DNA of 64,000 nt, from positions 620,001-684,000 of the forward strand of contig NZ_AP029048.1 of NCBI RefSeq assembly GCF_040371545.1. The letters are read 5' to 3'. The stretch comes from Synechococcus sp. M16CYN (GTDB lineage Bacteria > Cyanobacteriota > Cyanobacteriia > PCC-6307 > Cyanobiaceae). The position numbers and the translations under genes are program-made. Positions 1 through 64,000 of the stretch are shown here, piece after piece. The notes under the pieces are model-generated. The model worked only from the letters and a program-made list of their open reading frames with translations, had not been told where the DNA came from and made no database searches. Position 1 is the stretch's first letter; each line of letters begins with the position of its first letter.

Positions 1-3000
1 CAGTTTGCTGTTACTGATCTTAAACCTTAGCTCAAAAAAGTGACTAAGCTTGATGATGCTACTATCATTGTTATTCACACAAGTCTACACGACATAATTA
101 GACTTTTGACCTATGAGTACATATAAATATAATTATTTATAAAGATAAAGTCAAATAGCGTTTTTGTTTAATTATACTTTTCATATCCGTGTTAATTTTA
201 TAAATGTTATAGATAAAAACTAAGCTCTATCTAGATTTCTCGAATAAGCTTATTTAGATAATTTTCATCTCGTTTATTTTTTGTAAAAAAAATTAATTAT
301 AAATAAATTAAAAAAGCTCAATTTGAACATTTGTATTTATAATAATATTTTTAAAGCTAGAAAATTTTTAAAGTAATGCTACGCACTAACAAGTATATGA
401 TTACGTAGCAAAAACCTATTTTAGGTATATTAATTAATTGTATAATATTTTTATTGTCTTAGGTCTAAATTATGCAGATATAAAATGTATTAAGTTTATT
501 TATTTTGTCAATATTTTTTGCAACCTGCTTTTGATAATTACTAGTATAAATAAAATAGTTCAGTTCAAGTCGTATATTGCTAATGCTTAATAATAAATAC
601 TAGATTCTGTTTTAAACAATTTATGATATGTATCGATGATAGTTTTAATAAATACAATTTTACCTATACGATGCTACCTATTTAATCTAATAGGATGCAT
701 TAAAATTCTTCAATCACTTAAAAAATAAAGCTCCCCCATGCATTTTACCAAAACTGTCTCAAATTTTCTTATTAAGATTTTTTAGGCAGTGAATAATAAT
801 TAACTAATTATTTCGCCTTTTTGTTCTTTGAATTCTTAGAGCAATTAAATTAAATTGTTTGGAAAGTAATATGGTATCTTTTAAGTTAATTTTAAAAGTC
901 TTATAAAAGACTGAATAACAATAGTCAAAATTTTAATAAATTTATTAGAAATATGTAAATAATTAAACAGTGTTAACTGTAAATACTGATTGGCTTTTTA
1001 TGATAATTTCATTGAAATCTATATTTATGATATAGTTTATTTCAATAACTTTAACAAATATTTTATTTAGCTTATTGATGATACCGTACTTACGGTCTTG
1101 TAATTTAACATTCCAAATTTTTTCTTTCCTAGGATATATTTAATCTTTTAAGTACAATCTAACAATATTAAATCTAAATTATCTGATTATTAATAATATA
1201 ACTTGTATAAAACTAATAAATTCATAATTTTATGTGATCGCTTTACTCTAAATTATTCAATTCGTATTAAATTAATAAGATTAATTTTCTAGTCTATTTA
1301 ATATTTATAATTTTTAATTTAGCCTACTAATAAACTAATATAAATTCTTTATATTAACAGATATAATTTCTACATATTCTTAGAGATTAGATTTAAAATA
1401 AGTTCAATAATTAAAGCTTTCCCTATATATTTTACAATTATTCTTGTAATTGTTCAGTAAAAAGTTACCTTATAGCCTTGCTACTCTTTAGAGCAAAAAT
1501 ACTAAAATTTAGGCATAATGCGCTAAAAATAATTTGCTACAGTATTTTAAACAGTTAAAATAAATAAAAAATTTTAATAAAGGGGAAAAACTGTTTTTTA
1601 GCAACAAACCGTATAAGTTTATATAAAAAACTAAGTTAGCAAACCTTTGAAATCTGTAACTAACTTATTTTAAAAATAAGAAACTTAATTATCTAGTCAG
1701 TTGCTTTTAAAAGCTATATATCATATTCTTAAACAATTATATATTTTAATTAATATCTTTAGAAGCACAATTCAATTTCAGACTTTCTTGGTAACCCGTT
1801 AATCTTATAATGTACATATTTTGTATTAGTTTCTGCTAAAGAATCGTTAAGTTTATTTATGATAAAAACTAAATTTATTTCAACTAATCTCATAAATATA
1901 TAATATTGATTAAGTAGCTTAATATAAATCTCAATACAATAACTCTATAATTCATCAGCCCATAGCACCTAAGATGACCAAAATTATTTTCGCCTTTTCT
2001 TTTTACAGTGTTCTCCCTCAAGTGCCTCTATTATTATGTATTAATGAATATAAGGCTGAGATCTGAATATTTTAATATGATTTAGCTAGTTTGCATGTTG
2101 CTTACATTTAATTAATTTAACAAATTCCTAGTTGTTAGCTTTTATGGGCTTATTATAGTCCAATTATTTTTTAGCATTTTCGTTTTTATGCTAATCTTAA
2201 TTAATTCTAGCTAAAATTAATTAACTGATTATTTTAATAACTTTTTAGCTATCTTCCCCAAGTATTTATCTTAATGAAATGATAGTAAGTATTTATTTGT
2301 TTGAGATATTTTTTGCTGTTGAAAATATTTGATAAAAACTAAGTTAGAGTAAATCATGCAAATATGCTTAATTTATGTATAAATAATGAAATCTTATATA
2401 GTAACTGTTACGAGGATGAATCTGAACTTTGTTGCTTATCTGAGGTCAGTACCAGTAATTAAAAATAACGGGTGTAGCTGAGCCAGAGTGTATAGAGTTA
2501 TTATAAGAGCTTAAAAAAACTCCAATGGCAGAGACATCCTTGTGGCTGTAGCATAGGCATAAATTGTACGGGCTTAGTCAAAGCTAAACAATGAAACTAA
2601 ACTAAAAGTATTAATCAAATTTGCCATTGCAAATGGTGGCTAAGTTGTCATAAAGTTAAAGAGATTTGAATTTCTTATTCCTAAATATCAGGCCAACTAT
2701 TAGATCATTTCGAAAAAATTAGTATGACAGAATTTATGTAAAATAATTTGCTACGTTTAACGTTGCTTTATTTCTAAATGAATATAAACAGCTACATATT
2801 CCATACTTTACAGTTTAGAGACTAGCGTTTAAGTAGAAGAAACTCACTTTATTTTAGATAAATTAATGTTAAGAAAACAGCAAAGATGATTCTCATACCA
2901 TAGTCAAGTGTATAAGCGAGCTTGTTCGAATAACTCTTTTCGATTCTAGCAATATCACCTATGTTCTCTGTATGACTCAATAGCGAGAGTTATCGCAAAA

Positions 3001-3336
3001 ATAAAATTTAAGTTGCTAAAGGACTGAGCAGTAGATCACAGATACTATTAATGAAGCTGATATTAATCAATAAGAAATATCTTGCTAGTATATCTATTAG
3101 CTTTACGCTAATTCGACTGATGACTCTAATAAAATAATCCGTAACGATATATACGATTGAAATTTAATGAGGGCTTGGGGCTATGAATCGTAAATGTGTT
3201 TTTAAGGTGAAAAGCCAAATAATCCGTAACGATATATACGCTCATGAGTGTTTTATACGGTTATCACTATTCAGGTTGAGCCGTAAACCTTTGAGAGATT
3301 TATAGAAAATCATTAAGACTAAGTTCAAGGTCAACC
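1..3336. other. AT-rich gene desert
   Basis: No credible gene is visible in either strand. The stretch is extremely AT-rich, rich in stop codons in all frames, and lacks any open frame of protein-like composition. It contrasts sharply with the intact genes of the window, which are near 50% GC. It may be fully eroded coding sequence, but no recognisable remnant survives. The only structure I can point to is a 24-base direct repeat near its right end. Confidence 0.7.
3132..3240. repeat. 24-base exact direct repeat, two copies
   Basis: The 24 bases at 3132-3155 recur exactly at 3217-3240, 85 bases apart start to start. Both copies contain the core AATCCGTAACGATATATACG. They lie about 100-200 bases upstream of the small membrane-protein gene at 3337. 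An exact 24-mer is unlikely by chance even in AT-rich DNA, and the sequence is not itself low-complexity. Function is unknown: a local duplication or a regulatory repeat are both possible. Confidence 0.7.
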
Positions 3337-3564
3337 ATGGACCATTTTTTGACACGTTTACGGATGTTTGGAAGCGGCCTAATCATTGCGGCATATTTCA
3401 CCATTTTATATTTAGATATCACTATTGGAGCAATTGTTCATGTAATAGCCATAAGTATTTCACTGCCATACTTTATCAAATCAAAAACATGGGATGTGGT
3501 TGTCATGTTTTCATTCTTAGCCAGTCTCGGAGTAAGTAGGCTTATCACTTCAGGTGTTTTTTAA
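3337..3564 (+). CDS. Conserved-looking small membrane protein, 75 aa
   Basis: Product of unknown function. The 75 residues contain about three hydrophobic segments (roughly 12-28, 29-45 and 53-70), with a basic N-terminus and a polar break at KSKTWD, so it should be an inner-membrane or thylakoid protein. Composition is protein-like and clearly less AT-rich than the surrounding desert, which argues for real constraint. The ATG is preceded by an AAGG about nine bases upstream. From memory it resembles small hypothetical membrane proteins of marine picocyanobacteria; I cannot name a family. It is the only plausible intact gene in the first 5 kb. Confidence 0.65.
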   Translation: MDHFLTRLRMFGSGLIIAAYFTILYLDITIGAIVHVIAISISLPYFIKSKTWDVVVMFSFLASLGVSRLITSGVF

Positions 3565-5042
3565 AAAATTAAATAATATTAAGTTAAGAAGTTTTTTATG
3601 GTAAAGCCCTGAGGGCTAACTCGACTGACAGCTAGTCTATTCTTTAATGAAGTCTTCAGCTAACTCGGCATTATTCGCAACTTACATAATCCAGCGTTTA
3701 ACACTGGAAAAATGCTGAGTGCAGTGAAAAAGCACTTGATTAGTTTGCAATTACTCTATTTACTTAGTACTGAGTGATTAGAAGCTCAATCCCAGATCCT
3801 TCGCTAATTACAAGTTAAGTATACTTGATTGAGGAGTAAAATATTAATATAGTCTATTTTAATAAAATTTTTTGAGTAATTAGCTTAAGAAGCATTACTG
3901 CATGCTATCCAATCTATTTTTTATTGCGAATTAAAAAACTATTAAGGAAGAAATCATGCCTAAACAAAAAAACTACCGGTTTTACTGACAACTTTGAACT
4001 AAATCTATGTAAAACTAGCTAGCTATAAATCACTGTTTTTTACAGTACCTAATTATCAAAGTATACTAGCTCAAAATAATAATTCTGAGCCATAGGTTTA
4101 AGATTTTCTTAATTCTTTTGCAAAGAGTCACATATTAAAAGTTAGCGGGGATTAACTTAATGCGATTTGAGTTATATTATTAGTAATAATAAGCAAAAAA
4201 ATATTATCAATTTTTTAATGGTGAAACCTAAATAATTGACACATCTATATTTATGCAAGGACGAATAATCCAAACAAGAATGAGTTTGAATGCAAAGCTG
4301 TTTATCTAGAGGTAATTGATACTTTCAGTTAAGTTTTACACTTTCAATATTGTTGAATAGTTGAAATTGTTATAAAATGCTTTTGCAAGTGCGTTTGGTT
4401 AGTGCTAACTAGCAACTAGCTTCCAATGATATTCATTGAAGTAAGAAATGTTAGTATTTTTTAGGTCTTCTGTTTAAGTATTAACTTCTTTAGATAGTAA
4501 ACAAGAATTACTCAAAGACACTTGCTAGCATAGTCGTTATTTTGAGAGGCCTATAAAGCTAATTATAAGCCAAAGCCAAGCTTTTAACCGCGGAGGATCA
4601 GTGGTTAAATCTAATTATCTTTCAGCATAATCTCCCGATTGTTGTCTATAGATCTGATGATAATTTTCTCAAATTACCAGCAGCTTCTTGCCATCAGCTA
4701 AAGAGCAACAGCATTTCACAATTGGTTACTTTATTTGAAAGATTTTTAAAAAAATTTGGTTGCCTCAAGCCAAATTCTAGAATATGCTCACTTAAATTGA
4801 TTACCATAAATTTCTGTATTTTATACCATCATCGTTGTTAATTCAATAAATGACTTGTATATCATTACTCCGATTTGCAACTCTCAACTCAATCCACAGC
4901 AGTCTTTTGTCTGTTCCTAGAGGCACTTAGGTCGCTATTGTATTGTCTTAGGCATGCTCGCAGAAAACTTTTATGCATAAAAGTAAATAAATACGAAACT
5001 AGTTAAATAAGACATAGTGCGCAAACTACCGCCTTACAGATA
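3565..5042. other. AT-rich non-coding stretch
   Basis: No gene seen. Frames are closed by frequent stops and composition is strongly AT-biased. A short GC hairpin (AGCCC/GGGCT with a 3-base loop, 3605-3617) follows the small membrane-protein gene and might be a weak terminator, but it lacks a following T-run. Confidence 0.6.
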
Positions 5043-5106
5043 CCTAAAAATTTAGGTTTGGCCTAAAATTTTTAGTGAAGTTAAGGAGACTCGAACTCTT
5101 GACCCC
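5043..5106 (-). repeat. Degenerate copy of tRNA-Ala 3' end plus terminator (putative distal att site)
   Basis: Bases 5083-5106 match 23 of 24 with 8071-8094 in the 3' half of the intact tRNA-Ala(GGC) gene. The similarity extends leftward through the terminator hairpin: 5043-5082 aligns with 8031-8070. Most differences are transitions changing G/C to A/T, and the hairpin arms changed together (CCCAGG/CCTGGG became TTTAGG/CCTAAA), so the stem survives. The copies are in the same orientation about 2.99 kb apart. This is the arrangement left when an integrase-borne element inserts into a tRNA 3' end: the complete gene stays at one end and a displaced 3' fragment marks the other. Confidence 0.75.
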
Positions 5107-5268
5107 ACTGCAATTGGTCAAGTAGCTGGTGCCAAGCAATTGTTACCGGCTCGTTACCGTGGACAGCCTGTTGATCTCGAAAAAAATCAGAGCAAACTCA
5201 TACTTACCAGCCTTATTAAACAAGATTCTTTAGTTATCGATCCAAGTATTCGTCACCGTATCGACTAG
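5101..5268 (+). pseudogene. Orphan C-terminal coding remnant beside the att-like repeat
   Basis: An open frame of about 55 codons runs from the repeat edge to a TAG at 5266-5268. The predicted residues are protein-like (for example QLLPARYRGQPVDLEKNQ), but there is no start codon or N-terminal part. It looks like the tail of a gene truncated at the repeat boundary. Family not recognised. It is followed after 18 bases, in the same frame and direction, by the broken gene starting at 5287, as in an operon. Confidence 0.4.
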
Positions 5269-5286
5269 GAACGCTAAGCAAGGGCT

Positions 5287-5708
5287 ATGGCTGTGCAAGC
5301 CCCCTATCAGATACGAACAGAGTGCTTGCGAGAAGCTAATGAGAGAGTTGCCAAGATCCGTGTGCAGTAGTTCATCAGCGGCATTAATCCTATAACGGTG
5401 AGATACTTCTGATACTTGTTCGACCGCATCCTTGTCTTGGCTGGCTGCACATAAGCCCTAACGACACGCGCAAGGTCATGGATCGTCTGCTGCCTAACCA
5501 TAATACGGCTCTAGAAGCCAACCTAGCCTTAAGTGGAATGTCGCAGTTGTTTATCAACTGGACTTAACAAACATGGTTGCCGTCAAACCCGCACCGCTAT
5601 GAACACCAGGTAGAAGCGCACCTCACCTATCTCGATAGGCGCAGCAAGATCGACTATCTCAACGCAGAGCTTAAGCAGCGCGCTGGTGGTCTTCTGGATG
5701 ACCGTTAG
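5287..5708 (+). pseudogene. Broken accessory gene, two in-frame stops and one frameshift
   Basis: An ATG at 5287 opens a protein-like frame (APYQIRTECLREANERVAKI), interrupted by TAG at 5368 where CAG would continue it. The frame reads on to about 5410. After one shift, a second frame is protein-like from about 5454 (KVMDRLLPNHNTALEANL) through a TAA at 5565, continuing in the same frame as YLDRRSKIDYLNAELKQR to a TAG at 5706. GC content is near 50%, unlike the AT-rich flank. The pattern is a recently inactivated gene of about 140 codons. I do not recognise the family; within a tRNA-bounded island it is probably accessory cargo. Confidence 0.5.
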
Positions 5709-6873
5709 TGTAACTGCTGTGTAACTTGTTATGCGATCGCTACAACGCCAACTGGAGCCAGACAGGCTGTATGAGAGCCATTCTCCTTGATCACAGACGC
5801 CCCCCCTGCTTGAAAGCGTCGTCGAGCGGTGGGCCTAAGAGCTGCACTAAAGACGAACGGTTCCGCATCACTAGAGCGATCGTCTCTGGCGTTATCGCTG
5901 ACATAGCTTAAGACTTTGATGAAGTAAAGCCGATGAAGTAAAGCCGTTGACGGTCGAGCAGCATTTCGTCAAAGCGGGTTGCTATAAGTTCAGTCAAGAA
6001 ACAATCGATAATGCTCAGTAGTCTTCAAAGATTGTGCAGCAGCTTCGATTTCAGAAACGTCTGGAATGCAAACGGTCAATACTAAAGGTTGATAAATCCT
6101 GTTGCTTATCCATATCCCAAGCAATCCTTTCTATTTAGGTGGAATGCCTCTCAGCGAGTAGATGTCTGTGTTGCTACAGCCTCACAAGAGCCTATAGAAG
6201 CAAATTCTTCGATTACGAGAGATATTTCGAAGTCTGGATTGATTATCCACATAGATCTAATCAGCATCCACGCAAGTGCTGCTCGAGCAGCAGTTCCAAG
6301 ACTCAAGGCAGATGCAATGGCAATACGGATTGCTCCTTTCACCACTAGTCAGTTATTGTTACCTAAAATGGCTATGACTACCAAGCACTAGATCAGACAT
6401 CGCATGAATCATGCGGTAAAACTCCCTCTACTTGCTCACTTCACGTAAACCGTCGTGACAAAAATGGCCGCAATGGAGAGGTATACCGCTGTGCAACACG
6501 TCGCCTCACTTCCAGGCCCTGGAAGTCGTTAGAAACAACATGCGCACAGTAAGCAGGTACTGGTAACACCTACAATTGCTGCCCAGGATTTTTGAGCAGG
6601 TTTTTCTCTGTAATCCGTTGCAATGCATCGAATCGAATTTGCTCGGGAGACCTCTGTCCGCAGGTTTTCAGGTAGTAATTCGCTGAGATTGACTGCAAAG
6701 CAATGACTTTGCACTTGCTGGTTATTGCAATATTCTTGGTGCTGTTTGGATGTCGTCCAAGATGTGAAGTAAGTGGCTGCACTTATCAGCATTAATTTAG
6801 CGAATGTTGCCGCAACTGAAATTAATTTTCATAAAGAATTACCAGATACTCAGAGAAATTTATTAAATCTTGA
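5709..6873. other. Decayed island interior, scattered coding-like fragments
   Basis: About 1.2 kb of mid-GC sequence without an intact gene. Short protein-like pieces occur in changing frames on the plus strand (5731-5790 with QRQLEPDRLYES; 5945-6060 with VEQHFVKAGCYKFSQETIDN). Around 6530-6790 on the minus strand, two overlapping frames each look like part of one protein (LSELLPENLRTEV in one, PEQIRFDALQRITEKNLL in the other), suggesting a frameshifted gene. None can be assigned to a family. A 14-base tandem duplication lies at 5918-5945. Confidence 0.45.
5918..5945. repeat. 14-base tandem duplication
   Basis: GATGAAGTAAAGCC occurs at 5918-5931 and again immediately at 5932-5945. A 14-base insertion breaks any reading frame, consistent with slippage in sequence that is no longer under selection inside the decayed island. 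Confidence 0.8.
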
Positions 6874-7284
6874 TCAAGATAGTCCGATTTGTGTAAACAA
6901 GCCTTTGCTGATTACGATTAATACGGTTACAGAAGTAAATGCAATAAGGTTTGCATTCGCTAGCTGAAAAACAAGAGGGCTTGAGCATATGCTTACAGAT
7001 CCTGCGGTATCTTTTTGTTGCTTATCTTTCCCCCAATAACCGAAAACGATAGCCTTTCGAAGTGATAAGGGGTCTAAAGAGGTTACTGCTTGATATCCAT
7101 TCCTCTTAATAGCAATTTGTTGATCCTTAATCCTTTTTGACTCCTGAGCAAAAACCCTGATAAACCAATCTGCATGGGTTTTGATCCCTATAAGAACCCA
7201 CGCGATGACACTTATACCGATGAGAATATTGAGGTAGTGCATAAAGACTAAAATGATTATTATCCGACGATAGTCGGATATCAT
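6874..7284 (-). CDS. Doubtful 136-aa hypothetical, possibly a membrane protein
   Basis: An open frame of 136 codons with a hydrophobic segment at about residues 8-32 and another at about 107-130, separated by a basic middle (ESKRIKDQQIAIKRN). No motif or family is recognised. It sits inside the decayed island, with overlapping frames on both strands, and no clear ribosome binding site was noted. It could equally be a chance open frame. Listed only because of its length and two hydrophobic stretches. Confidence 0.22.
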   Translation of the reverse strand: MISDYRRIIIILVFMHYLNILIGISVIAWVLIGIKTHADWFIRVFAQESKRIKDQQIAIKRNGYQAVTSLDPLSLRKAIVFGYWGKDKQQKDTAGSVSICSSPLVFQLANANLIAFTSVTVLIVISKGLFTQIGLS

Positions 7285-7353
7285 TGTGCATATTTTGCAT
7301 GAAGTGTATGTTTATGATACTTGCATTAAAACTAAAGATACACGCACTCAACT

Positions 7354-7623
7354 TTAAAGGAGCTCACAGCTTTTACTTCTTGTCGAGGTATTCACCCTTG
7401 CTGCAGCATCCCTAATCAATGACGGGCCATTACAACTCTTATGCATTCGATAAGCCACGCCATGCCGTAGGGAGTACAGTTTCAGACCAGGATTTTGAGC
7501 CTGTAGATTTCTCCACAACCGGTAACGCTTCAACTGCTGACGTATCTCATCACCCATCGACTTGAAGCCTTTGGTTTCGATCTCATTGATCTTGTTCGAT
7601 AAGATGCTCATCCTCTCCCTCAT
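7354..7623 (-). pseudogene. Truncated tyrosine recombinase (integrase), C-terminal catalytic part
   Basis: About 80 residues resemble the C-terminal catalytic domain of phage-type tyrosine recombinases of marine Synechococcus: an upstream helix (EIRQQLKRYRLWRNL), then the hallmark Arg-His motif in LYSLRHGVAYRMHKS and a following helix (SLIRDAAARV). The expected MGH...THxxxYxxW segment with the catalytic tyrosine is missing; the frame ends in unrelated residues. The N-terminal two thirds of a usual ~350-400 aa integrase are also absent. It lies between the two tRNA-Ala 3' repeats, near the intact tRNA, where an element's integrase normally sits. Confidence 0.65.
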
Positions 7624-8030
7624 GACCAGGAATATCTATTAGCAGTACCAAACCTGTTTTTGGTTTTTTTCTTGCCTTGAGTGGCTTTGTTTCTTTTGCC
7701 GCCAGAGCGAATTAGAAGTTGTCCGTCTTCTCAGATCATTTAGGCTACTTCATGCGGCCGTAGTCCATGGATGCTAAGTAATCCCTACCAGCAATAATCA
7801 GGCTGGATACGTAACGACGCGTGTGGCAGCGCAGATCGCGGATGATGGTGGCCCGGTTGGCTTGTTGATACTCCTCGATGAAGTCGGCAATAACTGCTTC
7901 TCATCCATCATTATTTGACCTAGTGATGACGGTGAAGCTCTTTCTTGCAATCAGCAGCTGTTTGGAGTCGGCAAGGGAGCAATGACGCTCTGCGATCAGT
8001 TCTTTGAGTTAGCGACCTTCACGAAGAGAA
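7624..8030 (-). pseudogene. Broken coding remnant beside the integrase fragment
   Basis: On the minus strand, from about 8020 down to 7750, a protein-like frame with an internal stop can be read (ELIAERHCSLADSKQLLI, then IEEYQQANRATIIRDLRC and YVSSLIIAGRDYLASMDYG). GC content is near 50%. I do not recognise it. It could be another island gene; it does not look like the N-terminal part of the integrase. Frameshifts and stops show it is not functional. Confidence 0.4.
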
Positions 8031-8032
8031 TT

Positions 8033-8059
8033 AAAAACCCAGGTAGGGCCTGGGTTTTT
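8033..8059 (-). terminator. Rho-independent terminator of tRNA-Ala
   Basis: An inverted repeat of 11 bases (8033-8043 and 8049-8059, core ACCCAGG/CCTGGGT) with a 5-base loop lies just past the 3' end of tRNA-Ala on the minus strand. The minus strand carries T-residues after the stem, and the stem is flanked by A and T runs on both sides, so it could work in both directions. A degenerate copy with compensating changes lies at 5043-5075. Confidence 0.75.
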
Positions 8060-8063
8060 TTAA

Positions 8064-8136
8064 TGGAGCCAAGGAGACTCGAACTCCTGACCCCCTGCAT
8101 GCCATGCAGGTGCTCTACCAGCTGAGCTATGGCCCC
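8064..8136 (-). tRNA. tRNA-Ala (anticodon GGC)
   Basis: A full cloverleaf can be drawn: acceptor stem GGGGCCA/TGGCTCC with discriminator A at 8064, D-arm with GCTC...GAGC, anticodon stem CCTGC/GCAGG around loop ATGGCAT giving anticodon GGC, and T-arm GGGTC AGGAGTTCGAGTCTCC in the expected place. The 73-nt gene has no encoded CCA. It reads GCC/GCU alanine codons. Its 3' part is duplicated at 5083-5106, marking it as the probable integration site of the relict island. Confidence 0.95.
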
Positions 8137-8189
8137 ATTCTGAGGCTGGCTATAATGTCAAGCCTACGCCTCCATCTTCGGCATCGTAC

Positions 8190-8823
8190 ACTACGACCTG
8201 TCCAGAGCTGCCGCCATAAGGCGATGAGCTGCTCTTGAATTCGTATCTGCTCTGTCCGGCAACTCCATTGAAGCGGACATGGAATCTGCCACCTCAAGCG
8301 CAACAGCAAATCTTCGACGGCGAAAACACCTGAGAGTAGAGCTACCGCCAGCCATCACAACACTCACGATCGCGCCGTTTTTAAGATACTGAAGATTCGT
8401 AACCAGCTTCATCAGCACCACATGCTCGTCAGTAATACGAGTATCCATCGTCGACTTTCCACTCACAGCAAGGGCAAACAATCTTCCAATTTGCCAAAAC
8501 TAGCGTTAGCTTCAAACGATTTTGAATGTGGTCGCGTGTGTTGAATGGATTACTTGCTGCGATGGTTCCCAATGCAGGTATACCTAAGGAATGCGCCGTG
8601 TTACTCAGTAACTGAAGAGTGCGCGCCTGACTTTCCGCCAAGTGATCCAACCTTTCTGTTGGAGATGACGTAGCCTACTCCGCGCTGGTGCCGGCGAACA
8701 TGAACCCATGGCCCGCATCGTTTGACGAATAGATGAGCTATGGCATGCATGCCAATGTAATCCACTAACCGGTCGTACAACTCCTGCTGTGCGCACGCCA
8801 GCCTCTCCTGGGGACTGCAAGCC
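8190..8823 (-). pseudogene. lexA: lexA pseudogene (SOS repressor LexA, frameshifted)
   Basis: Pieces in shifting minus-strand frames reconstruct a cyanobacterial LexA in order. The N-terminus has QQELYDRLVDYIGMHA. The winged-helix part in the next frame has SSSIRQTMRAMG and SRLRHLQQKGWITW. After another shift come the linker (SLGIPALGTIAA) and the peptidase-type domain (FALAVSGKSTMD, then KNGAIVSVVMAGG). The C-terminal strand (RIQEQLIALWRQLW) is in yet another frame. At least three frameshifts are needed. The serine is retained in SGKST, but the lysine usually found in a TLKRF-like motif reads TLRCF here. It sits just upstream of argF, as lexA does in picocyanobacteria. The SOS repressor is therefore probably lost unless another copy exists. 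Confidence 0.82.
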
Positions 8824-8916
8824 GCTAGAACATAGAACAGATGTTGAACGATACATTTGCGCATCCTGCCATGCTAATCAGCAAGCAAGAAGGCGGTGTT
8901 TAAAATCTTTCCGACC

Positions 8917-8954
8917 CATAAACCACCTATCAACTCATAAACCACCCATCAACG
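8917..8954. repeat. 19-base tandem duplication at the argF 3' end
   Basis: CATAAACCACCTATCAACT (8917-8935) is followed immediately by a copy differing at two bases (8936-8954). The argF stop lies at the junction, so the last codons of argF (ALMGGL) are duplicated in the 3' untranslated region. It is probably a slippage duplication; it does not obviously damage the protein. Confidence 0.8.
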
Positions 8955-9891
8955 CAGCCAATAAAGCTTGCTGGGCATGAAGCCGATTCTCGGCCTGATC
9001 GAAAATCCTACTGGATGCTCCCTCAATTACCTCAGCGGTAATTTCTTCACCACGGTGGGCTGGCAAACAGTGCAACGCAATCGCATCCTTGGCGGCATGA
9101 TCCATCAATGCTTGATCGACGCAAAAAGACGCAAAGGCGCTCTCTCTTTCCATTTGCTCTTGTTCTTGTCCCATAGAAGCCCACACATCAGTATAAACCG
9201 CTTGGGCACCAGCAACCGCCTGCACTGGGTCTGTGAGTACTTCGATTGTGGCGTCATGCTGAGCTAGAGATCGAGCTTGCTCCAATACTCCTGACAAAGG
9301 TTCAAATCCCTCTGGACAACTAATGCAAATATTGACGCCTAATAACGCACCACAAATCATTAATGAGTGTGCAACGTTGTTGCCGTCACCGATATACGCC
9401 AAGGTCTGACCCGGAAGCTCGCCATGCTCTTCTTGCATAGTGAGGAAGTCCGCAAGGGCTTGGCAAGGATGTTCGAGGTCAGTCAAAGCATTAATTACGG
9501 GAACCGAAGCCCAATGTGCATAGTCGACGAGCTCTTGCTGGGCAAATGTTCGAATTGCCAGAACATCGCAGTACCGACTCAACACACGAGCAGTGTCCCG
9601 TAATGGTTCACCGCGACCCAACTGCGTCACTGTTGGATTTAGATCTATCGTTTGACCACCAAGACGGGCCATCGCTACCTGGAAACTAACCCGAGTACGA
9701 GTAGAAGCTTTGGTAAAAATCAGACCAAGAATGCGATTACCAAGATCAATCTGACGATCTCCTGATTTAAGTTGCGCCGCCAGAGTGAGCAAGGCCGTTG
9801 TCTCGCTAACAGACCCATCTGCGGATGAAAGATAATCACGACCTCGAAGTCCTATTAATGAGGCTGCGACCTCTTCAACAGCCATAGTCAT
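8935..9891 (-). CDS. argF: Ornithine carbamoyltransferase
   Basis: Catalyses carbamoyl phosphate + ornithine to citrulline in arginine synthesis; cytosolic. The 318-residue protein has the usual length and all family signatures: carbamoyl-phosphate motif STRTR at 63-67, HPCQ at 141-144, and HCLPAHRG at 274-281 with the ornithine-side cysteine. The start at MTMAVEEVAA could alternatively be the internal ATG at codon 3. It lies between the dead lexA and ftsH, all on the minus strand, with 48 bases separating it from ftsH upstream, so it is probably cotranscribed with ftsH. Its 3' end carries a short tandem duplication but the enzyme looks intact. The other arginine gene here is argD. Confidence 0.96.
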   Translation of the reverse strand: MTMAVEEVAASLIGLRGRDYLSSADGSVSETTALLTLAAQLKSGDRQIDLGNRILGLIFTKASTRTRVSFQVAMARLGGQTIDLNPTVTQLGRGEPLRDTARVLSRYCDVLAIRTFAQQELVDYAHWASVPVINALTDLEHPCQALADFLTMQEEHGELPGQTLAYIGDGNNVAHSLMICGALLGVNICISCPEGFEPLSGVLEQARSLAQHDATIEVLTDPVQAVAGAQAVYTDVWASMGQEQEQMERESAFASFCVDQALMDHAAKDAIALHCLPAHRGEEITAEVIEGASSRIFDQAENRLHAQQALLAALMGGL

Positions 9892-9896
9892 AATAG

Positions 9897-9914
9897 CAAT
9901 CCTTCAAAGGACTG
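9897..9914 (-). other. Small hairpin between ftsH and argF
   Basis: In the 48-base gap, CAGTCC and GGATTG (minus strand) can form a 6-bp stem with one G-T pair around a 6-base loop. There is no T-run after it, so it is not a convincing terminator. It might attenuate or stabilise the ftsH-argF message. Confidence 0.3.
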
Positions 9915-9939
9915 TTATCAGAGATGAATAGGGTGCCCG

Positions 9940-11817
9940 TCAAGCTGTAACAACACTCTCTGGCAGCACACTGGCCTCTAGCATTTGTTTGAGATCATCG
10001 CCTTCAATCACTTCTTTCTCAAGGATCTTTTGAGCTATAGTCTCTAAAAGGCCCATGTTTTGGCGAAGGATCGCTAGTGCGTCATCATGAGCTTTATCGA
10101 CAAGTCCACGCACCTCATGATCTATAGCTTGTGCAGTAGCATCGCTCACAGATCGGCGTGGATTGTTGTTGTTACTCAGAAAACGGTTATTACTCTGTTT
10201 GTCGTAGGCGAGAGGACCAAGTGTGTGGCTCATGCCATAGGTGCCTACCATTTGTTCAGCAAGATCGGTAGCCCGTTGCAGATCGTTAGCTGCACCAGTT
10301 GTGATTTTGCCAAACACAATTTCTTCAGCGGAACGACCGCCTAACAAAGTAGCGATTTGACCCTGAAGATCTTCTTTAGAGTTGAGGAAACGTTCTTCGG
10401 TCGGCAACTGAAGCGTGTAACCAAGGGCGCTCATGCCCCTTGGTACAATTGAGATTTTAGCAACCTTGCTGCCACCAGGCATAAGGTGGCCCACGATGGC
10501 ATGACCAACCTCATGGTAAGCAACCACTTTTTTCTCGTCATCTTGAAGGACACGACTTTTTTTCTCTAAACCTGCAACAACGCGTTCAATCGCTTCACTT
10601 AAATCTCGTTGTTCAACACGAGTGCGCTTTACACGAGCAGCTAATAAAGCTGCTTCATTGACAAGATTAGCTAGATCTGCACCGGCAAACCCGCTTGTCG
10701 CTTGCGCAACACAGTTAAGATCTACACCTTCAGCCAGCTTCACCTTTTTAGCATAAATCTCGAGAATAGTTTTACGACCAGAAAGATCTGGACGATCAAC
10801 TAGCACCTGACGATCGAAACGACCGGGACGCAATAGGGCTGCGTCAAGAACCTCGGGCTGGTTGGTGGCCGCAAGCACGATCACGGGTTTGTCTTGAGCA
10901 GCAAAACCATCCATTTCTGTGAGCAATTGGTTCAACGTCTGCTCACGCTCATCGTTTCCACCCACAACGCCCATAGAGCCAGAACGACTTTTACCAATAG
11001 CGTCTAATTCATCGATGAAAATAATGCACGGTGCTTTTTTCTTTGCCTCTTCGAATAAGTCACGAACACGGGCAGCACCGGCGCCAACGAAAAGCTCTAC
11101 AAATTCTGAACCGGAGATAATGAAGAATGGGACGCTTGCTTCTCCAGCAACAGCCTTCGATAATAAAGTTTTACCTGTTCCGGGAGGGCCGACCAACAAC
11201 ACGCCTTTCGGAATACGTGCACCAATTTCGGCATAACGCTCCGGTGCTTTCAGAAAGTCAACGATTTCAGTGAGTTCTTGCTTTGCTTCATCTACGCCTG
11301 CAACATCGGCAAATGTAATTCGGGATTCTTCATCCGGCACGTACACCTTGGCTTTGCTTTTTGTGAAGCTTAGTGCTCCTTGGGCACCACCACCCATGGA
11401 ACGACGAGCAAAGAATTGCAAGACCAAAATAAAAATTAGGGGTGGAACAACCCAGCTCAAAATAGTCGTAAAAATGTTGGGCTTTTTTGGAGGAGCTGCT
11501 GCAAATTCAACCCCCTTCATCTCAAGACGTTGGGGAAGATCCATGTCGAAAATGGGAGTTGTTGCTAAAACAGGAGGAGTTCCCTCCTCTGGATTAGACA
11601 GTTCATAGCGGATCTGGTCTTGGGTGATGAATGCTCTCCTCACAGCACCGTCATTCACTTGATCGATGAAGAGTGAATAGGGAACCCTTGGCACTTGTTG
11701 CATGCCATTGTTAGGAATAAAGCTACTGAACAACAGCAATACCCCGACGCCAATCAATACCAAGTTGATGATTCCAAAACGACGGTTGGGTTGGTTATCG
11801 TCTTGACGGATTGGCAT
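9940..11817 (-). CDS. ftsH: FtsH-type ATP-dependent zinc metalloprotease
   Basis: Membrane-anchored AAA+ protease that removes damaged or misassembled membrane proteins; cyanobacterial homologues act in photosystem II repair. The 625 residues show two transmembrane segments (about 15-33 and 117-137) flanking a lumenal or periplasmic domain. Then come Walker A GPPGTGKT at 210-217, the pore region [13 protein letters not shown] at 243-255, Walker [12 protein letters not shown] at 265-275, and the second region of homology with RPGRFDR near 330. The zinc site HEVGH is at 435-439. Length is typical and nothing is missing. Cyanobacteria have several ftsH paralogues; I cannot say which one this is. 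It is upstream of argF on the same strand. Confidence 0.96.
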
Positions 11818-13304
11818 ATAGCCACACTTAAACTGGCATCACGCTACGAGGGAAAAAGCAAAGTGTGACTGAGAAGCATGGGTGTAAGAACCGAACGGTT
11901 CCTAAAGTTTGACGACGGCAGTCGGTGCAAGCTTGAGTCGCCTGCCGAACGTTTGTGTGCTTCCAGCACCCACGGCCCGGAGTAGAGGGCGGACAGACGC
12001 TTTGCTTAATGTCTATATCCCCTGGTCGTTTCTTCAACCCGGAGAAATCATAAAACAAGAAAGAGCCACCGTGGTACACGGCCTTTTAGGGCTTCCTCCC
12101 GACTGAGTCGAAGATTTGCTTGCCAATCCGTGACCGACCTAACTTACATGTTGAGATTACCGAGTAAAAGTATTTGGCTTCGTATACTTAATAGTACTGT
12201 CCATAGTTGTTTGCCCCACTTCGAACCTCAAGAACCGGTCTTTGAAAATGGTAATCAGATCGATCAGAACAGCCATAGGTTTTTGGTTCGCGAGACTTTG
12301 GTTCGAGCTTTTGAAATAAGCCTAGATGATAGATGAGAATGAGGCGAAAACTTATGGCGTCATCAATTACATACATAAGCCAATGCCTCGATTAAAAAAC
12401 TATATGGGTCTGAATCCCATAATCATTTCATATAATCTCAATAGTTCTGGCTTGAGTCTGAAAACTGATGATTGTAATCAACTGCTTGAAGCAAGCTACT
12501 TCCTCTACCCCCAAAATAAAGCTGACCCTATACAATAGGGCACATCTGCATTGCTGTTAGCTGATCACCGACAGTCTTTGCTAATACGACCTGAGGTCTT
12601 CATAGATAGTTAGTTGATAATATCTAGCTAACCGTAACTAGTTAATATCGCAACGATGTCGACAGCAATGTTCTGTGCAAACCCTACCGCTAGCCGTGCG
12701 AAAATGATAGACGATAGTACTAGCCGAAATCGTGTTTCTACCATGAATCAACCATAGTAATCTGCTATATCTTCTTGCGTTTGTTTATATCATTTGTCTA
12801 AACTAGATGCTAGCATTATCAATGCACGTTCAGATAATAATGTATAGAATCATAATACCAACTATAGCTAACTGACTATACCGTAACTTTAGAGTTTTGC
12901 CGTGGTCGCAGAGTTACCCTGGTTGTTTACCTCTAGCAAATCCAGCCCTTATAGCCTCTTTCTTGCCGTAAGTTAAAGCACTACAATGCGAGCAAATGCG
13001 ATTAGATTAATGAAATATTCAACCCTAAGGATCCGAGCCAATATTGGATAGACTGTTTTTGATGAGGACTGCAGCTTCCTGTCTTTTTAAACACAATGCA
13101 TACACTCTAAACTGTTAATCGCTGTATTTCTTCGTTTCACTACCTGTGGGTTGGCAAACATCAGCCCTACTTCTGTTGTACATAGTGATGCGTACAGATA
13201 CAGTCAGCGCCATTCTATTTGATCTCACTGGCAGGATGTGCAGATATGCACTGCTCAGTCTGTTATTACAATGGTCAGAGTAGAGTGACCATCCTCGCAG
13301 TGCT
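11818..13304. other. Gene-free spacer between ribD and ftsH
   Basis: About 1.5 kb with no gene I can support. GC is moderate next to ftsH (to about 12.1 kb), then falls. Open frames here are short, overlap on both strands and lack recognisable protein character. It is likely to contain the ftsH promoter near its left end and eroded sequence beyond. Confidence 0.6.
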
Positions 13305-14369
13305 CTAGCGATCGATCCTCAGACTGAACAGCCAATCTTCCCCATAAGACTTGGGAGGCAACAACGTTCCAACCACCACTTGATTCATCTTTGTGAAACC
13401 AAGATCATCGATCGGTGTGCATGCAGATTCCCCTCCCATTAGCTTAGGTGCCACAACAGCTACCACCTCTTGAATACAACCTTGCTTTATGGCCGAAGCG
13501 GACAATCCCGGACCACACTCCCACAACACACAATTGCAGCCTCGAACCGCCAGTTCCTGTAATAAAATCTCTGGTTCACAGGCTGAAAGAGCATGACGTT
13601 GCGGGCCGCAGGGAATCGATCGCTTCATTGCCTCCGGTCCATGCACTACCAGGGTGGGAGCTACAGCTGTATCCCAAAGATGAGCCGTGGCTGGGAGATC
13701 CAAGCTGCGGCTGAGAACAACTCGAAGTGGCTCTGGCATACGACGCCCTCTACTAGTAAGCAGCGGATCATCGGCACGCACGGTACCACCGCCGACAATC
13801 ACCGCATCGCATTTTGCACGCAGGCAGTGTACCCATCGACGAGCAGACGGTCCCGTGATCCATTGGCTCGCTCCGTTGCTTAGGGCAATACGGCCATCTA
13901 ATCCCATAGCCCATTTGAGAATGCCCCAGGGGCGTCCGGTGCGAACCCGGTGGAGGAAAGCACGATTCTGAGCAGCTGCCTCAGCTTGTAAAACCTTGCT
14001 CAACACTTCAATCCCTGATGCACGGAGACGGGCGATGCCGCCTCCAGCAACCCGTGGGTCGGGATCCTCAAGGGCAATTACAACGCGGGTGATTCCAGCT
14101 CGCAGCACGGCCTCAGAACAAGGAGGAGTGCGGCCGTGATGGCAACAGGGTTCAAGTGTGACCACTAATGTTCCGCCCTTTGCTCGATCTCCGGCCTGCG
14201 CAATGGCGCCGACCTCGGCATGGGGTTCACCCGCACGAGCATGAAATCCTTCTCCCACCAACTGTCCGTGGCGATCCAAAACAACGGCCCCTACTAAAGG
14301 ATTGGGGCTTGTGACTCCATCGGCGAGTGCAGCCAGCGCTAAGGCGCGCCGCATCCAGGTATCCCACAT
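13305..14369 (-). CDS. ribD: Bifunctional riboflavin biosynthesis protein RibD
   Basis: Performs the deaminase and reductase steps after GTP cyclohydrolase II in riboflavin synthesis. The N-terminal deaminase has the zinc motif HAE at 50-52 and PCCHHGRTPPC at 74-84 (numbering from the chosen start). The C-terminal half is the dihydrofolate-reductase-like reductase domain, beginning near GILKWAMGLDGRIA. I start it at the ATG at 14369, giving 354 aa: this ATG overlaps the stop of the upstream gene as TGATG, a typical coupled start. A longer frame to 14402 would overlap that gene by 34 bases. ribF, which acts later in flavin synthesis, lies elsewhere in the window. Confidence 0.94.
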   Translation of the reverse strand: MWDTWMRRALALAALADGVTSPNPLVGAVVLDRHGQLVGEGFHARAGEPHAEVGAIAQAGDRAKGGTLVVTLEPCCHHGRTPPCSEAVLRAGITRVVIALEDPDPRVAGGGIARLRASGIEVLSKVLQAEAAAQNRAFLHRVRTGRPWGILKWAMGLDGRIALSNGASQWITGPSARRWVHCLRAKCDAVIVGGGTVRADDPLLTSRGRRMPEPLRVVLSRSLDLPATAHLWDTAVAPTLVVHGPEAMKRSIPCGPQRHALSACEPEILLQELAVRGCNCVLWECGPGLSASAIKQGCIQEVVAVVAPKLMGGESACTPIDDLGFTKMNQVVVGTLLPPKSYGEDWLFSLRIDR

Positions 14370-14854
14370 CAGAAAAGCGGTAAAGTCTGAAGCGAGCGCC
14401 ACTCACTCACAACATATGGAGGAATGGGAAGCTCAGTAAACACTCCAGGGAGTACTAAACGTAGCGGACGATTGTTGCTAAGATCGTCAAGTAATGGATC
14501 GAGACTAAATTCAGCAGCGGCTTCACGACCATCTCCAACCAAAACTGGGTTTTCCAGCGTGATGTCGTTTAGAATCCAAGTATGGCGACCGGCTAGGACT
14601 TGAAGGCTGACAGGATGATTTAAACGCAGCTTGCCTGGATAACCGACGATGCGAAGCACCACCGGCTGACCAGGCTGACCTTTCCGGTAAGCCACAGTTT
14701 GCCAGCTGTCGTAATCCAAATCCCGAAGGCTTTCAAGTGACCGAACTATTGCAACACCTGTTTCGTTTTCATGCTGATGAACCTGTGCTCGAGCTAAGCC
14801 AGGAATTACCAGCAATACTAAAGCGACTAACAACGAACAAATTAGACGATGCAT
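14369..14854 (-). CDS. Secreted cyanobacterial protein, DUF3122-like
   Basis: 161 residues starting with a clear signal peptide (MHRLICSLLVALVLLVIPGLARA, cleavage near 23-24), so the mature protein is probably periplasmic or lumenal. The body contains a LRDLDYDSWQTVAYRKG stretch and a beta-rich core; I believe it belongs to the cyanobacterial DUF3122 family, whose function is unknown. It is directly upstream of ribD with a TGATG stop/start overlap, so the two are cotranscribed and translationally coupled. There is no evident functional link to flavin synthesis. Confidence 0.82.
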   Translation of the reverse strand: MHRLICSLLVALVLLVIPGLARAQVHQHENETGVAIVRSLESLRDLDYDSWQTVAYRKGQPGQPVVLRIVGYPGKLRLNHPVSLQVLAGRHTWILNDITLENPVLVGDGREAAAEFSLDPLLDDLSNNRPLRLVLPGVFTELPIPPYVVSEWRSLQTLPLF

Positions 14855-15744
14855 TTGGGCAAGACCTTGAAAGAATTGGGCGGAACATTACTAGTTCTGA
14901 ACAGAACTTTCTTGACGATGGGAGAAAGGACAAACACTAATTAAGTACTAGTAGGGTTGGTGTATTTGATTTGATACAGCTGAGGGTTGCCAAAATTTTA
15001 TTTTTTCCGACTGAGTAAGAAGAAACATGGAGAACCAGAAGTGTCTAAACTCGAGTGTTGCAATTGGTTACTTTAAGCTTTCTGTGCAGTTTGAGAATTC
15101 AACCTCTGCTTCCCGAAACTTGGCTATCAGGCAAACATGACCCAGGCCACTTTCGTCGAAACACGGTTTTTACCAATGCTCTCAATTTAGATTAACTAAG
15201 CTATAGCAATTGGAGACATAGAGTCCGGATAGTATCGCCATTAATTCACGGTGGGACAACAGTTCACAACCTTAGCATATTTGTAATATACCTAATGGCT
15301 TATTCTAGCGTCCATGGGTTTAAACATTGAACTAATGTTTTTCTTTCTAAGTTGTGCCAAGAGTTTTTGTTTGTATTGCGTTTGTATATTTTTGACGTAC
15401 AAGTATGCTGACACCATGGTACAGAGTTACGAAGAAGTTTGTCTAATCAATAGAACAAACCTATATAACCCCCCACAACATTTGACTAGCACTGCTGACG
15501 TAGTTTTATCAATCAAATTTAATCAACTCGCCAGGCTGCCCGCTAAAAATCTTAAAAGTTACCTTAATTAAGCGTTTTTATCTGCAAGCTTGTATTTTGT
15601 TAAGTGACAGTAACGCACACTATCAGATATCCAGTGATATAGTAGATACTAGCTGTTTAATATGTGAATATTTCGACTAAGCTGGCAGACTGGATTGTTT
15701 TTGAGTATGGTTAGTGTTAAAGATTCTTAATATGAGACATACTT
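14855..15744. other. Gene-free spacer
   Basis: No supportable gene. One 85-codon frame on the plus strand (15314-15571) has an erratic composition and no family features, so I do not call it. The stretch is AT-rich and spans the upstream side of the DUF3122-like gene. Confidence 0.55.
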
Positions 15745-15905
15745 GATACACTCGTGGGTTTTGGTTCAAAGACTCCGGTTGAGCACATCGAACCCTGAAT
15801 ACGTGCAGTTCGCACTGGGTTGTCTCTACATGTGAAAGCTAGAAGCGCGTCACATGTAGTGCAATACAAAGCACTTCGAGTTCATGGCTAAAACCGCTCT
15901 GGTCT
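15745..15905. ncRNA. Candidate structured RNA or complex terminator, multi-hairpin element
   Basis: Several nested inverted repeats are packed into about 160 bases just past the GH116 gene. There is a perfect 10-bp stem CTACATGTGA/TCACATGTAG (15826-15835 and 15850-15859, 14-base loop). A second stem is AACCC...GGGTT enclosing GTGC/GCAC (about 15791-15822). A GTGC/GCAC pair lies near 15859-15875. Closing pairs TCGAA/TTCGA and GGTTTTGG/CTAAAACC surround them. It stands out from the unstructured AT-rich neighbourhood. No known RNA family (6S, tmRNA, RNase P, SRP, Yfr1) fits the motifs I remember. The transcribed strand is unclear. It could also be the 3' end of the GH116 transcript. Confidence 0.4.
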
Positions 15906-15948
15906 GAAACTGATGTGATTCACCCAAAGATTACGTAACGTAACAGTG

Positions 15949-18459
15949 TTAGCGATTTGAAGCTCCGGGAATGCTTGCCCAATTGGTGTCGGTGGCCCAG
16001 AGACCCCAGATGGCCATAGCCCTTAAGTAATGACAGGCTCGGAATGTGTTTGCAGTAGTGATCGCCTCTGGGGTGCGGAACTGTAGACCGCCCGAATAGA
16101 CCTGATGCACTACGGCTCTTGTGATGGCTGAAGCGGTGCTACCTTGACCCATCAGACGGAAGTAGCTAGCGACGCCGAAATTGATGCCAGTCCAGACTTC
16201 GAGAGGATGCGTGTTTGTGGAATCGAGGGGGACGCCATCGCGGCGTAATCCGTTGGCAAGGCCAAGTTTTCCTCCCTCAAAACGTTCAAAACATGTTTCC
16301 CTTACAACGTTTAAGGTACTGAGAGCATTGGCATCACTAACAACAGAGGGTAACCCCAAGAGGCGTGCGTAGAAATCTCCACAAAGTTGGTCGGCCATTA
16401 CCACTGGTACACGACTTTCGGTATCGATTTTGTAATATTCGCCATTCCAGAGCAAACGATCAAAATTGCCGCGCGACTGCTCCAACCACTGACCGAAGCG
16501 ACGCTGTTCAACAGTGGTATCGAGTCCCAAATCTAGCTGCAGACGCTGAGCCATTGCCAATGCTGCTTCCAACGCCGCGATCCAGAGGGCACCGCAGTAA
16601 GCACTCACCCCTTTTAATGGCCAATCATCAAACGTTTGGTCTGGTGCTCCACTATTGTCAGGTAAACCGTTACCGTCGGTATCGAAGAGTTTAAGGTAGT
16701 CGAGAGCTTGCACAGCCGATGACCAGCAATCGGCTAAAAAATTCAAATCTTCTCCCGTTGGGGCTAGTCGGAAAGTTCGCCACACTTGGAGCACGAAGTC
16801 ACTGGCCAGGTCTTTCCAGAGGTTGCAATCCTGATAGGCGGTGTAATTGGTAGCATCGAATGGCATCTCATTTGGAGCGCCTAGGTCATGAGGGGTTGCT
16901 CCCTCCAGCTTGCGATCTGCCTCGACCCTTCCCTTCCCCCGGGTGAAATACCAGCCGATAGGACGTTGGGTGGAATCTTTGGCTGGAATGGCACGGGAAA
17001 AACTACGTAAGACTGCCTTATCTAATTCTGGCCATAACTGGAGCAGAGCTAAGGAGCCGTACAGTCGAACATCCAGACTTTCGTACCAGGCATAATCAGG
17101 GCACTCAAGAACCCCGAATCGACCGTAGGGATCCTTGGGTGTTGCTGCCGTCCACAAACTGCCGCCACTGCAAAGGTCATAAAGCTCGTTGAACAGAGCC
17201 ATACGGACAGGTTTCGGAAGGGTCTGGCGTTTCATGACGGGTTGCTGCCAAACCTCGATTTGCTTACGCCAAGCACTCCAATCCCTTAAAGCTTCTGCAG
17301 CAATTGCTGCAGCATTCGTGCCATCAGCTCCAAAAAAGTCGGTGTAGCGGCGACGATAACCGCATCGAGAAGCAAATGTTGTGATCGGTAAATCCCAACT
17401 CATCACCACAGGGATCTCTCGTGTCTCCCCTGGAACCAAGGTGAATTTCACCGCCATGGCGGTGCTGACCTGCTCCCCTGCACGTTTATCGTTATTGTTT
17501 GGGATTGTCCCTTCCGCAGAAAATGGGTCCCAAATTTCAGCTCCGTCTCCACTGGGATTCCAACAGCTACAGCGAAGGATCTCGACATCTTCCAAGCCAT
17601 CTGGTACTGCTAGACACCACTGGCCTTCTCCTTCAGCGATTGGCTCGGAACGTCGACCATCGAGTAGGAGACCAACTAAGCCAGGCTGATCGAGGTGCCG
17701 ATTACGTTGGCTATAGCCTCGGCCAATGGCGGGGGAGTAATTGTATTTAGGGCTGCCATCGTCTCGGAAGTGAATCTTAGCCGAAGTATCGGTATTAGTG
17801 AACCAACCCAAAGTGTTACGCCAACTTAGCATCAACGACAGCTTCAGCAGTTGGTCGGTTTGATTGCCGAAATGCCAGCGGAACACCGCTACGGGATAAC
17901 TGGTGCGCTGGTAATCGCCAGGGATAATCGGGCTAAAAGCCTCGCACAACACGTAGGATCGGAATACACCGGCGTAGTGCGTCCAGCTCAGCGGATAGCG
18001 AGCGGCGTAGGTTCCTGTGTTGCGTTTCAGGGTGCTAGCTGGATACCAACTCCAAGATTGAAGCGGCCATCTGGAATCTCTGGGACGCGATGCATCGCGA
18101 TTAGGTCTAACCCCTAGGGCATGGGTTCGTACATCTTTTCCCTGCTTTTCCCAAAGAGAAAACTGACAATCTGGAAGAATGCCAAACCAATGTTCGCCGC
18201 CATCGAGATGCCAGAGATTAATGTTGCCGTCTGGTGCCCGACCAATGCAACCGGCGCCGAATCCTCCTAGCGGCATGCCGTGGTTGGGACCATCGTCGAG
18301 GTTACTCGTGTAGCGTACGCTGTAAGGCTGGTCCCAACCAAGGCCGAATGGGCGGCTCCAACTTGCTGATGGCGGGGTCCAAGAACCCTGACCACGCCTC
18401 AGCATCCCGCGTAAAGCGGAGAAATCCAGTCCGGCCATGAGGTGTTGCGAAATAGCCAC
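15949..18459 (-). CDS. GH116 family beta-glucosidase / glucosylceramidase-like enzyme
   Basis: Predicted to hydrolyse beta-glucosides, by analogy with bacterial GH116 enzymes and human GBA2; the natural substrate here is unknown. The 836 residues show the two-domain layout: an N-terminal beta-sandwich domain opening with MPLGGFGAGCIGR (62-74), and an (alpha/alpha)6 catalytic domain. The presumed nucleophile is Glu452 in LECPDYAWYESLDVRLYGS, and the presumed acid/base Asp607 in PDQTFDDW; their spacing matches characterised family members. No signal peptide is evident, so it is probably cytosolic. Two small ORFs lie immediately upstream on the same strand, 21 bases away, suggesting an operon. 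Marine Synechococcus are known to carry such genes. It appears intact. Confidence 0.88.
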   Translation of the reverse strand: MAISQHLMAGLDFSALRGMLRRGQGSWTPPSASWSRPFGLGWDQPYSVRYTSNLDDGPNHGMPLGGFGAGCIGRAPDGNINLWHLDGGEHWFGILPDCQFSLWEKQGKDVRTHALGVRPNRDASRPRDSRWPLQSWSWYPASTLKRNTGTYAARYPLSWTHYAGVFRSYVLCEAFSPIIPGDYQRTSYPVAVFRWHFGNQTDQLLKLSLMLSWRNTLGWFTNTDTSAKIHFRDDGSPKYNYSPAIGRGYSQRNRHLDQPGLVGLLLDGRRSEPIAEGEGQWCLAVPDGLEDVEILRCSCWNPSGDGAEIWDPFSAEGTIPNNNDKRAGEQVSTAMAVKFTLVPGETREIPVVMSWDLPITTFASRCGYRRRYTDFFGADGTNAAAIAAEALRDWSAWRKQIEVWQQPVMKRQTLPKPVRMALFNELYDLCSGGSLWTAATPKDPYGRFGVLECPDYAWYESLDVRLYGSLALLQLWPELDKAVLRSFSRAIPAKDSTQRPIGWYFTRGKGRVEADRKLEGATPHDLGAPNEMPFDATNYTAYQDCNLWKDLASDFVLQVWRTFRLAPTGEDLNFLADCWSSAVQALDYLKLFDTDGNGLPDNSGAPDQTFDDWPLKGVSAYCGALWIAALEAALAMAQRLQLDLGLDTTVEQRRFGQWLEQSRGNFDRLLWNGEYYKIDTESRVPVVMADQLCGDFYARLLGLPSVVSDANALSTLNVVRETCFERFEGGKLGLANGLRRDGVPLDSTNTHPLEVWTGINFGVASYFRLMGQGSTASAITRAVVHQVYSGGLQFRTPEAITTANTFRACHYLRAMAIWGLWATDTNWASIPGASNR

Positions 18460-18480
18460 AGCCTGTCAGATTTAAGGTCC

Positions 18481-18723
18481 TCAGCCAGGGTTGAGATTCT
18501 GCGAAGTGTCCTCTGCGTCCAAAAGAGCGTCTAGGGTGACCACCGTACGAACCAAAGCCTGGTAACGATGAAGCGTACGGCGGTTTTGATCCAACCAACG
18601 CGCTGGTGTACTGCCACCGGCCAGTGCGGGCAATTCCTCGTCCATCAGGGGCAATTCTTCTTCTCTGGCTATCAAAGCCAGCAACAATTCGTGTAAACGC
18701 TGACGTCTTTCAGTTCGCTTCAT
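18481..18723 (-). CDS. Small hypothetical protein, 80 aa, upstream of GH116
   Basis: Function unknown. Chosen start is the ATG at 18723 (MKRTERRQRLHELLLALIAR), because it overlaps the stop of the preceding tiny ORF as ATGA. The frame is open to an upstream ATG at 18750, which would give 89 aa. The protein is charged and leucine-rich, predicted mostly helical with possible coiled-coil character in the first 35 residues; no signal peptide or membrane segment. It ends 21 bases before the GH116 start and is probably cotranscribed with it. Codon composition resembles the neighbouring real genes. Confidence 0.55.
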   Translation of the reverse strand: MKRTERRQRLHELLLALIAREEELPLMDEELPALAGGSTPARWLDQNRRTLHRYQALVRTVVTLDALLDAEDTSQNLNPG

Positions 18724-18869
18724 ATCAATCTCAACAGTCGCTGTGAGCATTGTTTACGCAAGGAAGCCATGATGACCGGATCGAGCTGATGGTCAGCAGC
18801 CTGACCAAATGTATTCAGAAATTGGCTGTTCTGCTTGGTGCCAAATCGAAAGGCCGAATTGTTCATCAT
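18720..18869 (-). CDS. Tiny hypothetical ORF, 49 aa, coupled to the next gene
   Basis: A 49-codon frame starting at tandem ATG ATG (18869) and ending in TGA at 18720-18722, which overlaps the ATG of the following 80-aa ORF as ATGA. Residues include RFGTKQNSQFLNTFGQAA; it is polar and has no membrane segment. Support comes only from the coupled overlap and the protein-like composition. It could be a leader peptide for the GH116 transcript or the trimmed end of an older gene. Confidence 0.35.
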   Translation of the reverse strand: MMNNSAFRFGTKQNSQFLNTFGQAADHQLDPVIMASLRKQCSQRLLRLI

Positions 18870-19484
18870 TGATTTTAATTGTAAGTAACAACTACTGCAC
18901 CGAATTGCTATAAGCTACTTCAATCGGTTTATCCGCCGGACCCGTTGCTTGACCTAAATTAGAGATTAAACTAGTTAATTTCAGCTTTAAGGAGATAAAT
19001 TGTGCTCTAGAAAATTGCTTTAACACTATTGAGACTAGGCTATATGTGCAAAATTTTGACCAAATAAATGTGATCTCTCTATCTGCATCAGTACGCAACC
19101 AAATGGGTCTGTGATATAGCTAAGCCACAGGTTTTTAAAGTAGTTAGTAATAATGAGCACAACTCGCAGAAATAGAGCAAGTAATTCAGCCAGTAGGAAA
19201 AGTATTCTAGTAGTGCTAACATACGCGTTTAATCTAATGAAGTAAAGCTAGTGCATATGATGATGTTAAGTGATTATGACTCAAAAACCAGGCCGAAGAT
19301 TTGACTGCTGGGCTTATTGTATGACTCTATCGCCAATAGAGGTTAGCGAAATTGAAAAGACCGACTGAACTAGAGATGCGCAAGAATATTCATAGCCTTA
19401 TAAAATCAGCAATTGTCAGAAAATCTAGAAAACAGCTGATAATAACCCGATTTTAAAATATCAACATTCTGCCATAATTCTCTG
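18870..19484. other. Gene-free spacer between divergent genes
   Basis: About 600 AT-rich bases between the minus-strand GH116 group and plus-strand cobL. No supportable gene; it should contain both promoters. A minus-strand 68-codon frame (18892-19098) has a weakly protein-like end but no recognisable family. Confidence 0.5.
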
Positions 19485-20744
19485 ATGATCGATGTAATTG
19501 GCACTGATGCAGGAGCACCTGCTTCTCTAGCGGCGGCTCAGCAACAGCTGATCCGTGAAGCTCAATGTATTGCCGCTCCACTCCGACTCCAATCTGCTGT
19601 GAAAGCATGGTTAGGTCATGCAGCAACTCTCATCAACAGTGACGATCAGCGAACACTGCTGAACGCCTTACAGGAATTAGACACGACTGCAGCGGCTGTG
19701 GTACTTGCCAGTGGTGATCCCCTCTGGTTTGGCATCGGCCGCATTCTGAGCGATCGGCTAGGGCCAGATCGACTGCGGTTTCATCCAGCTCCCACCTCCC
19801 TGCAACTAGCGTTCTCGCGTATAGGCCGTTCTTGGCAGGATGCCACGTGGGTGAGTCTTCATGGCCGAGATCCGCAGGTTTTAAGTCAGGCCTTACAAAA
19901 GCGTCCTGCTGCTCTGGCCGTTTTGACAGATCCCAATCAAGGCGGTGCTGACACCGTGCGGCAAACGCTGCGGAGTAGTGGGCTTGAGGCGAGCTATACT
20001 CTTTGGTTATGTGAAAACCTTGGCCATTCTAAAGAAAGGGTTCAATGTATTGCTCCCGATATTGATCTACCTACTGATACGCAACCGCTATTGATTGTTC
20101 TGTTGATAGCGAAAAACCCATCTTCCCATCTTCCCGAGTCCTACACGCTTTTCGGTTTAGATGATGGGCTGTATTTACAACACAGCGACCGTCCGGGGTT
20201 GATGACTAAAAGAGAAGTGCGAATTCAATTGTTAGCCGACCTCAATCTGCCGGAAACAGGTGTAATTTGGGACCTGGGTGCTGGTACAGGTAGCGTGGGA
20301 ATAGAAGCTTTGCGGTTGCGACCAGATCTTCAATTGATGGCTGTAGAGCAACGTGCTGGTGGAGCGGCTTTGATTAAAGCCAATGCCGGGCGGCTTGGCG
20401 TAAAACCTACAGCCGTAATCGAGGCGGAGGCGATCAACCTGCTGCGTACAGGAGTCCCGCCAGGTTTGGATCAACCAGATCGAGTTCTTATCGGAGGTGG
20501 AGGACGCCGCCAATGCAGTAAGCTTCTGGAGCTTGTGATTGAACGACTTCAACCTGAAGGAATAATAGTTATCCCACTTGCCACTATAGAGAGTGTGGCT
20601 GAGATCCGCTCCACATTCGAAAGATCGGGCATGACTGTTCGCGTCAGTCAGCTTCAAGCTTGGCGAGGACAGACCCTTGGTGATGGCACTCGTCTCACAC
20701 CCATGAATCCAACGCTCATAGCCACTGGTACAAGGGTAGCTTAG
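19485..20744 (+). CDS. cobL: Precorrin-6Y C5,15-methyltransferase (decarboxylating), CbiE-CbiT fusion
   Basis: Acts in corrin-ring (pseudocobalamin) synthesis, methylating C5 and C15 and decarboxylating the acetate side chain. The 419 residues join two SAM-dependent domains. The CbiE-like N-terminal domain (about 1-205) has the SGDPL motif at 76-80. The CbiT-like domain (about 240-419) has the SAM-binding motif DLGAGTGSVG at 263-272 and GGGGRR near 332. Length fits cyanobacterial CobL. No other corrin genes are in the window. A gene-free 800 bp follows before convergent nadK. Confidence 0.93.
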   Translation: MIDVIGTDAGAPASLAAAQQQLIREAQCIAAPLRLQSAVKAWLGHAATLINSDDQRTLLNALQELDTTAAAVVLASGDPLWFGIGRILSDRLGPDRLRFHPAPTSLQLAFSRIGRSWQDATWVSLHGRDPQVLSQALQKRPAALAVLTDPNQGGADTVRQTLRSSGLEASYTLWLCENLGHSKERVQCIAPDIDLPTDTQPLLIVLLIAKNPSSHLPESYTLFGLDDGLYLQHSDRPGLMTKREVRIQLLADLNLPETGVIWDLGAGTGSVGIEALRLRPDLQLMAVEQRAGGAALIKANAGRLGVKPTAVIEAEAINLLRTGVPPGLDQPDRVLIGGGGRRQCSKLLELVIERLQPEGIIVIPLATIESVAEIRSTFERSGMTVRVSQLQAWRGQTLGDGTRLTPMNPTLIATGTRVA

Positions 20745-21543
20745 GGGTAAACCATTGCAAACAGAAAGCCGAGATTTTGTCATAATTACTTCATTACTCA
20801 TATAGAGATACAACATCTAGAAGGGTCGAAATTTTGAACGTCTAAAAGCATATGGTCGTCGACTACTTGATAAAAACCACATGTTATGCAGCGACGGTAA
20901 GGATGCAGCTGAATCGATCTTGGCCTTTGCCGGTTTGCCTTACGGCTTGCCCCCGTACTAACGCAGATATGGGTTTTACCACAACATTGTGTTACCAAGG
21001 GAAGTAAGATTACCCGAGAACTACTCATAACGATCAGTCATCAAAAGTAACAAGACTGAGGCAGTAGCTAGAGTTACATATTCATGTATAAAATCTACAT
21101 TTGCAAAAGCTTGAATTCTTAATACGTACACCGTGCGCTCACTCTGTCTGGTAGCGTCATTACCAGGAAAACGCTGCCCTCGCTTAGATCAAAGTAAGTG
21201 GTGCGTTAGTTTTTGTGTGGTGAGTCAATTAAGTGGAAGGGGGTGCGAATAACTAAGTATGTATTGCCGGAATGTTACCCCGCCCAAGGGGGCTATAGAA
21301 TCACCGAGATTAAAACCCAAACCAGTCGTTTGTGGATTTAGTAATTGTCTGCACAAAAATCTATCAAAATGTGCACCTCAACAAATTAATTGCATAGCTT
21401 TAGGGACAGCCTTGGTGTTTACCAGCGACGGGTACAGCTGCTAACCAGTCTCAATATCGGGGCACCACCTACCTGTGTTGGGGACTTGAGACGAGTGCTC
21501 AGTGTTACGACTCATAGTTCCATCTGGAGGCTTAGCCCAAGCG
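20745..21543. other. Gene-free spacer between convergent cobL and nadK
   Basis: No intact gene. A short plus-strand stretch (about 20835-20960) reads as protein-like (LKAYGRRLLDKNHMLCSD, then AAESILAFAGLPYGLPPY) but is bounded by stops, and I cannot assign it; it may be a remnant. No convincing terminator hairpin was found for either gene. Confidence 0.45.
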
Positions 21544-22482
21544 TTATTCTCTACCAGGCTTTGCAATGTGAGGCAGACCCCATCCCAATTTGTTGCGAAG
21601 CACTTGGAAAAACTCATGATCGACAAGCCGCACAAAACGTACGGGATGATCACTTCGGTGAATTAACACACGATCCTCCGGACACACGTAACAACCCGCA
21701 GATCCATCCACTACCATCATTAGCCGCTCCGGTGTCGCGGGAAAAACCGTTACCGGTTCGCGGTCGCTAAACACAAGAGCCCTTGACGCCAAGGAATGGG
21801 GTGCTATCGGTGTGAGCTGTAATACGGGGCAATCCGGAGAGATTACCGGACCACCGGCACTCAAGGCATAGGCGGTGGAACCAGTCGGCGTGGAAAGAAT
21901 CACCCCATCAGCAGCAATGTCCACCGGAGCATGGCGGCCGATCGCGATCTCAAAGTGACACATACTAGTGAGCGGTTCACGGTGCAAAGCCATCTCATTA
22001 AGAGAGAGGGCTTCCCAGCAGCGCTGATCACCGCGCATCACACTGACCACGAGGCTGCTGCGCTCCTCAATTTTCCATTGCTGCGTCAATATTATCTCGA
22101 GGGCGCGATCCAAATCCCCCAAGTAAGCCTCAGCCAGAAAGCCAAGGTGTCCTGTGTTAATTGTTAAAATAGGCACACGCACAGGCGCCGTCTGCCGTGC
22201 TGCTGAGAGTACGGTGCCATCGCCGCCGAGCACTATAGCTAATGCCATCGATGCATCAAAGCCCTCTGGCACAAAGGAACTGTAGCCCTGCACGCGGAGA
22301 TGTTGGTCTGGATTGGTAAATCCGACCATGCCGCCGGAGCTGCTGGCGCGTATTACTTCCTGACCAGCAGCTTCAAGACGTTGCTGAATTGTGTCTGCCG
22401 TCTGTTCTGCAAGCGGCTTGCCATCATTAACGATCAGTCCAATTCGGGGCACTGATCGAAGAGGGGGATACAACGCACCCAT
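21544..22482 (-). CDS. nadK: NAD kinase
   Basis: Phosphorylates NAD+ to NADP+ in the cytosol, supplying the photosynthetic electron acceptor. The 312 residues contain the nucleotide-binding GGDGT at 86-90 and the second signature [14 protein letters not shown] at 192-205, followed by the usual LTPIAPHSL segment. Length is typical for cyanobacterial type-1 enzymes. The gene is convergent with cobL and is preceded by a 1.1 kb AT-rich spacer. Confidence 0.95.
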
Positions 22483-23602
22483 TTTATGGGCGTGACTTAA
22501 GACGAATAAAACAAAAAGCTGCTTGAAGCGAAATCAAATTTATGATCGCCTCACCAATGACTTTTACTCATGCATTGAACAGAGAATTACTAGTCTTAAG
22601 CTTGGACGTTAATGTCACTGACTGGACTGGTGGCTTAACATCGCAGCTAGGTTAAGTTATTGACTTATGTGGTATGGCTTTCCTAAAAGGAATTTTGTTG
22701 TGTGTAATCTAATTATTTTCTGGTAAATTGGTAATAGTGGGAGCTAAAAGTTTAAAAATGTCATTTTAAACTGAGTAAAATAATTTTACAGTTCTTATTA
22801 TCATAAATGACTGATCGGTATTAGAGAAATGACTGAAGTAGAATCAACAACCAAAAAAGTAAATCAATTAGCAGTAACTAATATTATTAATAAAATACCG
22901 AAAAAAAATTTATATTAATAAGTCGACAATAATAAAATTTGTATAGTTCAAGATTCAAAAAGTTTAAAATAATTAACTGTTTAACATCACCAATACATTT
23001 ATCCTAAGTCTTAGGAACATTAGATATTTAATAAAATAATATGTAAATTAATGTAAGGTACTTTATTAAACTAATCTAATCTATTTTAATGAAAGATAGA
23101 TAGTTAACAAAGTATATTGTTAGTTCTTTATTGCCTTGCAATAACCTGTCAAAAGAAAATAATTATGGTCAATTCCTGAGGTTTATTAATATCAAATAGT
23201 TTTAATGCTATGACCTAGAATCGTGTTCTATTGAACAAAAATGTTGATCATATTAGTAATTAAGTTTTAATTTGCATTTGCCAAAGCTTTAGTCTTATTA
23301 AAATCTAACTCAGAAGCTTTTATTAGTAATAATCTTATTGTTGGATAGCTGAATGCCATTATTGGTTAATATGATTTCGGAATAACTATTAAGCCAACTG
23401 AAATCAAATTAAGATCTAGTTTTTATAACAGATGCAAATGCAGATAAAAAGAAAGCTATAAGGCATGAACAACCAGATTTATATATCAGCTTTGAGCAAA
23501 AGATTAACTAGCATGGACTCATGTAATATCGAGATAAAAAGTTATTTTATGTGATTAAAAGTGAAATTAGAAGTTATTTGCCGGTTATCGAGACTGCTTC
23601 CA
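22483..23602. other. AT-rich gene-free spacer
   Basis: About 1.1 kb of strongly AT-rich sequence between nadK and pheS, both on the minus strand. No open frame of protein-like composition and no RNA gene seen. The contrast with the GC-balanced genes on both sides suggests erosion of former coding sequence, but nothing recognisable remains. Confidence 0.6.
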
Positions 23603-24610
23603 TCAAAACTGCTCAAGAAAGCGCAAATCACTTGTGTATAACCGACGAATATCGTCAATGCTGTGGCGAACCATGCATAACCTTTCTACCCCAACACCTG
23701 CAGCGAAACCACTGTGGCGCTCTGGATCAAGTCCTAGTCCCGTTAAAACAGCGGGATCCACCATGCCACAGCCCATTACCTCCAACCAGCGTCCATGCCA
23801 ACTTACATCCACTTCTGCAGAAGGTTCGGTGAAGGGGAAATAGCTGGTGCGAAAACGAATGGGTAGGTCTCCAAAGAATGCTTTCAAAAATGCCATCACT
23901 GTCCCCCGCAAGTGGCTGAAATCCAGGCTTTCATCCACGGCTAACACTTCCACCTGATGAAACACCGGCAAGTGGGTGGCATCTATAGTATCTCTTCGGT
24001 AGACGCGGCCTGGTGATACTATACGAACCGGCGGTGGATTCTGTTCGAGATAGCGAATCTGTACTGGAGATGTATGAGTTCTCAACAATAAGTCTCCTTC
24101 TAAGTAGAAGGTATCTTGCATGTCTCGGGCCGGGTGATCTTTTGGGATGTTTAAAGCTGTGAAGTTGTAGCGATCTTGCTCTACCTCAGGGCCTTCCGCA
24201 ACGTTATATCCCAAGCCCAGAAATAGATTAACAATCTCTTCAGTGGTGGAAATCAAGGGGTGCCGATGCCCCATAGACGCTCCAGAGGCTGGAATTGTCA
24301 CATCAAGGACTTCCTGAGAAATGCGTTTAGCCATCGCCGCCTGTTTTACAGCCTGCATACGATCGGCAAGCAGAGTCTGAACCTGATCTTTCAATGAATT
24401 AGCCCGCTTTCCTACAGCGGGTCGGTCGCACCCAGGGAGTTGTCCCATCGCACTAAGCACAGCTGAAATTCGACCTTTTCTGCCGAGTAAGCCAACACGC
24501 AACTGCTCGAGAGATTGGGCATTGACTGCTTCGGCAATTTCAGCAGCGGCTTTCTTTTCTAAAACGTCCAGCCGATCGGTGAGCTGCTGCAGAGTGACCG
24601 TGGAGCTCAC
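23603..24610 (-). CDS. pheS: Phenylalanine--tRNA ligase alpha subunit
   Basis: Catalytic subunit of the alpha2-beta2 synthetase that charges tRNA-Phe; the beta subunit gene pheT is not in this window. The 335 residues begin with a coiled-coil arm (about 1-90) and continue into the class II core. Motif 2 is visible as [21 protein letters not shown] and motif 3 as [18 protein letters not shown] near the C-terminus. Length is typical. It is divergent from surE, with an 80-base shared upstream region. Confidence 0.96.
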
Positions 24611-24690
24611 TAGCGTGTTTTGGGTGGGAAGCTAATTGTAAGTAGTTTGGCCGCCTCTAGGTTCCAAGAAGCACCACAGATGTCTTTGCC

Positions 24691-25488
24691 ATGACCCCGC
24701 TGCGGATTCTGATCAGCAACGATGATGGGGTTTTCGCTAGCGGAATTCGCACTCTTGCTGCTACTGCCGCTTCTCGTGGTCACCAAGTAACAGTGGTCTG
24801 TCCGGACCAAGAGCGTTCTGCCACCGGTCATAGCCTCACCCTTCAAACACCCATCCGAGCTGAACGTGCCGACGAGCTGTTTACACCAAGAGTCACTGCA
24901 TGGGCCTGCAGCGGCACTCCAGCCGACTGCATAAAGCTTGCCTTATTTGAGCTGGTGAAGGACAAACCTGATCTTGTTTTATCGGGTATCAACCACGGTC
25001 CGAATCTCGGCACAGATGTGTTTTACTCCGGCACAGTAGCCGCTGCCATGGAAGCCACACTGGAGGGAATCCGCTCTCTCGCTGTAAGCAGTGCCTGTTT
25101 TCAGTGGCGTCAATTTCAAGCCGCTGCAGATTTGGCCATGGACGTTGGCGAGCAAGCTTTAAATGATCATTGGCCCAATAATATGCTGCTGAATCTCAAC
25201 ATTCCGCCTTGTACAAGAGAGGCTATGGGTCCACTAGGTTGGACGCGTTTGTCGATTCGGAAATACGACGAACAATTCAGCCAACGCCTCGACCCGCGAG
25301 GCCGTGCTTACTATTGGCTTGCTGGCGAAGTGGTTAATGATCTCGAATCGACAAGTGAAGGACCCAAAGACTGGCTCAGCGATGTGGCGCAAGTTCACTC
25401 AAACTGCCCATCTTTGACTCCAATTCAGCCAGATCTATTTTGGCGTGGCCCACTCGGGGACCTTCCCCGAATCAAGCTTCAGGGCTAG
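24691..25488 (+). CDS. surE: 5'/3'-nucleotidase SurE
   Basis: Metal-dependent phosphatase acting on nucleoside monophosphates, linked to stationary-phase survival in other bacteria. The 265 residues carry the metal-binding motif SNDDG with Asp11 and Asp12, Ser43 in ERSATGHS, and Asn101 in [10 protein letters not shown]. Length is normal. It is divergent from pheS and convergent with the DUF3611 gene. Confidence 0.95.
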
Positions 25489-25528
25489 TACGTGCATTAA
25501 GGCAAGTCAAAAAACAAAACCGATTTGC

Positions 25529-26089
25529 TCATTGAGTCCGATAAACTTTTTGTAACAATCGCAGCGAAAACATCAACCCGATTAAGTGAGCGAATAGCAC
25601 CTGGGTATTGCTCAACACCGAGAGCATTTCCAGGGACGTAATAGCAAGATTATCAGCCATGCCACCACTGCCAATAGCGATACCGGGAGCTTGCATCGAT
25701 GCTTGTACGAATAAGCTTCCTGCTAGAGCTTGGTAGCCGATTGCACCGAAAGTAATACCCACTAAATCCGCCAGCAAGCCTCGCTTAATTAGACGTGCAG
25801 TCTCGCCACGGGTAGGTCGTGCTGGGCTATCAACAGCTCGGCCGATTCGCACAATCAACCATCCTTGCCAAAGGCTGTATAGCAACACTAGAAAAGCCAG
25901 GGTAGTGAGCGACAGTCCTGGTCCAAGTCCCACCGCTCGCTTTGTATTGCGAGCCAGGCTTTCGCCAATGTTGTTGAAAAGCAACACACCAACAACAACT
26001 ATGCCAAGGGCAACCTGAATCCAAAAACGAATCCAGCCCATGCGCCGCAGCCCGAAGGACAACTGCTGGAAATCGAAGCGATTCGCCAT
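25529..26089 (-). CDS. DUF3611 family membrane protein
   Basis: 186-residue integral membrane protein of a family found in cyanobacteria and plastids; function not established. Four hydrophobic segments are visible, at about 22-43, 58-77, 110-132 and 158-175, with an N-terminal LSFGLRRMGWIRFW stretch typical of the family. It lies between surE (convergent) and ribF (divergent); the start regions of this gene and ribF are only 53 bases apart. Confidence 0.85.
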   Translation of the reverse strand: MANRFDFQQLSFGLRRMGWIRFWIQVALGIVVVGVLLFNNIGESLARNTKRAVGLGPGLSLTTLAFLVLLYSLWQGWLIVRIGRAVDSPARPTRGETARLIKRGLLADLVGITFGAIGYQALAGSLFVQASMQAPGIAIGSGGMADNLAITSLEMLSVLSNTQVLFAHLIGLMFSLRLLQKVYRTQ

Positions 26090-26142
26090 GCCCGGGAGGT
26101 CAGTCGTTCAAACTTGCCACTAAAGCGTCCGGCCCGCACCTC

Positions 26143-27078
26143 TTGATTCCGCTCTGCTCGCCAAAGGACGCCCGTAGGCCTACTGCATTAGCCCTGGGAA
26201 GTTTTGATGGGCTCCATGCTGGACATCGCGCTGTGATCGAGGCGGCCATAGAAGGTACTAATGCCGTCCCCAGCATGGTGAGCTTTTGGCCGCACCCCCG
26301 TGAAGTGCTCTTTGGTGAAGCGCGACTACACCTAGACCTTCCTAACGAAAAACTTTCATTACTTGAACCGTTAGGGATCGAACAGCTGGTTTTGGTGCCA
26401 TTTACGTCAGCGCTCGCTCGGCTTAGTGCAAAAGCATTTGTGAAAACAATTCTGCTAGACACCCTGAAGGCGCAGCGTATAGCTGTCGGCACAAATTTCC
26501 GTTTTGGTTACCGCCGCAGTGGAGATGCAGCTCTGTTGCGAAGCTTGGCTAGCAATCAAGGGGTTGATGTCAAAATTGTCGACAGCGTAGGAGACGCGGA
26601 GGGGCGAATGAGTAGCAGCCGAATCCGCACCGCCCTCGAGCAAGGGGCCCTTGATGAAGCCGGAACCCTGCTGGGGCGACCTTATAGATTCCAGGGCAAG
26701 GTAGTTAGCGGTCGCGGACTGGGCCGCAGGTTAGGGTGGCCGACAGCGAACCTACAGGTTGACGGCCGTAAGTTTTTGCCCAAGCTTGGCGTTTACGCAG
26801 CCTGGGCGAGCCTGGACGGGATTGAAGAATGCCTCCCCGCTGTGATGAACCTGGGGCCACAACCTACAGTGGATCCTGACTCGCCATCTGCAGTTGAGGT
26901 AAACCTGCTTGATCGCGACCTGAAACTTAAACAGCGCAAGCTACTGATCGAACCTGTTCAATGGCTACGCGGTCAACTGAGGTTTAACAATCTTCAGGCG
27001 CTCAGTGAACAGATTGGGCAGGACGCAGAACAGGCCCGACGCTTACTGCAACGCAAAGATCAGGATAGATTTGGGTAA
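26143..27078 (+). CDS. ribF: Bifunctional riboflavin kinase / FAD synthetase
   Basis: Converts riboflavin to FMN and FMN to FAD. The 311 residues contain the adenylyltransferase domain with GSFDGLHAGH at 19-28 and SSSRIR at 157-162, then the kinase domain with GRGLGRRLGWPTAN from 190 onward. The start used is a TTG at 26143; no ATG lies upstream in frame before the divergent gene, although the frame stays open, so the exact start is uncertain. The 3' end overlaps a small minus-strand gene by 19 bases. Confidence 0.93.
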   Translation: MIPLCSPKDARRPTALALGSFDGLHAGHRAVIEAAIEGTNAVPSMVSFWPHPREVLFGEARLHLDLPNEKLSLLEPLGIEQLVLVPFTSALARLSAKAFVKTILLDTLKAQRIAVGTNFRFGYRRSGDAALLRSLASNQGVDVKIVDSVGDAEGRMSSSRIRTALEQGALDEAGTLLGRPYRFQGKVVSGRGLGRRLGWPTANLQVDGRKFLPKLGVYAAWASLDGIEECLPAVMNLGPQPTVDPDSPSAVEVNLLDRDLKLKQRKLLIEPVQWLRGQLRFNNLQALSEQIGQDAEQARRLLQRKDQDRFG

Positions 27079-27179
27079 GCATTGACCAACCCCCAGACGA
27101 TGAGGAAGCCGATGCTGCCGATCAGTCCAATACCCCAGATCAAGACATGCATGGAGCTTTCGGAACCTTCGTTTTCCAT
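27060..27179 (-). CDS. Single-span membrane peptide, 39 aa
   Basis: A 39-codon minus-strand frame from ATG at 27179 to TGA at 27060, in the gap between ribF and thiE. It encodes an acidic N-terminus (MENEGSESSM), then one transmembrane helix of about 22 residues rich in Gly, Ile and Leu (HVLIWGIGLIGSIGFLIVWG), then LVNAYPNLS. This layout resembles the small single-helix subunits of photosynthetic complexes or NDH-1, but I cannot match it to PsbM, PetM, PetN, PetG or PsaM from memory. Its last 19 bases are antisense to the end of ribF. The clean topology in a short frame makes a chance ORF unlikely. Confidence 0.6.
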   Translation of the reverse strand: MENEGSESSMHVLIWGIGLIGSIGFLIVWGLVNAYPNLS

Positions 27180-27212
27180 TATCTGTGGTAGATCATCTCT
27201 TCTCAGCGTGCC

Positions 27213-28271
27213 ATGGGATGGATGGATGGAATGCCGTCAATCGATCGACGAGTGGCACGGCTAATCGATGCCAATCTAGATAGAGCCCGCGAAGGTCTAC
27301 GTGTGGTAGAAGACTGGTGTCGCTTTGGTCTTGAGCGCGACGACCTAGTGATCCGTCTTAAAGACTGGCGACACCGCTTGGGGCGTCTGCATTGCACTGC
27401 TTACAAACAGGCACGGTCTGTAGCAACGGATCCAGGAGCCGATCTAGGGCATCCCGCACAACTCGAACGCCGAAATGCCGAAGATATAGTGGTCGCTAAC
27501 TGCGGGAGAGTCCAAGAAGCTCTCCGTGTGCTGGAGGAGTACTGCCGGTTAGTTGATCCTTCTTTGGCTTCCGAAGCGACTGTGATTCGTTATGGGCTCT
27601 ACGACCTCGAATTGACCTGTCTTAATGATGCGGTTGGGGCACAACGACGCCAAAAACTTAATGACTGTCATCTTTGCCTCATTACCACTCCCTGTCCTGA
27701 TCTAATTGAGCGAGTGGGGCATGCACTTCGCAACGGAGTAGCGATGGTGCAATATCGTTGCAAACACGGAAACGACCGTCAACGACTTGAAGAAGCAAAA
27801 GATTTGCGAGCTCTTTGCCAGGTCCATGGAGCTCTTTTCCTAGTCAATGACCGTATCGACTTGGCCCTAGCGCTGGATGCAGATGGAGTGCATCTCGGTC
27901 AAGACGATTTGCCTACCAGCGTAGCGCGGGCGCTGATTGGTGATACGCGACTACTTGGTCGAAGTACGCACTCCATCCATCAATTGCGCAGTGCCGATGT
28001 TGAGCCCTGCGATTACTTAGGACTTGGTCCGGTACATAAGACGTCAATCAAGCCCGAACGGGCCGCTATTGAGGCACAACAGGTTGCCGAAGCCTTATCA
28101 CTTGCATCTCTCCCGCTATTCGCCATAGGAGGTATCCACATCGGTAACGTTGCCTCGCTGCGTAAAGCGGGCTGCCGGCGGATTGCCGTAATCAGCGCAA
28201 TCATGAATGCAGAGGACCCCGGACTTGCAACTCAACAGTTGCTTCAGGCTCTGTCGCTACCACCAAATTAA
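27213..28271 (+). CDS. thiE: Thiamine-phosphate synthase with N-terminal extension
   Basis: Joins hydroxymethylpyrimidine diphosphate and thiazole phosphate to thiamine phosphate. The 352 residues have the cyanobacterial arrangement: an N-terminal helical domain of about 140 residues (RVARLIDANLDRAREGLRV) and a C-terminal TIM-barrel synthase. The barrel shows VQYRCKHG, FLVNDRIDLALALDADGVHLGQ and GLGPVHKTSIKP followed by FAIGGI. Internal ATGs at codons 4 and 7 are alternative starts. thiS follows after 5 bases on the same strand, so the two form a thiamine operon. Confidence 0.94.
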   Translation: MGWMDGMPSIDRRVARLIDANLDRAREGLRVVEDWCRFGLERDDLVIRLKDWRHRLGRLHCTAYKQARSVATDPGADLGHPAQLERRNAEDIVVANCGRVQEALRVLEEYCRLVDPSLASEATVIRYGLYDLELTCLNDAVGAQRRQKLNDCHLCLITTPCPDLIERVGHALRNGVAMVQYRCKHGNDRQRLEEAKDLRALCQVHGALFLVNDRIDLALALDADGVHLGQDDLPTSVARALIGDTRLLGRSTHSIHQLRSADVEPCDYLGLGPVHKTSIKPERAAIEAQQVAEALSLASLPLFAIGGIHIGNVASLRKAGCRRIAVISAIMNAEDPGLATQQLLQALSLPPN

Positions 28272-28276
28272 ATTCC

Positions 28277-28495
28277 ATGGCTTTGGATCTCTATGTGAAT
28301 GGTGAACCACGTCGCCTTGATCAATCTCCGGTTTCAGCAAACTTGCTGTCAGTAATACAAGCCCTCGGACACAATCCTCAGTTAGTAGTGACTGAGCATA
28401 ACGGCGTCATTGTTCCCCGCAGTCAGTGGCCAAATATTCCAGTGGGTGATTACGACAGCCTAGAAATTGTCACCATCGTTGGCGGAGGTTCTTAG
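28277..28495 (+). CDS. thiS: Sulfur carrier protein ThiS
   Basis: Ubiquitin-fold carrier that, as a C-terminal thiocarboxylate, gives sulfur to the thiazole ring of thiamine. The 72-residue protein ends in VGGGS; the family usually ends in Gly-Gly, so one extra serine follows the diglycine here and would have to be tolerated or trimmed. The N-terminal part (LYVNGEPRRLD) and an HNGVIVPRSQW segment fit the family. It is directly downstream of thiE. Confidence 0.92.
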   Translation: MALDLYVNGEPRRLDQSPVSANLLSVIQALGHNPQLVVTEHNGVIVPRSQWPNIPVGDYDSLEIVTIVGGGS

Positions 28496-28521
28496 AGTCA
28501 AGCCACTGATTTAGTGCCGCG

Positions 28522-29442
28522 TTGGGAACCAAACTTTTATTCTGCATCCGTCGCCTGCTTGCCTTGTTGCTCCTTCCCATAGCGTTGGTAGGATTCAGTC
28601 TCGTCCAGGTACAGCCCGCCGATGCAGCCCGAGGCGGTCGCATCGGCGGTGGGAATTTTCGTGCACCGTCGACGTCGTCTCCCAGCAGCCGCAGCTACAG
28701 CGGAGGTGGCTACCGGGGTGGTGGCTTTGGCTTCCCTTTCATTATTCCAATTTTTGGATTCGGTGGTGGTGGTCTCTTCGGATTCTTAATCCTCATGGCG
28801 ATCGCAGGTGTTCTTGTAAACGCCGTTCGTAATGGAAATGTTTCACCGACATTAGATGGGAGTCAAGCTGCCCCGACGTTGTCCCGCAATGTGAACATGA
28901 TTCAAGTACAAGTAGGTCTCCTAGCCAGTGCTAAATCACTCCAAGGAGATTTACGTCGCATAGCCTTGACGGCTGACACCTCCAACATTGTCAGTTTGCA
29001 AAGGGTATTACAAGAGACAACTCTTGCCTTATTACGTCAGCCAGACCTTTGGGTATACGCCAATTCCGAAGTCGGGAACGTTCCCTTCAATGCAGCCGAA
29101 TCGACCTTCAATCGCTTGTCGATGAATGAACGCAGCAAATTAGACGCCGAATTAATCAGCAACGTCGGGGGGCGACAGCAGACCGACGTCAATCTTGGTT
29201 CCGGTGATGCGGATGCCGCCAACGAATTTATTGTAGTAACCTTACTAGCGGCATCCACAACCAAAGCCAAATTCTGTGGTATAGAAACAGAGGAGGACTT
29301 ACGTCAAACGTTGCGTATTCTCGGGTCAACAGCGTCGAGCGATCTAATTGCTCTAGAGGTAATTTGGCAACCTGAAGGACATGGAGATGTGTTGAGCGCT
29401 GAAGATTTAGTAACCGCCTACCCAAATCTTCAGCATCTCTAA
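28522..29442 (+). CDS. DUF1517 domain membrane-associated protein
   Basis: 306 residues beginning with a hydrophobic signal or anchor sequence (about 5-35). A Gly/Ser/Arg-rich low-complexity segment (about 36-72) follows, then a second hydrophobic segment near 73-103 and a globular domain of about 200 residues characteristic of DUF1517, a family of cyanobacteria and plastids with unknown function. The start is a TTG at 28522; no ATG is available before the hydrophobic segment. It follows thiS by 26 bases on the same strand and may be cotranscribed with it. Confidence 0.85.
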   Translation: MGTKLLFCIRRLLALLLLPIALVGFSLVQVQPADAARGGRIGGGNFRAPSTSSPSSRSYSGGGYRGGGFGFPFIIPIFGFGGGGLFGFLILMAIAGVLVNAVRNGNVSPTLDGSQAAPTLSRNVNMIQVQVGLLASAKSLQGDLRRIALTADTSNIVSLQRVLQETTLALLRQPDLWVYANSEVGNVPFNAAESTFNRLSMNERSKLDAELISNVGGRQQTDVNLGSGDADAANEFIVVTLLAASTTKAKFCGIETEEDLRQTLRILGSTASSDLIALEVIWQPEGHGDVLSAEDLVTAYPNLQHL

Positions 29443-29616
29443 AGAGATTCACATATTTATCAGGATTTCGGCTTTTAAAGAGTATTTTTTTAATATTCAG
29501 TGCTCAGATTTCGAATTCACATAATCACCATCCTAAAGCCGTAGCGATATGAAGGAGACGAATAAAGGTAAGTGTAGTGCTTGATAGAATTGTGTACCAC
29601 AATTTAGTATGGCGAG

Positions 29617-30309
29617 CTAAAGTATTGGCTGACAGCTTGATTCTAATCTAGTCGCTCGTGTGCACTCTTTAACTATGCGCAGTGCTGCCATCGCAGCTCC
29701 ATAACCGTTATCGATATTAGTGACTAATAATCCCGGTGCACAACTCGCTAGCATCCCCTCGAGCGCCGTACGACCTCCTTTGCTAACGCCGTAACCGACA
29801 GAGACAGGTACACCTATAACAGGCTGTGGCATTAACCCAGCTAGCACGGTCGGTAATGCTCCTTCCATTCCAGCACAGGCAATGAGGACTTTGGCACTGC
29901 TGATCACTGGCAGTTGATCAAGGAGACGATGTAAACCGGCAACTCCAACATCCGTTACTGAGTCGACATGGATCCCGTGGCAATGCAACGCAAGTGTGGC
30001 CTCTGCTACCACTGTGCGATCACTGCTGCCTCCACTAATAACTGTTACAGCTGCAGGCATATCAGTCAGTTTTGGCAAAGATCCCACTGTTAAACAACGT
30101 GCATCGACATGATTCATGACCTGGGGCATCACCGACAAAATTGCCTCCGCTTTTTCGACATCTACCCGTGTTACCAGACCCAGTTCACCGGCCTCCTCAA
30201 ATTGCTTTAAAATTGCGACCACCTGATCAACAGTTTTGTGTTCTCCCCATATGGCCTCCACCATACCGAGACGCTGTCGCCGCTGTAAATCCAGGCAATC
30301 ATCTAGCAT
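29617..30309 (-). CDS. larB: LarB-type carboxylase, cyanobacterial CpmA homologue
   Basis: Resembles the PurE-like enzyme LarB, which carboxylates nicotinate adenine dinucleotide at the start of nickel-pincer cofactor synthesis; the cyanobacterial homologue is known as circadian phase modifier CpmA. The 230 residues contain an N-terminal helical part and the PurE-like core, with SGGSSDRTVVAEA, DVGVAGLHRLL, CAGMEGALPTVLAG and GVPVSVGYG. The ATG at 30309 overlaps the previous stop as TGATG; a TTG one codon earlier is possible. It is the last gene of the trmD-ispF transcript. larC and larE are not in the window. Confidence 0.9.
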   Translation of the reverse strand: MLDDCLDLQRRQRLGMVEAIWGEHKTVDQVVAILKQFEEAGELGLVTRVDVEKAEAILSVMPQVMNHVDARCLTVGSLPKLTDMPAAVTVISGGSSDRTVVAEATLALHCHGIHVDSVTDVGVAGLHRLLDQLPVISSAKVLIACAGMEGALPTVLAGLMPQPVIGVPVSVGYGVSKGGRTALEGMLASCAPGLLVTNIDNGYGAAMAALRIVKECTRATRLESSCQPIL

Positions 30310-30710
30310 CAATCAGACAAATGGAGCAGCTGCAGCTCTCCTTCCGATACAAGCGGAAAAGGCGACGCCGCGGCTTCGTTGCGTCCTAAAGCTACATTCA
30401 CCACAGCCTCAAATTGGCACCTTACCCGCTGTACTTCTTCGGGATTAATCGCCTTCCATTGTTTTCTGCTCGCCCAACGGATGAGTAGCTGTCCCTCTTC
30501 TCGGTCAGGATCCCAGGTAATCTCGCGCCCTAGAAACCCTTCCTGAATCTCAAGCCAAGGCTGCCAGATCTTTTTCTCACCGTCTAGCCAAGTGTCTAAT
30601 TGATGGGCAGGAACCCGCAGCCGCAGTTGCTCGATCACTTCTTCGTTAGCCAAGACTTGTCCCACGCAAAGGACCAGGATGGCTAATACGAGGGAGAGTT
30701 TGCGAATCAC
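30309..30710 (-). CDS. TIGR03792-like exported protein
   Basis: About 133 residues with a signal peptide ([20 protein letters not shown]), so probably periplasmic or lumenal. The mature part ([18 protein letters not shown], then [20 protein letters not shown]) matches the cyanobacterial TIGR03792 group as I remember it, related to small ferredoxin-fold monooxygenase-like proteins; function unknown. I choose the GTG at 30710, which overlaps the ispF stop as GTGA; an in-frame ATG at 30740 would overlap ispF by 34 bases. It is coupled downstream to larB. Confidence 0.78.
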
Positions 30711-31918
30711 GACTGTTGCAGCAGCGCTATGGCATGGCAACTAATTCCTTCTTCGCGACCTTCCGGACCAAGTTTTTCATTGGTAGTGGCTTTGATGCTA
30801 ACGGTCTCCTCAGTAATGCCAATCCGCTTGGCGATGTGATGACGCATGATCCCCAGATGGGGGTTGAGTTTGGGACGTTCGGCGATCAAGACAGCGTCAA
30901 TGTTGACAACTCGCCATTCTCGCTCTTTTACCAGTTTAACCACTTGCTCTAAGAGTATCAAGCTGTTGGCGTCTCTCCACTTCGAATCAGTGGGCGGAAA
31001 GTGTTTGCCAATATCGCCAAGGGACAACGCACCGAGCAGGGCATCCATGACAGCATGAACTAACACATCAGCATCGCTATGGCCATCAAGGCCCAGACCA
31101 TCTGGATGTTCCAAGCTCACCCCACCAATAATCAATTCTCGCCCCCGTACTAGGCGGTGTATGTCATATCCATTGCCAATGCGCAGCTTCATAGCAGTTT
31201 TGCTGCAGTCGTCGTCCATTCTCTCGAATTGCCATTTTGCAAATAGATCCGGACGACGTTCCTTAGTCCGAATCTCTCGCTGTTGCTGCCGCCAACTTGC
31301 AATCGCATCATGATCTCCACTACGTAGCACTGCTGGTACTTTCATTCCTCGAAAATCCGCAGGTCGCGTGTATTGAGGGTGTTCTAGCAACGGAGTGCTG
31401 TGGCTCTCCTCTATCAGCGATTCTGCTGTGCCCACTGTTCCGGGCAACAGGCGAACCACACCGTTGATTATTGTCATTGCCGGCAACTCACCACCGGTCA
31501 GCACAAAATCTCCCACTGACACCTCTTCATCTGCTACATGACGAATGCGTTCATCAAACCCTTCGTAATGGCCGCAAAGGAAGATCAATTGATCGAACTG
31601 GGTAGACCAACGCTGTAAGTCATTTTGCCGTAAGGGTCGACCCTGAGGGGACATCAATAACACCCTGAAACGTAGGCAGCGTGGCACCGACTCCATGGCT
31701 GCGAACACTGGTTCAGGCTTAAGCACCATCCCAACACCGCCACCATACGGTTTGTCATCTACCTTTCGATAGCGATCTGTGGCAAACGTCCGTGGGTTGT
31801 GCAAATGTAACTCCGCAATCCCTGTGGAAAAGGCACGAGCGACTACTCCAAAACCAGACAACATGGCGAAAGCCTGAGGAGCTAAACTCACCACATCGAA
31901 TCGATACGCCTTAGTCAA
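30707..31918 (-). CDS. trmD-ispF: In-frame fusion: tRNA (guanine-37-N1)-methyltransferase TrmD + IspF
   Basis: One uninterrupted 403-codon frame covers two enzymes. Residues 1 to about 232 are TrmD, with [10 protein letters not shown] (58-67), [19 protein letters not shown] (115-125) and [10 protein letters not shown], which makes m1G37 in tRNA. Residues 243-403 are IspF of the non-mevalonate isoprenoid pathway, with metal site YDIH (251-254), [11 protein letters not shown] (278-288) and the C-terminal [11 protein letters not shown]. The joint is only about 10 residues (MDDDCSKTA) and contains ATGs at codons 234 and 243 that could start IspF separately. These are normally separate genes. The fusion appears genuine in this sequence, whether or not one polypeptide is made. 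Confidence 0.92.
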
Positions 31919-33734
31919 GCTGCTACCAATTTCAAAGCTAGCTTATGATTCTTTCTGTCAGTACCAATGAATCAATCGGTGGAGCCTCATGGAATCTTGC
32001 TAATCCGCATAAAGCTCACCTGATTATCTTGATTTAATAATACGGCTTAACGCTCGCTATCCCTCTTTTCCCCTGGCTTGGCTTAAAGAAACAATCGAAA
32101 CTTCTTGTTACCAACTTCTGCTCTTTTTATTTAATCATTTTTATCTATTTCTGTTCATGTTCATTCGATCCACTATCGTGATTGGTTCTTGCCATTAGTC
32201 ACTTGCTTTTAAGTAATATAAAGTTTTGGCTTTTTTAATTTTTTAGTAGTTACTTTCATTTATCAATGTTGTTACTACTAATTTAACTAAAACATTCTAA
32301 ATATTATTTAATATTTGTTTCAAAGAATAAACGATTAGACTTTTCCTATCTTTAATAAATATGCGATTATTTATCTATTAAAAAGTTTATTATATGATAA
32401 AACTAGGTAATTTCTTATTTATTAGCTATGCATTGGTATATTTGCATTAGCAAAAATAAATTTAAACAAACAATAATCTCACGTTAAAAACTGTTGTTAT
32501 CTACTGACGTCATCAGAATAAAATAATAATAGTAACTAATTGTTTAATATTTTCTGTATGATGAAAGTGAACATTATATTTAAACCTGAAAAATAAATCG
32601 AGATACTTAACTGTTAATCTTTCTAAAAGAGCGATACGAAAATAATCGTTTCGATAATTTCTAAATATCATCATATTTAGTTTACTTAATTAAAACATAA
32701 AGATAATTGCTATCATCAAATAGAAATATATTCCTTGATTAAATATCAGAATTAAATGCAAAGAAATTGTATACCTTATGTACTGTTACTCTTGCATTAG
32801 CAAGCGATAAAACTTACTTACTTACTGAAGTATAATAATATGTTCTGCATTATGCTTAATTGTTGATTAATTACTTCTCATATTATCGATAATTGACTAA
32901 TCAAATCTTATGTCTTCAAATTTATTGATTAGCATTGCCTAAGCTTACAATCTGACAATACTTGTAAGACAAACTATTTAAATCACCTATATATATTAAA
33001 CTGAGTTCCTGCATCTATCTTGATGTAAGCAATAGTTAATTATCTATCTGATCTTGTGAACATCTATTTCAAGATCTTCAAGTTCTCTCTATTATATTTA
33101 GTGAGTTCTACAGCTAATGCGGTTTTATTCTACTTTTTCCAAAGCTAATACTAATCCTTGAATAATAAATTTATTGTCATAAATTATTGTTTATATTTCA
33201 TTTAAGTGAGATAATTTTACGCACTTTGATTAGATATTTAAAGCTAGTCTTGATACATTTATTGTCTAGCCATCCTTGGCACTAGATCTGATCGTTTACA
33301 TCCTCTAGATTCAAATCTTGGTGTTTTCTAGTATTGGCTGTTCAGGTTAAAAGTATCAATCACTGATAAAAATTAGACGAGTTTATGCTAGAATTATTTA
33401 TGTTATTGCATCAGACTATACTCTCTTCTTGATCATATCTATGATCTAATTAGTGCTATCATGAGAATCGTCCGGTACATTCCATATATTTTGATGACTG
33501 GTTATCTCAATAATTTGAAGATTTTCCACCTATGCCACTGATTTTAGTACGATTTTATAACAAACTTGTTGCACAATCATGAAAATCGCTTCATCTAGTC
33601 TCTTCAGGGGTGGATAGTTATGCTTATGTTATTGTCCTTTATATTTAGTATGTCTAAACGCAAGAGGGCTGTGAGTTGCTTTTGATTCATCCGATGGGCT
33701 GATAAGACCACAAAATTACTTACCGCTTATGACA
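31919..33734. other. AT-rich gene-free spacer, 1.8 kb
   Basis: A long AT-rich stretch between trmD-ispF and the phycobilin lyase gene, both on the minus strand. No open frame with protein-like composition and no RNA gene detected. Comparable to the deserts at 1-5042 and 22483-23602. Confidence 0.6.
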
Positions 33735-33758
33735 ACCAGCAGAACCAAGCCTGCTGGT
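33735..33758 (-). terminator. Hairpin downstream of the CpcS/CpeS-like gene
   Basis: ACCAGCAG (33735-33742) and CTGCTGGT (33751-33758) form a perfect 8-bp stem with an 8-base loop, about 40 bases after the stop of the lyase gene. The minus strand continues TGTCATAAG without a T-run, so it is a weak terminator or an mRNA 3'-end stabiliser. Confidence 0.45.
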
Positions 33759-33797
33759 CATGATTATAAGCCTGGGATCGATACTTTTGGATGGCTT

Positions 33798-34304
33798 TCA
33801 CCCTATTGGAACGATTACGCTGCCGTTTTTCTTGAGTGGACGGGGTTTAGACACTCGGCGGATATCAGTACAAAAACTTGCTTGCAAGGGCACCCCATCA
33901 TTATCCACAGCAGTCGTGCTGCGTAAGCGCAAGTTGACGTAGACAAACCAAATTCGCTCCTGTACCAAAACACCATCAGGTCGAAAGACATTGAGCTCCA
34001 TACTGCCGTCGGGCCAAAAACGCCATCTCCCTAAATGTTCTCCGTTGCGAGACAGGTGACCATATGCACCGAATATCAGGGTGTTGGTGCTTGCACCGGG
34101 GGCTTGTACTATTAACCGTCCCAATGCTGATGCGTCGGACACTTCACACCTAACAGTTAACTCCCCTCGTTCACTGGTATGCCATTCATTGTCACCTCCC
34201 ACTGACAACTCGAAGCAGCTGCGCAGGCTCATCCACTCTCCATCGCACAGGGTAAGGAAAGCCACTGGATCGGTCGGAGGGAAGCTTTGTTGGCTCACTA
34301 TCAC
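33798..34304 (-). CDS. CpcS/CpeS family phycobiliprotein lyase
   Basis: Probable chromophore lyase attaching a bilin to a cysteine of a phycobiliprotein; the family forms a lipocalin-like barrel. The 168 residues show the family framework: DPVAFLTLCDGEWMSLRSCF at the N-terminus, GRWRFWPDGSMEL in the middle, and ERIWFVYVNLRLRSTT followed by ASFCTDIRRV near the end. Which subfamily (CpcS, CpeS, CpeU or a relative) cannot be decided by eye. It stands alone between two long spacers rather than in a phycobilisome gene cluster. Its presence suggests retained phycobilisomes or residual phycoerythrin. Confidence 0.8.
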   Translation of the reverse strand: MIVSQQSFPPTDPVAFLTLCDGEWMSLRSCFELSVGGDNEWHTSERGELTVRCEVSDASALGRLIVQAPGASTNTLIFGAYGHLSRNGEHLGRWRFWPDGSMELNVFRPDGVLVQERIWFVYVNLRLRSTTAVDNDGVPLQASFCTDIRRVSKPRPLKKNGSVIVPIG

Positions 34305-35262
34305 TCCGTCTTCTCGACTAACTTCACCATGTAACCAGTAAAAATTGATAGAGTCGATCTCACCAATAAATTTTTAGCTGTTGCTAAACACCACGGAACT
34401 GTACCGACAGACATCAAAGGATATTTTGCACGCTAGCACACTTACACACGGATTCTAGAAATTCCGCTAAATCAGAATTCGTTAATGCTTCTTCTCAAAT
34501 CTGAGAGCAACTTGACAGAAAGAAATGGTAGTAACATACGGTGATCGCTAACGTGGTTATTTGTGTTTAAAGCGAATGTACTGAATTCAGACAATAGCTA
34601 CTGGGCTTGTCTCAAGCAACCTACCATGGGAGCCAAGCAAAATATAAAAATAATTAGGATTTCATAGACTAACCAATAGTCACGATATATATCCTCCGCC
34701 AATAAAGCGTTTTAGTTCCTTTATTTGTGTACAATGAGGTAGATATTTACTTTGCTTTATAGTGATTTATTAACAAGTTAATTGTCTGAAGTTACTATGA
34801 AAAAATTGTGGACCATGGCATACCACTCTCACCTACAACAGTAGGGTTGAATCTATATGGAGAACTAATCGCAGGGCGCCGTTATTGAAATAATTAGGGC
34901 TACTTGAGAACATTTATTTGCATTGAAAGTCAACACGATATTTACCGGTATTAGATGTCGATATACCATTCTCTACGGTAGTCTCTGTATCTCTCTAAGC
35001 AACATTACAAACTGATTAGATGCAAAAGTTTAGAGTCAGAGTCACTGCAAAACTGTCGCTATCCTCTAACCAGGAATATTGGCTTGGCTTGAACAAGCGA
35101 CCATACTGTGTTAACGTGGAAGCAACTTAGCATTTAAATAATGCGATTATTGATTTCACCATTTGCTACCATATCTTAAACGAGTTAGCAACACAAAAAT
35201 GAATACTAACTATGCCGATTATATTAGCAACTATTCTCTAAATTAGTGTTTTAGTATACCAA
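34305..35262. other. Gene-free spacer
   Basis: About 960 AT-rich bases between the lyase gene and era, both on the minus strand. No supportable gene or hairpin terminator. It should hold the lyase promoter. Confidence 0.55.
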
Positions 35263-36201
35263 TCAAGAACTACCTCCATAGCCAAGCTCAGCGAGACATT
35301 GCGGCTTACTACGCCAATTGGGAATCACCTTCACAAACAACTCTAGGTAAACCGATCCATCAATCAGGTTCTGCATCTGAAGCCGTGCTTCTTGACCGAT
35401 CGTTTTAAGCATTTTACCTCTCTTACCGATCAAGATTCCCTTTTGGCTTTTTCGCTCTACTAAGACAGTGGCAAGGACAGCTGTGCATCTCTGGGTCTTG
35501 CCCTTAGCAGCAGAGAATTCTTCAACACAGTTGATTGTCACAGCTACGCTATGGGGCACCTCTTCACGCGTATGGAGAAGCACTTGCTCACGAATTAATT
35601 CCCCTAAAAGCACATGACCAGGTTGATCACTCACCATATCTGGTGGGTATAGTTGCGGCCCGAATGGGAGTTTATCGACCATCGCTGTAGTAAGGCTGGA
35701 ACAGCCTTCCCCCGATACTGCACTGCAGCGATGTACCGGCCAATTGTTTTTGGTGAGGAGTTTCTCATAATTAGCAGCAGCTCGCTCATGCTGATCGGGC
35801 ATTACCTGATCCCACTTATTTAATGCCACCAGTACTGGCAACGACTGCTGCCGCAACAAATTAACAATGAAGGCGTCGCCACGACCAGGTTGCTTGCAAC
35901 CCTCGAGTATCAGTAGCACAAGGTCTACTTCTCCGATAGCGCTACGTGCGCTCTGTACAAGCCGCTCGCCTAAAAGATGATGGGGTTTATGAATGCCAGG
36001 GGTATCCACAAGCACCATCTGGGCTATCTCAGTTGTGAGGATGGCGCGCAACCGGTTACGGGTGGTTTGGGAAACCGGTGACGTAATGGTTATTTTTTCT
36101 CCCATAAGCTGGTTCAACAGGGTGGATTTACCGACGTTCGGACGGCCGATCAAAGCGACAAAACCGGAACGGTAGTCGTCTGGCAGTGAGGATTGAACCA
36201 T
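35263..36201 (-). CDS. era: GTPase Era
   Basis: Ras-like GTPase that binds 16S rRNA and assists 30S assembly. Counting from the ATG at 36201 (312 aa), the P-loop GRPNVGKST lies at 19-27. Then come DTPGIHKP (G3) and NKWD (G4), and a C-terminal KH domain with GILIGKRGKMLKTIG. An upstream in-frame ATG at 36240 would lengthen it to 325 aa but lies inside the divergent gene's longest frame. The selected start overlaps, in a CATG, the most upstream possible start of the plus-strand neighbour, so at most one of those two starts is right. Confidence 0.94.
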   Translation of the reverse strand: MVQSSLPDDYRSGFVALIGRPNVGKSTLLNQLMGEKITITSPVSQTTRNRLRAILTTEIAQMVLVDTPGIHKPHHLLGERLVQSARSAIGEVDLVLLILEGCKQPGRGDAFIVNLLRQQSLPVLVALNKWDQVMPDQHERAAANYEKLLTKNNWPVHRCSAVSGEGCSSLTTAMVDKLPFGPQLYPPDMVSDQPGHVLLGELIREQVLLHTREEVPHSVAVTINCVEEFSAAKGKTQRCTAVLATVLVERKSQKGILIGKRGKMLKTIGQEARLQMQNLIDGSVYLELFVKVIPNWRSKPQCLAELGYGGSS

Positions 36202-36268
36202 GATTAAGCTTCCCGATTCATCAGTCAGCGATGAGGTCATAGCCTGTCAAAAGTGGCAACGCAGAGCC

Positions 36269-36790
36269 ATGCCGAATCAACAGCCCAATTTTCAACAAGC
36301 GATGGAGATCACAGCTGCTTGGCTGCGGCAATGGGACGATGAAGAAATCAGTGATGAAGTACTGGCAGATCGCATTGGAGAAATGGTGGCTAGCCGCGAT
36401 GGGGCCCGTGGGTTTTTCGCGGTGAGTCTTGCAGGAGAAAGCGCCTTGATGGATCGTATTCCCGACGTCGTTGTAGAGCAGCTCCGTGGTGCAGGAGGCA
36501 GTGTAGTGGACCTCAGTGTTCGCAATTTGGCGATGAGCACGGCGATGGCAATGCATCACAAGCGCAGTGGAGACGATACCCAGCAAGCAGGATCAGAGCG
36601 GGTTACCGTCCGTTGCATGGAGTTACTTAGGTTATTGGAACCCTCATTAGTGAAGGAGCGATTGGAACAGCTTCTTGAGGCGACTGTAGATGATACGGGT
36701 GCCGATGTCTTATTCTTGGAGCGTTGGGGTTATGATGAGGACCAAAAGCGTGCTATCAGTACTAATGCTTACGCTGTTGCTACCGATTGA
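36269..36790 (+). CDS. Conserved-looking cyanobacterial hypothetical protein, 173 aa
   Basis: Soluble protein of unknown function, divergent from era. I choose the ATG at 36269 (MPNQQPNFQQAMEITAAWL), because the longer frame starting at 36200 would overlap the era start. The sequence is helical and acidic with FFAVSLAGES, VVDLSVRNLAMSTAMAMHH and RVTVRCMELLRLL segments; codon composition matches the real genes here. I recall similar proteins in marine picocyanobacteria but cannot name a domain. No signal peptide or membrane segment. Confidence 0.75.
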   Translation: MPNQQPNFQQAMEITAAWLRQWDDEEISDEVLADRIGEMVASRDGARGFFAVSLAGESALMDRIPDVVVEQLRGAGGSVVDLSVRNLAMSTAMAMHHKRSGDDTQQAGSERVTVRCMELLRLLEPSLVKERLEQLLEATVDDTGADVLFLERWGYDEDQKRAISTNAYAVATD

Positions 36791-37049
36791 GTACTCAATC
36801 ACGGCGAAGTACTGGTCCAAAGTAGATTAACCCATGCACTATAAGAGACTAGAAACAACTTTTACATATGGTGGAGGACTACAGCTAAGTTCCAAATCAT
36901 CTTGACTGACCTGTTGCCGTCTTACGAAAACTAGTAATTGTCACACGCTGGCCGATAATGGAATAGATAACAAAAACAGTTCAATTAGAATTGTTTACTT
37001 GTAAATCTCAGGTAGCAAAAGAAATCATATTATATTGATTACTCCGAAA

Positions 37050-37075
37050 GACGCCCCGGATTTTAACGGGGCGTC
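37050..37075 (-). terminator. Strong GC-rich terminator of the ffh-rpsP-phoH-BI-1 group
   Basis: GACGCCCCG (37050-37058) and CGGGGCGTC (37067-37075) form a perfect 9-bp stem with an 8-base loop in otherwise AT-rich sequence, 25 bases after the stop of the BI-1 gene. The minus strand then reads TTTCGG, a short T-run. It may also stop plus-strand transcription. Confidence 0.8.
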
Positions 37076-37099
37076 TTATCATTGAGTACGAAATGAAAT

Positions 37100-37831
37100 T
37101 CAATCCCGGCGGCCACTGCCATTAAGCACAATGATTAACCGAAGAATGAAGATAAACAGATTAATGTAAGTGAGATACATGCTTAAAGCACCGGCCAAGT
37201 ACTGATCATCTCGGTAAGAGCGCGGCATTGTATAGAAGTCTACAAAAGCTGCACCAACGAACAAGATTGTGCCGAAGCCAGCAATCATTAGTTCAAAGCT
37301 GGTGCCGTGGAACATTGCAGGAGCGAAAATCCCACCGATGAATTGAACAAGCATCGCTAGGAGAAGGCCAATCAGGCCCAGCCCAACAACACCGGACAAA
37401 GCCTGACCAATGCTGTCGCTCATGCGACGGCCAACGACGGATGCGATTACAAAAGTAATGCCGGTTGCCAGTGCAGCTGTACCGACAGCACCTGCTCCGG
37501 CCGCAGCTCCGGCCAAGGCCACCAGGCCACTCAGAGTAAAACCAGTAACCAAACTGTAGATAGCCAAGAGTGGAAGTGCCGTGGCATTATTCCCCTTCAT
37601 CGCCACGTTTTGGGCAACAAAGAACAAAATCAAGTTGCCGACTAACGCAACCCAGAACAGAGGTATGAATATCGGAGTAGCAATCAACGTTAGGCCACCC
37701 AGCACACCCAAAGAAGTAAGTACCATCCCACCGCCCACATAAGGCAGTGCCTTATTAACGACGTTAGGGCCTACGAGAGCGCTGGATTGCGCCTCACGAA
37801 TAGCTTGTTGAAAGTTGCTACTAGCAGGCAT
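37100..37831 (-). CDS. Bax inhibitor-1 / YccA family membrane protein
   Basis: Multi-pass membrane protein of the BI-1 (TMBIM) family; relatives act in calcium leak or membrane-protease control, but the role in cyanobacteria is not known. About seven hydrophobic segments are visible after a short polar N-terminus (MPASSNFQQAIREA). The end, MYLTYINLFIFILRLI, is typical of the family. I start at the ATG at 37831 (243 aa), since the 24 residues of the longer frame to 37903 do not look like this family. Followed by a strong terminator. Confidence 0.85.
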   Translation of the reverse strand: MPASSNFQQAIREAQSSALVGPNVVNKALPYVGGGMVLTSLGVLGGLTLIATPIFIPLFWVALVGNLILFFVAQNVAMKGNNATALPLLAIYSLVTGFTLSGLVALAGAAAGAGAVGTAALATGITFVIASVVGRRMSDSIGQALSGVVGLGLIGLLLAMLVQFIGGIFAPAMFHGTSFELMIAGFGTILFVGAAFVDFYTMPRSYRDDQYLAGALSMYLTYINLFIFILRLIIVLNGSGRRD

Positions 37832-37950
37832 GTCGACCAGATCACATTGCGTTGACATCACTTTGACAGTGTTATCAGGGAATTGGGGTGTGGATCTCCC
37901 CATCGACGCATAATCCGACGGAGACGTTGCCTGTCAGATTCTTTATCTTG

Positions 37951-38919
37951 TTATCCATCCCGTCTTGCATAAGCTTCGACAATCCGCTGCACCAATTGAT
38001 GTCTCACCACATCTGCCGATGTCAAATGACAAACAGCAATACCTGCCACACCATTTAAGACATTGGAAGCCTCCAGGAGGCCACTAAGTTGACCTTTAGG
38101 AAGATCTACCTGGGTGACATCTCCTGTAACTACCATTCGAGATCGTTCTCCTAGACGGGTAAGCACCATGCGCATTTGCGCTGACGTAGTGTTTTGGGCT
38201 TCATCGAGGATTACAAACGCATTATCGAGCGTACGACCACGCATATAAGCCAGTGGTGCCACCTCAATCACACCTTTCTCAAGCAAAACGCTTGTTCTTT
38301 CGCACCCTAGGAGAAAGTGCAAGGCATCGTAAAGCGGCCGAAGGTAAGGGTCCACCTTCTGTTGGAGATCTCCTGGAAGGAAGCCAAGCCGTTCACCAGC
38401 TTCCACTGCTGGACGGGTCAGGATAAGTCTTTCAACTTTGCGTTCGGTGAGCATCCGCACTGCCAGCACTACAGCCAGGAATGTTTTCCCAGTGCCTGCT
38501 GGACCAAGCGCAAAAGTGAGATCGTGGCCCTCCATATCATCAACGTATTTCTTCTGCCGCAGGGTGCGCGGCCGCAGTATGCTGCCCCGCTGACTACGAA
38601 CCAAAATATGCTCAGCCATGGCCGCGTGATCGTTGCTGCGGCCCGTGTTGAGTGCGTTGATAGCCGATTGCAAATCAACCAGTGATATGACTTGGCCGTC
38701 TTGCCAAATCGGTCGTACAAGCTCCACCACAGATGCGGCACGCTCGATCTGCGACGCACGCCCTGAGATAACCAACTGAAGACCCCTCAACACCAGTGAC
38801 GCTCCAGTAAGAGCTTCGAGGCGATGCAGATTGGACTCAGCTTCTCCAGCAACTGCTAGAGCAGCTTCTGGATCAGGAAGGTCGAGAACGAAACGACCGT
38901 GGTCGTCTCTGTCAGGCAC
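37951..38919 (-). CDS. phoH: PhoH family P-loop ATPase
   Basis: Cytosolic ATPase of the PhoH/YbeZ family, associated with RNA metabolism and ribosome maturation in other bacteria. The 322 residues have an N-terminal KH-like region, then Walker A GPAGTGKT at 139-146, the ILTRPAVEAGERLGFLPGD segment, and Walker B VILDEAQN at 236-243. The start is 8 bases after the rpsP stop, so it is in the ffh-rpsP-phoH transcript. Confidence 0.94.
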   Translation of the reverse strand: MPDRDDHGRFVLDLPDPEAALAVAGEAESNLHRLEALTGASLVLRGLQLVISGRASQIERAASVVELVRPIWQDGQVISLVDLQSAINALNTGRSNDHAAMAEHILVRSQRGSILRPRTLRQKKYVDDMEGHDLTFALGPAGTGKTFLAVVLAVRMLTERKVERLILTRPAVEAGERLGFLPGDLQQKVDPYLRPLYDALHFLLGCERTSVLLEKGVIEVAPLAYMRGRTLDNAFVILDEAQNTTSAQMRMVLTRLGERSRMVVTGDVTQVDLPKGQLSGLLEASNVLNGVAGIAVCHLTSADVVRHQLVQRIVEAYARRDG

Positions 38920-38927
38920 TGGGTTAA

Positions 38928-39290
38928 TCAGCCTTCAGAGCGTCTGGCTTCGCCAGAGGAAGCTTTAGATCCTGTGGCAGTGGTAGCCGTCTCAGCGGCG
39001 ACCCGTTTGGCTGCCTGCTTCACCTGCCCCACGGTTACTGAAGAGCGAACTCTTTTCTCGATTAAACCACCGCGCTCTAATAGCGTGCGCACCACTTCCG
39101 TGGGTTGAGCACCCTGAGCAAGACGTTCACGGATGGCTTCTGTATCAAGCCGCGTCTGCTTCGTACGTGGGTTGTAGAAGCCTAACTCCTGTAGCGGTCG
39201 GCCGTCTCGACGAGACGTGCTGTTGCAGGCAACGAGGCGAAAGCTAGCTTCCTGCTTTTTACCGAACCGCTTTAGGCGGAGCTTAATCAT
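38928..39290 (-). CDS. rpsP: 30S ribosomal protein S16
   Basis: Small-subunit ribosomal protein. The 120 residues begin with [20 protein letters not shown], followed by [15 protein letters not shown], as in all S16 proteins. A lysine/alanine/serine-rich C-terminal tail of about 35 residues ([18 protein letters not shown]) extends beyond the ~80-residue core, as in marine Synechococcus. It lies between ffh and phoH with short gaps. Confidence 0.96.
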
Positions 39291-39376
39291 TGTGGCCCTG
39301 GTGTTAAATGAAGGGTAAAGTTAAGGTGATTCAAGCAAGTCCCCTGCCCAGGCTAACACCAAGCTTAATCTAGCCC

Positions 39377-40801
39377 TCAGAGCTCGCCAAAGCCCTTTTT
39401 TCGCTTGGCTGGGCGCTGGCGCCTAGAAGATCCACCTTGACTGACCTTAGCAGGCACCCTAGGCGTCCTTCCCATTTCTGGGGCTGTACCCATTCCAGGC
39501 ATGTTGCCACGGCTTACCTGCTGCATAAAAGCGCGCATTCTTTGAAAATCAGCTAAGACCTTGTCCACATCAGCCGGCTGATGACCACTGCCAACGGCAA
39601 TACGACGACGACGAGCCGGCTGGGCAGCCAATAACTCCGGTTGGCAACGCTCTATCAACGTCATCGAACCAATCATGGCTTCGATGCGCTTGAGTTGATC
39701 TTCACCTTTTTTGAGCGTACCGTCGTCGATTTGGTTCATGCCAGGGATCATTTTCATTAGTCCTCCTAGCGACCCCATACGTTTAATCAAACGCATTTGC
39801 TGAAGAAAATCTGAGAAATCAAACGATGCTTCCTGCAGTTTCTTTTGCATATTTTTTACATCGGCGAGTTCAACCTCTTTTTGGGCTTTTTCGACCAAAG
39901 TCAGCACATCTCCCATACCGAGTATGCGACTAGCCATCCGCTCTGGATAAAATGGCTGTAGCGCTTCAACCTTTTCGCCTGTGCCAATGAATTTAATTGG
40001 CTGACCACTCACCTTTCGAATCGACAGCGCAGCTCCACCGCGAGAGTCGCCGTCCAACTTGGTGAGAATCGCACCAGTAATGCCTATTTGCTCGTGGAAA
40101 GCTCGGGTAAGTTCGGCTGCTTCCTGACCAATCATGGAATCCACTACCAGCAGTACCTCATCCGGTTGCACAGCGGTGCGGATTCGCACAATTTCCCCCA
40201 TCATCTCGGTGTCGATTTGAAGGCGGCCGGCAGTATCCACCAACAGAGCGTCGTATCCCTCCATCCTTGCCTTTGCCAAACCGGCGGTAGCGATCTCTTC
40301 GGGCTTAGTTTCTGTGCCAAGGCTGAATACATCGATGCCGATCTGTTCACCAAGGGTTTTCAATTGCTCGATGGCAGCTGGGCGATAGATATCGGCACCG
40401 ACCATTAACGGTCGACGTCCTTGATCTTTCAGATATAACCCAAGCTTTGCTGTAGCAGTAGTTTTACCGGCGCCTTGAAGGCCTGCCATCAAGACTACGG
40501 TGGGGGTTTCTGAGGTTTTTGCAAGGGAAGCCTTCTCTCCCCCCATCACCTCTGCCAATTGGCAGTGGACTACCTGGATAAATTTTTGATCTGGACTTAC
40601 CCCGCGTACTACTTCAGTACCGACCGCCTTCTTACGCACCTCGGAGATGAAATCCTTAACAACCGAAAGGCTGACGTCAGCTTCGAGTAAGGCACGACGT
40701 ACCTCTTTTAAAGCTCCATCAACGTTAGTTTCGCTAATTTTGTCTTGGCCTCTCAGCCCCTTAACCGCGTCCTCGAAGCGAGCTGAAAGTTCGTCAAACA
40801 T
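39377..40801 (-). CDS. ffh: Signal recognition particle protein Ffh (SRP54)
   Basis: GTPase that, with SRP RNA, targets nascent membrane proteins to the translocon. The 474 residues have an N-terminal helical bundle, the G domain with GLQGAGKTT at 107-115 and DTAGRLQ, and the methionine-rich M domain (FLQQMRLIKRMGSLGGLMKM). A basic C-terminal tail ends in RPAKRKKGFGEL. First gene of a run with rpsP, phoH and the BI-1 gene on the minus strand; 56 bases after ftn2. I saw no SRP RNA gene. Confidence 0.96.
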   Translation of the reverse strand: MFDELSARFEDAVKGLRGQDKISETNVDGALKEVRRALLEADVSLSVVKDFISEVRKKAVGTEVVRGVSPDQKFIQVVHCQLAEVMGGEKASLAKTSETPTVVLMAGLQGAGKTTATAKLGLYLKDQGRRPLMVGADIYRPAAIEQLKTLGEQIGIDVFSLGTETKPEEIATAGLAKARMEGYDALLVDTAGRLQIDTEMMGEIVRIRTAVQPDEVLLVVDSMIGQEAAELTRAFHEQIGITGAILTKLDGDSRGGAALSIRKVSGQPIKFIGTGEKVEALQPFYPERMASRILGMGDVLTLVEKAQKEVELADVKNMQKKLQEASFDFSDFLQQMRLIKRMGSLGGLMKMIPGMNQIDDGTLKKGEDQLKRIEAMIGSMTLIERCQPELLAAQPARRRRIAVGSGHQPADVDKVLADFQRMRAFMQQVSRGNMPGMGTAPEMGRTPRVPAKVSQGGSSRRQRPAKRKKGFGEL

Positions 40802-40857
40802 AGCTTGATCATAACTAGACTTGGTTCACTAATCGTAGAAAGCTGGCCATTAATTAC

Positions 40858-42852
40858 TCACGTATCGGGAATGTATTCATACAATTTCCACTGGCCATCG
40901 TCACGTCCCAACACATAGGTGATAGCTAGAGTCCTGGCAGGGGTCTGGTTAACGATCTTGCCCAAGTTGTCAATAGTTTTATCAGAATAGGCAACCTGGG
41001 CCTTTAACTTGATCCTTCGAGCCGTTCTGCTCACAACATCAAATGTTGTCACTGAAGCATTGATCATCTTGCTATGGCTTGCAGCCGCATCAGACATGCG
41101 CTCTGCCTGCACCAGCTGCACAAGCCTGTCACGAGCTACTGCCGCAACATCAGCATTTTTTCCGGATAGGAATTCGGCTTTGGCATTTAGCCACCTCTGG
41201 ATTAGACCTCTTAACTGCCTCTCTGAGGGAGTATCACTGGTGAGCGGTAGTACCACCAGTGGGGCAGTCACAGCGGGTTGACCTGGTCGAAGCTCGACCC
41301 GCCGTTGATTTAAACCATATTCTGGATCAAGTAAAGTTGATTTATTTTTGACCAATGAGGCAGACCGAGGTACCCCAAATCTTTTACCTGACATTAGCGC
41401 GAGTGCCCCGCTGATTGCAGCGATAGCGACAACAAGTGTGGCGCCCTTCATTAATAACGAGCGCAAGAAGGGGGACCAGCGCAATAGAGAAAGGACAGGA
41501 GTCTCTAGCTCAACTGCATTTGGGGAAAACTCCGAATTCACCTTTGATGCTGTCGGATCTAAATCAGTTTTCGCCTTACAAGGCAAAAACGATGTGTCGA
41601 AGATGAGCTGGCGTGAACTCTGCTGATCAAGTCGATCAACATAGTCCTTTACATCGCGATCGGCGAACCAAGCATCTAAGTCAACAGCGGTTACATCCAC
41701 ATCGCGATACCCTGGCAAAACATCGCACTTGAGCCACGTTCGACAGTATTCACACTGCGCTGCCAAGCTGTCGTTTGCATGCTTGGCAAGCCAAGCCTGT
41801 ATATCAGGTGCACAGGTCGCCGCGAAATGATGGTCTGCTTTGCGAACATTGCCAAGCAATAACTCTAGACAACCCAGTAAGGGCATCGGATCGAGCGCTG
41901 AGGCCGGAAAAAGTTGCAACAGCTCCCTTGCCTGCTCAAGGCGTTCGGGCTTACGGCAGGAGAAACCCGCTGCGGTAAGTGCGAGAACAGTCAAAAAACC
42001 GGCTTCTATTTCGCCCCTCTCAGACCAACGACCAAACAAATCGATTTGCTCTTGAACCGTCAGAAAGCGACGAACCTGTTGAAAGAACGATTCAAAATCC
42101 TCTTGAGTCATCAATTCACCGCTATCTGATCCATCGGTGGCACTCGGTTTGCCCTTGGCATTTAAACCACCGCGGCGGCTAACTAGCTGGTCTAGCAAGG
42201 TCAGTCCCTGCTGATGCGACGCCCGATCACTGAGATTGCGACTGATTAAATCCAAAATTCTGAACGGCAGCAATGCCTCAAGCTCTCTTTCTAAGACGCG
42301 CTGCTGTTCAGGCAGCTTGCCCATACGCTGCTGCAGTTGGATTCCATCCAATAAAAGTTGTGCTGCCGCTTCATAACGACGTTTTCCCTGTTCTTCCAAA
42401 GCGGCATCGCGACAAGCTAATGCTGCAACAAGTGTTAGGTCCGTTTGTCGTCCACTATCGAGAATAGGTACTCGAGACGGTTGGAGTTGGAGTCCATGAC
42501 TGGCTATCTGGAAAGCCTCCAGAGCACCGTGAGCCTCCCAAAGGAGAATTAACCCCGCCACTTCGCTGCTTGCTGGAAGATTAAGTCCAACTGCCTCATT
42601 GGGGTGAGATTTGCTAGACCGAAGAAGAGTCGACTCGTACTCGCTTCGTGCTTTCTGATCGGTCAATAAATCGGCCGAACGATGCAACAAGTCGTTGCGC
42701 TTGAGCAGGGCTTCATGGGTAAAACCCTGATCTGGCGGGCTATCACAACGGCTTTGTAAACGATGCAGTATCGACGCCGCGTCAGCTGTGGGACTGACAC
42801 CCAGCAGTCGGAAATGATCAATGGGCAAATCCAACGGTATTGCGTCTAGCAT
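40858..42852 (-). CDS. ftn2: Cyanobacterial cell division protein Ftn2/ZipN (ARC6 homologue)
   Basis: Membrane protein that anchors and stabilises the FtsZ ring in cyanobacteria; the plastid homologue is ARC6. The 664 residues start with a divergent J-like domain (DLPIDHFRLLGVSPTADAA), followed by a long helical region. A single transmembrane helix lies near 465-487 (LLMKGATLVVAIAAISGALA). The C-terminal domain, about 545-660, is of the IMS/DUF4101 type, ending in TYVLGRDDGQWKLYEY. Divergent from pdhA. Confidence 0.9.
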   Translation of the reverse strand: MLDAIPLDLPIDHFRLLGVSPTADAASILHRLQSRCDSPPDQGFTHEALLKRNDLLHRSADLLTDQKARSEYESTLLRSSKSHPNEAVGLNLPASSEVAGLILLWEAHGALEAFQIASHGLQLQPSRVPILDSGRQTDLTLVAALACRDAALEEQGKRRYEAAAQLLLDGIQLQQRMGKLPEQQRVLERELEALLPFRILDLISRNLSDRASHQQGLTLLDQLVSRRGGLNAKGKPSATDGSDSGELMTQEDFESFFQQVRRFLTVQEQIDLFGRWSERGEIEAGFLTVLALTAAGFSCRKPERLEQARELLQLFPASALDPMPLLGCLELLLGNVRKADHHFAATCAPDIQAWLAKHANDSLAAQCEYCRTWLKCDVLPGYRDVDVTAVDLDAWFADRDVKDYVDRLDQQSSRQLIFDTSFLPCKAKTDLDPTASKVNSEFSPNAVELETPVLSLLRWSPFLRSLLMKGATLVVAIAAISGALALMSGKRFGVPRSASLVKNKSTLLDPEYGLNQRRVELRPGQPAVTAPLVVLPLTSDTPSERQLRGLIQRWLNAKAEFLSGKNADVAAVARDRLVQLVQAERMSDAAASHSKMINASVTTFDVVSRTARRIKLKAQVAYSDKTIDNLGKIVNQTPARTLAITYVLGRDDGQWKLYEYIPDT

Positions 42853-42968
42853 CCCTAATTTTAGTCAGCGCCTAAGGTTTTGACTGTTCCTCATCAGTTA
42901 ACCCCTGGCATTTTACTTAACCATCATTCGTTGGCCCTTACAGTCTTGACTATTGTAATGAGGTGGTC

Positions 42969-44054
42969 ATGGGTGAGTACCCTGCGGTCGATACCGCTCC
43001 TGTCAGCACGGCAAATCCCGGTTCCCATTCCGAACGTCTTTCAAACCTTGTGACATCTCAGCGAGCCATCGTTGATCGCGACACGGGCCTGAGGCTATAT
43101 CGCGATATGGTTCTGGGTAGGCGTTTCGAAGACAAATGTGCCGAAATGTATTACCGGGGCAAAATGTTTGGCTTTGTGCATCTATACAACGGACAAGAGG
43201 CTGTCTGTAGCGGCGTTATTGGTGTGATGAAGCGCCAATACGATTGGTTTTGCAGCACTTACCGAGATCACGTCCATGCCCTAAGCGCTGGCGTTCCAGC
43301 ACGTGAGGTTATGAGCGAACTTTTTGGCAAAGAAACAGGTTGCAGTAAGGGCCGTGGCGGCTCGATGCACCTATTTTCTAGAGAGTACCATCTCTTGGGT
43401 GGATTTGCTTTTATTGGGGAGGGGGTTCCCGTAGCGCTTGGCTCAGCCTTTGCCAGTCGTTATAAACGCGATGCCCTTGGTGACGCTTCAAGTAATGCGG
43501 TTACGGCTGCATTCTTTGGAGATGGAACATGCAACAACGGTCAGTTTTTCGAATGCTTAAATATGGCCCAGCTCTGGAAACTGCCAATTCTTTTTGTTGT
43601 TGAGAATAACAAGTGGGCCATCGGTATGGCACATGATCGTGCCACCAGCGATCCTGAGATTTGGCGTAAAGCTGCTTCATTCGGCATGGCTGGAGAAGAG
43701 ATCGATGGTATGGACGTCCTCGCTGTACGAGCTGCCGCTCAGCGAGCGATTGCGCGGGCGCGCGCTGGTGAAGGTCCTACCGTTCTCGAGTGTCTCACTT
43801 ATAGATTTCGTGGTCATTCCCTGGCCGATCCTGATGAATTGCGCTCAGAACAGGAAAAGCAATTTTGGGCGCGACGCGATCCTGTGAAGATCTTTGAGCG
43901 TGATCTCACAGAATCAGGTTTAGTGAAAAACGGTGACCTACGGGCAATTGACAAGGAAGTAGATGAGGTGATTGCGGATTGTGTGGAGTTTGCTCTCTCA
44001 GCCCCTGAACCTGATCCTTCAGAATTGACTAAATATATTTGGGCTGAGGAATAA
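42969..44054 (+). CDS. pdhA: Pyruvate dehydrogenase E1 component, alpha subunit
   Basis: Thiamine-diphosphate-dependent decarboxylase subunit of the pyruvate dehydrogenase complex. The ATG at 42969 is preceded by GAGGTGG, a good ribosome binding site, so I prefer it to the GTG at 42963 (361 aa). The TPP motif begins at GDGTCNNG (about 184-191) and closes with [13 protein letters not shown] and [15 protein letters not shown] are also present. The E3 subunit gene lpdA is elsewhere in the window; E1 beta and E2 genes are not. Confidence 0.95.
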
Positions 44055-44083
44055 ACAAACGACCCACCTCAGCCCGTAGTTCG

Positions 44084-45025
44084 TCAAATTCCGCTTGGTA
44101 AACGTCGGGTGAGATTGCGCAATTTTCGTAGTGCCTTGAGTTCCAGCTGTCGTACACGTTCGCGAGATACATCCATGAGTCGGCCAATTTCGGCAAGCGT
44201 GTGGCGTTCGTTACCTTCTAATCCGAATCGAAGCCGAAGCACACCCCGCTCCTGCTCGCTAAGATGACTGAGCCAACGACCCAGTTGCTCGTGATGGATG
44301 CGTTGCTCAACAATATCGAGGGGCTCGTCAACTGATGAATCTGCAATTAGATCACCAACAAAGCTGCGACCTTCCTCACCGTTGACCGGAGCATCAAGAC
44401 TGCTAGTAGTGAGTGCCTGACGCAACAGCGAATCAAGCTCCTCGAGGGGTATATCCATGGCTTCTGAAATCTCAACACGACTAGGCATGGCACCTAGTTT
44501 GTGAGCCAAATCCAAACTTACTTTGCTGATCGTGGTGAGTCGTTCACTGAGGGGAATGGGGAGGCGAATTGTGCGAGACTGACAAGCAATTGCCCGAGTC
44601 ATACTTTGTCGGATCCACCAGAAGGCGTAAGTCGAAAACTTGTAGCCACGAGTTGGATCGAATTTCTCAACAGCCCGTTCAAGTCCCAGGGACCCTTCTT
44701 GGATCAGATCAAGCAGTTCCAACCCCTTTCCCTGATATTTCTTAGCAACACTGACAACAAGACGGAGATTAGCTTTCATCATCCGTTCTTTGGCTCGACG
44801 CCCAATTCGCAACACCCGACGTTGCTGATTTGTTAGCTCATCGGCCTCAAATTCTCGTGATCCGTCCTCCGTGAGGGCTATCATAGCTTGGACGTGGTTG
44901 CCTAACTCGATTTCTTCCGCTGGCGTCAGCAGAGGAATTCTCCCGATGGATGCCAGGTACCAATTTACGGGATCGCTGCTGCGACGACGCTGTGTCTCGA
45001 GCGGCTTAGAAGCTGTGGAAACCAT
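44084..45025 (-). CDS. Group 2 (type II) sigma-70 factor
   Basis: Alternative sigma factor of the RpoD-related group used by cyanobacteria for light, nutrient and stress responses. From the ATG at 45025 (313 aa): region 1.2 begins SDPVNWYLASIGRIPLLT. Region 2 contains DLIQEGSLGLERAVEKFDP and KFSTYAFWWIRQSMTRAI. Region 4 contains TLAEIGRLMDVSRERVRQLE. It is too short at the N-terminus for the principal SigA. The frame extends to 45118 but the extra 31 residues are atypical. Convergent with pdhA, 29 bases apart. Confidence 0.9.
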   Translation of the reverse strand: MVSTASKPLETQRRRSSDPVNWYLASIGRIPLLTPAEEIELGNHVQAMIALTEDGSREFEADELTNQQRRVLRIGRRAKERMMKANLRLVVSVAKKYQGKGLELLDLIQEGSLGLERAVEKFDPTRGYKFSTYAFWWIRQSMTRAIACQSRTIRLPIPLSERLTTISKVSLDLAHKLGAMPSRVEISEAMDIPLEELDSLLRQALTTSSLDAPVNGEEGRSFVGDLIADSSVDEPLDIVEQRIHHEQLGRWLSHLSEQERGVLRLRFGLEGNERHTLAEIGRLMDVSRERVRQLELKALRKLRNLTRRLPSGI

Positions 45026-45406
45026 GGTGGCAGCCCGAATGTGAGAAGACTTTCTTACGAATAAAGAGAAAGTGGCTCTCTTTTTCATTAACCCTTCAGA
45101 TTCGAGCGAGGAAATCAAAACATTTGGATTTCACAAGTATTCCATAGCTCATAAGAACTGATCTCTAGTCCATGAGATAATCCTGGAGTGGCACAAAAAA
45201 CCACCATTGACATTGTGTCTGCGCTTGATACTTGTGTATATGGGTCTTAGGTAGATGAGAATCCCTCTATTGCAATTCTGTTTAAGAAAATTGGGTGTTG
45301 GTACGGGCATGCAAAAACGCTTATCTTTTGTTTTCGAATGGAGACCTAATTATGGTTTGGTTAAGTATCAGGACTTCACTATAGGGTTGGTTTCTCTGCG
45401 CCGCAT
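45026..45406. other. Divergent promoter region between the sigma factor and mnmA
   Basis: About 380 bases without a supportable gene. It should include both promoters; I could not identify convincing -35/-10 pairs or a hairpin. Confidence 0.45.
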
Positions 45407-46576
45407 ATGGCCCTTGGAGTAAGCATCACAAAAGCCGGGGAAGCCGCACTGAAGCGCTTGCGTCAGTGGCCTGGAGAGCGTCGAGTAGCTGTTGGACTTT
45501 CGGGCGGTGTGGACAGCTCGTTGACGGCTGCTCTCCTGGTGGAAGCTGGCTGGGAGGTGGAAGGATTGACGTTGTGGTTAATGAGTGGAAAAGGCGCTTG
45601 CTGTGCTGAAGGGCTAGTGGATGCCACAGGTATCTGTGAACAACTAGGCATCCCTCACTACATTTTAGACATTCGAGAGACTTTTCAACAAGACATTGTT
45701 AAACGACTGGTGGACGGCTACCAGCAGGGTATTACACCGCTGCCCTGTTCCCAGTGCAACCGTTCAGTGAAATTTGAACCAATGCTCGAATGGGCTCTGA
45801 GTAAGCGTAGAATCTCACAAGTTGCAACAGGGCATTACGCAAGGATTCGCTATGGCGGCAAAGGAAGGCGCCACCAACTTCTGCGAGGGTTGGATATCCA
45901 CAAAGACCAGAGCTATTTTCTCTATGACTTAACCCAAGAAGTGCTTGGGCGCACCATTTTTCCGTTGGGTGAGTTGACTAAACCAGATACACGCCTGGAA
46001 GCCAGTCGCCATAGCCTCCGTACAGCTAAAAAGCCAGAAAGTCAGGATCTCTGCTTGGTTGACCATTACGGATCAATGAGTGCTTTTCTGGGAACTTATC
46101 TACCACCACGCCAAGGCGAGATTGTGCTGAAGGACGGAACTGTGGTAGGTAAGCACAACGGCATCGAGCATTTCACCATTGGCCAGCGCAAAGGACTCGG
46201 GGTTGCCTGGCGAGAGGCTTTGCATGTGATCAAACTAGATCCAGCCAGGAATCATGTTGTAGTAGCGCCTCGCTCCGAGGCCGGACGCCAAGAAGCTACC
46301 GTGGGGGCTGTCAACTGGATCTCAATTGATCCCCCTACAGACCCGATTGACCTACAAGTTCAAGTGCGGTACCGTGGCACCCCGGTTACCGCCCGCCTCA
46401 CACCTTGTGCTGCAACTGACGATGACCGGTGCCGTCAGCGCCCCCATCGCTGCCATCTGGTCTTCAAAACTGAGCAATTTTCCATCGCTCCGGGCCAGGC
46501 AGCCGTGTTTTACAACGGAGAACAGGTGTTAGGGGGTGGGCTCATTCAGCGGGATCTCGAAACCAGCCAGGGATAG
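45407..46576 (+). CDS. mnmA: tRNA-uridine 2-sulfurtransferase MnmA
   Basis: Adds sulfur to the wobble uridine (s2U34) of Lys, Glu and Gln tRNAs. The 389 residues have the PP-loop GLSGGVDSS at 30-38. The catalytic cysteine pair is expected at Cys117 (in PCSQCNRSVKF) and Cys216 (in ESQDLCLV), and the conserved IGQRKGLGVA follows. Length is slightly above E. coli's, from a C-terminal insertion (DDDRCRQRPHRCH). The 3' end overlaps the convergent lnt gene by 31 bases. Confidence 0.95.
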   Translation: MALGVSITKAGEAALKRLRQWPGERRVAVGLSGGVDSSLTAALLVEAGWEVEGLTLWLMSGKGACCAEGLVDATGICEQLGIPHYILDIRETFQQDIVKRLVDGYQQGITPLPCSQCNRSVKFEPMLEWALSKRRISQVATGHYARIRYGGKGRRHQLLRGLDIHKDQSYFLYDLTQEVLGRTIFPLGELTKPDTRLEASRHSLRTAKKPESQDLCLVDHYGSMSAFLGTYLPPRQGEIVLKDGTVVGKHNGIEHFTIGQRKGLGVAWREALHVIKLDPARNHVVVAPRSEAGRQEATVGAVNWISIDPPTDPIDLQVQVRYRGTPVTARLTPCAATDDDRCRQRPHRCHLVFKTEQFSIAPGQAAVFYNGEQVLGGGLIQRDLETSQG

Positions 46577-47955
46577 AGTCCAGTTCCCTGTCGGAGTTTT
46601 ATCTCTACTGTGGCAACGCCTGGTTGCATTGGGGGTAGCAGTTGCTTCACATGTCCGTCCGCTGAAATCAGAGCCGTTGGCCCTGTATTCGCAACGCTGA
46701 CCAAATCACGGCCTGACTCGATTGCTCGCAATTGGGCAATAGCTAGAAACTGATGCTGCAGTTGTAAAGGGTAGGGGTCGAGATTAGCGATAGAAAACAG
46801 CCAACTCGCTCCCTGAGCTGTCGCTAGCGCTAGCGCCTTACCGTCTGCAATTTCATAGCAGATGGCAGCCGCGGCAGGCGGATCAAGCGCCAAGATTAAG
46901 CGCGATGCACTATTACTTGGATGTATACCTCCAACAGCCGATAAACCGTTGGTAAAACCAGCCAGAAGAGGTGGAATCCATTCCCCAATAGGCACTAATC
47001 GATATTTATCAAGAAGGGGGCGAGGTAGGTCAGCTTCGGGATAAAAGAGTTGCAATGTGCTGCGCTGTTGCCCTTTCACCCAGCGAAACCCGCCATTGAT
47101 CAAAGGCACATGCGGTGCTTCTTGCGGCATCTGCCATCCAGAAGGAAGCACACCTTCTGGTGCCAACAGCGCATCAGCCTGATTGTTCTCAGCAGCTTGC
47201 AGCGCGGCAACCAAAGCCGAGGTTAAACGACTTTGCTGTTCAGCATCCAGCTTTTCGCGAGTCGGAATTGCTGGTTGCCATGCTGCTAGCGAAAGGTTGC
47301 CTACCGCAGGCGGAACCGCCATTAAAAGTACGCCGCCGAGGCTATGGGCAAGTAAAATGCTTCCAAAGCCAATTAATAGTCGACGAAGACGCTCTACTCG
47401 GCACTCAATCAAACTCCAAAGCCACCAACCCCAAATCAATTGCATAACGACCAGGCCATAGGAGCCAAACCAGCGCGCTAAACCGGCTAAAGGTCTGTCC
47501 CAGGGCAGCGTGCTGGTGCCAACGCCAATCCAGAACAAAGGCGAATTGGACAAAATCAACTCGGCGTATGCCCAAACCAGTGCAAGAAGAAACGCGCGGA
47601 CACAAGGCTTCAGCTGTGGAAACCAGCAACGACAAAACTGCGATAAAAGCGACCAAAGAGCAAGTAAACCAGCGGCACAACTCCCACAAATCAACCAAAG
47701 GGTGACTGTCAGTGGCAAACTCAAAAAAGCTGGCACACCCATCCATGTAAGTGGATGAAGGGAGAGCAGCCAGGCATGGCTGACTAATACAGCCAACAAC
47801 CCCCAGATTGCACACCAATGAGTGTATTCAGCCAGCGACCACAGTAGAGCCAATGCTGGTAGCATTAAAGTAGGACCTCCTAGCGAAGGAGCAAGGCCAG
47901 CAAATAATCCACCCAAGACGGCATTCCACCCAGGAGACAGTCGGTGATTGCCCAT
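46546..47955 (-). CDS. lnt: Apolipoprotein N-acyltransferase
   Basis: Inner-membrane enzyme that adds the third acyl chain to lipoproteins. From the ATG at 47955 (469 aa) there are about six hydrophobic segments before the nitrilase-like catalytic domain. Its triad is visible as Glu in APEGVLP, Lys in DKYRLVPIGEW and Cys in AAICYE. A final hydrophobic anchor is not obvious. A longer frame to 48021 would run into the divergent small gene and adds non-membrane residues, so I reject it. Its tail overlaps mnmA. Confidence 0.9.
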   Translation of the reverse strand: MGNHRLSPGWNAVLGGLFAGLAPSLGGPTLMLPALALLWSLAEYTHWCAIWGLLAVLVSHAWLLSLHPLTWMGVPAFLSLPLTVTLWLICGSCAAGLLALWSLLSQFCRCWFPQLKPCVRAFLLALVWAYAELILSNSPLFWIGVGTSTLPWDRPLAGLARWFGSYGLVVMQLIWGWWLWSLIECRVERLRRLLIGFGSILLAHSLGGVLLMAVPPAVGNLSLAAWQPAIPTREKLDAEQQSRLTSALVAALQAAENNQADALLAPEGVLPSGWQMPQEAPHVPLINGGFRWVKGQQRSTLQLFYPEADLPRPLLDKYRLVPIGEWIPPLLAGFTNGLSAVGGIHPSNSASRLILALDPPAAAAICYEIADGKALALATAQGASWLFSIANLDPYPLQLQHQFLAIAQLRAIESGRDLVSVANTGPTALISADGHVKQLLPPMQPGVATVEIKLRQGTGLYPWLVSRSR

Positions 47956-48007
47956 GGTCAAAGTGGCAGGACAAGGTAATCCTGAATCCCCACCTTCTGC
48001 TAATCCC

Positions 48008-48337
48008 ATGGACGCCGCCAATTTGTTTCAGCAACTGCTGTTCCGTGGTCTAGGCACCACGACACTAGTAGCCGAACATTTGCGCGGAGTTGCTCAGGCT
48101 CGGGTCAACAATGGTCAGCTAGGTTCAAACCAGGCGTCCGCATTGGTGGACAACGTACTCAAGGCCCTACTTGGAGAGACACCGGAACTGGAGCAACAGA
48201 TGGGCCGAAATTTAGAACGCAACCGAGATAATCTTTCTCAAGACTTTGGTGTACCAAATCAAAAGGAAATGGATGAGCTGCGAGGAAGAATCGATCGATT
48301 GGAACAACAGTTCCGTCGAATGAACCGGTCGGGTTGA
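48008..48337 (+). CDS. Small phasin-like coiled-coil protein, 109 aa
   Basis: Soluble helical protein with no assigned function, similar in style to phasin / poly-granule-associated proteins: MDAANLFQQLLFRGLGTTTL at the start, a helical core, and a C-terminal coiled coil (KEMDELRGRIDRLEQQFRRM). The ATG at 48008 fits better than the TTG at 47948, which would overlap the lnt start. The FKBP gene follows 53 bases downstream on the same strand. Confidence 0.7.
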   Translation: MDAANLFQQLLFRGLGTTTLVAEHLRGVAQARVNNGQLGSNQASALVDNVLKALLGETPELEQQMGRNLERNRDNLSQDFGVPNQKEMDELRGRIDRLEQQFRRMNRSG

Positions 48338-48390
48338 GATCACGTTAATCCGATGGAAAGCCAGACTTACAGTCGTTTGATACGGACTCT

Positions 48391-48993
48391 ATGCGCGACA
48401 TCCTTATTTCTACGACGGTGTGTGTGGCTTGCTTGATTCTGGCTTGCGTGAGCCAACTAATTGTTCCCTCGACGGTGACGGCGGCACCACAGGCTCAGGC
48501 CACTGTGGTGCATACCAAATTCAAAGCAGCTGCACCGGTATCCAAATTTGAACTGGATCCAGACAATCCAAATCCAATCCTTTTTGCTATGGCTCCTGAG
48601 GCTGACCAAACTGGCCTTTCCACTTTCAGTGAACCGATGGACGTCCCAGATGCCCGTCTCCTTGCAAGTGGCCTTAAGATTACGGAACTAGAAATGGGCA
48701 CTGGCGAGGAAGCCACTTCAGGCCGGACAGTCGTAGTGAATTACAAAGGAACCCTCGAAAATGGCAAAGAATTTGATAGTAGCTACGGTCGCGGCCCTTT
48801 TAGCTTTCTTTTGGGGGCTGGACGGGTGATTAGAGGCTGGGAGGAAGGAGTTGCCGGCATGAAAGTGGGTGGTAAGCGTAAGCTGGTGATACCGCCCGAT
48901 TTAGCCTACGGCGACCGTGGTGCTGGTGGTGGCGTCATTCCTCCGAAAGCAACTTTGGTATTTGAAGTTGAACTGCTCGACGTAAGGAAGTGA
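48391..48993 (+). CDS. FKBP-type peptidyl-prolyl cis-trans isomerase, exported
   Basis: Accelerates proline isomerisation in proteins outside the cytoplasm. The 200 residues begin with a signal peptide (about 1-32, ending near VTAAPQA). A linker of some 65 residues follows, then the FKBP fold from about residue 92. The fold shows GRTVVVNYKGTLENGKEFDS, PFSFLLGAGRVIRGWEEGVAGM and GKRKLVIPPDLAYGDRG, including the usual Tyr, Phe, Trp and Asp pocket residues. It is just upstream of sodN. Confidence 0.92.
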   Translation: MRDILISTTVCVACLILACVSQLIVPSTVTAAPQAQATVVHTKFKAAAPVSKFELDPDNPNPILFAMAPEADQTGLSTFSEPMDVPDARLLASGLKITELEMGTGEEATSGRTVVVNYKGTLENGKEFDSSYGRGPFSFLLGAGRVIRGWEEGVAGMKVGGKRKLVIPPDLAYGDRGAGGGVIPPKATLVFEVELLDVRK

Positions 48994-49034
48994 GTGGAAG
49001 CTAGGCTCCTCCCAAAGACAATTCCGCTCACTAA

Positions 49035-49511
49035 ATGATGCTTCGCTCAGCCTTCAACGCTTTTGTTCGCGCTCTACCTGCTTCTACTGTCGAAGCTCAT
49101 TGCGATGGTCCCTGTGGCGTCTACGACCCTGCTTCTGCTCGAGTGGCAGCTGAGGCAGTTCTTTCAATGACTAAAAAGCTAAAAGCACTTGAAGCACCAG
49201 ACGCCGGAGATGCTGCCACTCTAGCTGCTTACAACAACACCTTCGGCCGCTTCGTAGCTATTAAGGAGGAAGAAGCACAAAAGACCAAGAAAGAGTTGTT
49301 AATCCTTTGGACCGACTACTTCAAACCTGATCACTTGGCCACTTTCCCAGATCTTCACGACACCTTTTGGAAAGCAACCAAATTATGTAGTGCTTGCAAA
49401 GTTCATATCGATCAGGGCAAAGCTGAGGAGTTGATGTCTACCGTCGAAAAAATTCATGGTATGTTTTGGCGGTCAAAAGGTCGTGATGAAGTCTGGGTCA
49501 CCGCTTCCTGA
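49035..49511 (+). CDS. sodN: Nickel superoxide dismutase
   Basis: Removes superoxide using a nickel ion held by the N-terminal hook. The 158 residues contain the hook HCDGPCGVYDP, with His22, Cys23 and Cys27; it must be exposed by removal of the first 21 residues, the task of SodX. The remainder is the four-helix bundle typical of the family, including NTFGRFVAIKEEEA. sodX follows 74 bases downstream. Marine picocyanobacteria commonly use this enzyme instead of iron SOD. Confidence 0.97.
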   Translation: MMLRSAFNAFVRALPASTVEAHCDGPCGVYDPASARVAAEAVLSMTKKLKALEAPDAGDAATLAAYNNTFGRFVAIKEEEAQKTKKELLILWTDYFKPDHLATFPDLHDTFWKATKLCSACKVHIDQGKAEELMSTVEKIHGMFWRSKGRDEVWVTAS

Positions 49512-49585
49512 GTCTTATCACCTCAACTAAGCAAATTGCGGCAGCGGGTCTGCTTGATCTGCTGCTGGTTTTTTCTAGGCGAAGG

Positions 49586-49873
49586 TTGCTCTTAAAGGTT
49601 CAAGGTGTATCGATGCTTCCGACACTGGGCCCGGGGGATCGTATTGTCGTCAAGCCTTTAGCAGTCGATGCATCTCTCCCATCCTGTGGTTCTATTGTGG
49701 TTGTTTGGCATCCCTGGAAATCAAATCTTCGTCTGATCAAACGTCTTCATAAGGTGGATAGAAATGGCATGATTCTTCTGGGTGATAACCTCTCGGCCAG
49801 TACAGACAGTAGACAATTGGGGGCTTTTTCGCCAAAGGCCGTGGTTGGCGTTGTAGTATCTAAAATCGGCTAG
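49586..49873 (+). CDS. sodX: Nickel-type superoxide dismutase maturation protease SodX
   Basis: S24/S26-type serine protease that cleaves the SodN propeptide to expose the nickel hook. The 95 residues carry the catalytic serine in GVSMLPTL (Ser9) and the lysine in RLIKRLH (Lys52), then the GDN motif near 72. There is no membrane anchor, unlike signal peptidase I. The start is a TTG at 49586, as no ATG is available before the essential serine motif. Directly downstream of sodN. Confidence 0.93.
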   Translation: MLLKVQGVSMLPTLGPGDRIVVKPLAVDASLPSCGSIVVVWHPWKSNLRLIKRLHKVDRNGMILLGDNLSASTDSRQLGAFSPKAVVGVVVSKIG

Positions 49874-49906
49874 AGGATACTTAAAATTCCAGATCTAATT
49901 TTTTGG

Positions 49907-50656
49907 TTAGAACGTTGGAGCCGAGGTCTTTTGAACCCAGAAAGCTCCGGTCGCTATTGATAGTCCACCAGCGCAACCCAGCAGCAGCGGCAACATACGT
50001 GAACTGCTTTTAAAGGTGATAAAAGAAAGCATACCGACAACAGTCGCCATCGCTACAATCGATCCCCCTAAGTAAGCCATCAAATAGGCAAGGGCACTTA
50101 AAGGAGGTAGGGCCAATGCAGGAATCATTGCCAGAAGATGACTGGCTCCGGCCAAACCATGTAGAAGACCCAGGCCAGAAGCGACATGATGATGGTGGTT
50201 GCTTTGATCGCGGATATGTAGATGAACATGATGGTGGGCTGCGTTGCTGTTGTGGTGATGGTGTTTATGGTTGTGCAGTTCAAGATTGAAAGCGTTACGA
50301 ACTGCTAGGCCACCACCAATTAGAAGTGCAACGCCAACTAAAAATTCAGCCCGCATTGACATTTCTTCAATGTGGACTAAGTCTTTAAAAGTGATTGCTA
50401 TTAAGGTGAGAGCCACAACGCCGACTGAATGACCAGCTCCCCAAGCCAAACCGGCCCGGAGTGCTGCCGCCGGCCGCCGCAATGAGAAAGGGGTCATTGC
50501 TACGAGGTGGTCTGCCCCACTCACAACATGTAGGGCACCGGCCGCAAAGCCCGCAAGAAGGCTAATCAGCAAGGGCTCGATGCAATGGATCGCAATTCTG
50601 TAAGGCTGAGTGACATCAAGCCTCAACCAGTTGTTTGAGAGCGGACTCGACGTCAT
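49907..50656 (-). CDS. NicO/UreH-type nickel permease with histidine-rich loop
   Basis: Probable nickel (or cobalt) transporter of the inner membrane. The 249 residues have about six hydrophobic segments. The first bears [15 protein letters not shown] and the fourth [15 protein letters not shown], the paired His/Asp metal motifs of the family. Between them lies a loop of about 30 residues containing some 16 histidines. The nearby sodN and sodX genes support a nickel role. The ATG overlaps the 3' end of trpC by 41 bases; a TTG at 50626 is an alternative start. Last gene of the trmH-lpdA-trpC run. Confidence 0.85.
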
Positions 50657-51500
50657 TTTGAAGCATCAACGCTTCCCCTATCAGCACTGCCTTGACTCCA
50701 GCCACCCGCATACGATTCAGATCTGATCGGGTGAAGATTCCCGACTCACTTACGACTGTAGCATCCTTCTGAAACAAGCGATCACTAAATTGATTCACTA
50801 AATGTTCTGTAGTGGCTAAGTCTGTTTCGAAAGTAATGAGGTCTCGATTGTTGATACCAATCAACGAAAATCCACCTATTGTAAGGACCCGCTCCATTTC
50901 GATGGAGTTATGAACTTCTACCAGCACATCCAAGTCTAGGGACTGAGCTACTTTATTCAGATAGTAAAGATCCTGATCTGTGAGGATTGCAGCAATCAGA
51001 AGTACTGCATCTGCTCCAGCGGCTCGCGCCTGAAAAAGCTGATACGGACTCAAAACAAACTCTTTACATAACAAAGGAAGATCGACGGTCTGACGCACGC
51101 TAATTAATACATCAAACCCTCCTTGAAAAAAATTCTTATCGGTGAGTACCGATAAACAGGTTGCACCTCCAGCAGCGTAAGCTGTCGCAATGGTAACAGG
51201 GTTAAAGTGTTCACGTATCACTCCTTTGCTGGGACTGGCTTTCTTTAACTCAGCTATTACCGCCGGCCTTATCCCAGCAGAATGGAGTGCCGTTGTGAAA
51301 TTTCGTGTGGGCGGCAGTTCCTTGATCTGCTGCTTAAGTCTGTCTAGCGGTATTTTTTGACGGGCAACTGCTATCTCGTAATCTTTTTGCCACACAATTT
51401 TTTCAAGAATATTACGCGGCTCCTCTTCATCATGTGGAATAGCGTACTCAAGATGAGCCACTTGAATCTTGGGATTAGGAGGACGACGACGGATCTTCAT
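50616..51500 (-). CDS. trpC: Indole-3-glycerol-phosphate synthase
   Basis: Closes the indole ring in tryptophan synthesis. The 294-residue TIM-barrel protein has the N-terminal extension usual in cyanobacteria and the active-site segments: [52 protein letters not shown] and SESGI. It lies between lpdA and the nickel permease on the minus strand, 45 bases after lpdA. No other trp genes are in the window. Confidence 0.95.
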
Positions 51501-51545
51501 AACAACAAGACGAAATGAAATAATGGGCGGTATATGAAACCTGGT

Positions 51546-52988
51546 TTAAGTCACGAGTTGAGAAGCAGCTTGCTTGTAAGCGACCTCTACCACTTCACTG
51601 AGGGTAGGATGGGTATGGACCTCTGTAGAGAGCTGGCGCACACTCTGGCGTCGTGCCACCGCGTTAGCCACCTCCTGGATCAAATCTGCAGCATGCAAGC
51701 CATAGATATGAGCTCCAAGAACCTCCCCGTTGTTTTTATTAAATAGCAGTTTCATAAGCCCTTCACTTTCGAGTTCTGCCAAAGCCTTCGAATTGGCCTT
51801 GAAGTAGCTGCGCACAGACCCCAATGGAAAGCCTGCCTTGTCTGCAAGTGCCTTGGCGCTAACTTCAGTCAAGCCAACGGAACTGATCTCAGGATGGGTG
51901 AATGTGGCCGCGGGAATACTGCGGTAATCAATTTTTCGGGAATGGCCAAGAATGTTGTCGACAGCAACGATGCCCTGGGCTGCAGCGGCATGGGCAAGCA
52001 TCAGCTTGCCAGTGACATCGCCGACAGCCCAAAGGTGAGGCACGGGTTGATCATTAACCAACACACGCATCGAATCATCGACCGGTATGAATCCACGATT
52101 GGTGGTTTCGATCTTCAGGGATTCAAGATTAAGCGCCTTGCTAGTAGGCACACGACCGGTCGCTACCAAAACCGCATCCACTTCCAAGATATCCACAGAA
52201 GATTTATGGCTGTCGGCTAGTTCAATTTGTACTGGACAACCGGGAATGACTTTGCGAGCTAAAACTCCGTGTCGCGCGTCGATATCACGCCCATCCAGCA
52301 GACTCCGACTAGCGATTTTGACGATATCGGGATCAAACGTTGGCATCATACGGTCGAGTGCCTCAATCATTGTGACTTCACAACCAAGGGCTGTGTATAC
52401 ATCGGCAAATTCCAAACCGATGTAACCGCTGCCGACGATGGCAATCCAGCGTGGAAGCCATTCCAAGTTGATGGCTTCATCACTGGTAAACACCGTGCGG
52501 CCATCGGTTTTGATCCCAGAAGGGACAAGAGGATCCGAACCCGTAGCCAGGATCACATCTCTAGCTGTTAAAACGCGGTCTACACCATTGGATTCACGTA
52601 AGTTAACTCTTTGAGAACCTTCGAGGCGACCGTGCCCCTGAATAATGGTAACGCCGGCACGTTCAAGCGATTTCGTGAGATTAGTGCGTATGGCCTTGAC
52701 CAGCTGATTGGCATGGTCAGCAATCTTTTGCCGCTCAAAGCGCACAGGAGCAGCGTGGATACCGAAGCTCAAAAGGTGCTTATCGTTTGCGAGTTCACGC
52801 ACCTTGCCACTAGCAGCCAATAGTGCCTTTGAGGGAACGCAACCGCGGTTAACACAGGTGCCGCCCATATCGCGAGATTCAATAATAGCTGTTTTCAAGT
52901 CATGATCTGCAGCGTGCTTGGCGGCATCAAAGCCTCCATAACCGGCACCAATTACGACGACGTCAAAGTCGAAGCCAGTGTCGTTCAT
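51546..52988 (-). CDS. lpdA: Dihydrolipoyl dehydrogenase (E3)
   Basis: FAD enzyme that reoxidises lipoamide in the pyruvate dehydrogenase and glycine cleavage complexes. The 480 residues have the FAD site VVIGAGYGGFDAA, the redox disulfide GGTCVNRGCVPSK, the NAD site IVGSGYIGLEFADVY, the ATGRVP motif, and the C-terminal catalytic His in HPTLSEV. Its ATG overlaps the trmH-like gene's stop as ATGA, so the two are translationally coupled. Confidence 0.95.
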   Translation of the reverse strand: MNDTGFDFDVVVIGAGYGGFDAAKHAADHDLKTAIIESRDMGGTCVNRGCVPSKALLAASGKVRELANDKHLLSFGIHAAPVRFERQKIADHANQLVKAIRTNLTKSLERAGVTIIQGHGRLEGSQRVNLRESNGVDRVLTARDVILATGSDPLVPSGIKTDGRTVFTSDEAINLEWLPRWIAIVGSGYIGLEFADVYTALGCEVTMIEALDRMMPTFDPDIVKIASRSLLDGRDIDARHGVLARKVIPGCPVQIELADSHKSSVDILEVDAVLVATGRVPTSKALNLESLKIETTNRGFIPVDDSMRVLVNDQPVPHLWAVGDVTGKLMLAHAAAAQGIVAVDNILGHSRKIDYRSIPAATFTHPEISSVGLTEVSAKALADKAGFPLGSVRSYFKANSKALAELESEGLMKLLFNKNNGEVLGAHIYGLHAADLIQEVANAVARRQSVRQLSTEVHTHPTLSEVVEVAYKQAASQLVT

Positions 52989-53833
52989 CCGAACCGCTGC
53001 GATATGGCGGTCATTGTCGCTCTTCGTCGCTCCATAAGAAGTGGAACTGCTGCAGCTGCCACATTTAGCGACTTAACCCGTGGACTGTGCGGAAGAGTGA
53101 CAGCGTGGGTACAACAGGCCCGCAAACACGGATGCAGACCAGCTCCCTCTGTACCAAGAACCAAAGACGTTGGCCTTGTCCAATCTAGCTCCCAATAAGG
53201 AATGAGCTTCATTAAGCTATTGGCATCGGGTACGAGAGTTGCCACCACTTGCACCCCCTGAGAAGCTTGCTCTTTCAAAGCTTGTTCGAGTTGTTGAATT
53301 GCTTGACTTTCATCTGGTCCGAAACGCTGGTGGGGCAATCGCAGTAACGCTCCTGCTGATGCTCTAATGGCCTTTGGCGCTAATGGATCAACACCAGATC
53401 CCATCCAAACAACCTGAATCTCAGCAGCTAGGGCAGTGCGCAACAGCGTGCCAAGGTTGCCTGGATCCTGAATACGGTCTAGCACCAACTGAAAATCACA
53501 AGTAGATGGTGGCTCTGGCAGCATTGTCAACGGACACGAGCAAGCCACGCCATCAGGGTTGGTAGTTGTCAATGTCGTTCGCAGTACCTCGTTGGTCACT
53601 AAGCGCCAAGTGACTGTTGCATCAAACTTTTTGATCAGATACTCATGACGATCCAACCAAGCTTCCGTCGCAATCAATTCGGTTGGACACCCCCCAACAG
53701 CAAGCAGTTCTTGGACTAGATGTGTTCCTTCGAGAAGTATGAGTCTGGCTTTTTTACGACCAGACCGTGTTGACAATGCTCTAAGTCGCTTGATTAGAGG
53801 ATTTCGACGACTGCTGATAGGTGGTTCCAACAA
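52985..53833 (-). CDS. TrmH/SpoU family rRNA or tRNA 2'-O-methyltransferase
   Basis: SAM-dependent RNA methyltransferase with the trefoil-knot SPOUT fold; the target nucleotide cannot be predicted here. The 282 residues have an N-terminal substrate-binding domain (SSRRNPLIKRLRALSTR) and the knot motifs DRIQDPGNLGTLLRTA, LVLGTEGAGL and SLNVAAAAVPLLMERRR. Coupled to lpdA by a 4-base overlap; 20 bases after the small 82-aa gene. Confidence 0.9.
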   Translation of the reverse strand: MLEPPISSRRNPLIKRLRALSTRSGRKKARLILLEGTHLVQELLAVGGCPTELIATEAWLDRHEYLIKKFDATVTWRLVTNEVLRTTLTTTNPDGVACSCPLTMLPEPPSTCDFQLVLDRIQDPGNLGTLLRTALAAEIQVVWMGSGVDPLAPKAIRASAGALLRLPHQRFGPDESQAIQQLEQALKEQASQGVQVVATLVPDANSLMKLIPYWELDWTRPTSLVLGTEGAGLHPCLRACCTHAVTLPHSPRVKSLNVAAAAVPLLMERRRATMTAISQRFG

Positions 53834-53853
53834 GATTCGCGGCAGGCCTCCAT

Positions 53854-54102
53854 TTAGAAAAAGCTGTGCTTCCGCACTCTTAGACCATCGTGAACACTCA
53901 AATCTTGCCCTTCGAGTTCGAGACCATTAATCGATGCCACTTCACCCTTAAGGCCCTCTGCCGACAAATGCTCGATCAACTTTTTAATCACTTGATCTTC
54001 CACCGTTGTCCGATCGATAGAATCTGGTGTTAAACGCTCTAAAAACCTACCGACTTTCGCCGCCACAACTTCCGAAGTATTTGAAATCTTCAGGACAATC
54101 AT
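53854..54102 (-). CDS. Small conserved-looking protein, 82 aa
   Basis: Soluble 82-residue protein of unknown function. I use the ATG at 54102 (MIVLKISNTSEVVAAKVGRF), since the longer frame from 54165 runs into the tRNA-Leu gene. The sequence is protein-like throughout (SIDRTTVEDQVIKKLIEHLS) and looks like the small proteins annotated as hypothetical in Synechococcus. It sits between tRNA-Leu(CAG) and the SpoU methyltransferase gene, with which it is probably cotranscribed. Confidence 0.68.
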   Translation of the reverse strand: MIVLKISNTSEVVAAKVGRFLERLTPDSIDRTTVEDQVIKKLIEHLSAEGLKGEVASINGLELEGQDLSVHDGLRVRKHSFF

Positions 54103-54124
54103 TGTTGAGGAACGTTGGATTTGA

Positions 54125-54208
54125 TGCGGATGGGGAGATTTGAACTCCCACGATGTCGCCATCACTAGTACCTGAAACTAGCGCGTCTACCAATTCCGCC
54201 ACATCCGC
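54125..54208 (-). tRNA. tRNA-Leu (anticodon CAG)
   Basis: 84-nt class II tRNA with a long variable arm: acceptor GCGGATG/CATCCGC with discriminator A at 54125, D-arm GCGGAATTGGTAGACGC, anticodon stem CTAGT/ACTAG with loop TTCAGGT (anticodon CAG, codon CUG), and T-arm with GTTCAAATC. No encoded CCA. Confidence 0.95.
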
Positions 54209-54358
54209 TGGTATTTGTCATTTTAGGTACCATAGGGCATCACTCTTATTTCTTAAGCCACTTGCTATGAGGCCAAATCATCCAGTTTGGCCGCCGGCCG
54301 TCTAGACGGTCTCATGCGCGATTGCGAATATGCCGAAGCTATGTAGATTTTAAAGGGA

Positions 54359-55660
54359 ATGGTAGTGGGTGTAACTGCGTCTCAAAAAAATCTCACCCAA
54401 TATCTCAGCGTCACGGGCGGGCATTCTCTTCATGGAACCCTAAAAGTCAGTGGCGCAAAAAACTCGACACTCGTCTTAATGACAGCCAGTCTTCTCACCA
54501 ATGAGACTATCGAGTTAACCAATGTTCCCGACCTGACCGACATTCATAGCATGGGCAAGATCCTTGGATCCCTCGGAGTGGTGGTAGAGCGAAGTATGAA
54601 TCGCATGCGCCTAACAGCGTCAGACCTAACAAATGCTGAACCTCCTTATGAGCTCGTCAATAGCCTGCGCGCAAGCTTTTTTAGCATTGGCTCGCTTTTG
54701 GGTCGTTTGGGTCACGCCAGAATGCCACTACCAGGGGGATGCCGAATCGGAGCGCGACCCGTTGCCGAACATATCCGTGGCTTGAAAGCACTCGGCGCGG
54801 TAGTGACAGTGCAACATGGCGTTGTCGCTGCCTCAGGAACAGGGTCCAATCAAAGACTTAAAGGAGCGCCAATAATTTTGGATTGCCCAAGTGTTGGGGC
54901 AACAGAAACGATCTTGATGGCCGCAGTTCTAGCAAAAGGTACTACTACGATTGAAAACGCTGCTCAAGAACCAGAGGTGCAAGACCTAGCTAATTTGCTC
55001 AACGTGATGGGAGCACGCATAAGTGGGGCAGGCAGGTCCGTCATCAGCATTGAAGGCGTTGAATCTCTCCATGGCTGTCTTGATTATCCAGTCATACCTG
55101 ATCGCATCGAAGCGGGGACTTTTCTTATGGCCGCCGCTGTGACACGCTCCAGCATGCGTGTAGAACCGGTGATCCCCGAGCATATCAACGCTGTGCTTCA
55201 AAAACTACGCGATTGCGGTTGCCTCCTTAAGATCAGCGGCACCAGCGTCGATATCACCCCTGGTGATCTCATCGCCACAGACATCACAACTCAGCCTTTC
55301 CCTGGCTTTCCCACTGACCTTCAGGCTCCATTCATGGCTGTGATGTCGACGGCGAAAGGCACTAGTGTGATTAGTGAAAGAATTTATGAAAATCGCCTAC
55401 AGCATGTCGCTGAATTGCAGCGTATGGGCGCTAATATACGCGTGGAGGGTGGTACTGCCATAGTTGAGGGAGTTCCAATCCTCAGCGCTGCTCCTGTAGT
55501 CAGCAGTGATCTTCGTGCGGCAGCAGCTATGATCTTGGCGGGACTGTCGGCACGCGGAACCACCCAGATTTCTGGTCTTTCACATCTTGATCGTGGTTAT
55601 GACAACATCGAATCGAAGCTGCGTGGCGTTGGTGCCGACGTGGAGCGTGACGGCTTCTAA
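54359..55660 (+). CDS. murA: UDP-N-acetylglucosamine 1-carboxyvinyltransferase
   Basis: First committed step of peptidoglycan synthesis, transferring enolpyruvate from PEP. The 433 residues contain SGAKNSTLVLM near the N-terminus (Lys34, Asn35), the catalytic cysteine as Cys128 in PGGCRIGARP, and the C-terminal RIYENRLQHVAEL and DLRAAAAMILAGL segments. Length is typical. Upstream it is divergent from tRNA-Leu(CAG); downstream lies tRNA-Leu(CAA). Confidence 0.96.
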   Translation: MVVGVTASQKNLTQYLSVTGGHSLHGTLKVSGAKNSTLVLMTASLLTNETIELTNVPDLTDIHSMGKILGSLGVVVERSMNRMRLTASDLTNAEPPYELVNSLRASFFSIGSLLGRLGHARMPLPGGCRIGARPVAEHIRGLKALGAVVTVQHGVVAASGTGSNQRLKGAPIILDCPSVGATETILMAAVLAKGTTTIENAAQEPEVQDLANLLNVMGARISGAGRSVISIEGVESLHGCLDYPVIPDRIEAGTFLMAAAVTRSSMRVEPVIPEHINAVLQKLRDCGCLLKISGTSVDITPGDLIATDITTQPFPGFPTDLQAPFMAVMSTAKGTSVISERIYENRLQHVAELQRMGANIRVEGGTAIVEGVPILSAAPVVSSDLRAAAAMILAGLSARGTTQISGLSHLDRGYDNIESKLRGVGADVERDGF

Positions 55661-55717
55661 AATCAGAAGCTAAAAGGTTTTCTGCAACGGGCGCATTGGT
55701 CCATACAATCAAAACGC

Positions 55718-55799
55718 GGGAGCATGGCGGAATTGGTAGACGCAGTGCACTCAAAATGCACCGGCCTCGGCCGTCTCGGTTCAAATCCGAGTGTTCCCA
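55718..55799 (+). tRNA. tRNA-Leu (anticodon CAA)
   Basis: 82-nt class II tRNA: acceptor GGGAGCA/TGTTCCC with discriminator A at 55799, D-arm GCGGAATTGGTAGACGC, anticodon stem GTGCA/TGCAC with loop CTCAAAA (anticodon CAA, codon UUG), variable arm CGGCCTCGGCCG, and T-arm CTCGGTTCAAATCCGAG. The argD start codon lies only 8 bases past its 3' end, so the two are probably on one transcript. Confidence 0.95.
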
Positions 55800-55807
55800 C
55801 TGCAGTT

Positions 55808-56992
55808 ATGGGGACTTACAGTCGCTACCCGCTCACACTGGTGCGGGGTCGTGGATGTTGGGTACGCGATCAACAGGGACGTCGATACCTTGATGCCGTT
55901 GCAGGTATTGCCGCCTGTACCTTGGGGCATAGCGACCGAGCTATGCGGCGCGCGCTCAAGGATCAGCTTCAGCGGCTACAGCACGTGTCCAACCTCTATC
56001 AAATTCCTGAGCAAGAGCAGCTCGCACGCTGGTTGGTAGACAACAGTTGCGCTGATAGCGCATTTTTCTGTAACTCAGGTGCTGAAGCGAATGAAGCAGC
56101 GATTAAGCTGGCCCGTAAGCATGGACACCAACGGCGCGGAATTGAACGACCCATTATTTTGACGGCTAACGCTAGTTTTCATGGCCGAACGTTAGCAGCC
56201 GTTAGCGCCACAAATCAGCCCAGATATCACAAGGGTTTTGAACCCATGGTCGATGGCTTTAAGAGCTTCATTTATAACGATCTCTCTAGCTTTGAAAACC
56301 TTCTGAGAAGTTTAGAGGTTCATGGCCCACGGGTCTCAGCTGTTTTGATCGAACCTCTACAAGGCGAGGGTGGTGTTAACCCAGGCGATCCCGCTTTCTT
56401 TCATGCGATTCGGCATCATTGCAGTGAGAAAGGAATCTTGCTAATCTTCGACGAGGTCCAGGTGGGAGTGGGTCGCAGTGGTTTTCTTTGGGGTTACGAA
56501 CAGCTAGGTGTAGCTCCTGACGTGATGACTCTAGCCAAAGGCCTTGGAGGTGGGCACGCTATCGGTGCAATGCTGGTTCAAAAGGAGGCAGATCTATTTG
56601 AGCCCGGTGATCACGCCAGCACATTCGGCGGTAATCCCTTTGCTTGTAGGGCTGGTCTTACGGTGGTCCAAGAATTAAAACGTCGCGATGTGTTATGCAA
56701 TGTCCGCAAACGCGGTGAACAGTTACGACGAGGCCTTGATAGCCTGATCGAGCGTTTCCCCAATATCTTGTGGCAGGCGAGGGGTTGGGGCCTTCTTCAA
56801 GGCGTCGTAATTCGAGATGATTGTAACCTTGGTGCTGCTGCTGTTGTAAATGCAGCATTAAATCAACGGTTGCTTTTGGTCCCTGCTGGTGCGAAAGTGG
56901 TGAGAATAGTTCCCCCGCTTGTGATTCGACGTCGAGAAGTCACCGAACTGCTTATTCGATTGGAACGTGCGCTGCAACTAATCCAAGTGTGA
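55808..56992 (+). CDS. argD: Acetylornithine aminotransferase
   Basis: PLP enzyme of arginine synthesis. The frame is open back into the tRNA, but the ATG at 55808 (MGTYSRYPLTLVRGRG) is the sensible start, giving 394 aa. Signatures: CNSGAEANEAAIKLAR near 88-103, LIEPLQGEGGV, IFDEVQVGVGRSG, and the PLP lysine in TLAKGLGGG (Lys244). The stop overlaps the GTG start of folC by 4 bases (GTGA), so the two are coupled. Confidence 0.95.
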   Translation: MGTYSRYPLTLVRGRGCWVRDQQGRRYLDAVAGIAACTLGHSDRAMRRALKDQLQRLQHVSNLYQIPEQEQLARWLVDNSCADSAFFCNSGAEANEAAIKLARKHGHQRRGIERPIILTANASFHGRTLAAVSATNQPRYHKGFEPMVDGFKSFIYNDLSSFENLLRSLEVHGPRVSAVLIEPLQGEGGVNPGDPAFFHAIRHHCSEKGILLIFDEVQVGVGRSGFLWGYEQLGVAPDVMTLAKGLGGGHAIGAMLVQKEADLFEPGDHASTFGGNPFACRAGLTVVQELKRRDVLCNVRKRGEQLRRGLDSLIERFPNILWQARGWGLLQGVVIRDDCNLGAAAVVNAALNQRLLLVPAGAKVVRIVPPLVIRRREVTELLIRLERALQLIQV

Positions 56993-58233
56993 ATCGAGCC
57001 CAGAGTGATGAACTAGAACGTTTCCTGCCCCAGTTTGAACAATGGGGCACCGATCTGTCCCTTGATCGGATGCATCACGCTCTTATCGACCTGGCGTATC
57101 CCTGCGGTAATGTCCCTGCTGTACAGGTAGTAGGGACTAACGGAAAAGGATCGATCGCTTGCATGATCCACAGTGGTTTAACTACAGCGGGTGTTTGCTC
57201 TGGCCTCACTACTTCTCCTCATTTGGTGAGTTGGTGCGAACGCATTTGCGTCAATCAGCAAGCGATCACGATGGAGCAACTGTTGCATCGCCTGGAAAGG
57301 CTGCAACCTCTGGCAGAAAAACACAACCTTACGCCTTTTGAACGGTTAATTGCCGTAGCTTTGATGCACTTTGATGCCAGCAACGTGGACTGGCTAGTAC
57401 TAGAGGCAGGACTTGGTGGCCGTTTAGACGCCACTACGGCTCACGGCAAACGACCGTTAATTGCTGTAGGGGCAATTGGTATCGATCATCGCGAACACCT
57501 CGGGGATACGATCACAGCGATTAGCCAAGAAAAAGCTGCCGCTATCAGCCCTGGTGCTCATGTGATCAGTGCCGCTCAAGCAGATAATGTATGCACTGTT
57601 TTAGAGCAGCGTGCTCGAGAGGTTGGGGCAACCATTGAATGGGTTGAGCCACTCCCAAAGGATTGGAATCTTGGACTTCCTGGCGACTTGCAACGCTACA
57701 ACGGAGCTGTGGCTTGTAGCGCTCTGCGACACATGCGAAAGTTGGGCACCAACATCCCCGAATTGTCCATTTGCCAAGGTTTGGCTCATGCTCACTGGCC
57801 CGGCCGACTTCAGACTGTGCTCTGGCAGGGACGACCTGTCCTCCTAGACGGGGCCCATAATCCTTCCGCAGCCACCCAACTAGCCCATGAGCGACGGAGA
57901 TGGTGCAATAACAACCAATCTCAGATTTGGATCTTGGGAATCCAATCGCATAAACAGGCACCCGAGATGCTTCACCTACTGCTTGAACCTACAGATTTCG
58001 CTTGGATTGTTCCTGTACCAGGACATCGAAGTTGGACCGTGGACAACTTGATTGAAGCCTGTCCAAATTATGCTCATCAGCTGGCTAGCTCTGGGGGAGT
58101 CTTTGATGTACTCAATGCCCTTTCAAGAGCTCTTGAGGTATGGCCCAATCCACCACCACTTGTCGCCGGATCACTATATCTTCTCGGAGAAATAATAAAC
58201 CAGCAGATAATTAAGCAGGATAGGATTAACTGA
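56989..58233 (+). CDS. folC: Bifunctional dihydrofolate synthase / folylpolyglutamate synthase
   Basis: Mur-ligase-like enzyme that adds glutamate to dihydropteroate and folates. The 414 residues have the P-loop GTNGKGS at 49-55, LTTSPHLVSWCERI, LEAGLGGRLDATT, and the C-terminal LLDGAHNPSA. Start is a GTG overlapping the argD stop. The pentapeptide-repeat gene follows after 4 bases. Confidence 0.94.
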   Translation: MNRAQSDELERFLPQFEQWGTDLSLDRMHHALIDLAYPCGNVPAVQVVGTNGKGSIACMIHSGLTTAGVCSGLTTSPHLVSWCERICVNQQAITMEQLLHRLERLQPLAEKHNLTPFERLIAVALMHFDASNVDWLVLEAGLGGRLDATTAHGKRPLIAVGAIGIDHREHLGDTITAISQEKAAAISPGAHVISAAQADNVCTVLEQRAREVGATIEWVEPLPKDWNLGLPGDLQRYNGAVACSALRHMRKLGTNIPELSICQGLAHAHWPGRLQTVLWQGRPVLLDGAHNPSAATQLAHERRRWCNNNQSQIWILGIQSHKQAPEMLHLLLEPTDFAWIVPVPGHRSWTVDNLIEACPNYAHQLASSGGVFDVLNALSRALEVWPNPPPLVAGSLYLLGEIINQQIIKQDRIN

Positions 58234-58237
58234 ATTT

Positions 58238-58786
58238 ATGGATACCGCCGCCATACGCCATTCATTCCTGCGATCCATGATGGTGTTATCACTAGCATTG
58301 CATTTATGGATCTTGCCAACTTCAGCTTTCGCGCTCGATACCTCCGCTGGCTTCGGATTGCAGGATCGCGCTCTTTTTCAGGAGAAAGTCGACTATACTC
58401 TCACTAATCAGAGTAACAGAGATTTTCGCGGACAAAACTTGGCTAATACTTCTTTTGCCGGAGTTATCGGTCGTGGTGCTGATTTCCGTGACGCCAACCT
58501 TCACGGAGCAATTTTTACGCAAGGCGCTTTTACCGAAGCAGATTTCCGCGGCGCTGATCTTTCCGATGCACTTATGGATCGTGCTGATTTCGTCGCGGCT
58601 GACCTACGCAACGCGATTCTCTCTGGAGTTATTGCATCAGGCAGCAGCTTTAGCAGGGCAAAAATAGAGGGAGCTGATTTTAGTGACGCGTTACTTGACG
58701 CTGATGATCAGCGTCGTTTCTGTCGCGATGCTGATGGTATAAATCCAATAACCAACGTACCGACCTTTGATAGCCTTAGCTGTTGA
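58238..58786 (+). CDS. Exported pentapeptide-repeat protein
   Basis: 182-residue protein with a signal peptide (about 1-33, ending TSAFA), then a short linker and about 80 residues of pentapeptide repeats of the A(D/N)LXX/FXX type (GADFRDANLHGAIF, EADFRGADLSDALM, ADFVAADLRNAIL). A C-terminal tail has a cysteine pair (CRDADG...SLSC), as in lumenal pentapeptide proteins of thylakoids. It is probably located in the thylakoid lumen or periplasm. Role unknown. Last gene of the argD-folC run. Confidence 0.87.
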   Translation: MDTAAIRHSFLRSMMVLSLALHLWILPTSAFALDTSAGFGLQDRALFQEKVDYTLTNQSNRDFRGQNLANTSFAGVIGRGADFRDANLHGAIFTQGAFTEADFRGADLSDALMDRADFVAADLRNAILSGVIASGSSFSRAKIEGADFSDALLDADDQRRFCRDADGINPITNVPTFDSLSC

Positions 58787-58793
58787 TACTAAT

Positions 58794-60152
58794 TTAAGCC
58801 CCCTGATTGAGCTCTAGCCAACCGCGGAGCTTGCCCGGATTCATCAATCCATTTGGATCGAGTCGCTGTTTAGTTGCCACTTGATTACCATCGATGATAC
58901 CGAGTCCTCCATCCTCTACGGTAATTACGTGGGGGTTAAAGACTATGGCTCCTTGGGTGTGGCAATCAGCTATAAGCTGCTTTAACAATTTAGCCCCATG
59001 CCAACGCACCAAAGGCAGGGCAGCTATGCGTACATCACCCTGTTGCCTTACCAACTCAAGATGCCAGATTAGATCATCACCCCAGAGTTTTTGTAAGGCA
59101 TGCATTGCAGGCAACTCAGGTTGAGGCAGAAGCATTTGTAAATATGTCCAGCCCGGTTCTGAAGCTCTTGTGTGACAGGTAGTGTGATTCCAGCTCAACT
59201 CACGAAGGCCACTGCTTTTTTTAAGGTCCTCAGCTCCAAGGCTATGTAGGTCTGCTCCAGCCGCAGCAGCTAAGCGATACAAAGTTGAGAGACCATCAGG
59301 GGCAACGAGTAGCAGTAACCTGTGCTTTGTTGATGTCGGCCCGCTCCAGGCAGGCAACTTTTTCAGTAAAGGGGCCTCCAGCGCAGTTGCTAGATGCAGC
59401 GATAGGGCTGATCGGCCGCAGTCAAGAAGTAATTTTACTGCGACATTCCAATCTGCGCAGTCAAGACTGACTTGCTGCCAATCCACAGAAGGAATTGTAG
59501 CCAATGTTAACGCTGTGATAATTCCATTAGTCCCATAGGCGTGGTTCAACGCTTCCGCCTCAGCATTCTCGAGATAAAGGCGCTGGGGCTTTGTCGTCAC
59601 AGGCACTACTTCACAGCCCAATAGATGACCAGGATCGCGAAGAAATCCCCAGCTCACTGATCCAATCCCACCCGAACCTCCGGCAACGAAACCACCGATT
59701 GTGGCGCTACGCCAAGTACTGGGAAGTAAGCGCAATTGACGACTGTGGCTACGCAACTCCTGATCTAGGTGACCCATTGGACAACCCGGTTCCACGGTGA
59801 CAATCCCGGTAGAATCATTGATTTCACGAATACAACGCAACTTGTTGGTCAGCATCACCACCCCACCATCGAGCGGCACACACTGCCCATAGTTACCGGT
59901 TCCCGCACCCCGAACTGTTATAGGTACTGCATGCCGAGCGCATGCCGACGCCAAATGTTCGACAGCATCGATCGATCGAGGACGTGCCACCAACTGTGCC
60001 TTACAATTCTTGAGCCGAGGACTCAAAACAGGCGAGTAGTCGAAAGCATCTAGAGAATATCGCGCTAGATCGTCAGGCTCATCGTGAATATCCAGGTCAT
60101 CCAAAACTTCTAGGTCTTTTTTTAGAATAAGAAGCGCATCGGAACGAGTCAT
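58794..60152 (-). CDS. FAD-linked oxidoreductase, GlcD-like
   Basis: FAD-binding oxidoreductase related to glycolate/D-lactate dehydrogenase subunit GlcD; actual substrate unknown. From the ATG at 60152 (MTRSDALLILKKDLEV, 452 aa), the PCMH-type FAD domain shows ARPRSIDAVEHLASAC, VRGAGTGNYGQCVPLDGGVV and TIGGFVAGGSGGIGSVSWG. The C-terminal end LDPNGLMNPGKL is typical. An in-frame extension to 60329 overlaps the upstream gene and looks non-coding. It follows the amidohydrolase gene by 28 bases, so the pair is probably an operon. Confidence 0.88.
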   Translation of the reverse strand: MTRSDALLILKKDLEVLDDLDIHDEPDDLARYSLDAFDYSPVLSPRLKNCKAQLVARPRSIDAVEHLASACARHAVPITVRGAGTGNYGQCVPLDGGVVMLTNKLRCIREINDSTGIVTVEPGCPMGHLDQELRSHSRQLRLLPSTWRSATIGGFVAGGSGGIGSVSWGFLRDPGHLLGCEVVPVTTKPQRLYLENAEAEALNHAYGTNGIITALTLATIPSVDWQQVSLDCADWNVAVKLLLDCGRSALSLHLATALEAPLLKKLPAWSGPTSTKHRLLLLVAPDGLSTLYRLAAAAGADLHSLGAEDLKKSSGLRELSWNHTTCHTRASEPGWTYLQMLLPQPELPAMHALQKLWGDDLIWHLELVRQQGDVRIAALPLVRWHGAKLLKQLIADCHTQGAIVFNPHVITVEDGGLGIIDGNQVATKQRLDPNGLMNPGKLRGWLELNQGA

Positions 60153-60180
60153 CGTCACAGGTAACTCACTGTTAAGGGGT

Positions 60181-61440
60181 CTAGCGATTAAACGGTGCCA
60201 ACCAATTCCCTTGAACCAAGACTTTTCGGGAAGATGACCGTCGCATTGCGTCTGACCAGCTGTTGCCCTCAACACAAATGAGATCAGCTGGTGCGCCCTC
60301 GCGGAGGACTCCATCCCAGGAGAGATCAAGAATCCTCGCTGCTGCAGTGGTAAACGGCGCCAAACCTAGTCGCTGCCAAGGCAGCAGTTGAGTGAGGGGA
60401 ATGGCAGTAGCCATCAAGGTCAATGGATCAAAGTCACCGCCGGGAAACCAAGGATCTGCAACATTGTCTCCTGCTACGGCAACTTGCACGCCACAGCGTT
60501 GAAGCTGGCGAATTGGAGCCTGAGGACGATGCAATGGTGTGATATCTGGGTTACGAGCAAGAAGCCAGGCATTAGTCAACGGTAGAGCGATCACCTGCAG
60601 CTTTGCCATCGCCATGCGCTCACCAAGCCGCTGAAGCGAGGCTTGGGGCAATAATGCGAGGCTGCTGACATGACTACAGGTGACCGGTACTGCAACAGGA
60701 GTGACGCACAACGCCAGAAGCAACTGCTGAATGCCCTGAGCGGGAGCTTTATCAGATTCATCAATGTGCAAATCCACACCACAACCATGTCGATCGGCTA
60801 GTTGAAGCAAAATTCTCAACTGTCGGTCAACCTTAGACCCAATCATTGATGGGTCCAATACACCACCGAGGAGACCACCACATTGGGCCACACGTACGGC
60901 CATTAATTGCCCTTCCGGTGAGCTCCAAAAAGCAAGAGGGGCTAGGGCTACAAGCTGTAGTTCAAGCTGACCATTCCAGCGCCCTTGCAGAGTCAAAAGT
61001 GCTTCCCAGCTGGACTCTATCTCGAAGCCACCGCTATCGATATGGCTACGTACAGCCCGCAGTCCCTGAGAAAAGGCTTGCTGCATGGCACGTTCTCCCC
61101 GGGCTAAGACCATATCCGCCGATCGAGACCGGTGTTCCATCAAATTTGCTTTTAGCGCTCCCTCGTAAGTGCCCGATAGATTTGGGTGATTGCTCCACGT
61201 AAATGCTTTGTCTAGATGCACATGGGCATCTACAAGACGTGGCAACACCATCATTCTCGGGAGTGGCAAACCAGGGGGCAATGGATGCGGTTGTAGAAGA
61301 TGTCCATTGCGCCATCTGAGCTGAATAGGGGTCAATCCCTCTTTCGTACAACCGGGAATATTGTGTTGGGTAGACAGTTCAAGCAGCCCGCGGGGGACCC
61401 AAGCCTTAATGTGATTGTAGCTGTCTAAATGCTCATTCAC
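60181..61440 (-). CDS. Cytosine-deaminase-like amidohydrolase
   Basis: Metal-dependent hydrolase of the amidohydrolase superfamily, closest in pattern to cytosine deaminase and related aminohydrolases; substrate uncertain. The 419 residues carry the metal ligands DAHVHLDKAF, RSHIDSG, DLHIDESD and CSHVSSL, and the aspartate in AGDNVADPWFPGGDFDPL. A C-terminal beta-segment (GAPADLICVEG) is also present. First gene of a two-gene unit with the FAD oxidoreductase. Confidence 0.88.
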   Translation of the reverse strand: MNEHLDSYNHIKAWVPRGLLELSTQHNIPGCTKEGLTPIQLRWRNGHLLQPHPLPPGLPLPRMMVLPRLVDAHVHLDKAFTWSNHPNLSGTYEGALKANLMEHRSRSADMVLARGERAMQQAFSQGLRAVRSHIDSGGFEIESSWEALLTLQGRWNGQLELQLVALAPLAFWSSPEGQLMAVRVAQCGGLLGGVLDPSMIGSKVDRQLRILLQLADRHGCGVDLHIDESDKAPAQGIQQLLLALCVTPVAVPVTCSHVSSLALLPQASLQRLGERMAMAKLQVIALPLTNAWLLARNPDITPLHRPQAPIRQLQRCGVQVAVAGDNVADPWFPGGDFDPLTLMATAIPLTQLLPWQRLGLAPFTTAAARILDLSWDGVLREGAPADLICVEGNSWSDAMRRSSSRKVLVQGNWLAPFNR

Positions 61441-61910
61441 TCTTTGTCATCGCTTTTAACTTGGGCACATGGAATCACAAGACAACGCTAGATATAACTT
61501 TAGACTCGATATTCCAATTTGAGACAAATCCAAATCGAAAACAGCTCCTTATCTTTACTTGTACGGTGCCTCGGGTTACCTGTGTGAATCTTCTAGTGTT
61601 TTAAGTGAGCCTGCTAAGCGATTAATAGCTCATCGTTGCAACCGTACAGAACCGAAGTGATCGTCGATCCAAAGATGTGACCATGTCAGAAGACGAATGT
61701 TGTTGCAAGATTTCTTATTCGCAACCACCATTAGTTGAACTACTGAATATTGGATTTGATAACCACCAAACGGAGAATTGATAGGAAAACGTCCAAGCCT
61801 TTAGTATACCGAGACCTACCGTTGGCGATTCTGCTATGGGCAAGTACTGCTTAGGGAGTAAAAAACACTCGGTAGGCCGTGACACGGATTGGTAGATTCT
61901 TGCTAGTGCG
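61441..61910. other. Gene-free spacer upstream of tRNA-His
   Basis: About 470 bases with no supportable gene; open frames are short and one is just the reverse of the tRNA. It should hold promoters for the amidohydrolase unit and for tRNA-His. Confidence 0.5.
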
Positions 61911-61983
61911 GCGGGTGTAGCCAAGTGGTTAAGGCAGCGGCTTGTGGCGCCGCCATTCGGGGGTTCGAATCCCCTCACTCGCC
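61911..61983 (+). tRNA. tRNA-His (anticodon GTG)
   Basis: Cloverleaf with acceptor GCGGGTG/CACTCGC, a G at 61910 opposite discriminator C at 61983 (the histidine-specific G-1:C73 pair), D-arm GCCAAGTGGTTAAGGC, anticodon stem GCGGC/GCCGC with loop TTGTGGC (anticodon GTG), and T-arm GGGGGTTCGAATCCCCT. miaB follows 139 bases downstream. Confidence 0.95.
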
Positions 61984-62122
61984 CTCAATTTGACGAGGTT
62001 CTAGTTGAAAACCTAAATAGAATCAAGCCTTTTGGATCATTAGCTGTATTGATTTGGTCAGCCTTAAAAGGTGACTCGTGCGCCAACATCTGCTCTCAAC
62101 CGCTTTACTAAAAAGCAGCGTT

Positions 62123-63529
62123 ATGACTACGACACCACCGAGAACGTCGATTCAACTACCTCCTAGGACGGCGGTGCTAAGTGATCGCGGCAGCTATTGG
62201 ATCACTACCTTCGGTTGCCAGATGAATAGAGCCGACTCTGAGCGCATGGCGGGGATTCTTGAGTCTATGGGTTACAGCCAGGCGACAGGGGAACTAGAAG
62301 CAGATCTAGTACTCTACAATACCTGTACAATTCGTAACAATGCTGAGCAGAAAGTCTACAGCTATTTGGGCAGACAGGCTCAGCGGAAACGTCACAATCC
62401 CAATCTTACTCTTGTGGTAGCGGGTTGTGTCGCACAACAGGAAGGCGAGTCCCTACTACGTCGTGTTCCTGAACTGGATCTTGTGATGGGCCCCCAGCAT
62501 GCCAATCGCCTTGAAACTTTGCTTCAACAGGTAGACAGTGGACAGCAGGTTGTAGCTACCGAAACGCACTACATCCTCGAAGACATCACCATAGCCCGCC
62601 GCGATAGTCCCGTCTGTGGCTGGGTCAATGCAATTTATGGATGCAATGAACGCTGCACATACTGCGTTGTACCCTCCGTACGTGGATTAGAGCAATCCCG
62701 CCGCCCAGAAGCAATCCGCTTAGAGATAGAAGATTTAGCTGCTCGGGGATTTAAAGAAATTACCCTATTAGGACAAAACATCGACGCCTACGGCCGCGAT
62801 TTACCTGGTATCACATCGGAAGGACGTCGCCAACATACTCTCACCGACTTGCTGCATTACGTACATGATGTAGAAGGAATCAAACGTATTCGTTTTGCCA
62901 CCAGTCACCCCCGCTACTTCACGGAACGCCTGATCGATACTTGTGCTGATTTGCCAAAACTCTGTGAGCATTTTCACATCCCATTCCAAAGTGGTGACAA
63001 TGATGTACTTCGAGCCATGGCTCGGGGTTACACCGTAGAGCGCTACCTAAGAATCATCGATCGAATTCGTGAACGAATGCCGGATGCTTCAATCAGTGCC
63101 GATGCGATTGTGGCGTTTCCGGGAGAAACGGACGCTCAGTATAAACATACCCTTGAGTTGATTGAGGAGGTTGGCTTTGATCAAGTTAATACGGCTGCTT
63201 ACTCACCACGGCCGCACACCCCGGCTGCTAATTGGGCCAACCAACTACCTGAAGCGGTGAAGGTTGCTCGGCTGCAGGAGATCAATGCCGTGGTGGAACA
63301 CAACGCTCGCGCCCGTAATACTCGTTATACGGGGCGAATTGAAGAAGTACTTGCGGAGGGCATCAATCCCAAAAACCCAGTGCAACTAACAGGCCGTACC
63401 CGTACTAATCGGCTCACCTTCTTCAACTCTAAAAGTTCAGACGGACATCACTACAATCTTGGTGATTTAGTGAATGTTCGAATCGATGCTGTCCGGTCTT
63501 TTTCACTTAGCGGCACAACTGTGTCCTGA
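62123..63529 (+). CDS. miaB: tRNA-2-methylthio-N6-dimethylallyladenosine synthase MiaB
   Basis: Radical-SAM enzyme that methylthiolates i6A37 in tRNAs. I prefer the ATG at 62123 (468 aa) to the GTG at 62078, since the first 15 residues of the longer form are atypical. Two iron-sulfur clusters are supported: the N-terminal cysteines in FGCQMN, YNTCTIR and VAGCVAQQ, and the radical-SAM [10 protein letters not shown]-terminal TRAM domain spans roughly the last 70 residues. ddl follows after 50 bases. Confidence 0.95.
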
Positions 63530-63579
63530 ACCGCATTGATGCTTTTGAAGTTCTCAATTTCCAGGAGCCGGTTCTAGTG

Positions 63580-64000
63580 ATGGCAACGAACCCCACAACG
63601 ATCGGTCTTGTTTTTGGTGGTCACTCCGGTGAGCATGAAGTATCGATCCGATCGGCGGTCACTGTACTGAGTGGGTTATGCAGTGGTACTAACGTTCAGC
63701 GCTACGAGGTCATTGCTTTCTACATCGACCGAGACGGCCGCTGGTGGGGACCCGATCTGGCAAATCGTGTGTTAGCCACTAGACAGCCGATCGATCCGCC
63801 AGATCCTCTCCCCCCAAAAGGATTTAGGTCACTCCCTGTCGACAGTGAAGCTGTTGAAATTTGGTATCCTGTACTACATGGTCCCTATGGAGAAGATGGA
63901 ACTGTTCAAGGACTCTTCAAACTCATGCGACAGCCCTTTGTCGGCGCAGGCGTGCTGGGCTCGGCATTGAGTATGGACAAGCTGGCAGCGAAAACAGTAT
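63580..64000 (+). CDS. ddl: D-alanine--D-alanine ligase, 5' part (cut by the window end)
   Basis: ATP-grasp ligase making D-Ala-D-Ala for peptidoglycan. Only the first 140 codons are present. [20 protein letters not shown] is the family N-terminus, followed by [20 protein letters not shown] and [17 protein letters not shown], all diagnostic. An AGGAG lies 12 bases before the ATG. It continues past base 64000. Confidence 0.95.

Follow-up and report, generated by a model that had tools for sequence, protein, structure and literature searches.

Mobile elements at tRNA genes of picocyanobacteria

The tycheposons of Prochlorococcus (Hackl et al. 2023) are described in excerpts of PMC10872708 and PMC11389934; they are bordered by a tRNA gene and contain a tyrosine recombinase and cargo, and the first of these papers gives them as 4–200 kb in size and located at one of seven tRNA genes. 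Another kind of picocyanobacterial element, defined by its integrase, is located at tRNA-Phe or tRNA-Cys (excerpts of PMC10187409). The locus described here, in a stretch of 64,000 nucleotides of Synechococcus sp. M16CYN (contig NZ_AP029048.1, positions 620,001–684,000; hereafter the window), is a further example of the tRNA-integrating tyrosine-recombinase elements, a kind already known. A tyrosine-recombinase gene is present beside the attachment site, in the form of two pseudogenes. Tycheposons typically contain replication genes (primase and helicase), whereas neither the proteins of relative G003 nor those of 59 relatives' loci have a match to such genes in the window: the primase and helicase of G003 were compared with positions 1–20000, and the replication genes among the open reading frames of the 59 loci gave no match at 1e-4. 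What is shared with the tycheposons, as defined second-hand via PMC10872708, is the tRNA border and the tyrosine recombinase. The elements of PMC10187409, as far as its excerpts describe them, are alike in having a tyrosine recombinase adjoining a tRNA gene, in occurring in islands of Prochlorococcus and Synechococcus and in their variable cargo, but here the site is tRNA-Ala(GGC), and while their integrase is not captured by PHROGs models, the intact relative of ours, from G016, matches PHROG_1.

The most similar elements are those at tRNA-Ala(GGC) of the same genus, found in G016, G046, G013, G039, G003 and Synechococcus UW105 (L090). They have the same half-tRNA repeat, their integrases form one tyrosine-recombinase family with the remnants described here, and tandem stacking also occurs among them; primase and helicase genes are present in the G003 and UW105 elements. 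Unlike in these elements, both copies in our locus are broken and shortened.

Half-tRNA repeat and integrase remnants

The features of the locus, in which outer and inner denote the presumed older and younger element, are the following:

1–5042, no strand: AT-rich, ORF-poor stretch containing the outer element
4678–5023, minus: tyrosine-recombinase remnant of the outer element (residues 27–119 at 4967–4678; residues 4–119 with looser gap costs)
5043–5073, minus: hairpin tail of the outer element, adjoining the displaced half tRNA (folding, tail alignments)
5074–5118, minus: displaced copy of the tRNA-Ala 3' half, putative joint of the outer and inner elements (nhmmer, blastn, alignment)
5113–5415, plus: pseudogene corresponding to gene 1 of the element in G006, with 54/100 residues identical and 4 stops, lacking the first 32 residues
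5412–5705, plus: pseudogene corresponding to gene 2 of the element in G006, with 62/96 residues identical and 1 stop
6874–7284, minus: undamaged ORF of 136 amino acids (49/123 identical to a G016 ORF, L075)
7399–8028, minus: tyrosine-recombinase pseudogene of the inner element (residues 94–422, 3 stops, 5 frameshifts, internal deletion)
8031–8061, minus: hairpin tail of the present tRNA, probably its terminator (folding, consensus terminator scan)
8063–8137, minus: tRNA-Ala(GGC), the integration site (Rfam match)

At the element boundary the tRNA 3' end is directly repeated. The preliminary description of this DNA took 5043–5106 and 8031–8094 to be copies of the tRNA-Ala(GGC) 3' end with its terminator, 23 of 24 bases being identical in the tRNA part. 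This count is correct for the innermost 24 bases, as read from the sequence, and the tRNA part of the two intervals agrees at 28 of 33 positions; the terminator part is weaker (12/31 identical, ungapped), and over the whole 64 nucleotides the ungapped identity is 40/64. The 3'-half copy at 5074–5118 is recognised by nhmmer (E 4.6e-11) and by blastn (E 2.5e-7, with the whole genome as search space). The exact half-tRNA core pattern occurs at two sites in the genome only, the displaced copy and the tRNA itself; no third copy was found above background in 600–629 kb or on the 17-kb contig, and an Rfam scan of window positions 1–20000 gave no match besides the tRNA. The same exact core is present in six viral contigs, of which five have distant integrase-like matches in the stretch of sequence compared. 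When the DNA of 4900–8300 was compared with phages, each of the 20 matches listed, of 103 records, covered only the tRNA stretch; plasmids gave no match to window positions 1–4600. A single search of viral contigs with the intact integrase likewise yielded no relative, a result that speaks neither for nor against phage satellites, which are packaged in helper phage particles.

A truncated tyrosine recombinase with an LRHG motif had been proposed on the tRNA side, and the remnant reading was to be abandoned if integrase profiles gave no match at 7354–7623. The ORF at 7354–7623, taken alone, indeed matches no family at E ≤ 1 in Pfam or in PHROGs. Direct comparison with the intact 474-residue integrase of G016 overturns this outcome: the ORF belongs to a broken tyrosine-recombinase gene (8028–7399), identical to the G016 protein at 134 of 208 residues. 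The intact integrase itself matches PHROG_1, integrase, with an E of 6.7e-14, and PF00589 of Pfam with an E of 0.0012, which is below that family's cut-off. The catalytic set of tyrosine recombinases consists of R, H/K, R, H and Y; the inner remnant retains the stretches GLRPHE and YSLRHG, which we take to be motifs of these enzymes, and ends before the carboxy-terminal part of its relative expected to hold the tyrosine. The genome's two other tyrosine recombinases are of no evident kinship, with no match at 1e-8 among ORFs of at least 330 amino acids in their two loci and none at 1e-3 by tblastn.

ORFs of the interval and its flank gave no mobile-element family in Pfam (ten proteins, including argF) and three weak matches, none to an integrase, in PHROGs (nine proteins, E 0.0075–0.36). 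The whole inner element was not seen in any one relative; genes 1 and 2 match G006, while the ORF at 6874–7284 matches another contig of G016.

On the far side of 5043–5106, a second integrase remnant (4967–4678) of the same type and on the same strand is located. It is short, with 93 aligned residues, and it begins immediately to the left of the tail at 5043, with residue 4 at position 5023. The whole-genome match has an E of 2.7e-5 and plain tblastn an E of 0.002. A frameshift-aware alignment scores 108, to be compared with at most 47 in 200 Markov shuffles, at most 41 when the remaining flank is taken in 2-kb segments, and 32 with the reversed query. The query integrase is the sole one of 203 proteins to exceed the control maximum of 49, the remaining integrases in this set not standing out. 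A profile of nine integrases gives 3.6 bits, against 3.2 for the best control, and a profile of four sequences 8.5, against 6.0 (200 shuffles). The rest of this integrase was sought in 1–4700, where the score of 32 is at the level of chance.

Both hairpin tails fold better than shuffled sequences, that of the present tRNA with −15.8 kcal/mol (z −4.46) and the displaced one with −9.8 kcal/mol (z −3.84). A gapped alignment of the two tails scores 25, the maximum of 300 shuffles being 21. Compared with 51 tails of relatives, the displaced tail scores at most 17 and the tail at the tRNA up to 38 (38, 32 and 28). The tail at the tRNA is thus closer to relatives' tails than to the displaced tail, and tail similarity is therefore not taken as proof of one element type. 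It had been suggested that the arms of the hairpin changed together and that the displaced hairpin is kept through terminating transcription. The stem, paired throughout except for one bulge, and its fold would suit a hairpin still ending transcripts, but it contains few G-C pairs and, unlike the present tRNA's own tail, is not called by the consensus terminator scan; furthermore, no intact leftward gene was found directly upstream, up to the ORF at 6874–7284. Tails at the other copies of the tRNA-Ala half vary widely, and joint changes of the arms cannot be read from two sequences without an ancestor. Survival of the hairpin through a role in termination is not supported, and we consider such a role unlikely.

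Probable tandem arrangement at tRNA-Ala

The preliminary description proposed that the tRNA-Ala locus be compared in related genomes, and this comparison revealed sites both with and without an element. The sites of G021 and G009 are empty: no half copy was found there, and the distance from ridA to the tRNA is 0.9 and 1.2 kb, respectively. Other relatives have larger elements at tRNA-Ala, some of them in tandem. G013 (L063) and G016 (L069) retain, in intact form, the order integrase, tail, half tRNA and next element. An integrase lies beside the tail of the tRNA itself in UW105 (L090), where its frame is open, and in L091; G006, G007 and G046 have a broken one at this place; in G003, G039 and G042, and for one copy in G046, the integrase is on the opposite side of the half copy.

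Very probably, two or more relict integrative elements stand in tandem at tRNA-Ala(GGC). The interval 5043–5106 is read as the joint between them because its far side adjoins another integrase remnant, alike in type and strand. We infer that each element carried a copy of the tRNA 3' half together with a hairpin tail, next to which lay a tyrosine recombinase, and that integration rebuilt the tRNA from the element's own copy, displacing the resident DNA outward. The crossover would have been close to the anticodon arm, the point at which the majority of the relatives' half copies end. The older element (integrase 5023–4678, tail 5043–5073, half tRNA 5074–5118) would then have been pushed away from the tRNA once another element, sharing its integrase type, had integrated between them; this second element would comprise the remnants of genes 1 and 2 (5113–5705), the ORF at 6874–7284, the integrase at 8028–7399 and the tail at 8031–8061. 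Both integrase genes are broken, leaving the elements relict as regards mobility through their own integrase, and both elements, now dead, have shrunk through deletion and frameshift while drifting to A+T.

The preliminary description had a single remnant of about 3 kb, decaying in place and ending outward at 5043–5106; on this view the AT-rich stretch to the left would be ordinary chromosome. Decay in place at the tRNA 3' end is retained in the tandem reading, and a single island would likewise have the repeat at both ends, an integrase remnant on the tRNA side and a displaced copy with its own tail, like the native tRNA end. It does not account for the second remnant, matching the first in integrase type and strand, that abuts the half copy on the left. 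The corresponding flank in eight relatives is never below 0.398 GC, so the sequence on that side differs from the chromosome usual in this group; one island is accordingly very unlikely. Taken alone, the half copy would look the same if recombination had partially duplicated the tRNA without any mobile element, but integrase remnants adjoin both copies and relatives have the same arrangement with intact integrases, making such a duplication extremely improbable.

Decay of the two elements

The outer element is far more decayed than the inner one: the outer integrase remnant has a GC content of 0.348 and 9.7 stops per 100 codons, the inner one 0.476 and 1.4. In a comparison with four native remnants, all located within the window, the decay of the outer element is at least that of the native genes lost in the stretch. 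The inner element belongs with the remnants that have decayed least and comes closer to the broken lexA. These values would be no measure of age if the outer stretch had arrived AT-rich. In keeping with such an arrival, no homologs were recognisable for this 9.6-kb stretch except the integrase remnant, and elements of this kind do include AT-rich genes, the G016 relative of the ORF at 6874–7284 having a GC content of 0.405. However, the intact integrases of the family have 0.53–0.60 GC, in spite of which the outer remnant has reached its low GC and high stop density, and low GC is also reached by native genes decaying in this genome (0.376 for the phyH-like remnant). An AT-rich arrival is therefore rather doubtful.

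The host cyanobacterium probably lives with a dinoflagellate. The genome paper of CregCyn, a dinoflagellate symbiont, in the excerpts of PMC11150560, states that its data cannot tell whether islands predate the symbiosis and describes its island as without transposition genes; the remnants described here are mobile-element genes too broken for gene calling. If each new element inserts beside the tRNA, the elements lie along the chromosome in the sequence in which they arrived, and the stacked order, combined with the A+T drift of dead DNA, would provide a relative clock for the entry of elements into a shrinking symbiont genome. Tentatively, the array may be such a layered record of gene influx, in which the inner element arrived, or at any rate died, well after the A+T-biased decay began, a possibility to which we give less than even weight. 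If true, mobile DNA still reached the symbiont after genome reduction had set in, which would bear on the question of island timing left open in the excerpts of PMC11150560.

Relict elements at the tRNA-Ala gene

The preliminary description had placed one relict island of about 3 kb between two repeats, 5043–5106 and 8031–8094. Both the tRNA integration site and the relict element are confirmed, with corrected boundaries, and a second element is added to the left. The features are:

8063–8137, minus strand: tRNA-Ala(GGC) gene
5074–5118: copy of the 3' half of this tRNA (half copy)
5113–8061: younger element
5113–5415: gene 1, broken version
5412–5705: gene 2, broken version
6874–7284: undamaged open reading frame
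left of 5074: older element

The half copy is found by nhmmer with an E-value of 4.6e-11 and by blastn, genome-wide, with 2.5e-7. Exact matches to the core of the half tRNA occur nowhere in the genome but at these two places; blastn against the same genome matches three further places elsewhere, all more weakly than the tRNA itself. As to the claimed repeat, the tRNA part holds, with 28 of 33 positions identical, while the terminator part is identical at just 12 of 31 (ungapped).

The reading frame 7354–7623, previously taken for an integrase, gives no match at E ≤ 1 in Pfam or in PHROGs; what stands is that the region 8028–7399 aligns to an intact integrase of 474 amino acids from a relative, G016 (locus L069), with 134 of 208 aligned residues identical, in several frames and with three stops and five frameshifts. 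About 106 internal residues are gone from the remnant, as are both ends. The reference integrase itself matches PHROG_1 with an E-value of 6.7e-14 and Pfam PF00589 with 0.0012, below Pfam's own cut-off. At the far end from the integrase lie the broken genes 1 and 2, which in another relative, G006, are neighbours and likewise adjoin a half-tRNA copy. Between these and the integrase remnant, the undamaged reading frame has 49 of 123 residues identical to one of G016 (GC content 0.396, against 0.405 in that relative), and it may still function as a gene. An element of like layout is present at tRNA-Ala in G006, its integrase being split over frames. The best-conserved segment of the window integrase is 68% identical over 66 residues to that of G016, against 49% over 45 residues to that of G006; on the ground of this greater nearness to G016, the window and G006 insertions would be separate events.

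When the genome is searched with the intact integrase, an extra match appears at 4675–4884 on the minus strand (residues 53–120, E 2.7e-5). Frameshift-aware alignment places residues 27–119 at 4967–4678, with 40 of 93 identical, nine stops and one frameshift, and with looser gap costs the remnant reaches residue 4 at 5023. The score of 108 exceeds those of all 200 Markov shuffles (maximum 47, mean 33, s.d. 3.6), of the other 2-kb segments between 611.65 and 623.04 kb (at most 41) and of the reversed query (32). The left flank was screened with 203 proteins of 110–650 amino acids from 16 loci, with the SelO gene cut out; only the G016 integrase rose above the control maximum of 49, and none of the other integrases among the 203 did. 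Profile tests were weaker, with 8.5 bits for a four-sequence profile (best control 6.0) and 3.6 bits for a nine-sequence integrase profile (best control 3.2); plain tblastn gave an E-value of 0.002. The remnant begins immediately to the left of the hairpin tail (5043), which is also the layout of intact elements of that type. The segment 5043–5118 thus joins two elements instead of bounding a single one, and the left-hand remnant belongs to a second, probably older element.

Around this remnant, approximately 9.6 kb have a GC content of 0.17–0.34 in a genome of about 0.5 (G000:C1:615200-624900 on the main contig, that is, window positions 1–5042 and 4.8 kb leftward). There is no open reading frame of at least 100 amino acids left of the window and none of at least 76 within the window part, nor, in the 203-protein screen, any recognisable homolog save the older integrase remnant. 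An exact 24-base direct repeat lies in this stretch (3132–3155 and 3217–3240, starts 85 bases apart).

Decay and relative age

In 500-base bins along the contig, GC content is 0.17–0.25 at 615–622 kb, 0.26–0.34 from there to the half copy, 0.40–0.51 in the younger element and 0.51 in lexA. In the stretches profiled from eight relatives no 1-kb bin falls below 0.398, and integrase genes of the family have 0.53–0.60. For the younger integrase remnant the values are 0.476 GC and 1.4 stops per 100 codons, compared with 0.348 and 9.7 for the older one; gene 1 has 0.452 and 4.0, gene 2 0.517 and 1.0, and lexA 0.515 and none. As a native yardstick we used the remnant of a phyH-like dioxygenase gene (34327–35126, minus strand; 0.376 and 5.7), which has era on one side and a cpcS-like gene on the other, all named from sequence likeness; three relatives (G003, G006 and G014) have it as an open frame. 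Three more native remnants (11950–12456, 18732–19258 and 20745–21004) have 0.387–0.438 GC, with scores of 61–120 and without shuffle controls of their own. Six other rows (0.40–0.56) were left out as yardsticks, five resembling diverged or cut but living genes and the sixth being a short match of score 61. Because of its GC content and stops relative to the native remnants, the older element is the most decayed recognisable remnant among those compared, and the younger is among the least. This difference may reflect age, although the elements may have started from different GC contents, death may long postdate arrival and the yardsticks are few. Elsewhere, 1.9 kb of AT-rich sequence (31919–33797, 0.294 GC) separate the trmD-ispF frame from the cpcS-like gene, which are at most 7 bases apart in G003.

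The same tRNA gene in relatives

In the stretches examined, 21 half copies of tRNA-Ala occur across ten genomes of the genus: four in G016, three each in G013 and G046, two each in G010, G012, G039 and G042, and one each in G003, G006 and G015. This count leaves out a tRNA-Val match (L223) and the partial matches at argF in five loci (L096, L097, L102, L107 and L116). In G013 and in G046 a single contig holds the tRNA together with three half copies, of which the outermost in G046 has diverged furthest (79.6% identity, the other two having 96.0% and 95.7%). For 19 of the 21 the match ends at query positions 46–57, within the anticodon arm or shortly beyond it (the arm ends at 48), and for the other two at 65. 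Empty sites, which the preliminary description had proposed to look for, exist: G021 and G009 lack a half copy in the stretches examined, with ridA-to-tRNA gaps of 0.9 and 1.2 kb.

The order seen in the window, integrase, tail, half tRNA and next element, is intact in G013 (L063) and G016 (L069). The integrase adjoins the tail of the tRNA itself in UW105 (L090) and L091, and broken integrases occupy that place in G006, G007 and G046; it lies on the opposite side of the half copy in G003, G039, G042 and, for one of its copies, G046. Counting M16CYN, the genus has 34 genomes here, and 19 of them contain a relative of the integrase at E ≤ 1e-10. Primase and helicase genes are carried by elements of G003 and UW105, and cargo such as CobW, ZnuA and HupE family proteins by elements of G046. 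The exact half-tRNA core also occurs in six viral contigs (L194–L199), without a complete tRNA in the stretch examined and with distant integrase-like matches in five; these are perhaps other elements sharing the site.

Folding beats shuffles for both window tails (z −3.84 and −4.46). In the consensus scan, terminators are called at the tRNA's own tail and at 5520 but not at the older tail, and the total is no higher than in shuffles (3 sites, mean 2.9). The idea that the displaced hairpin still works as a terminator is therefore not supported. Nor is it shown that the hairpin arms changed together: tails at other half copies differ so widely that they point to no ancestral form, and some relatives' tails align to the younger tail with a higher score than the older one does.

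The host genome

The genome also has two tyrosine recombinases whose reading frames are open over 473 and 449 amino acids (G000:C1:297824-298249 and, on the 17-kb contig, G000:C2:5653-6270), with a weak integrase-like remnant at C1:197766-197996. lexA (8205–8831, minus strand) is a pseudogene with four frameshifts and the sole LexA DNA-binding-domain match in the genome, and such a match is strong in all 18 other genus genomes at least 90% complete; LexA seems to have been lost from this lineage.

By size and kinship, the M16CYN genome, with contigs of 1,940,073 and 17,326 bases, fits the published CregCyn, the symbiont of Citharistes regius, which has a 1.94 Mbp chromosome and a plasmid of about 17 kbp and is sister to Synechococcus clade IV (PMC11150560); 'Pseudogen' and 'lexA' are absent from the main text of that article. 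In the literature searched on tycheposons, tRNA/integrase islands, tRNA-Ala in Synechococcus and CregCyn we found no account of the locus, and the original tycheposon paper may cover tRNA-Ala elements. The relict array is of a common kind; what is unusual is its host.
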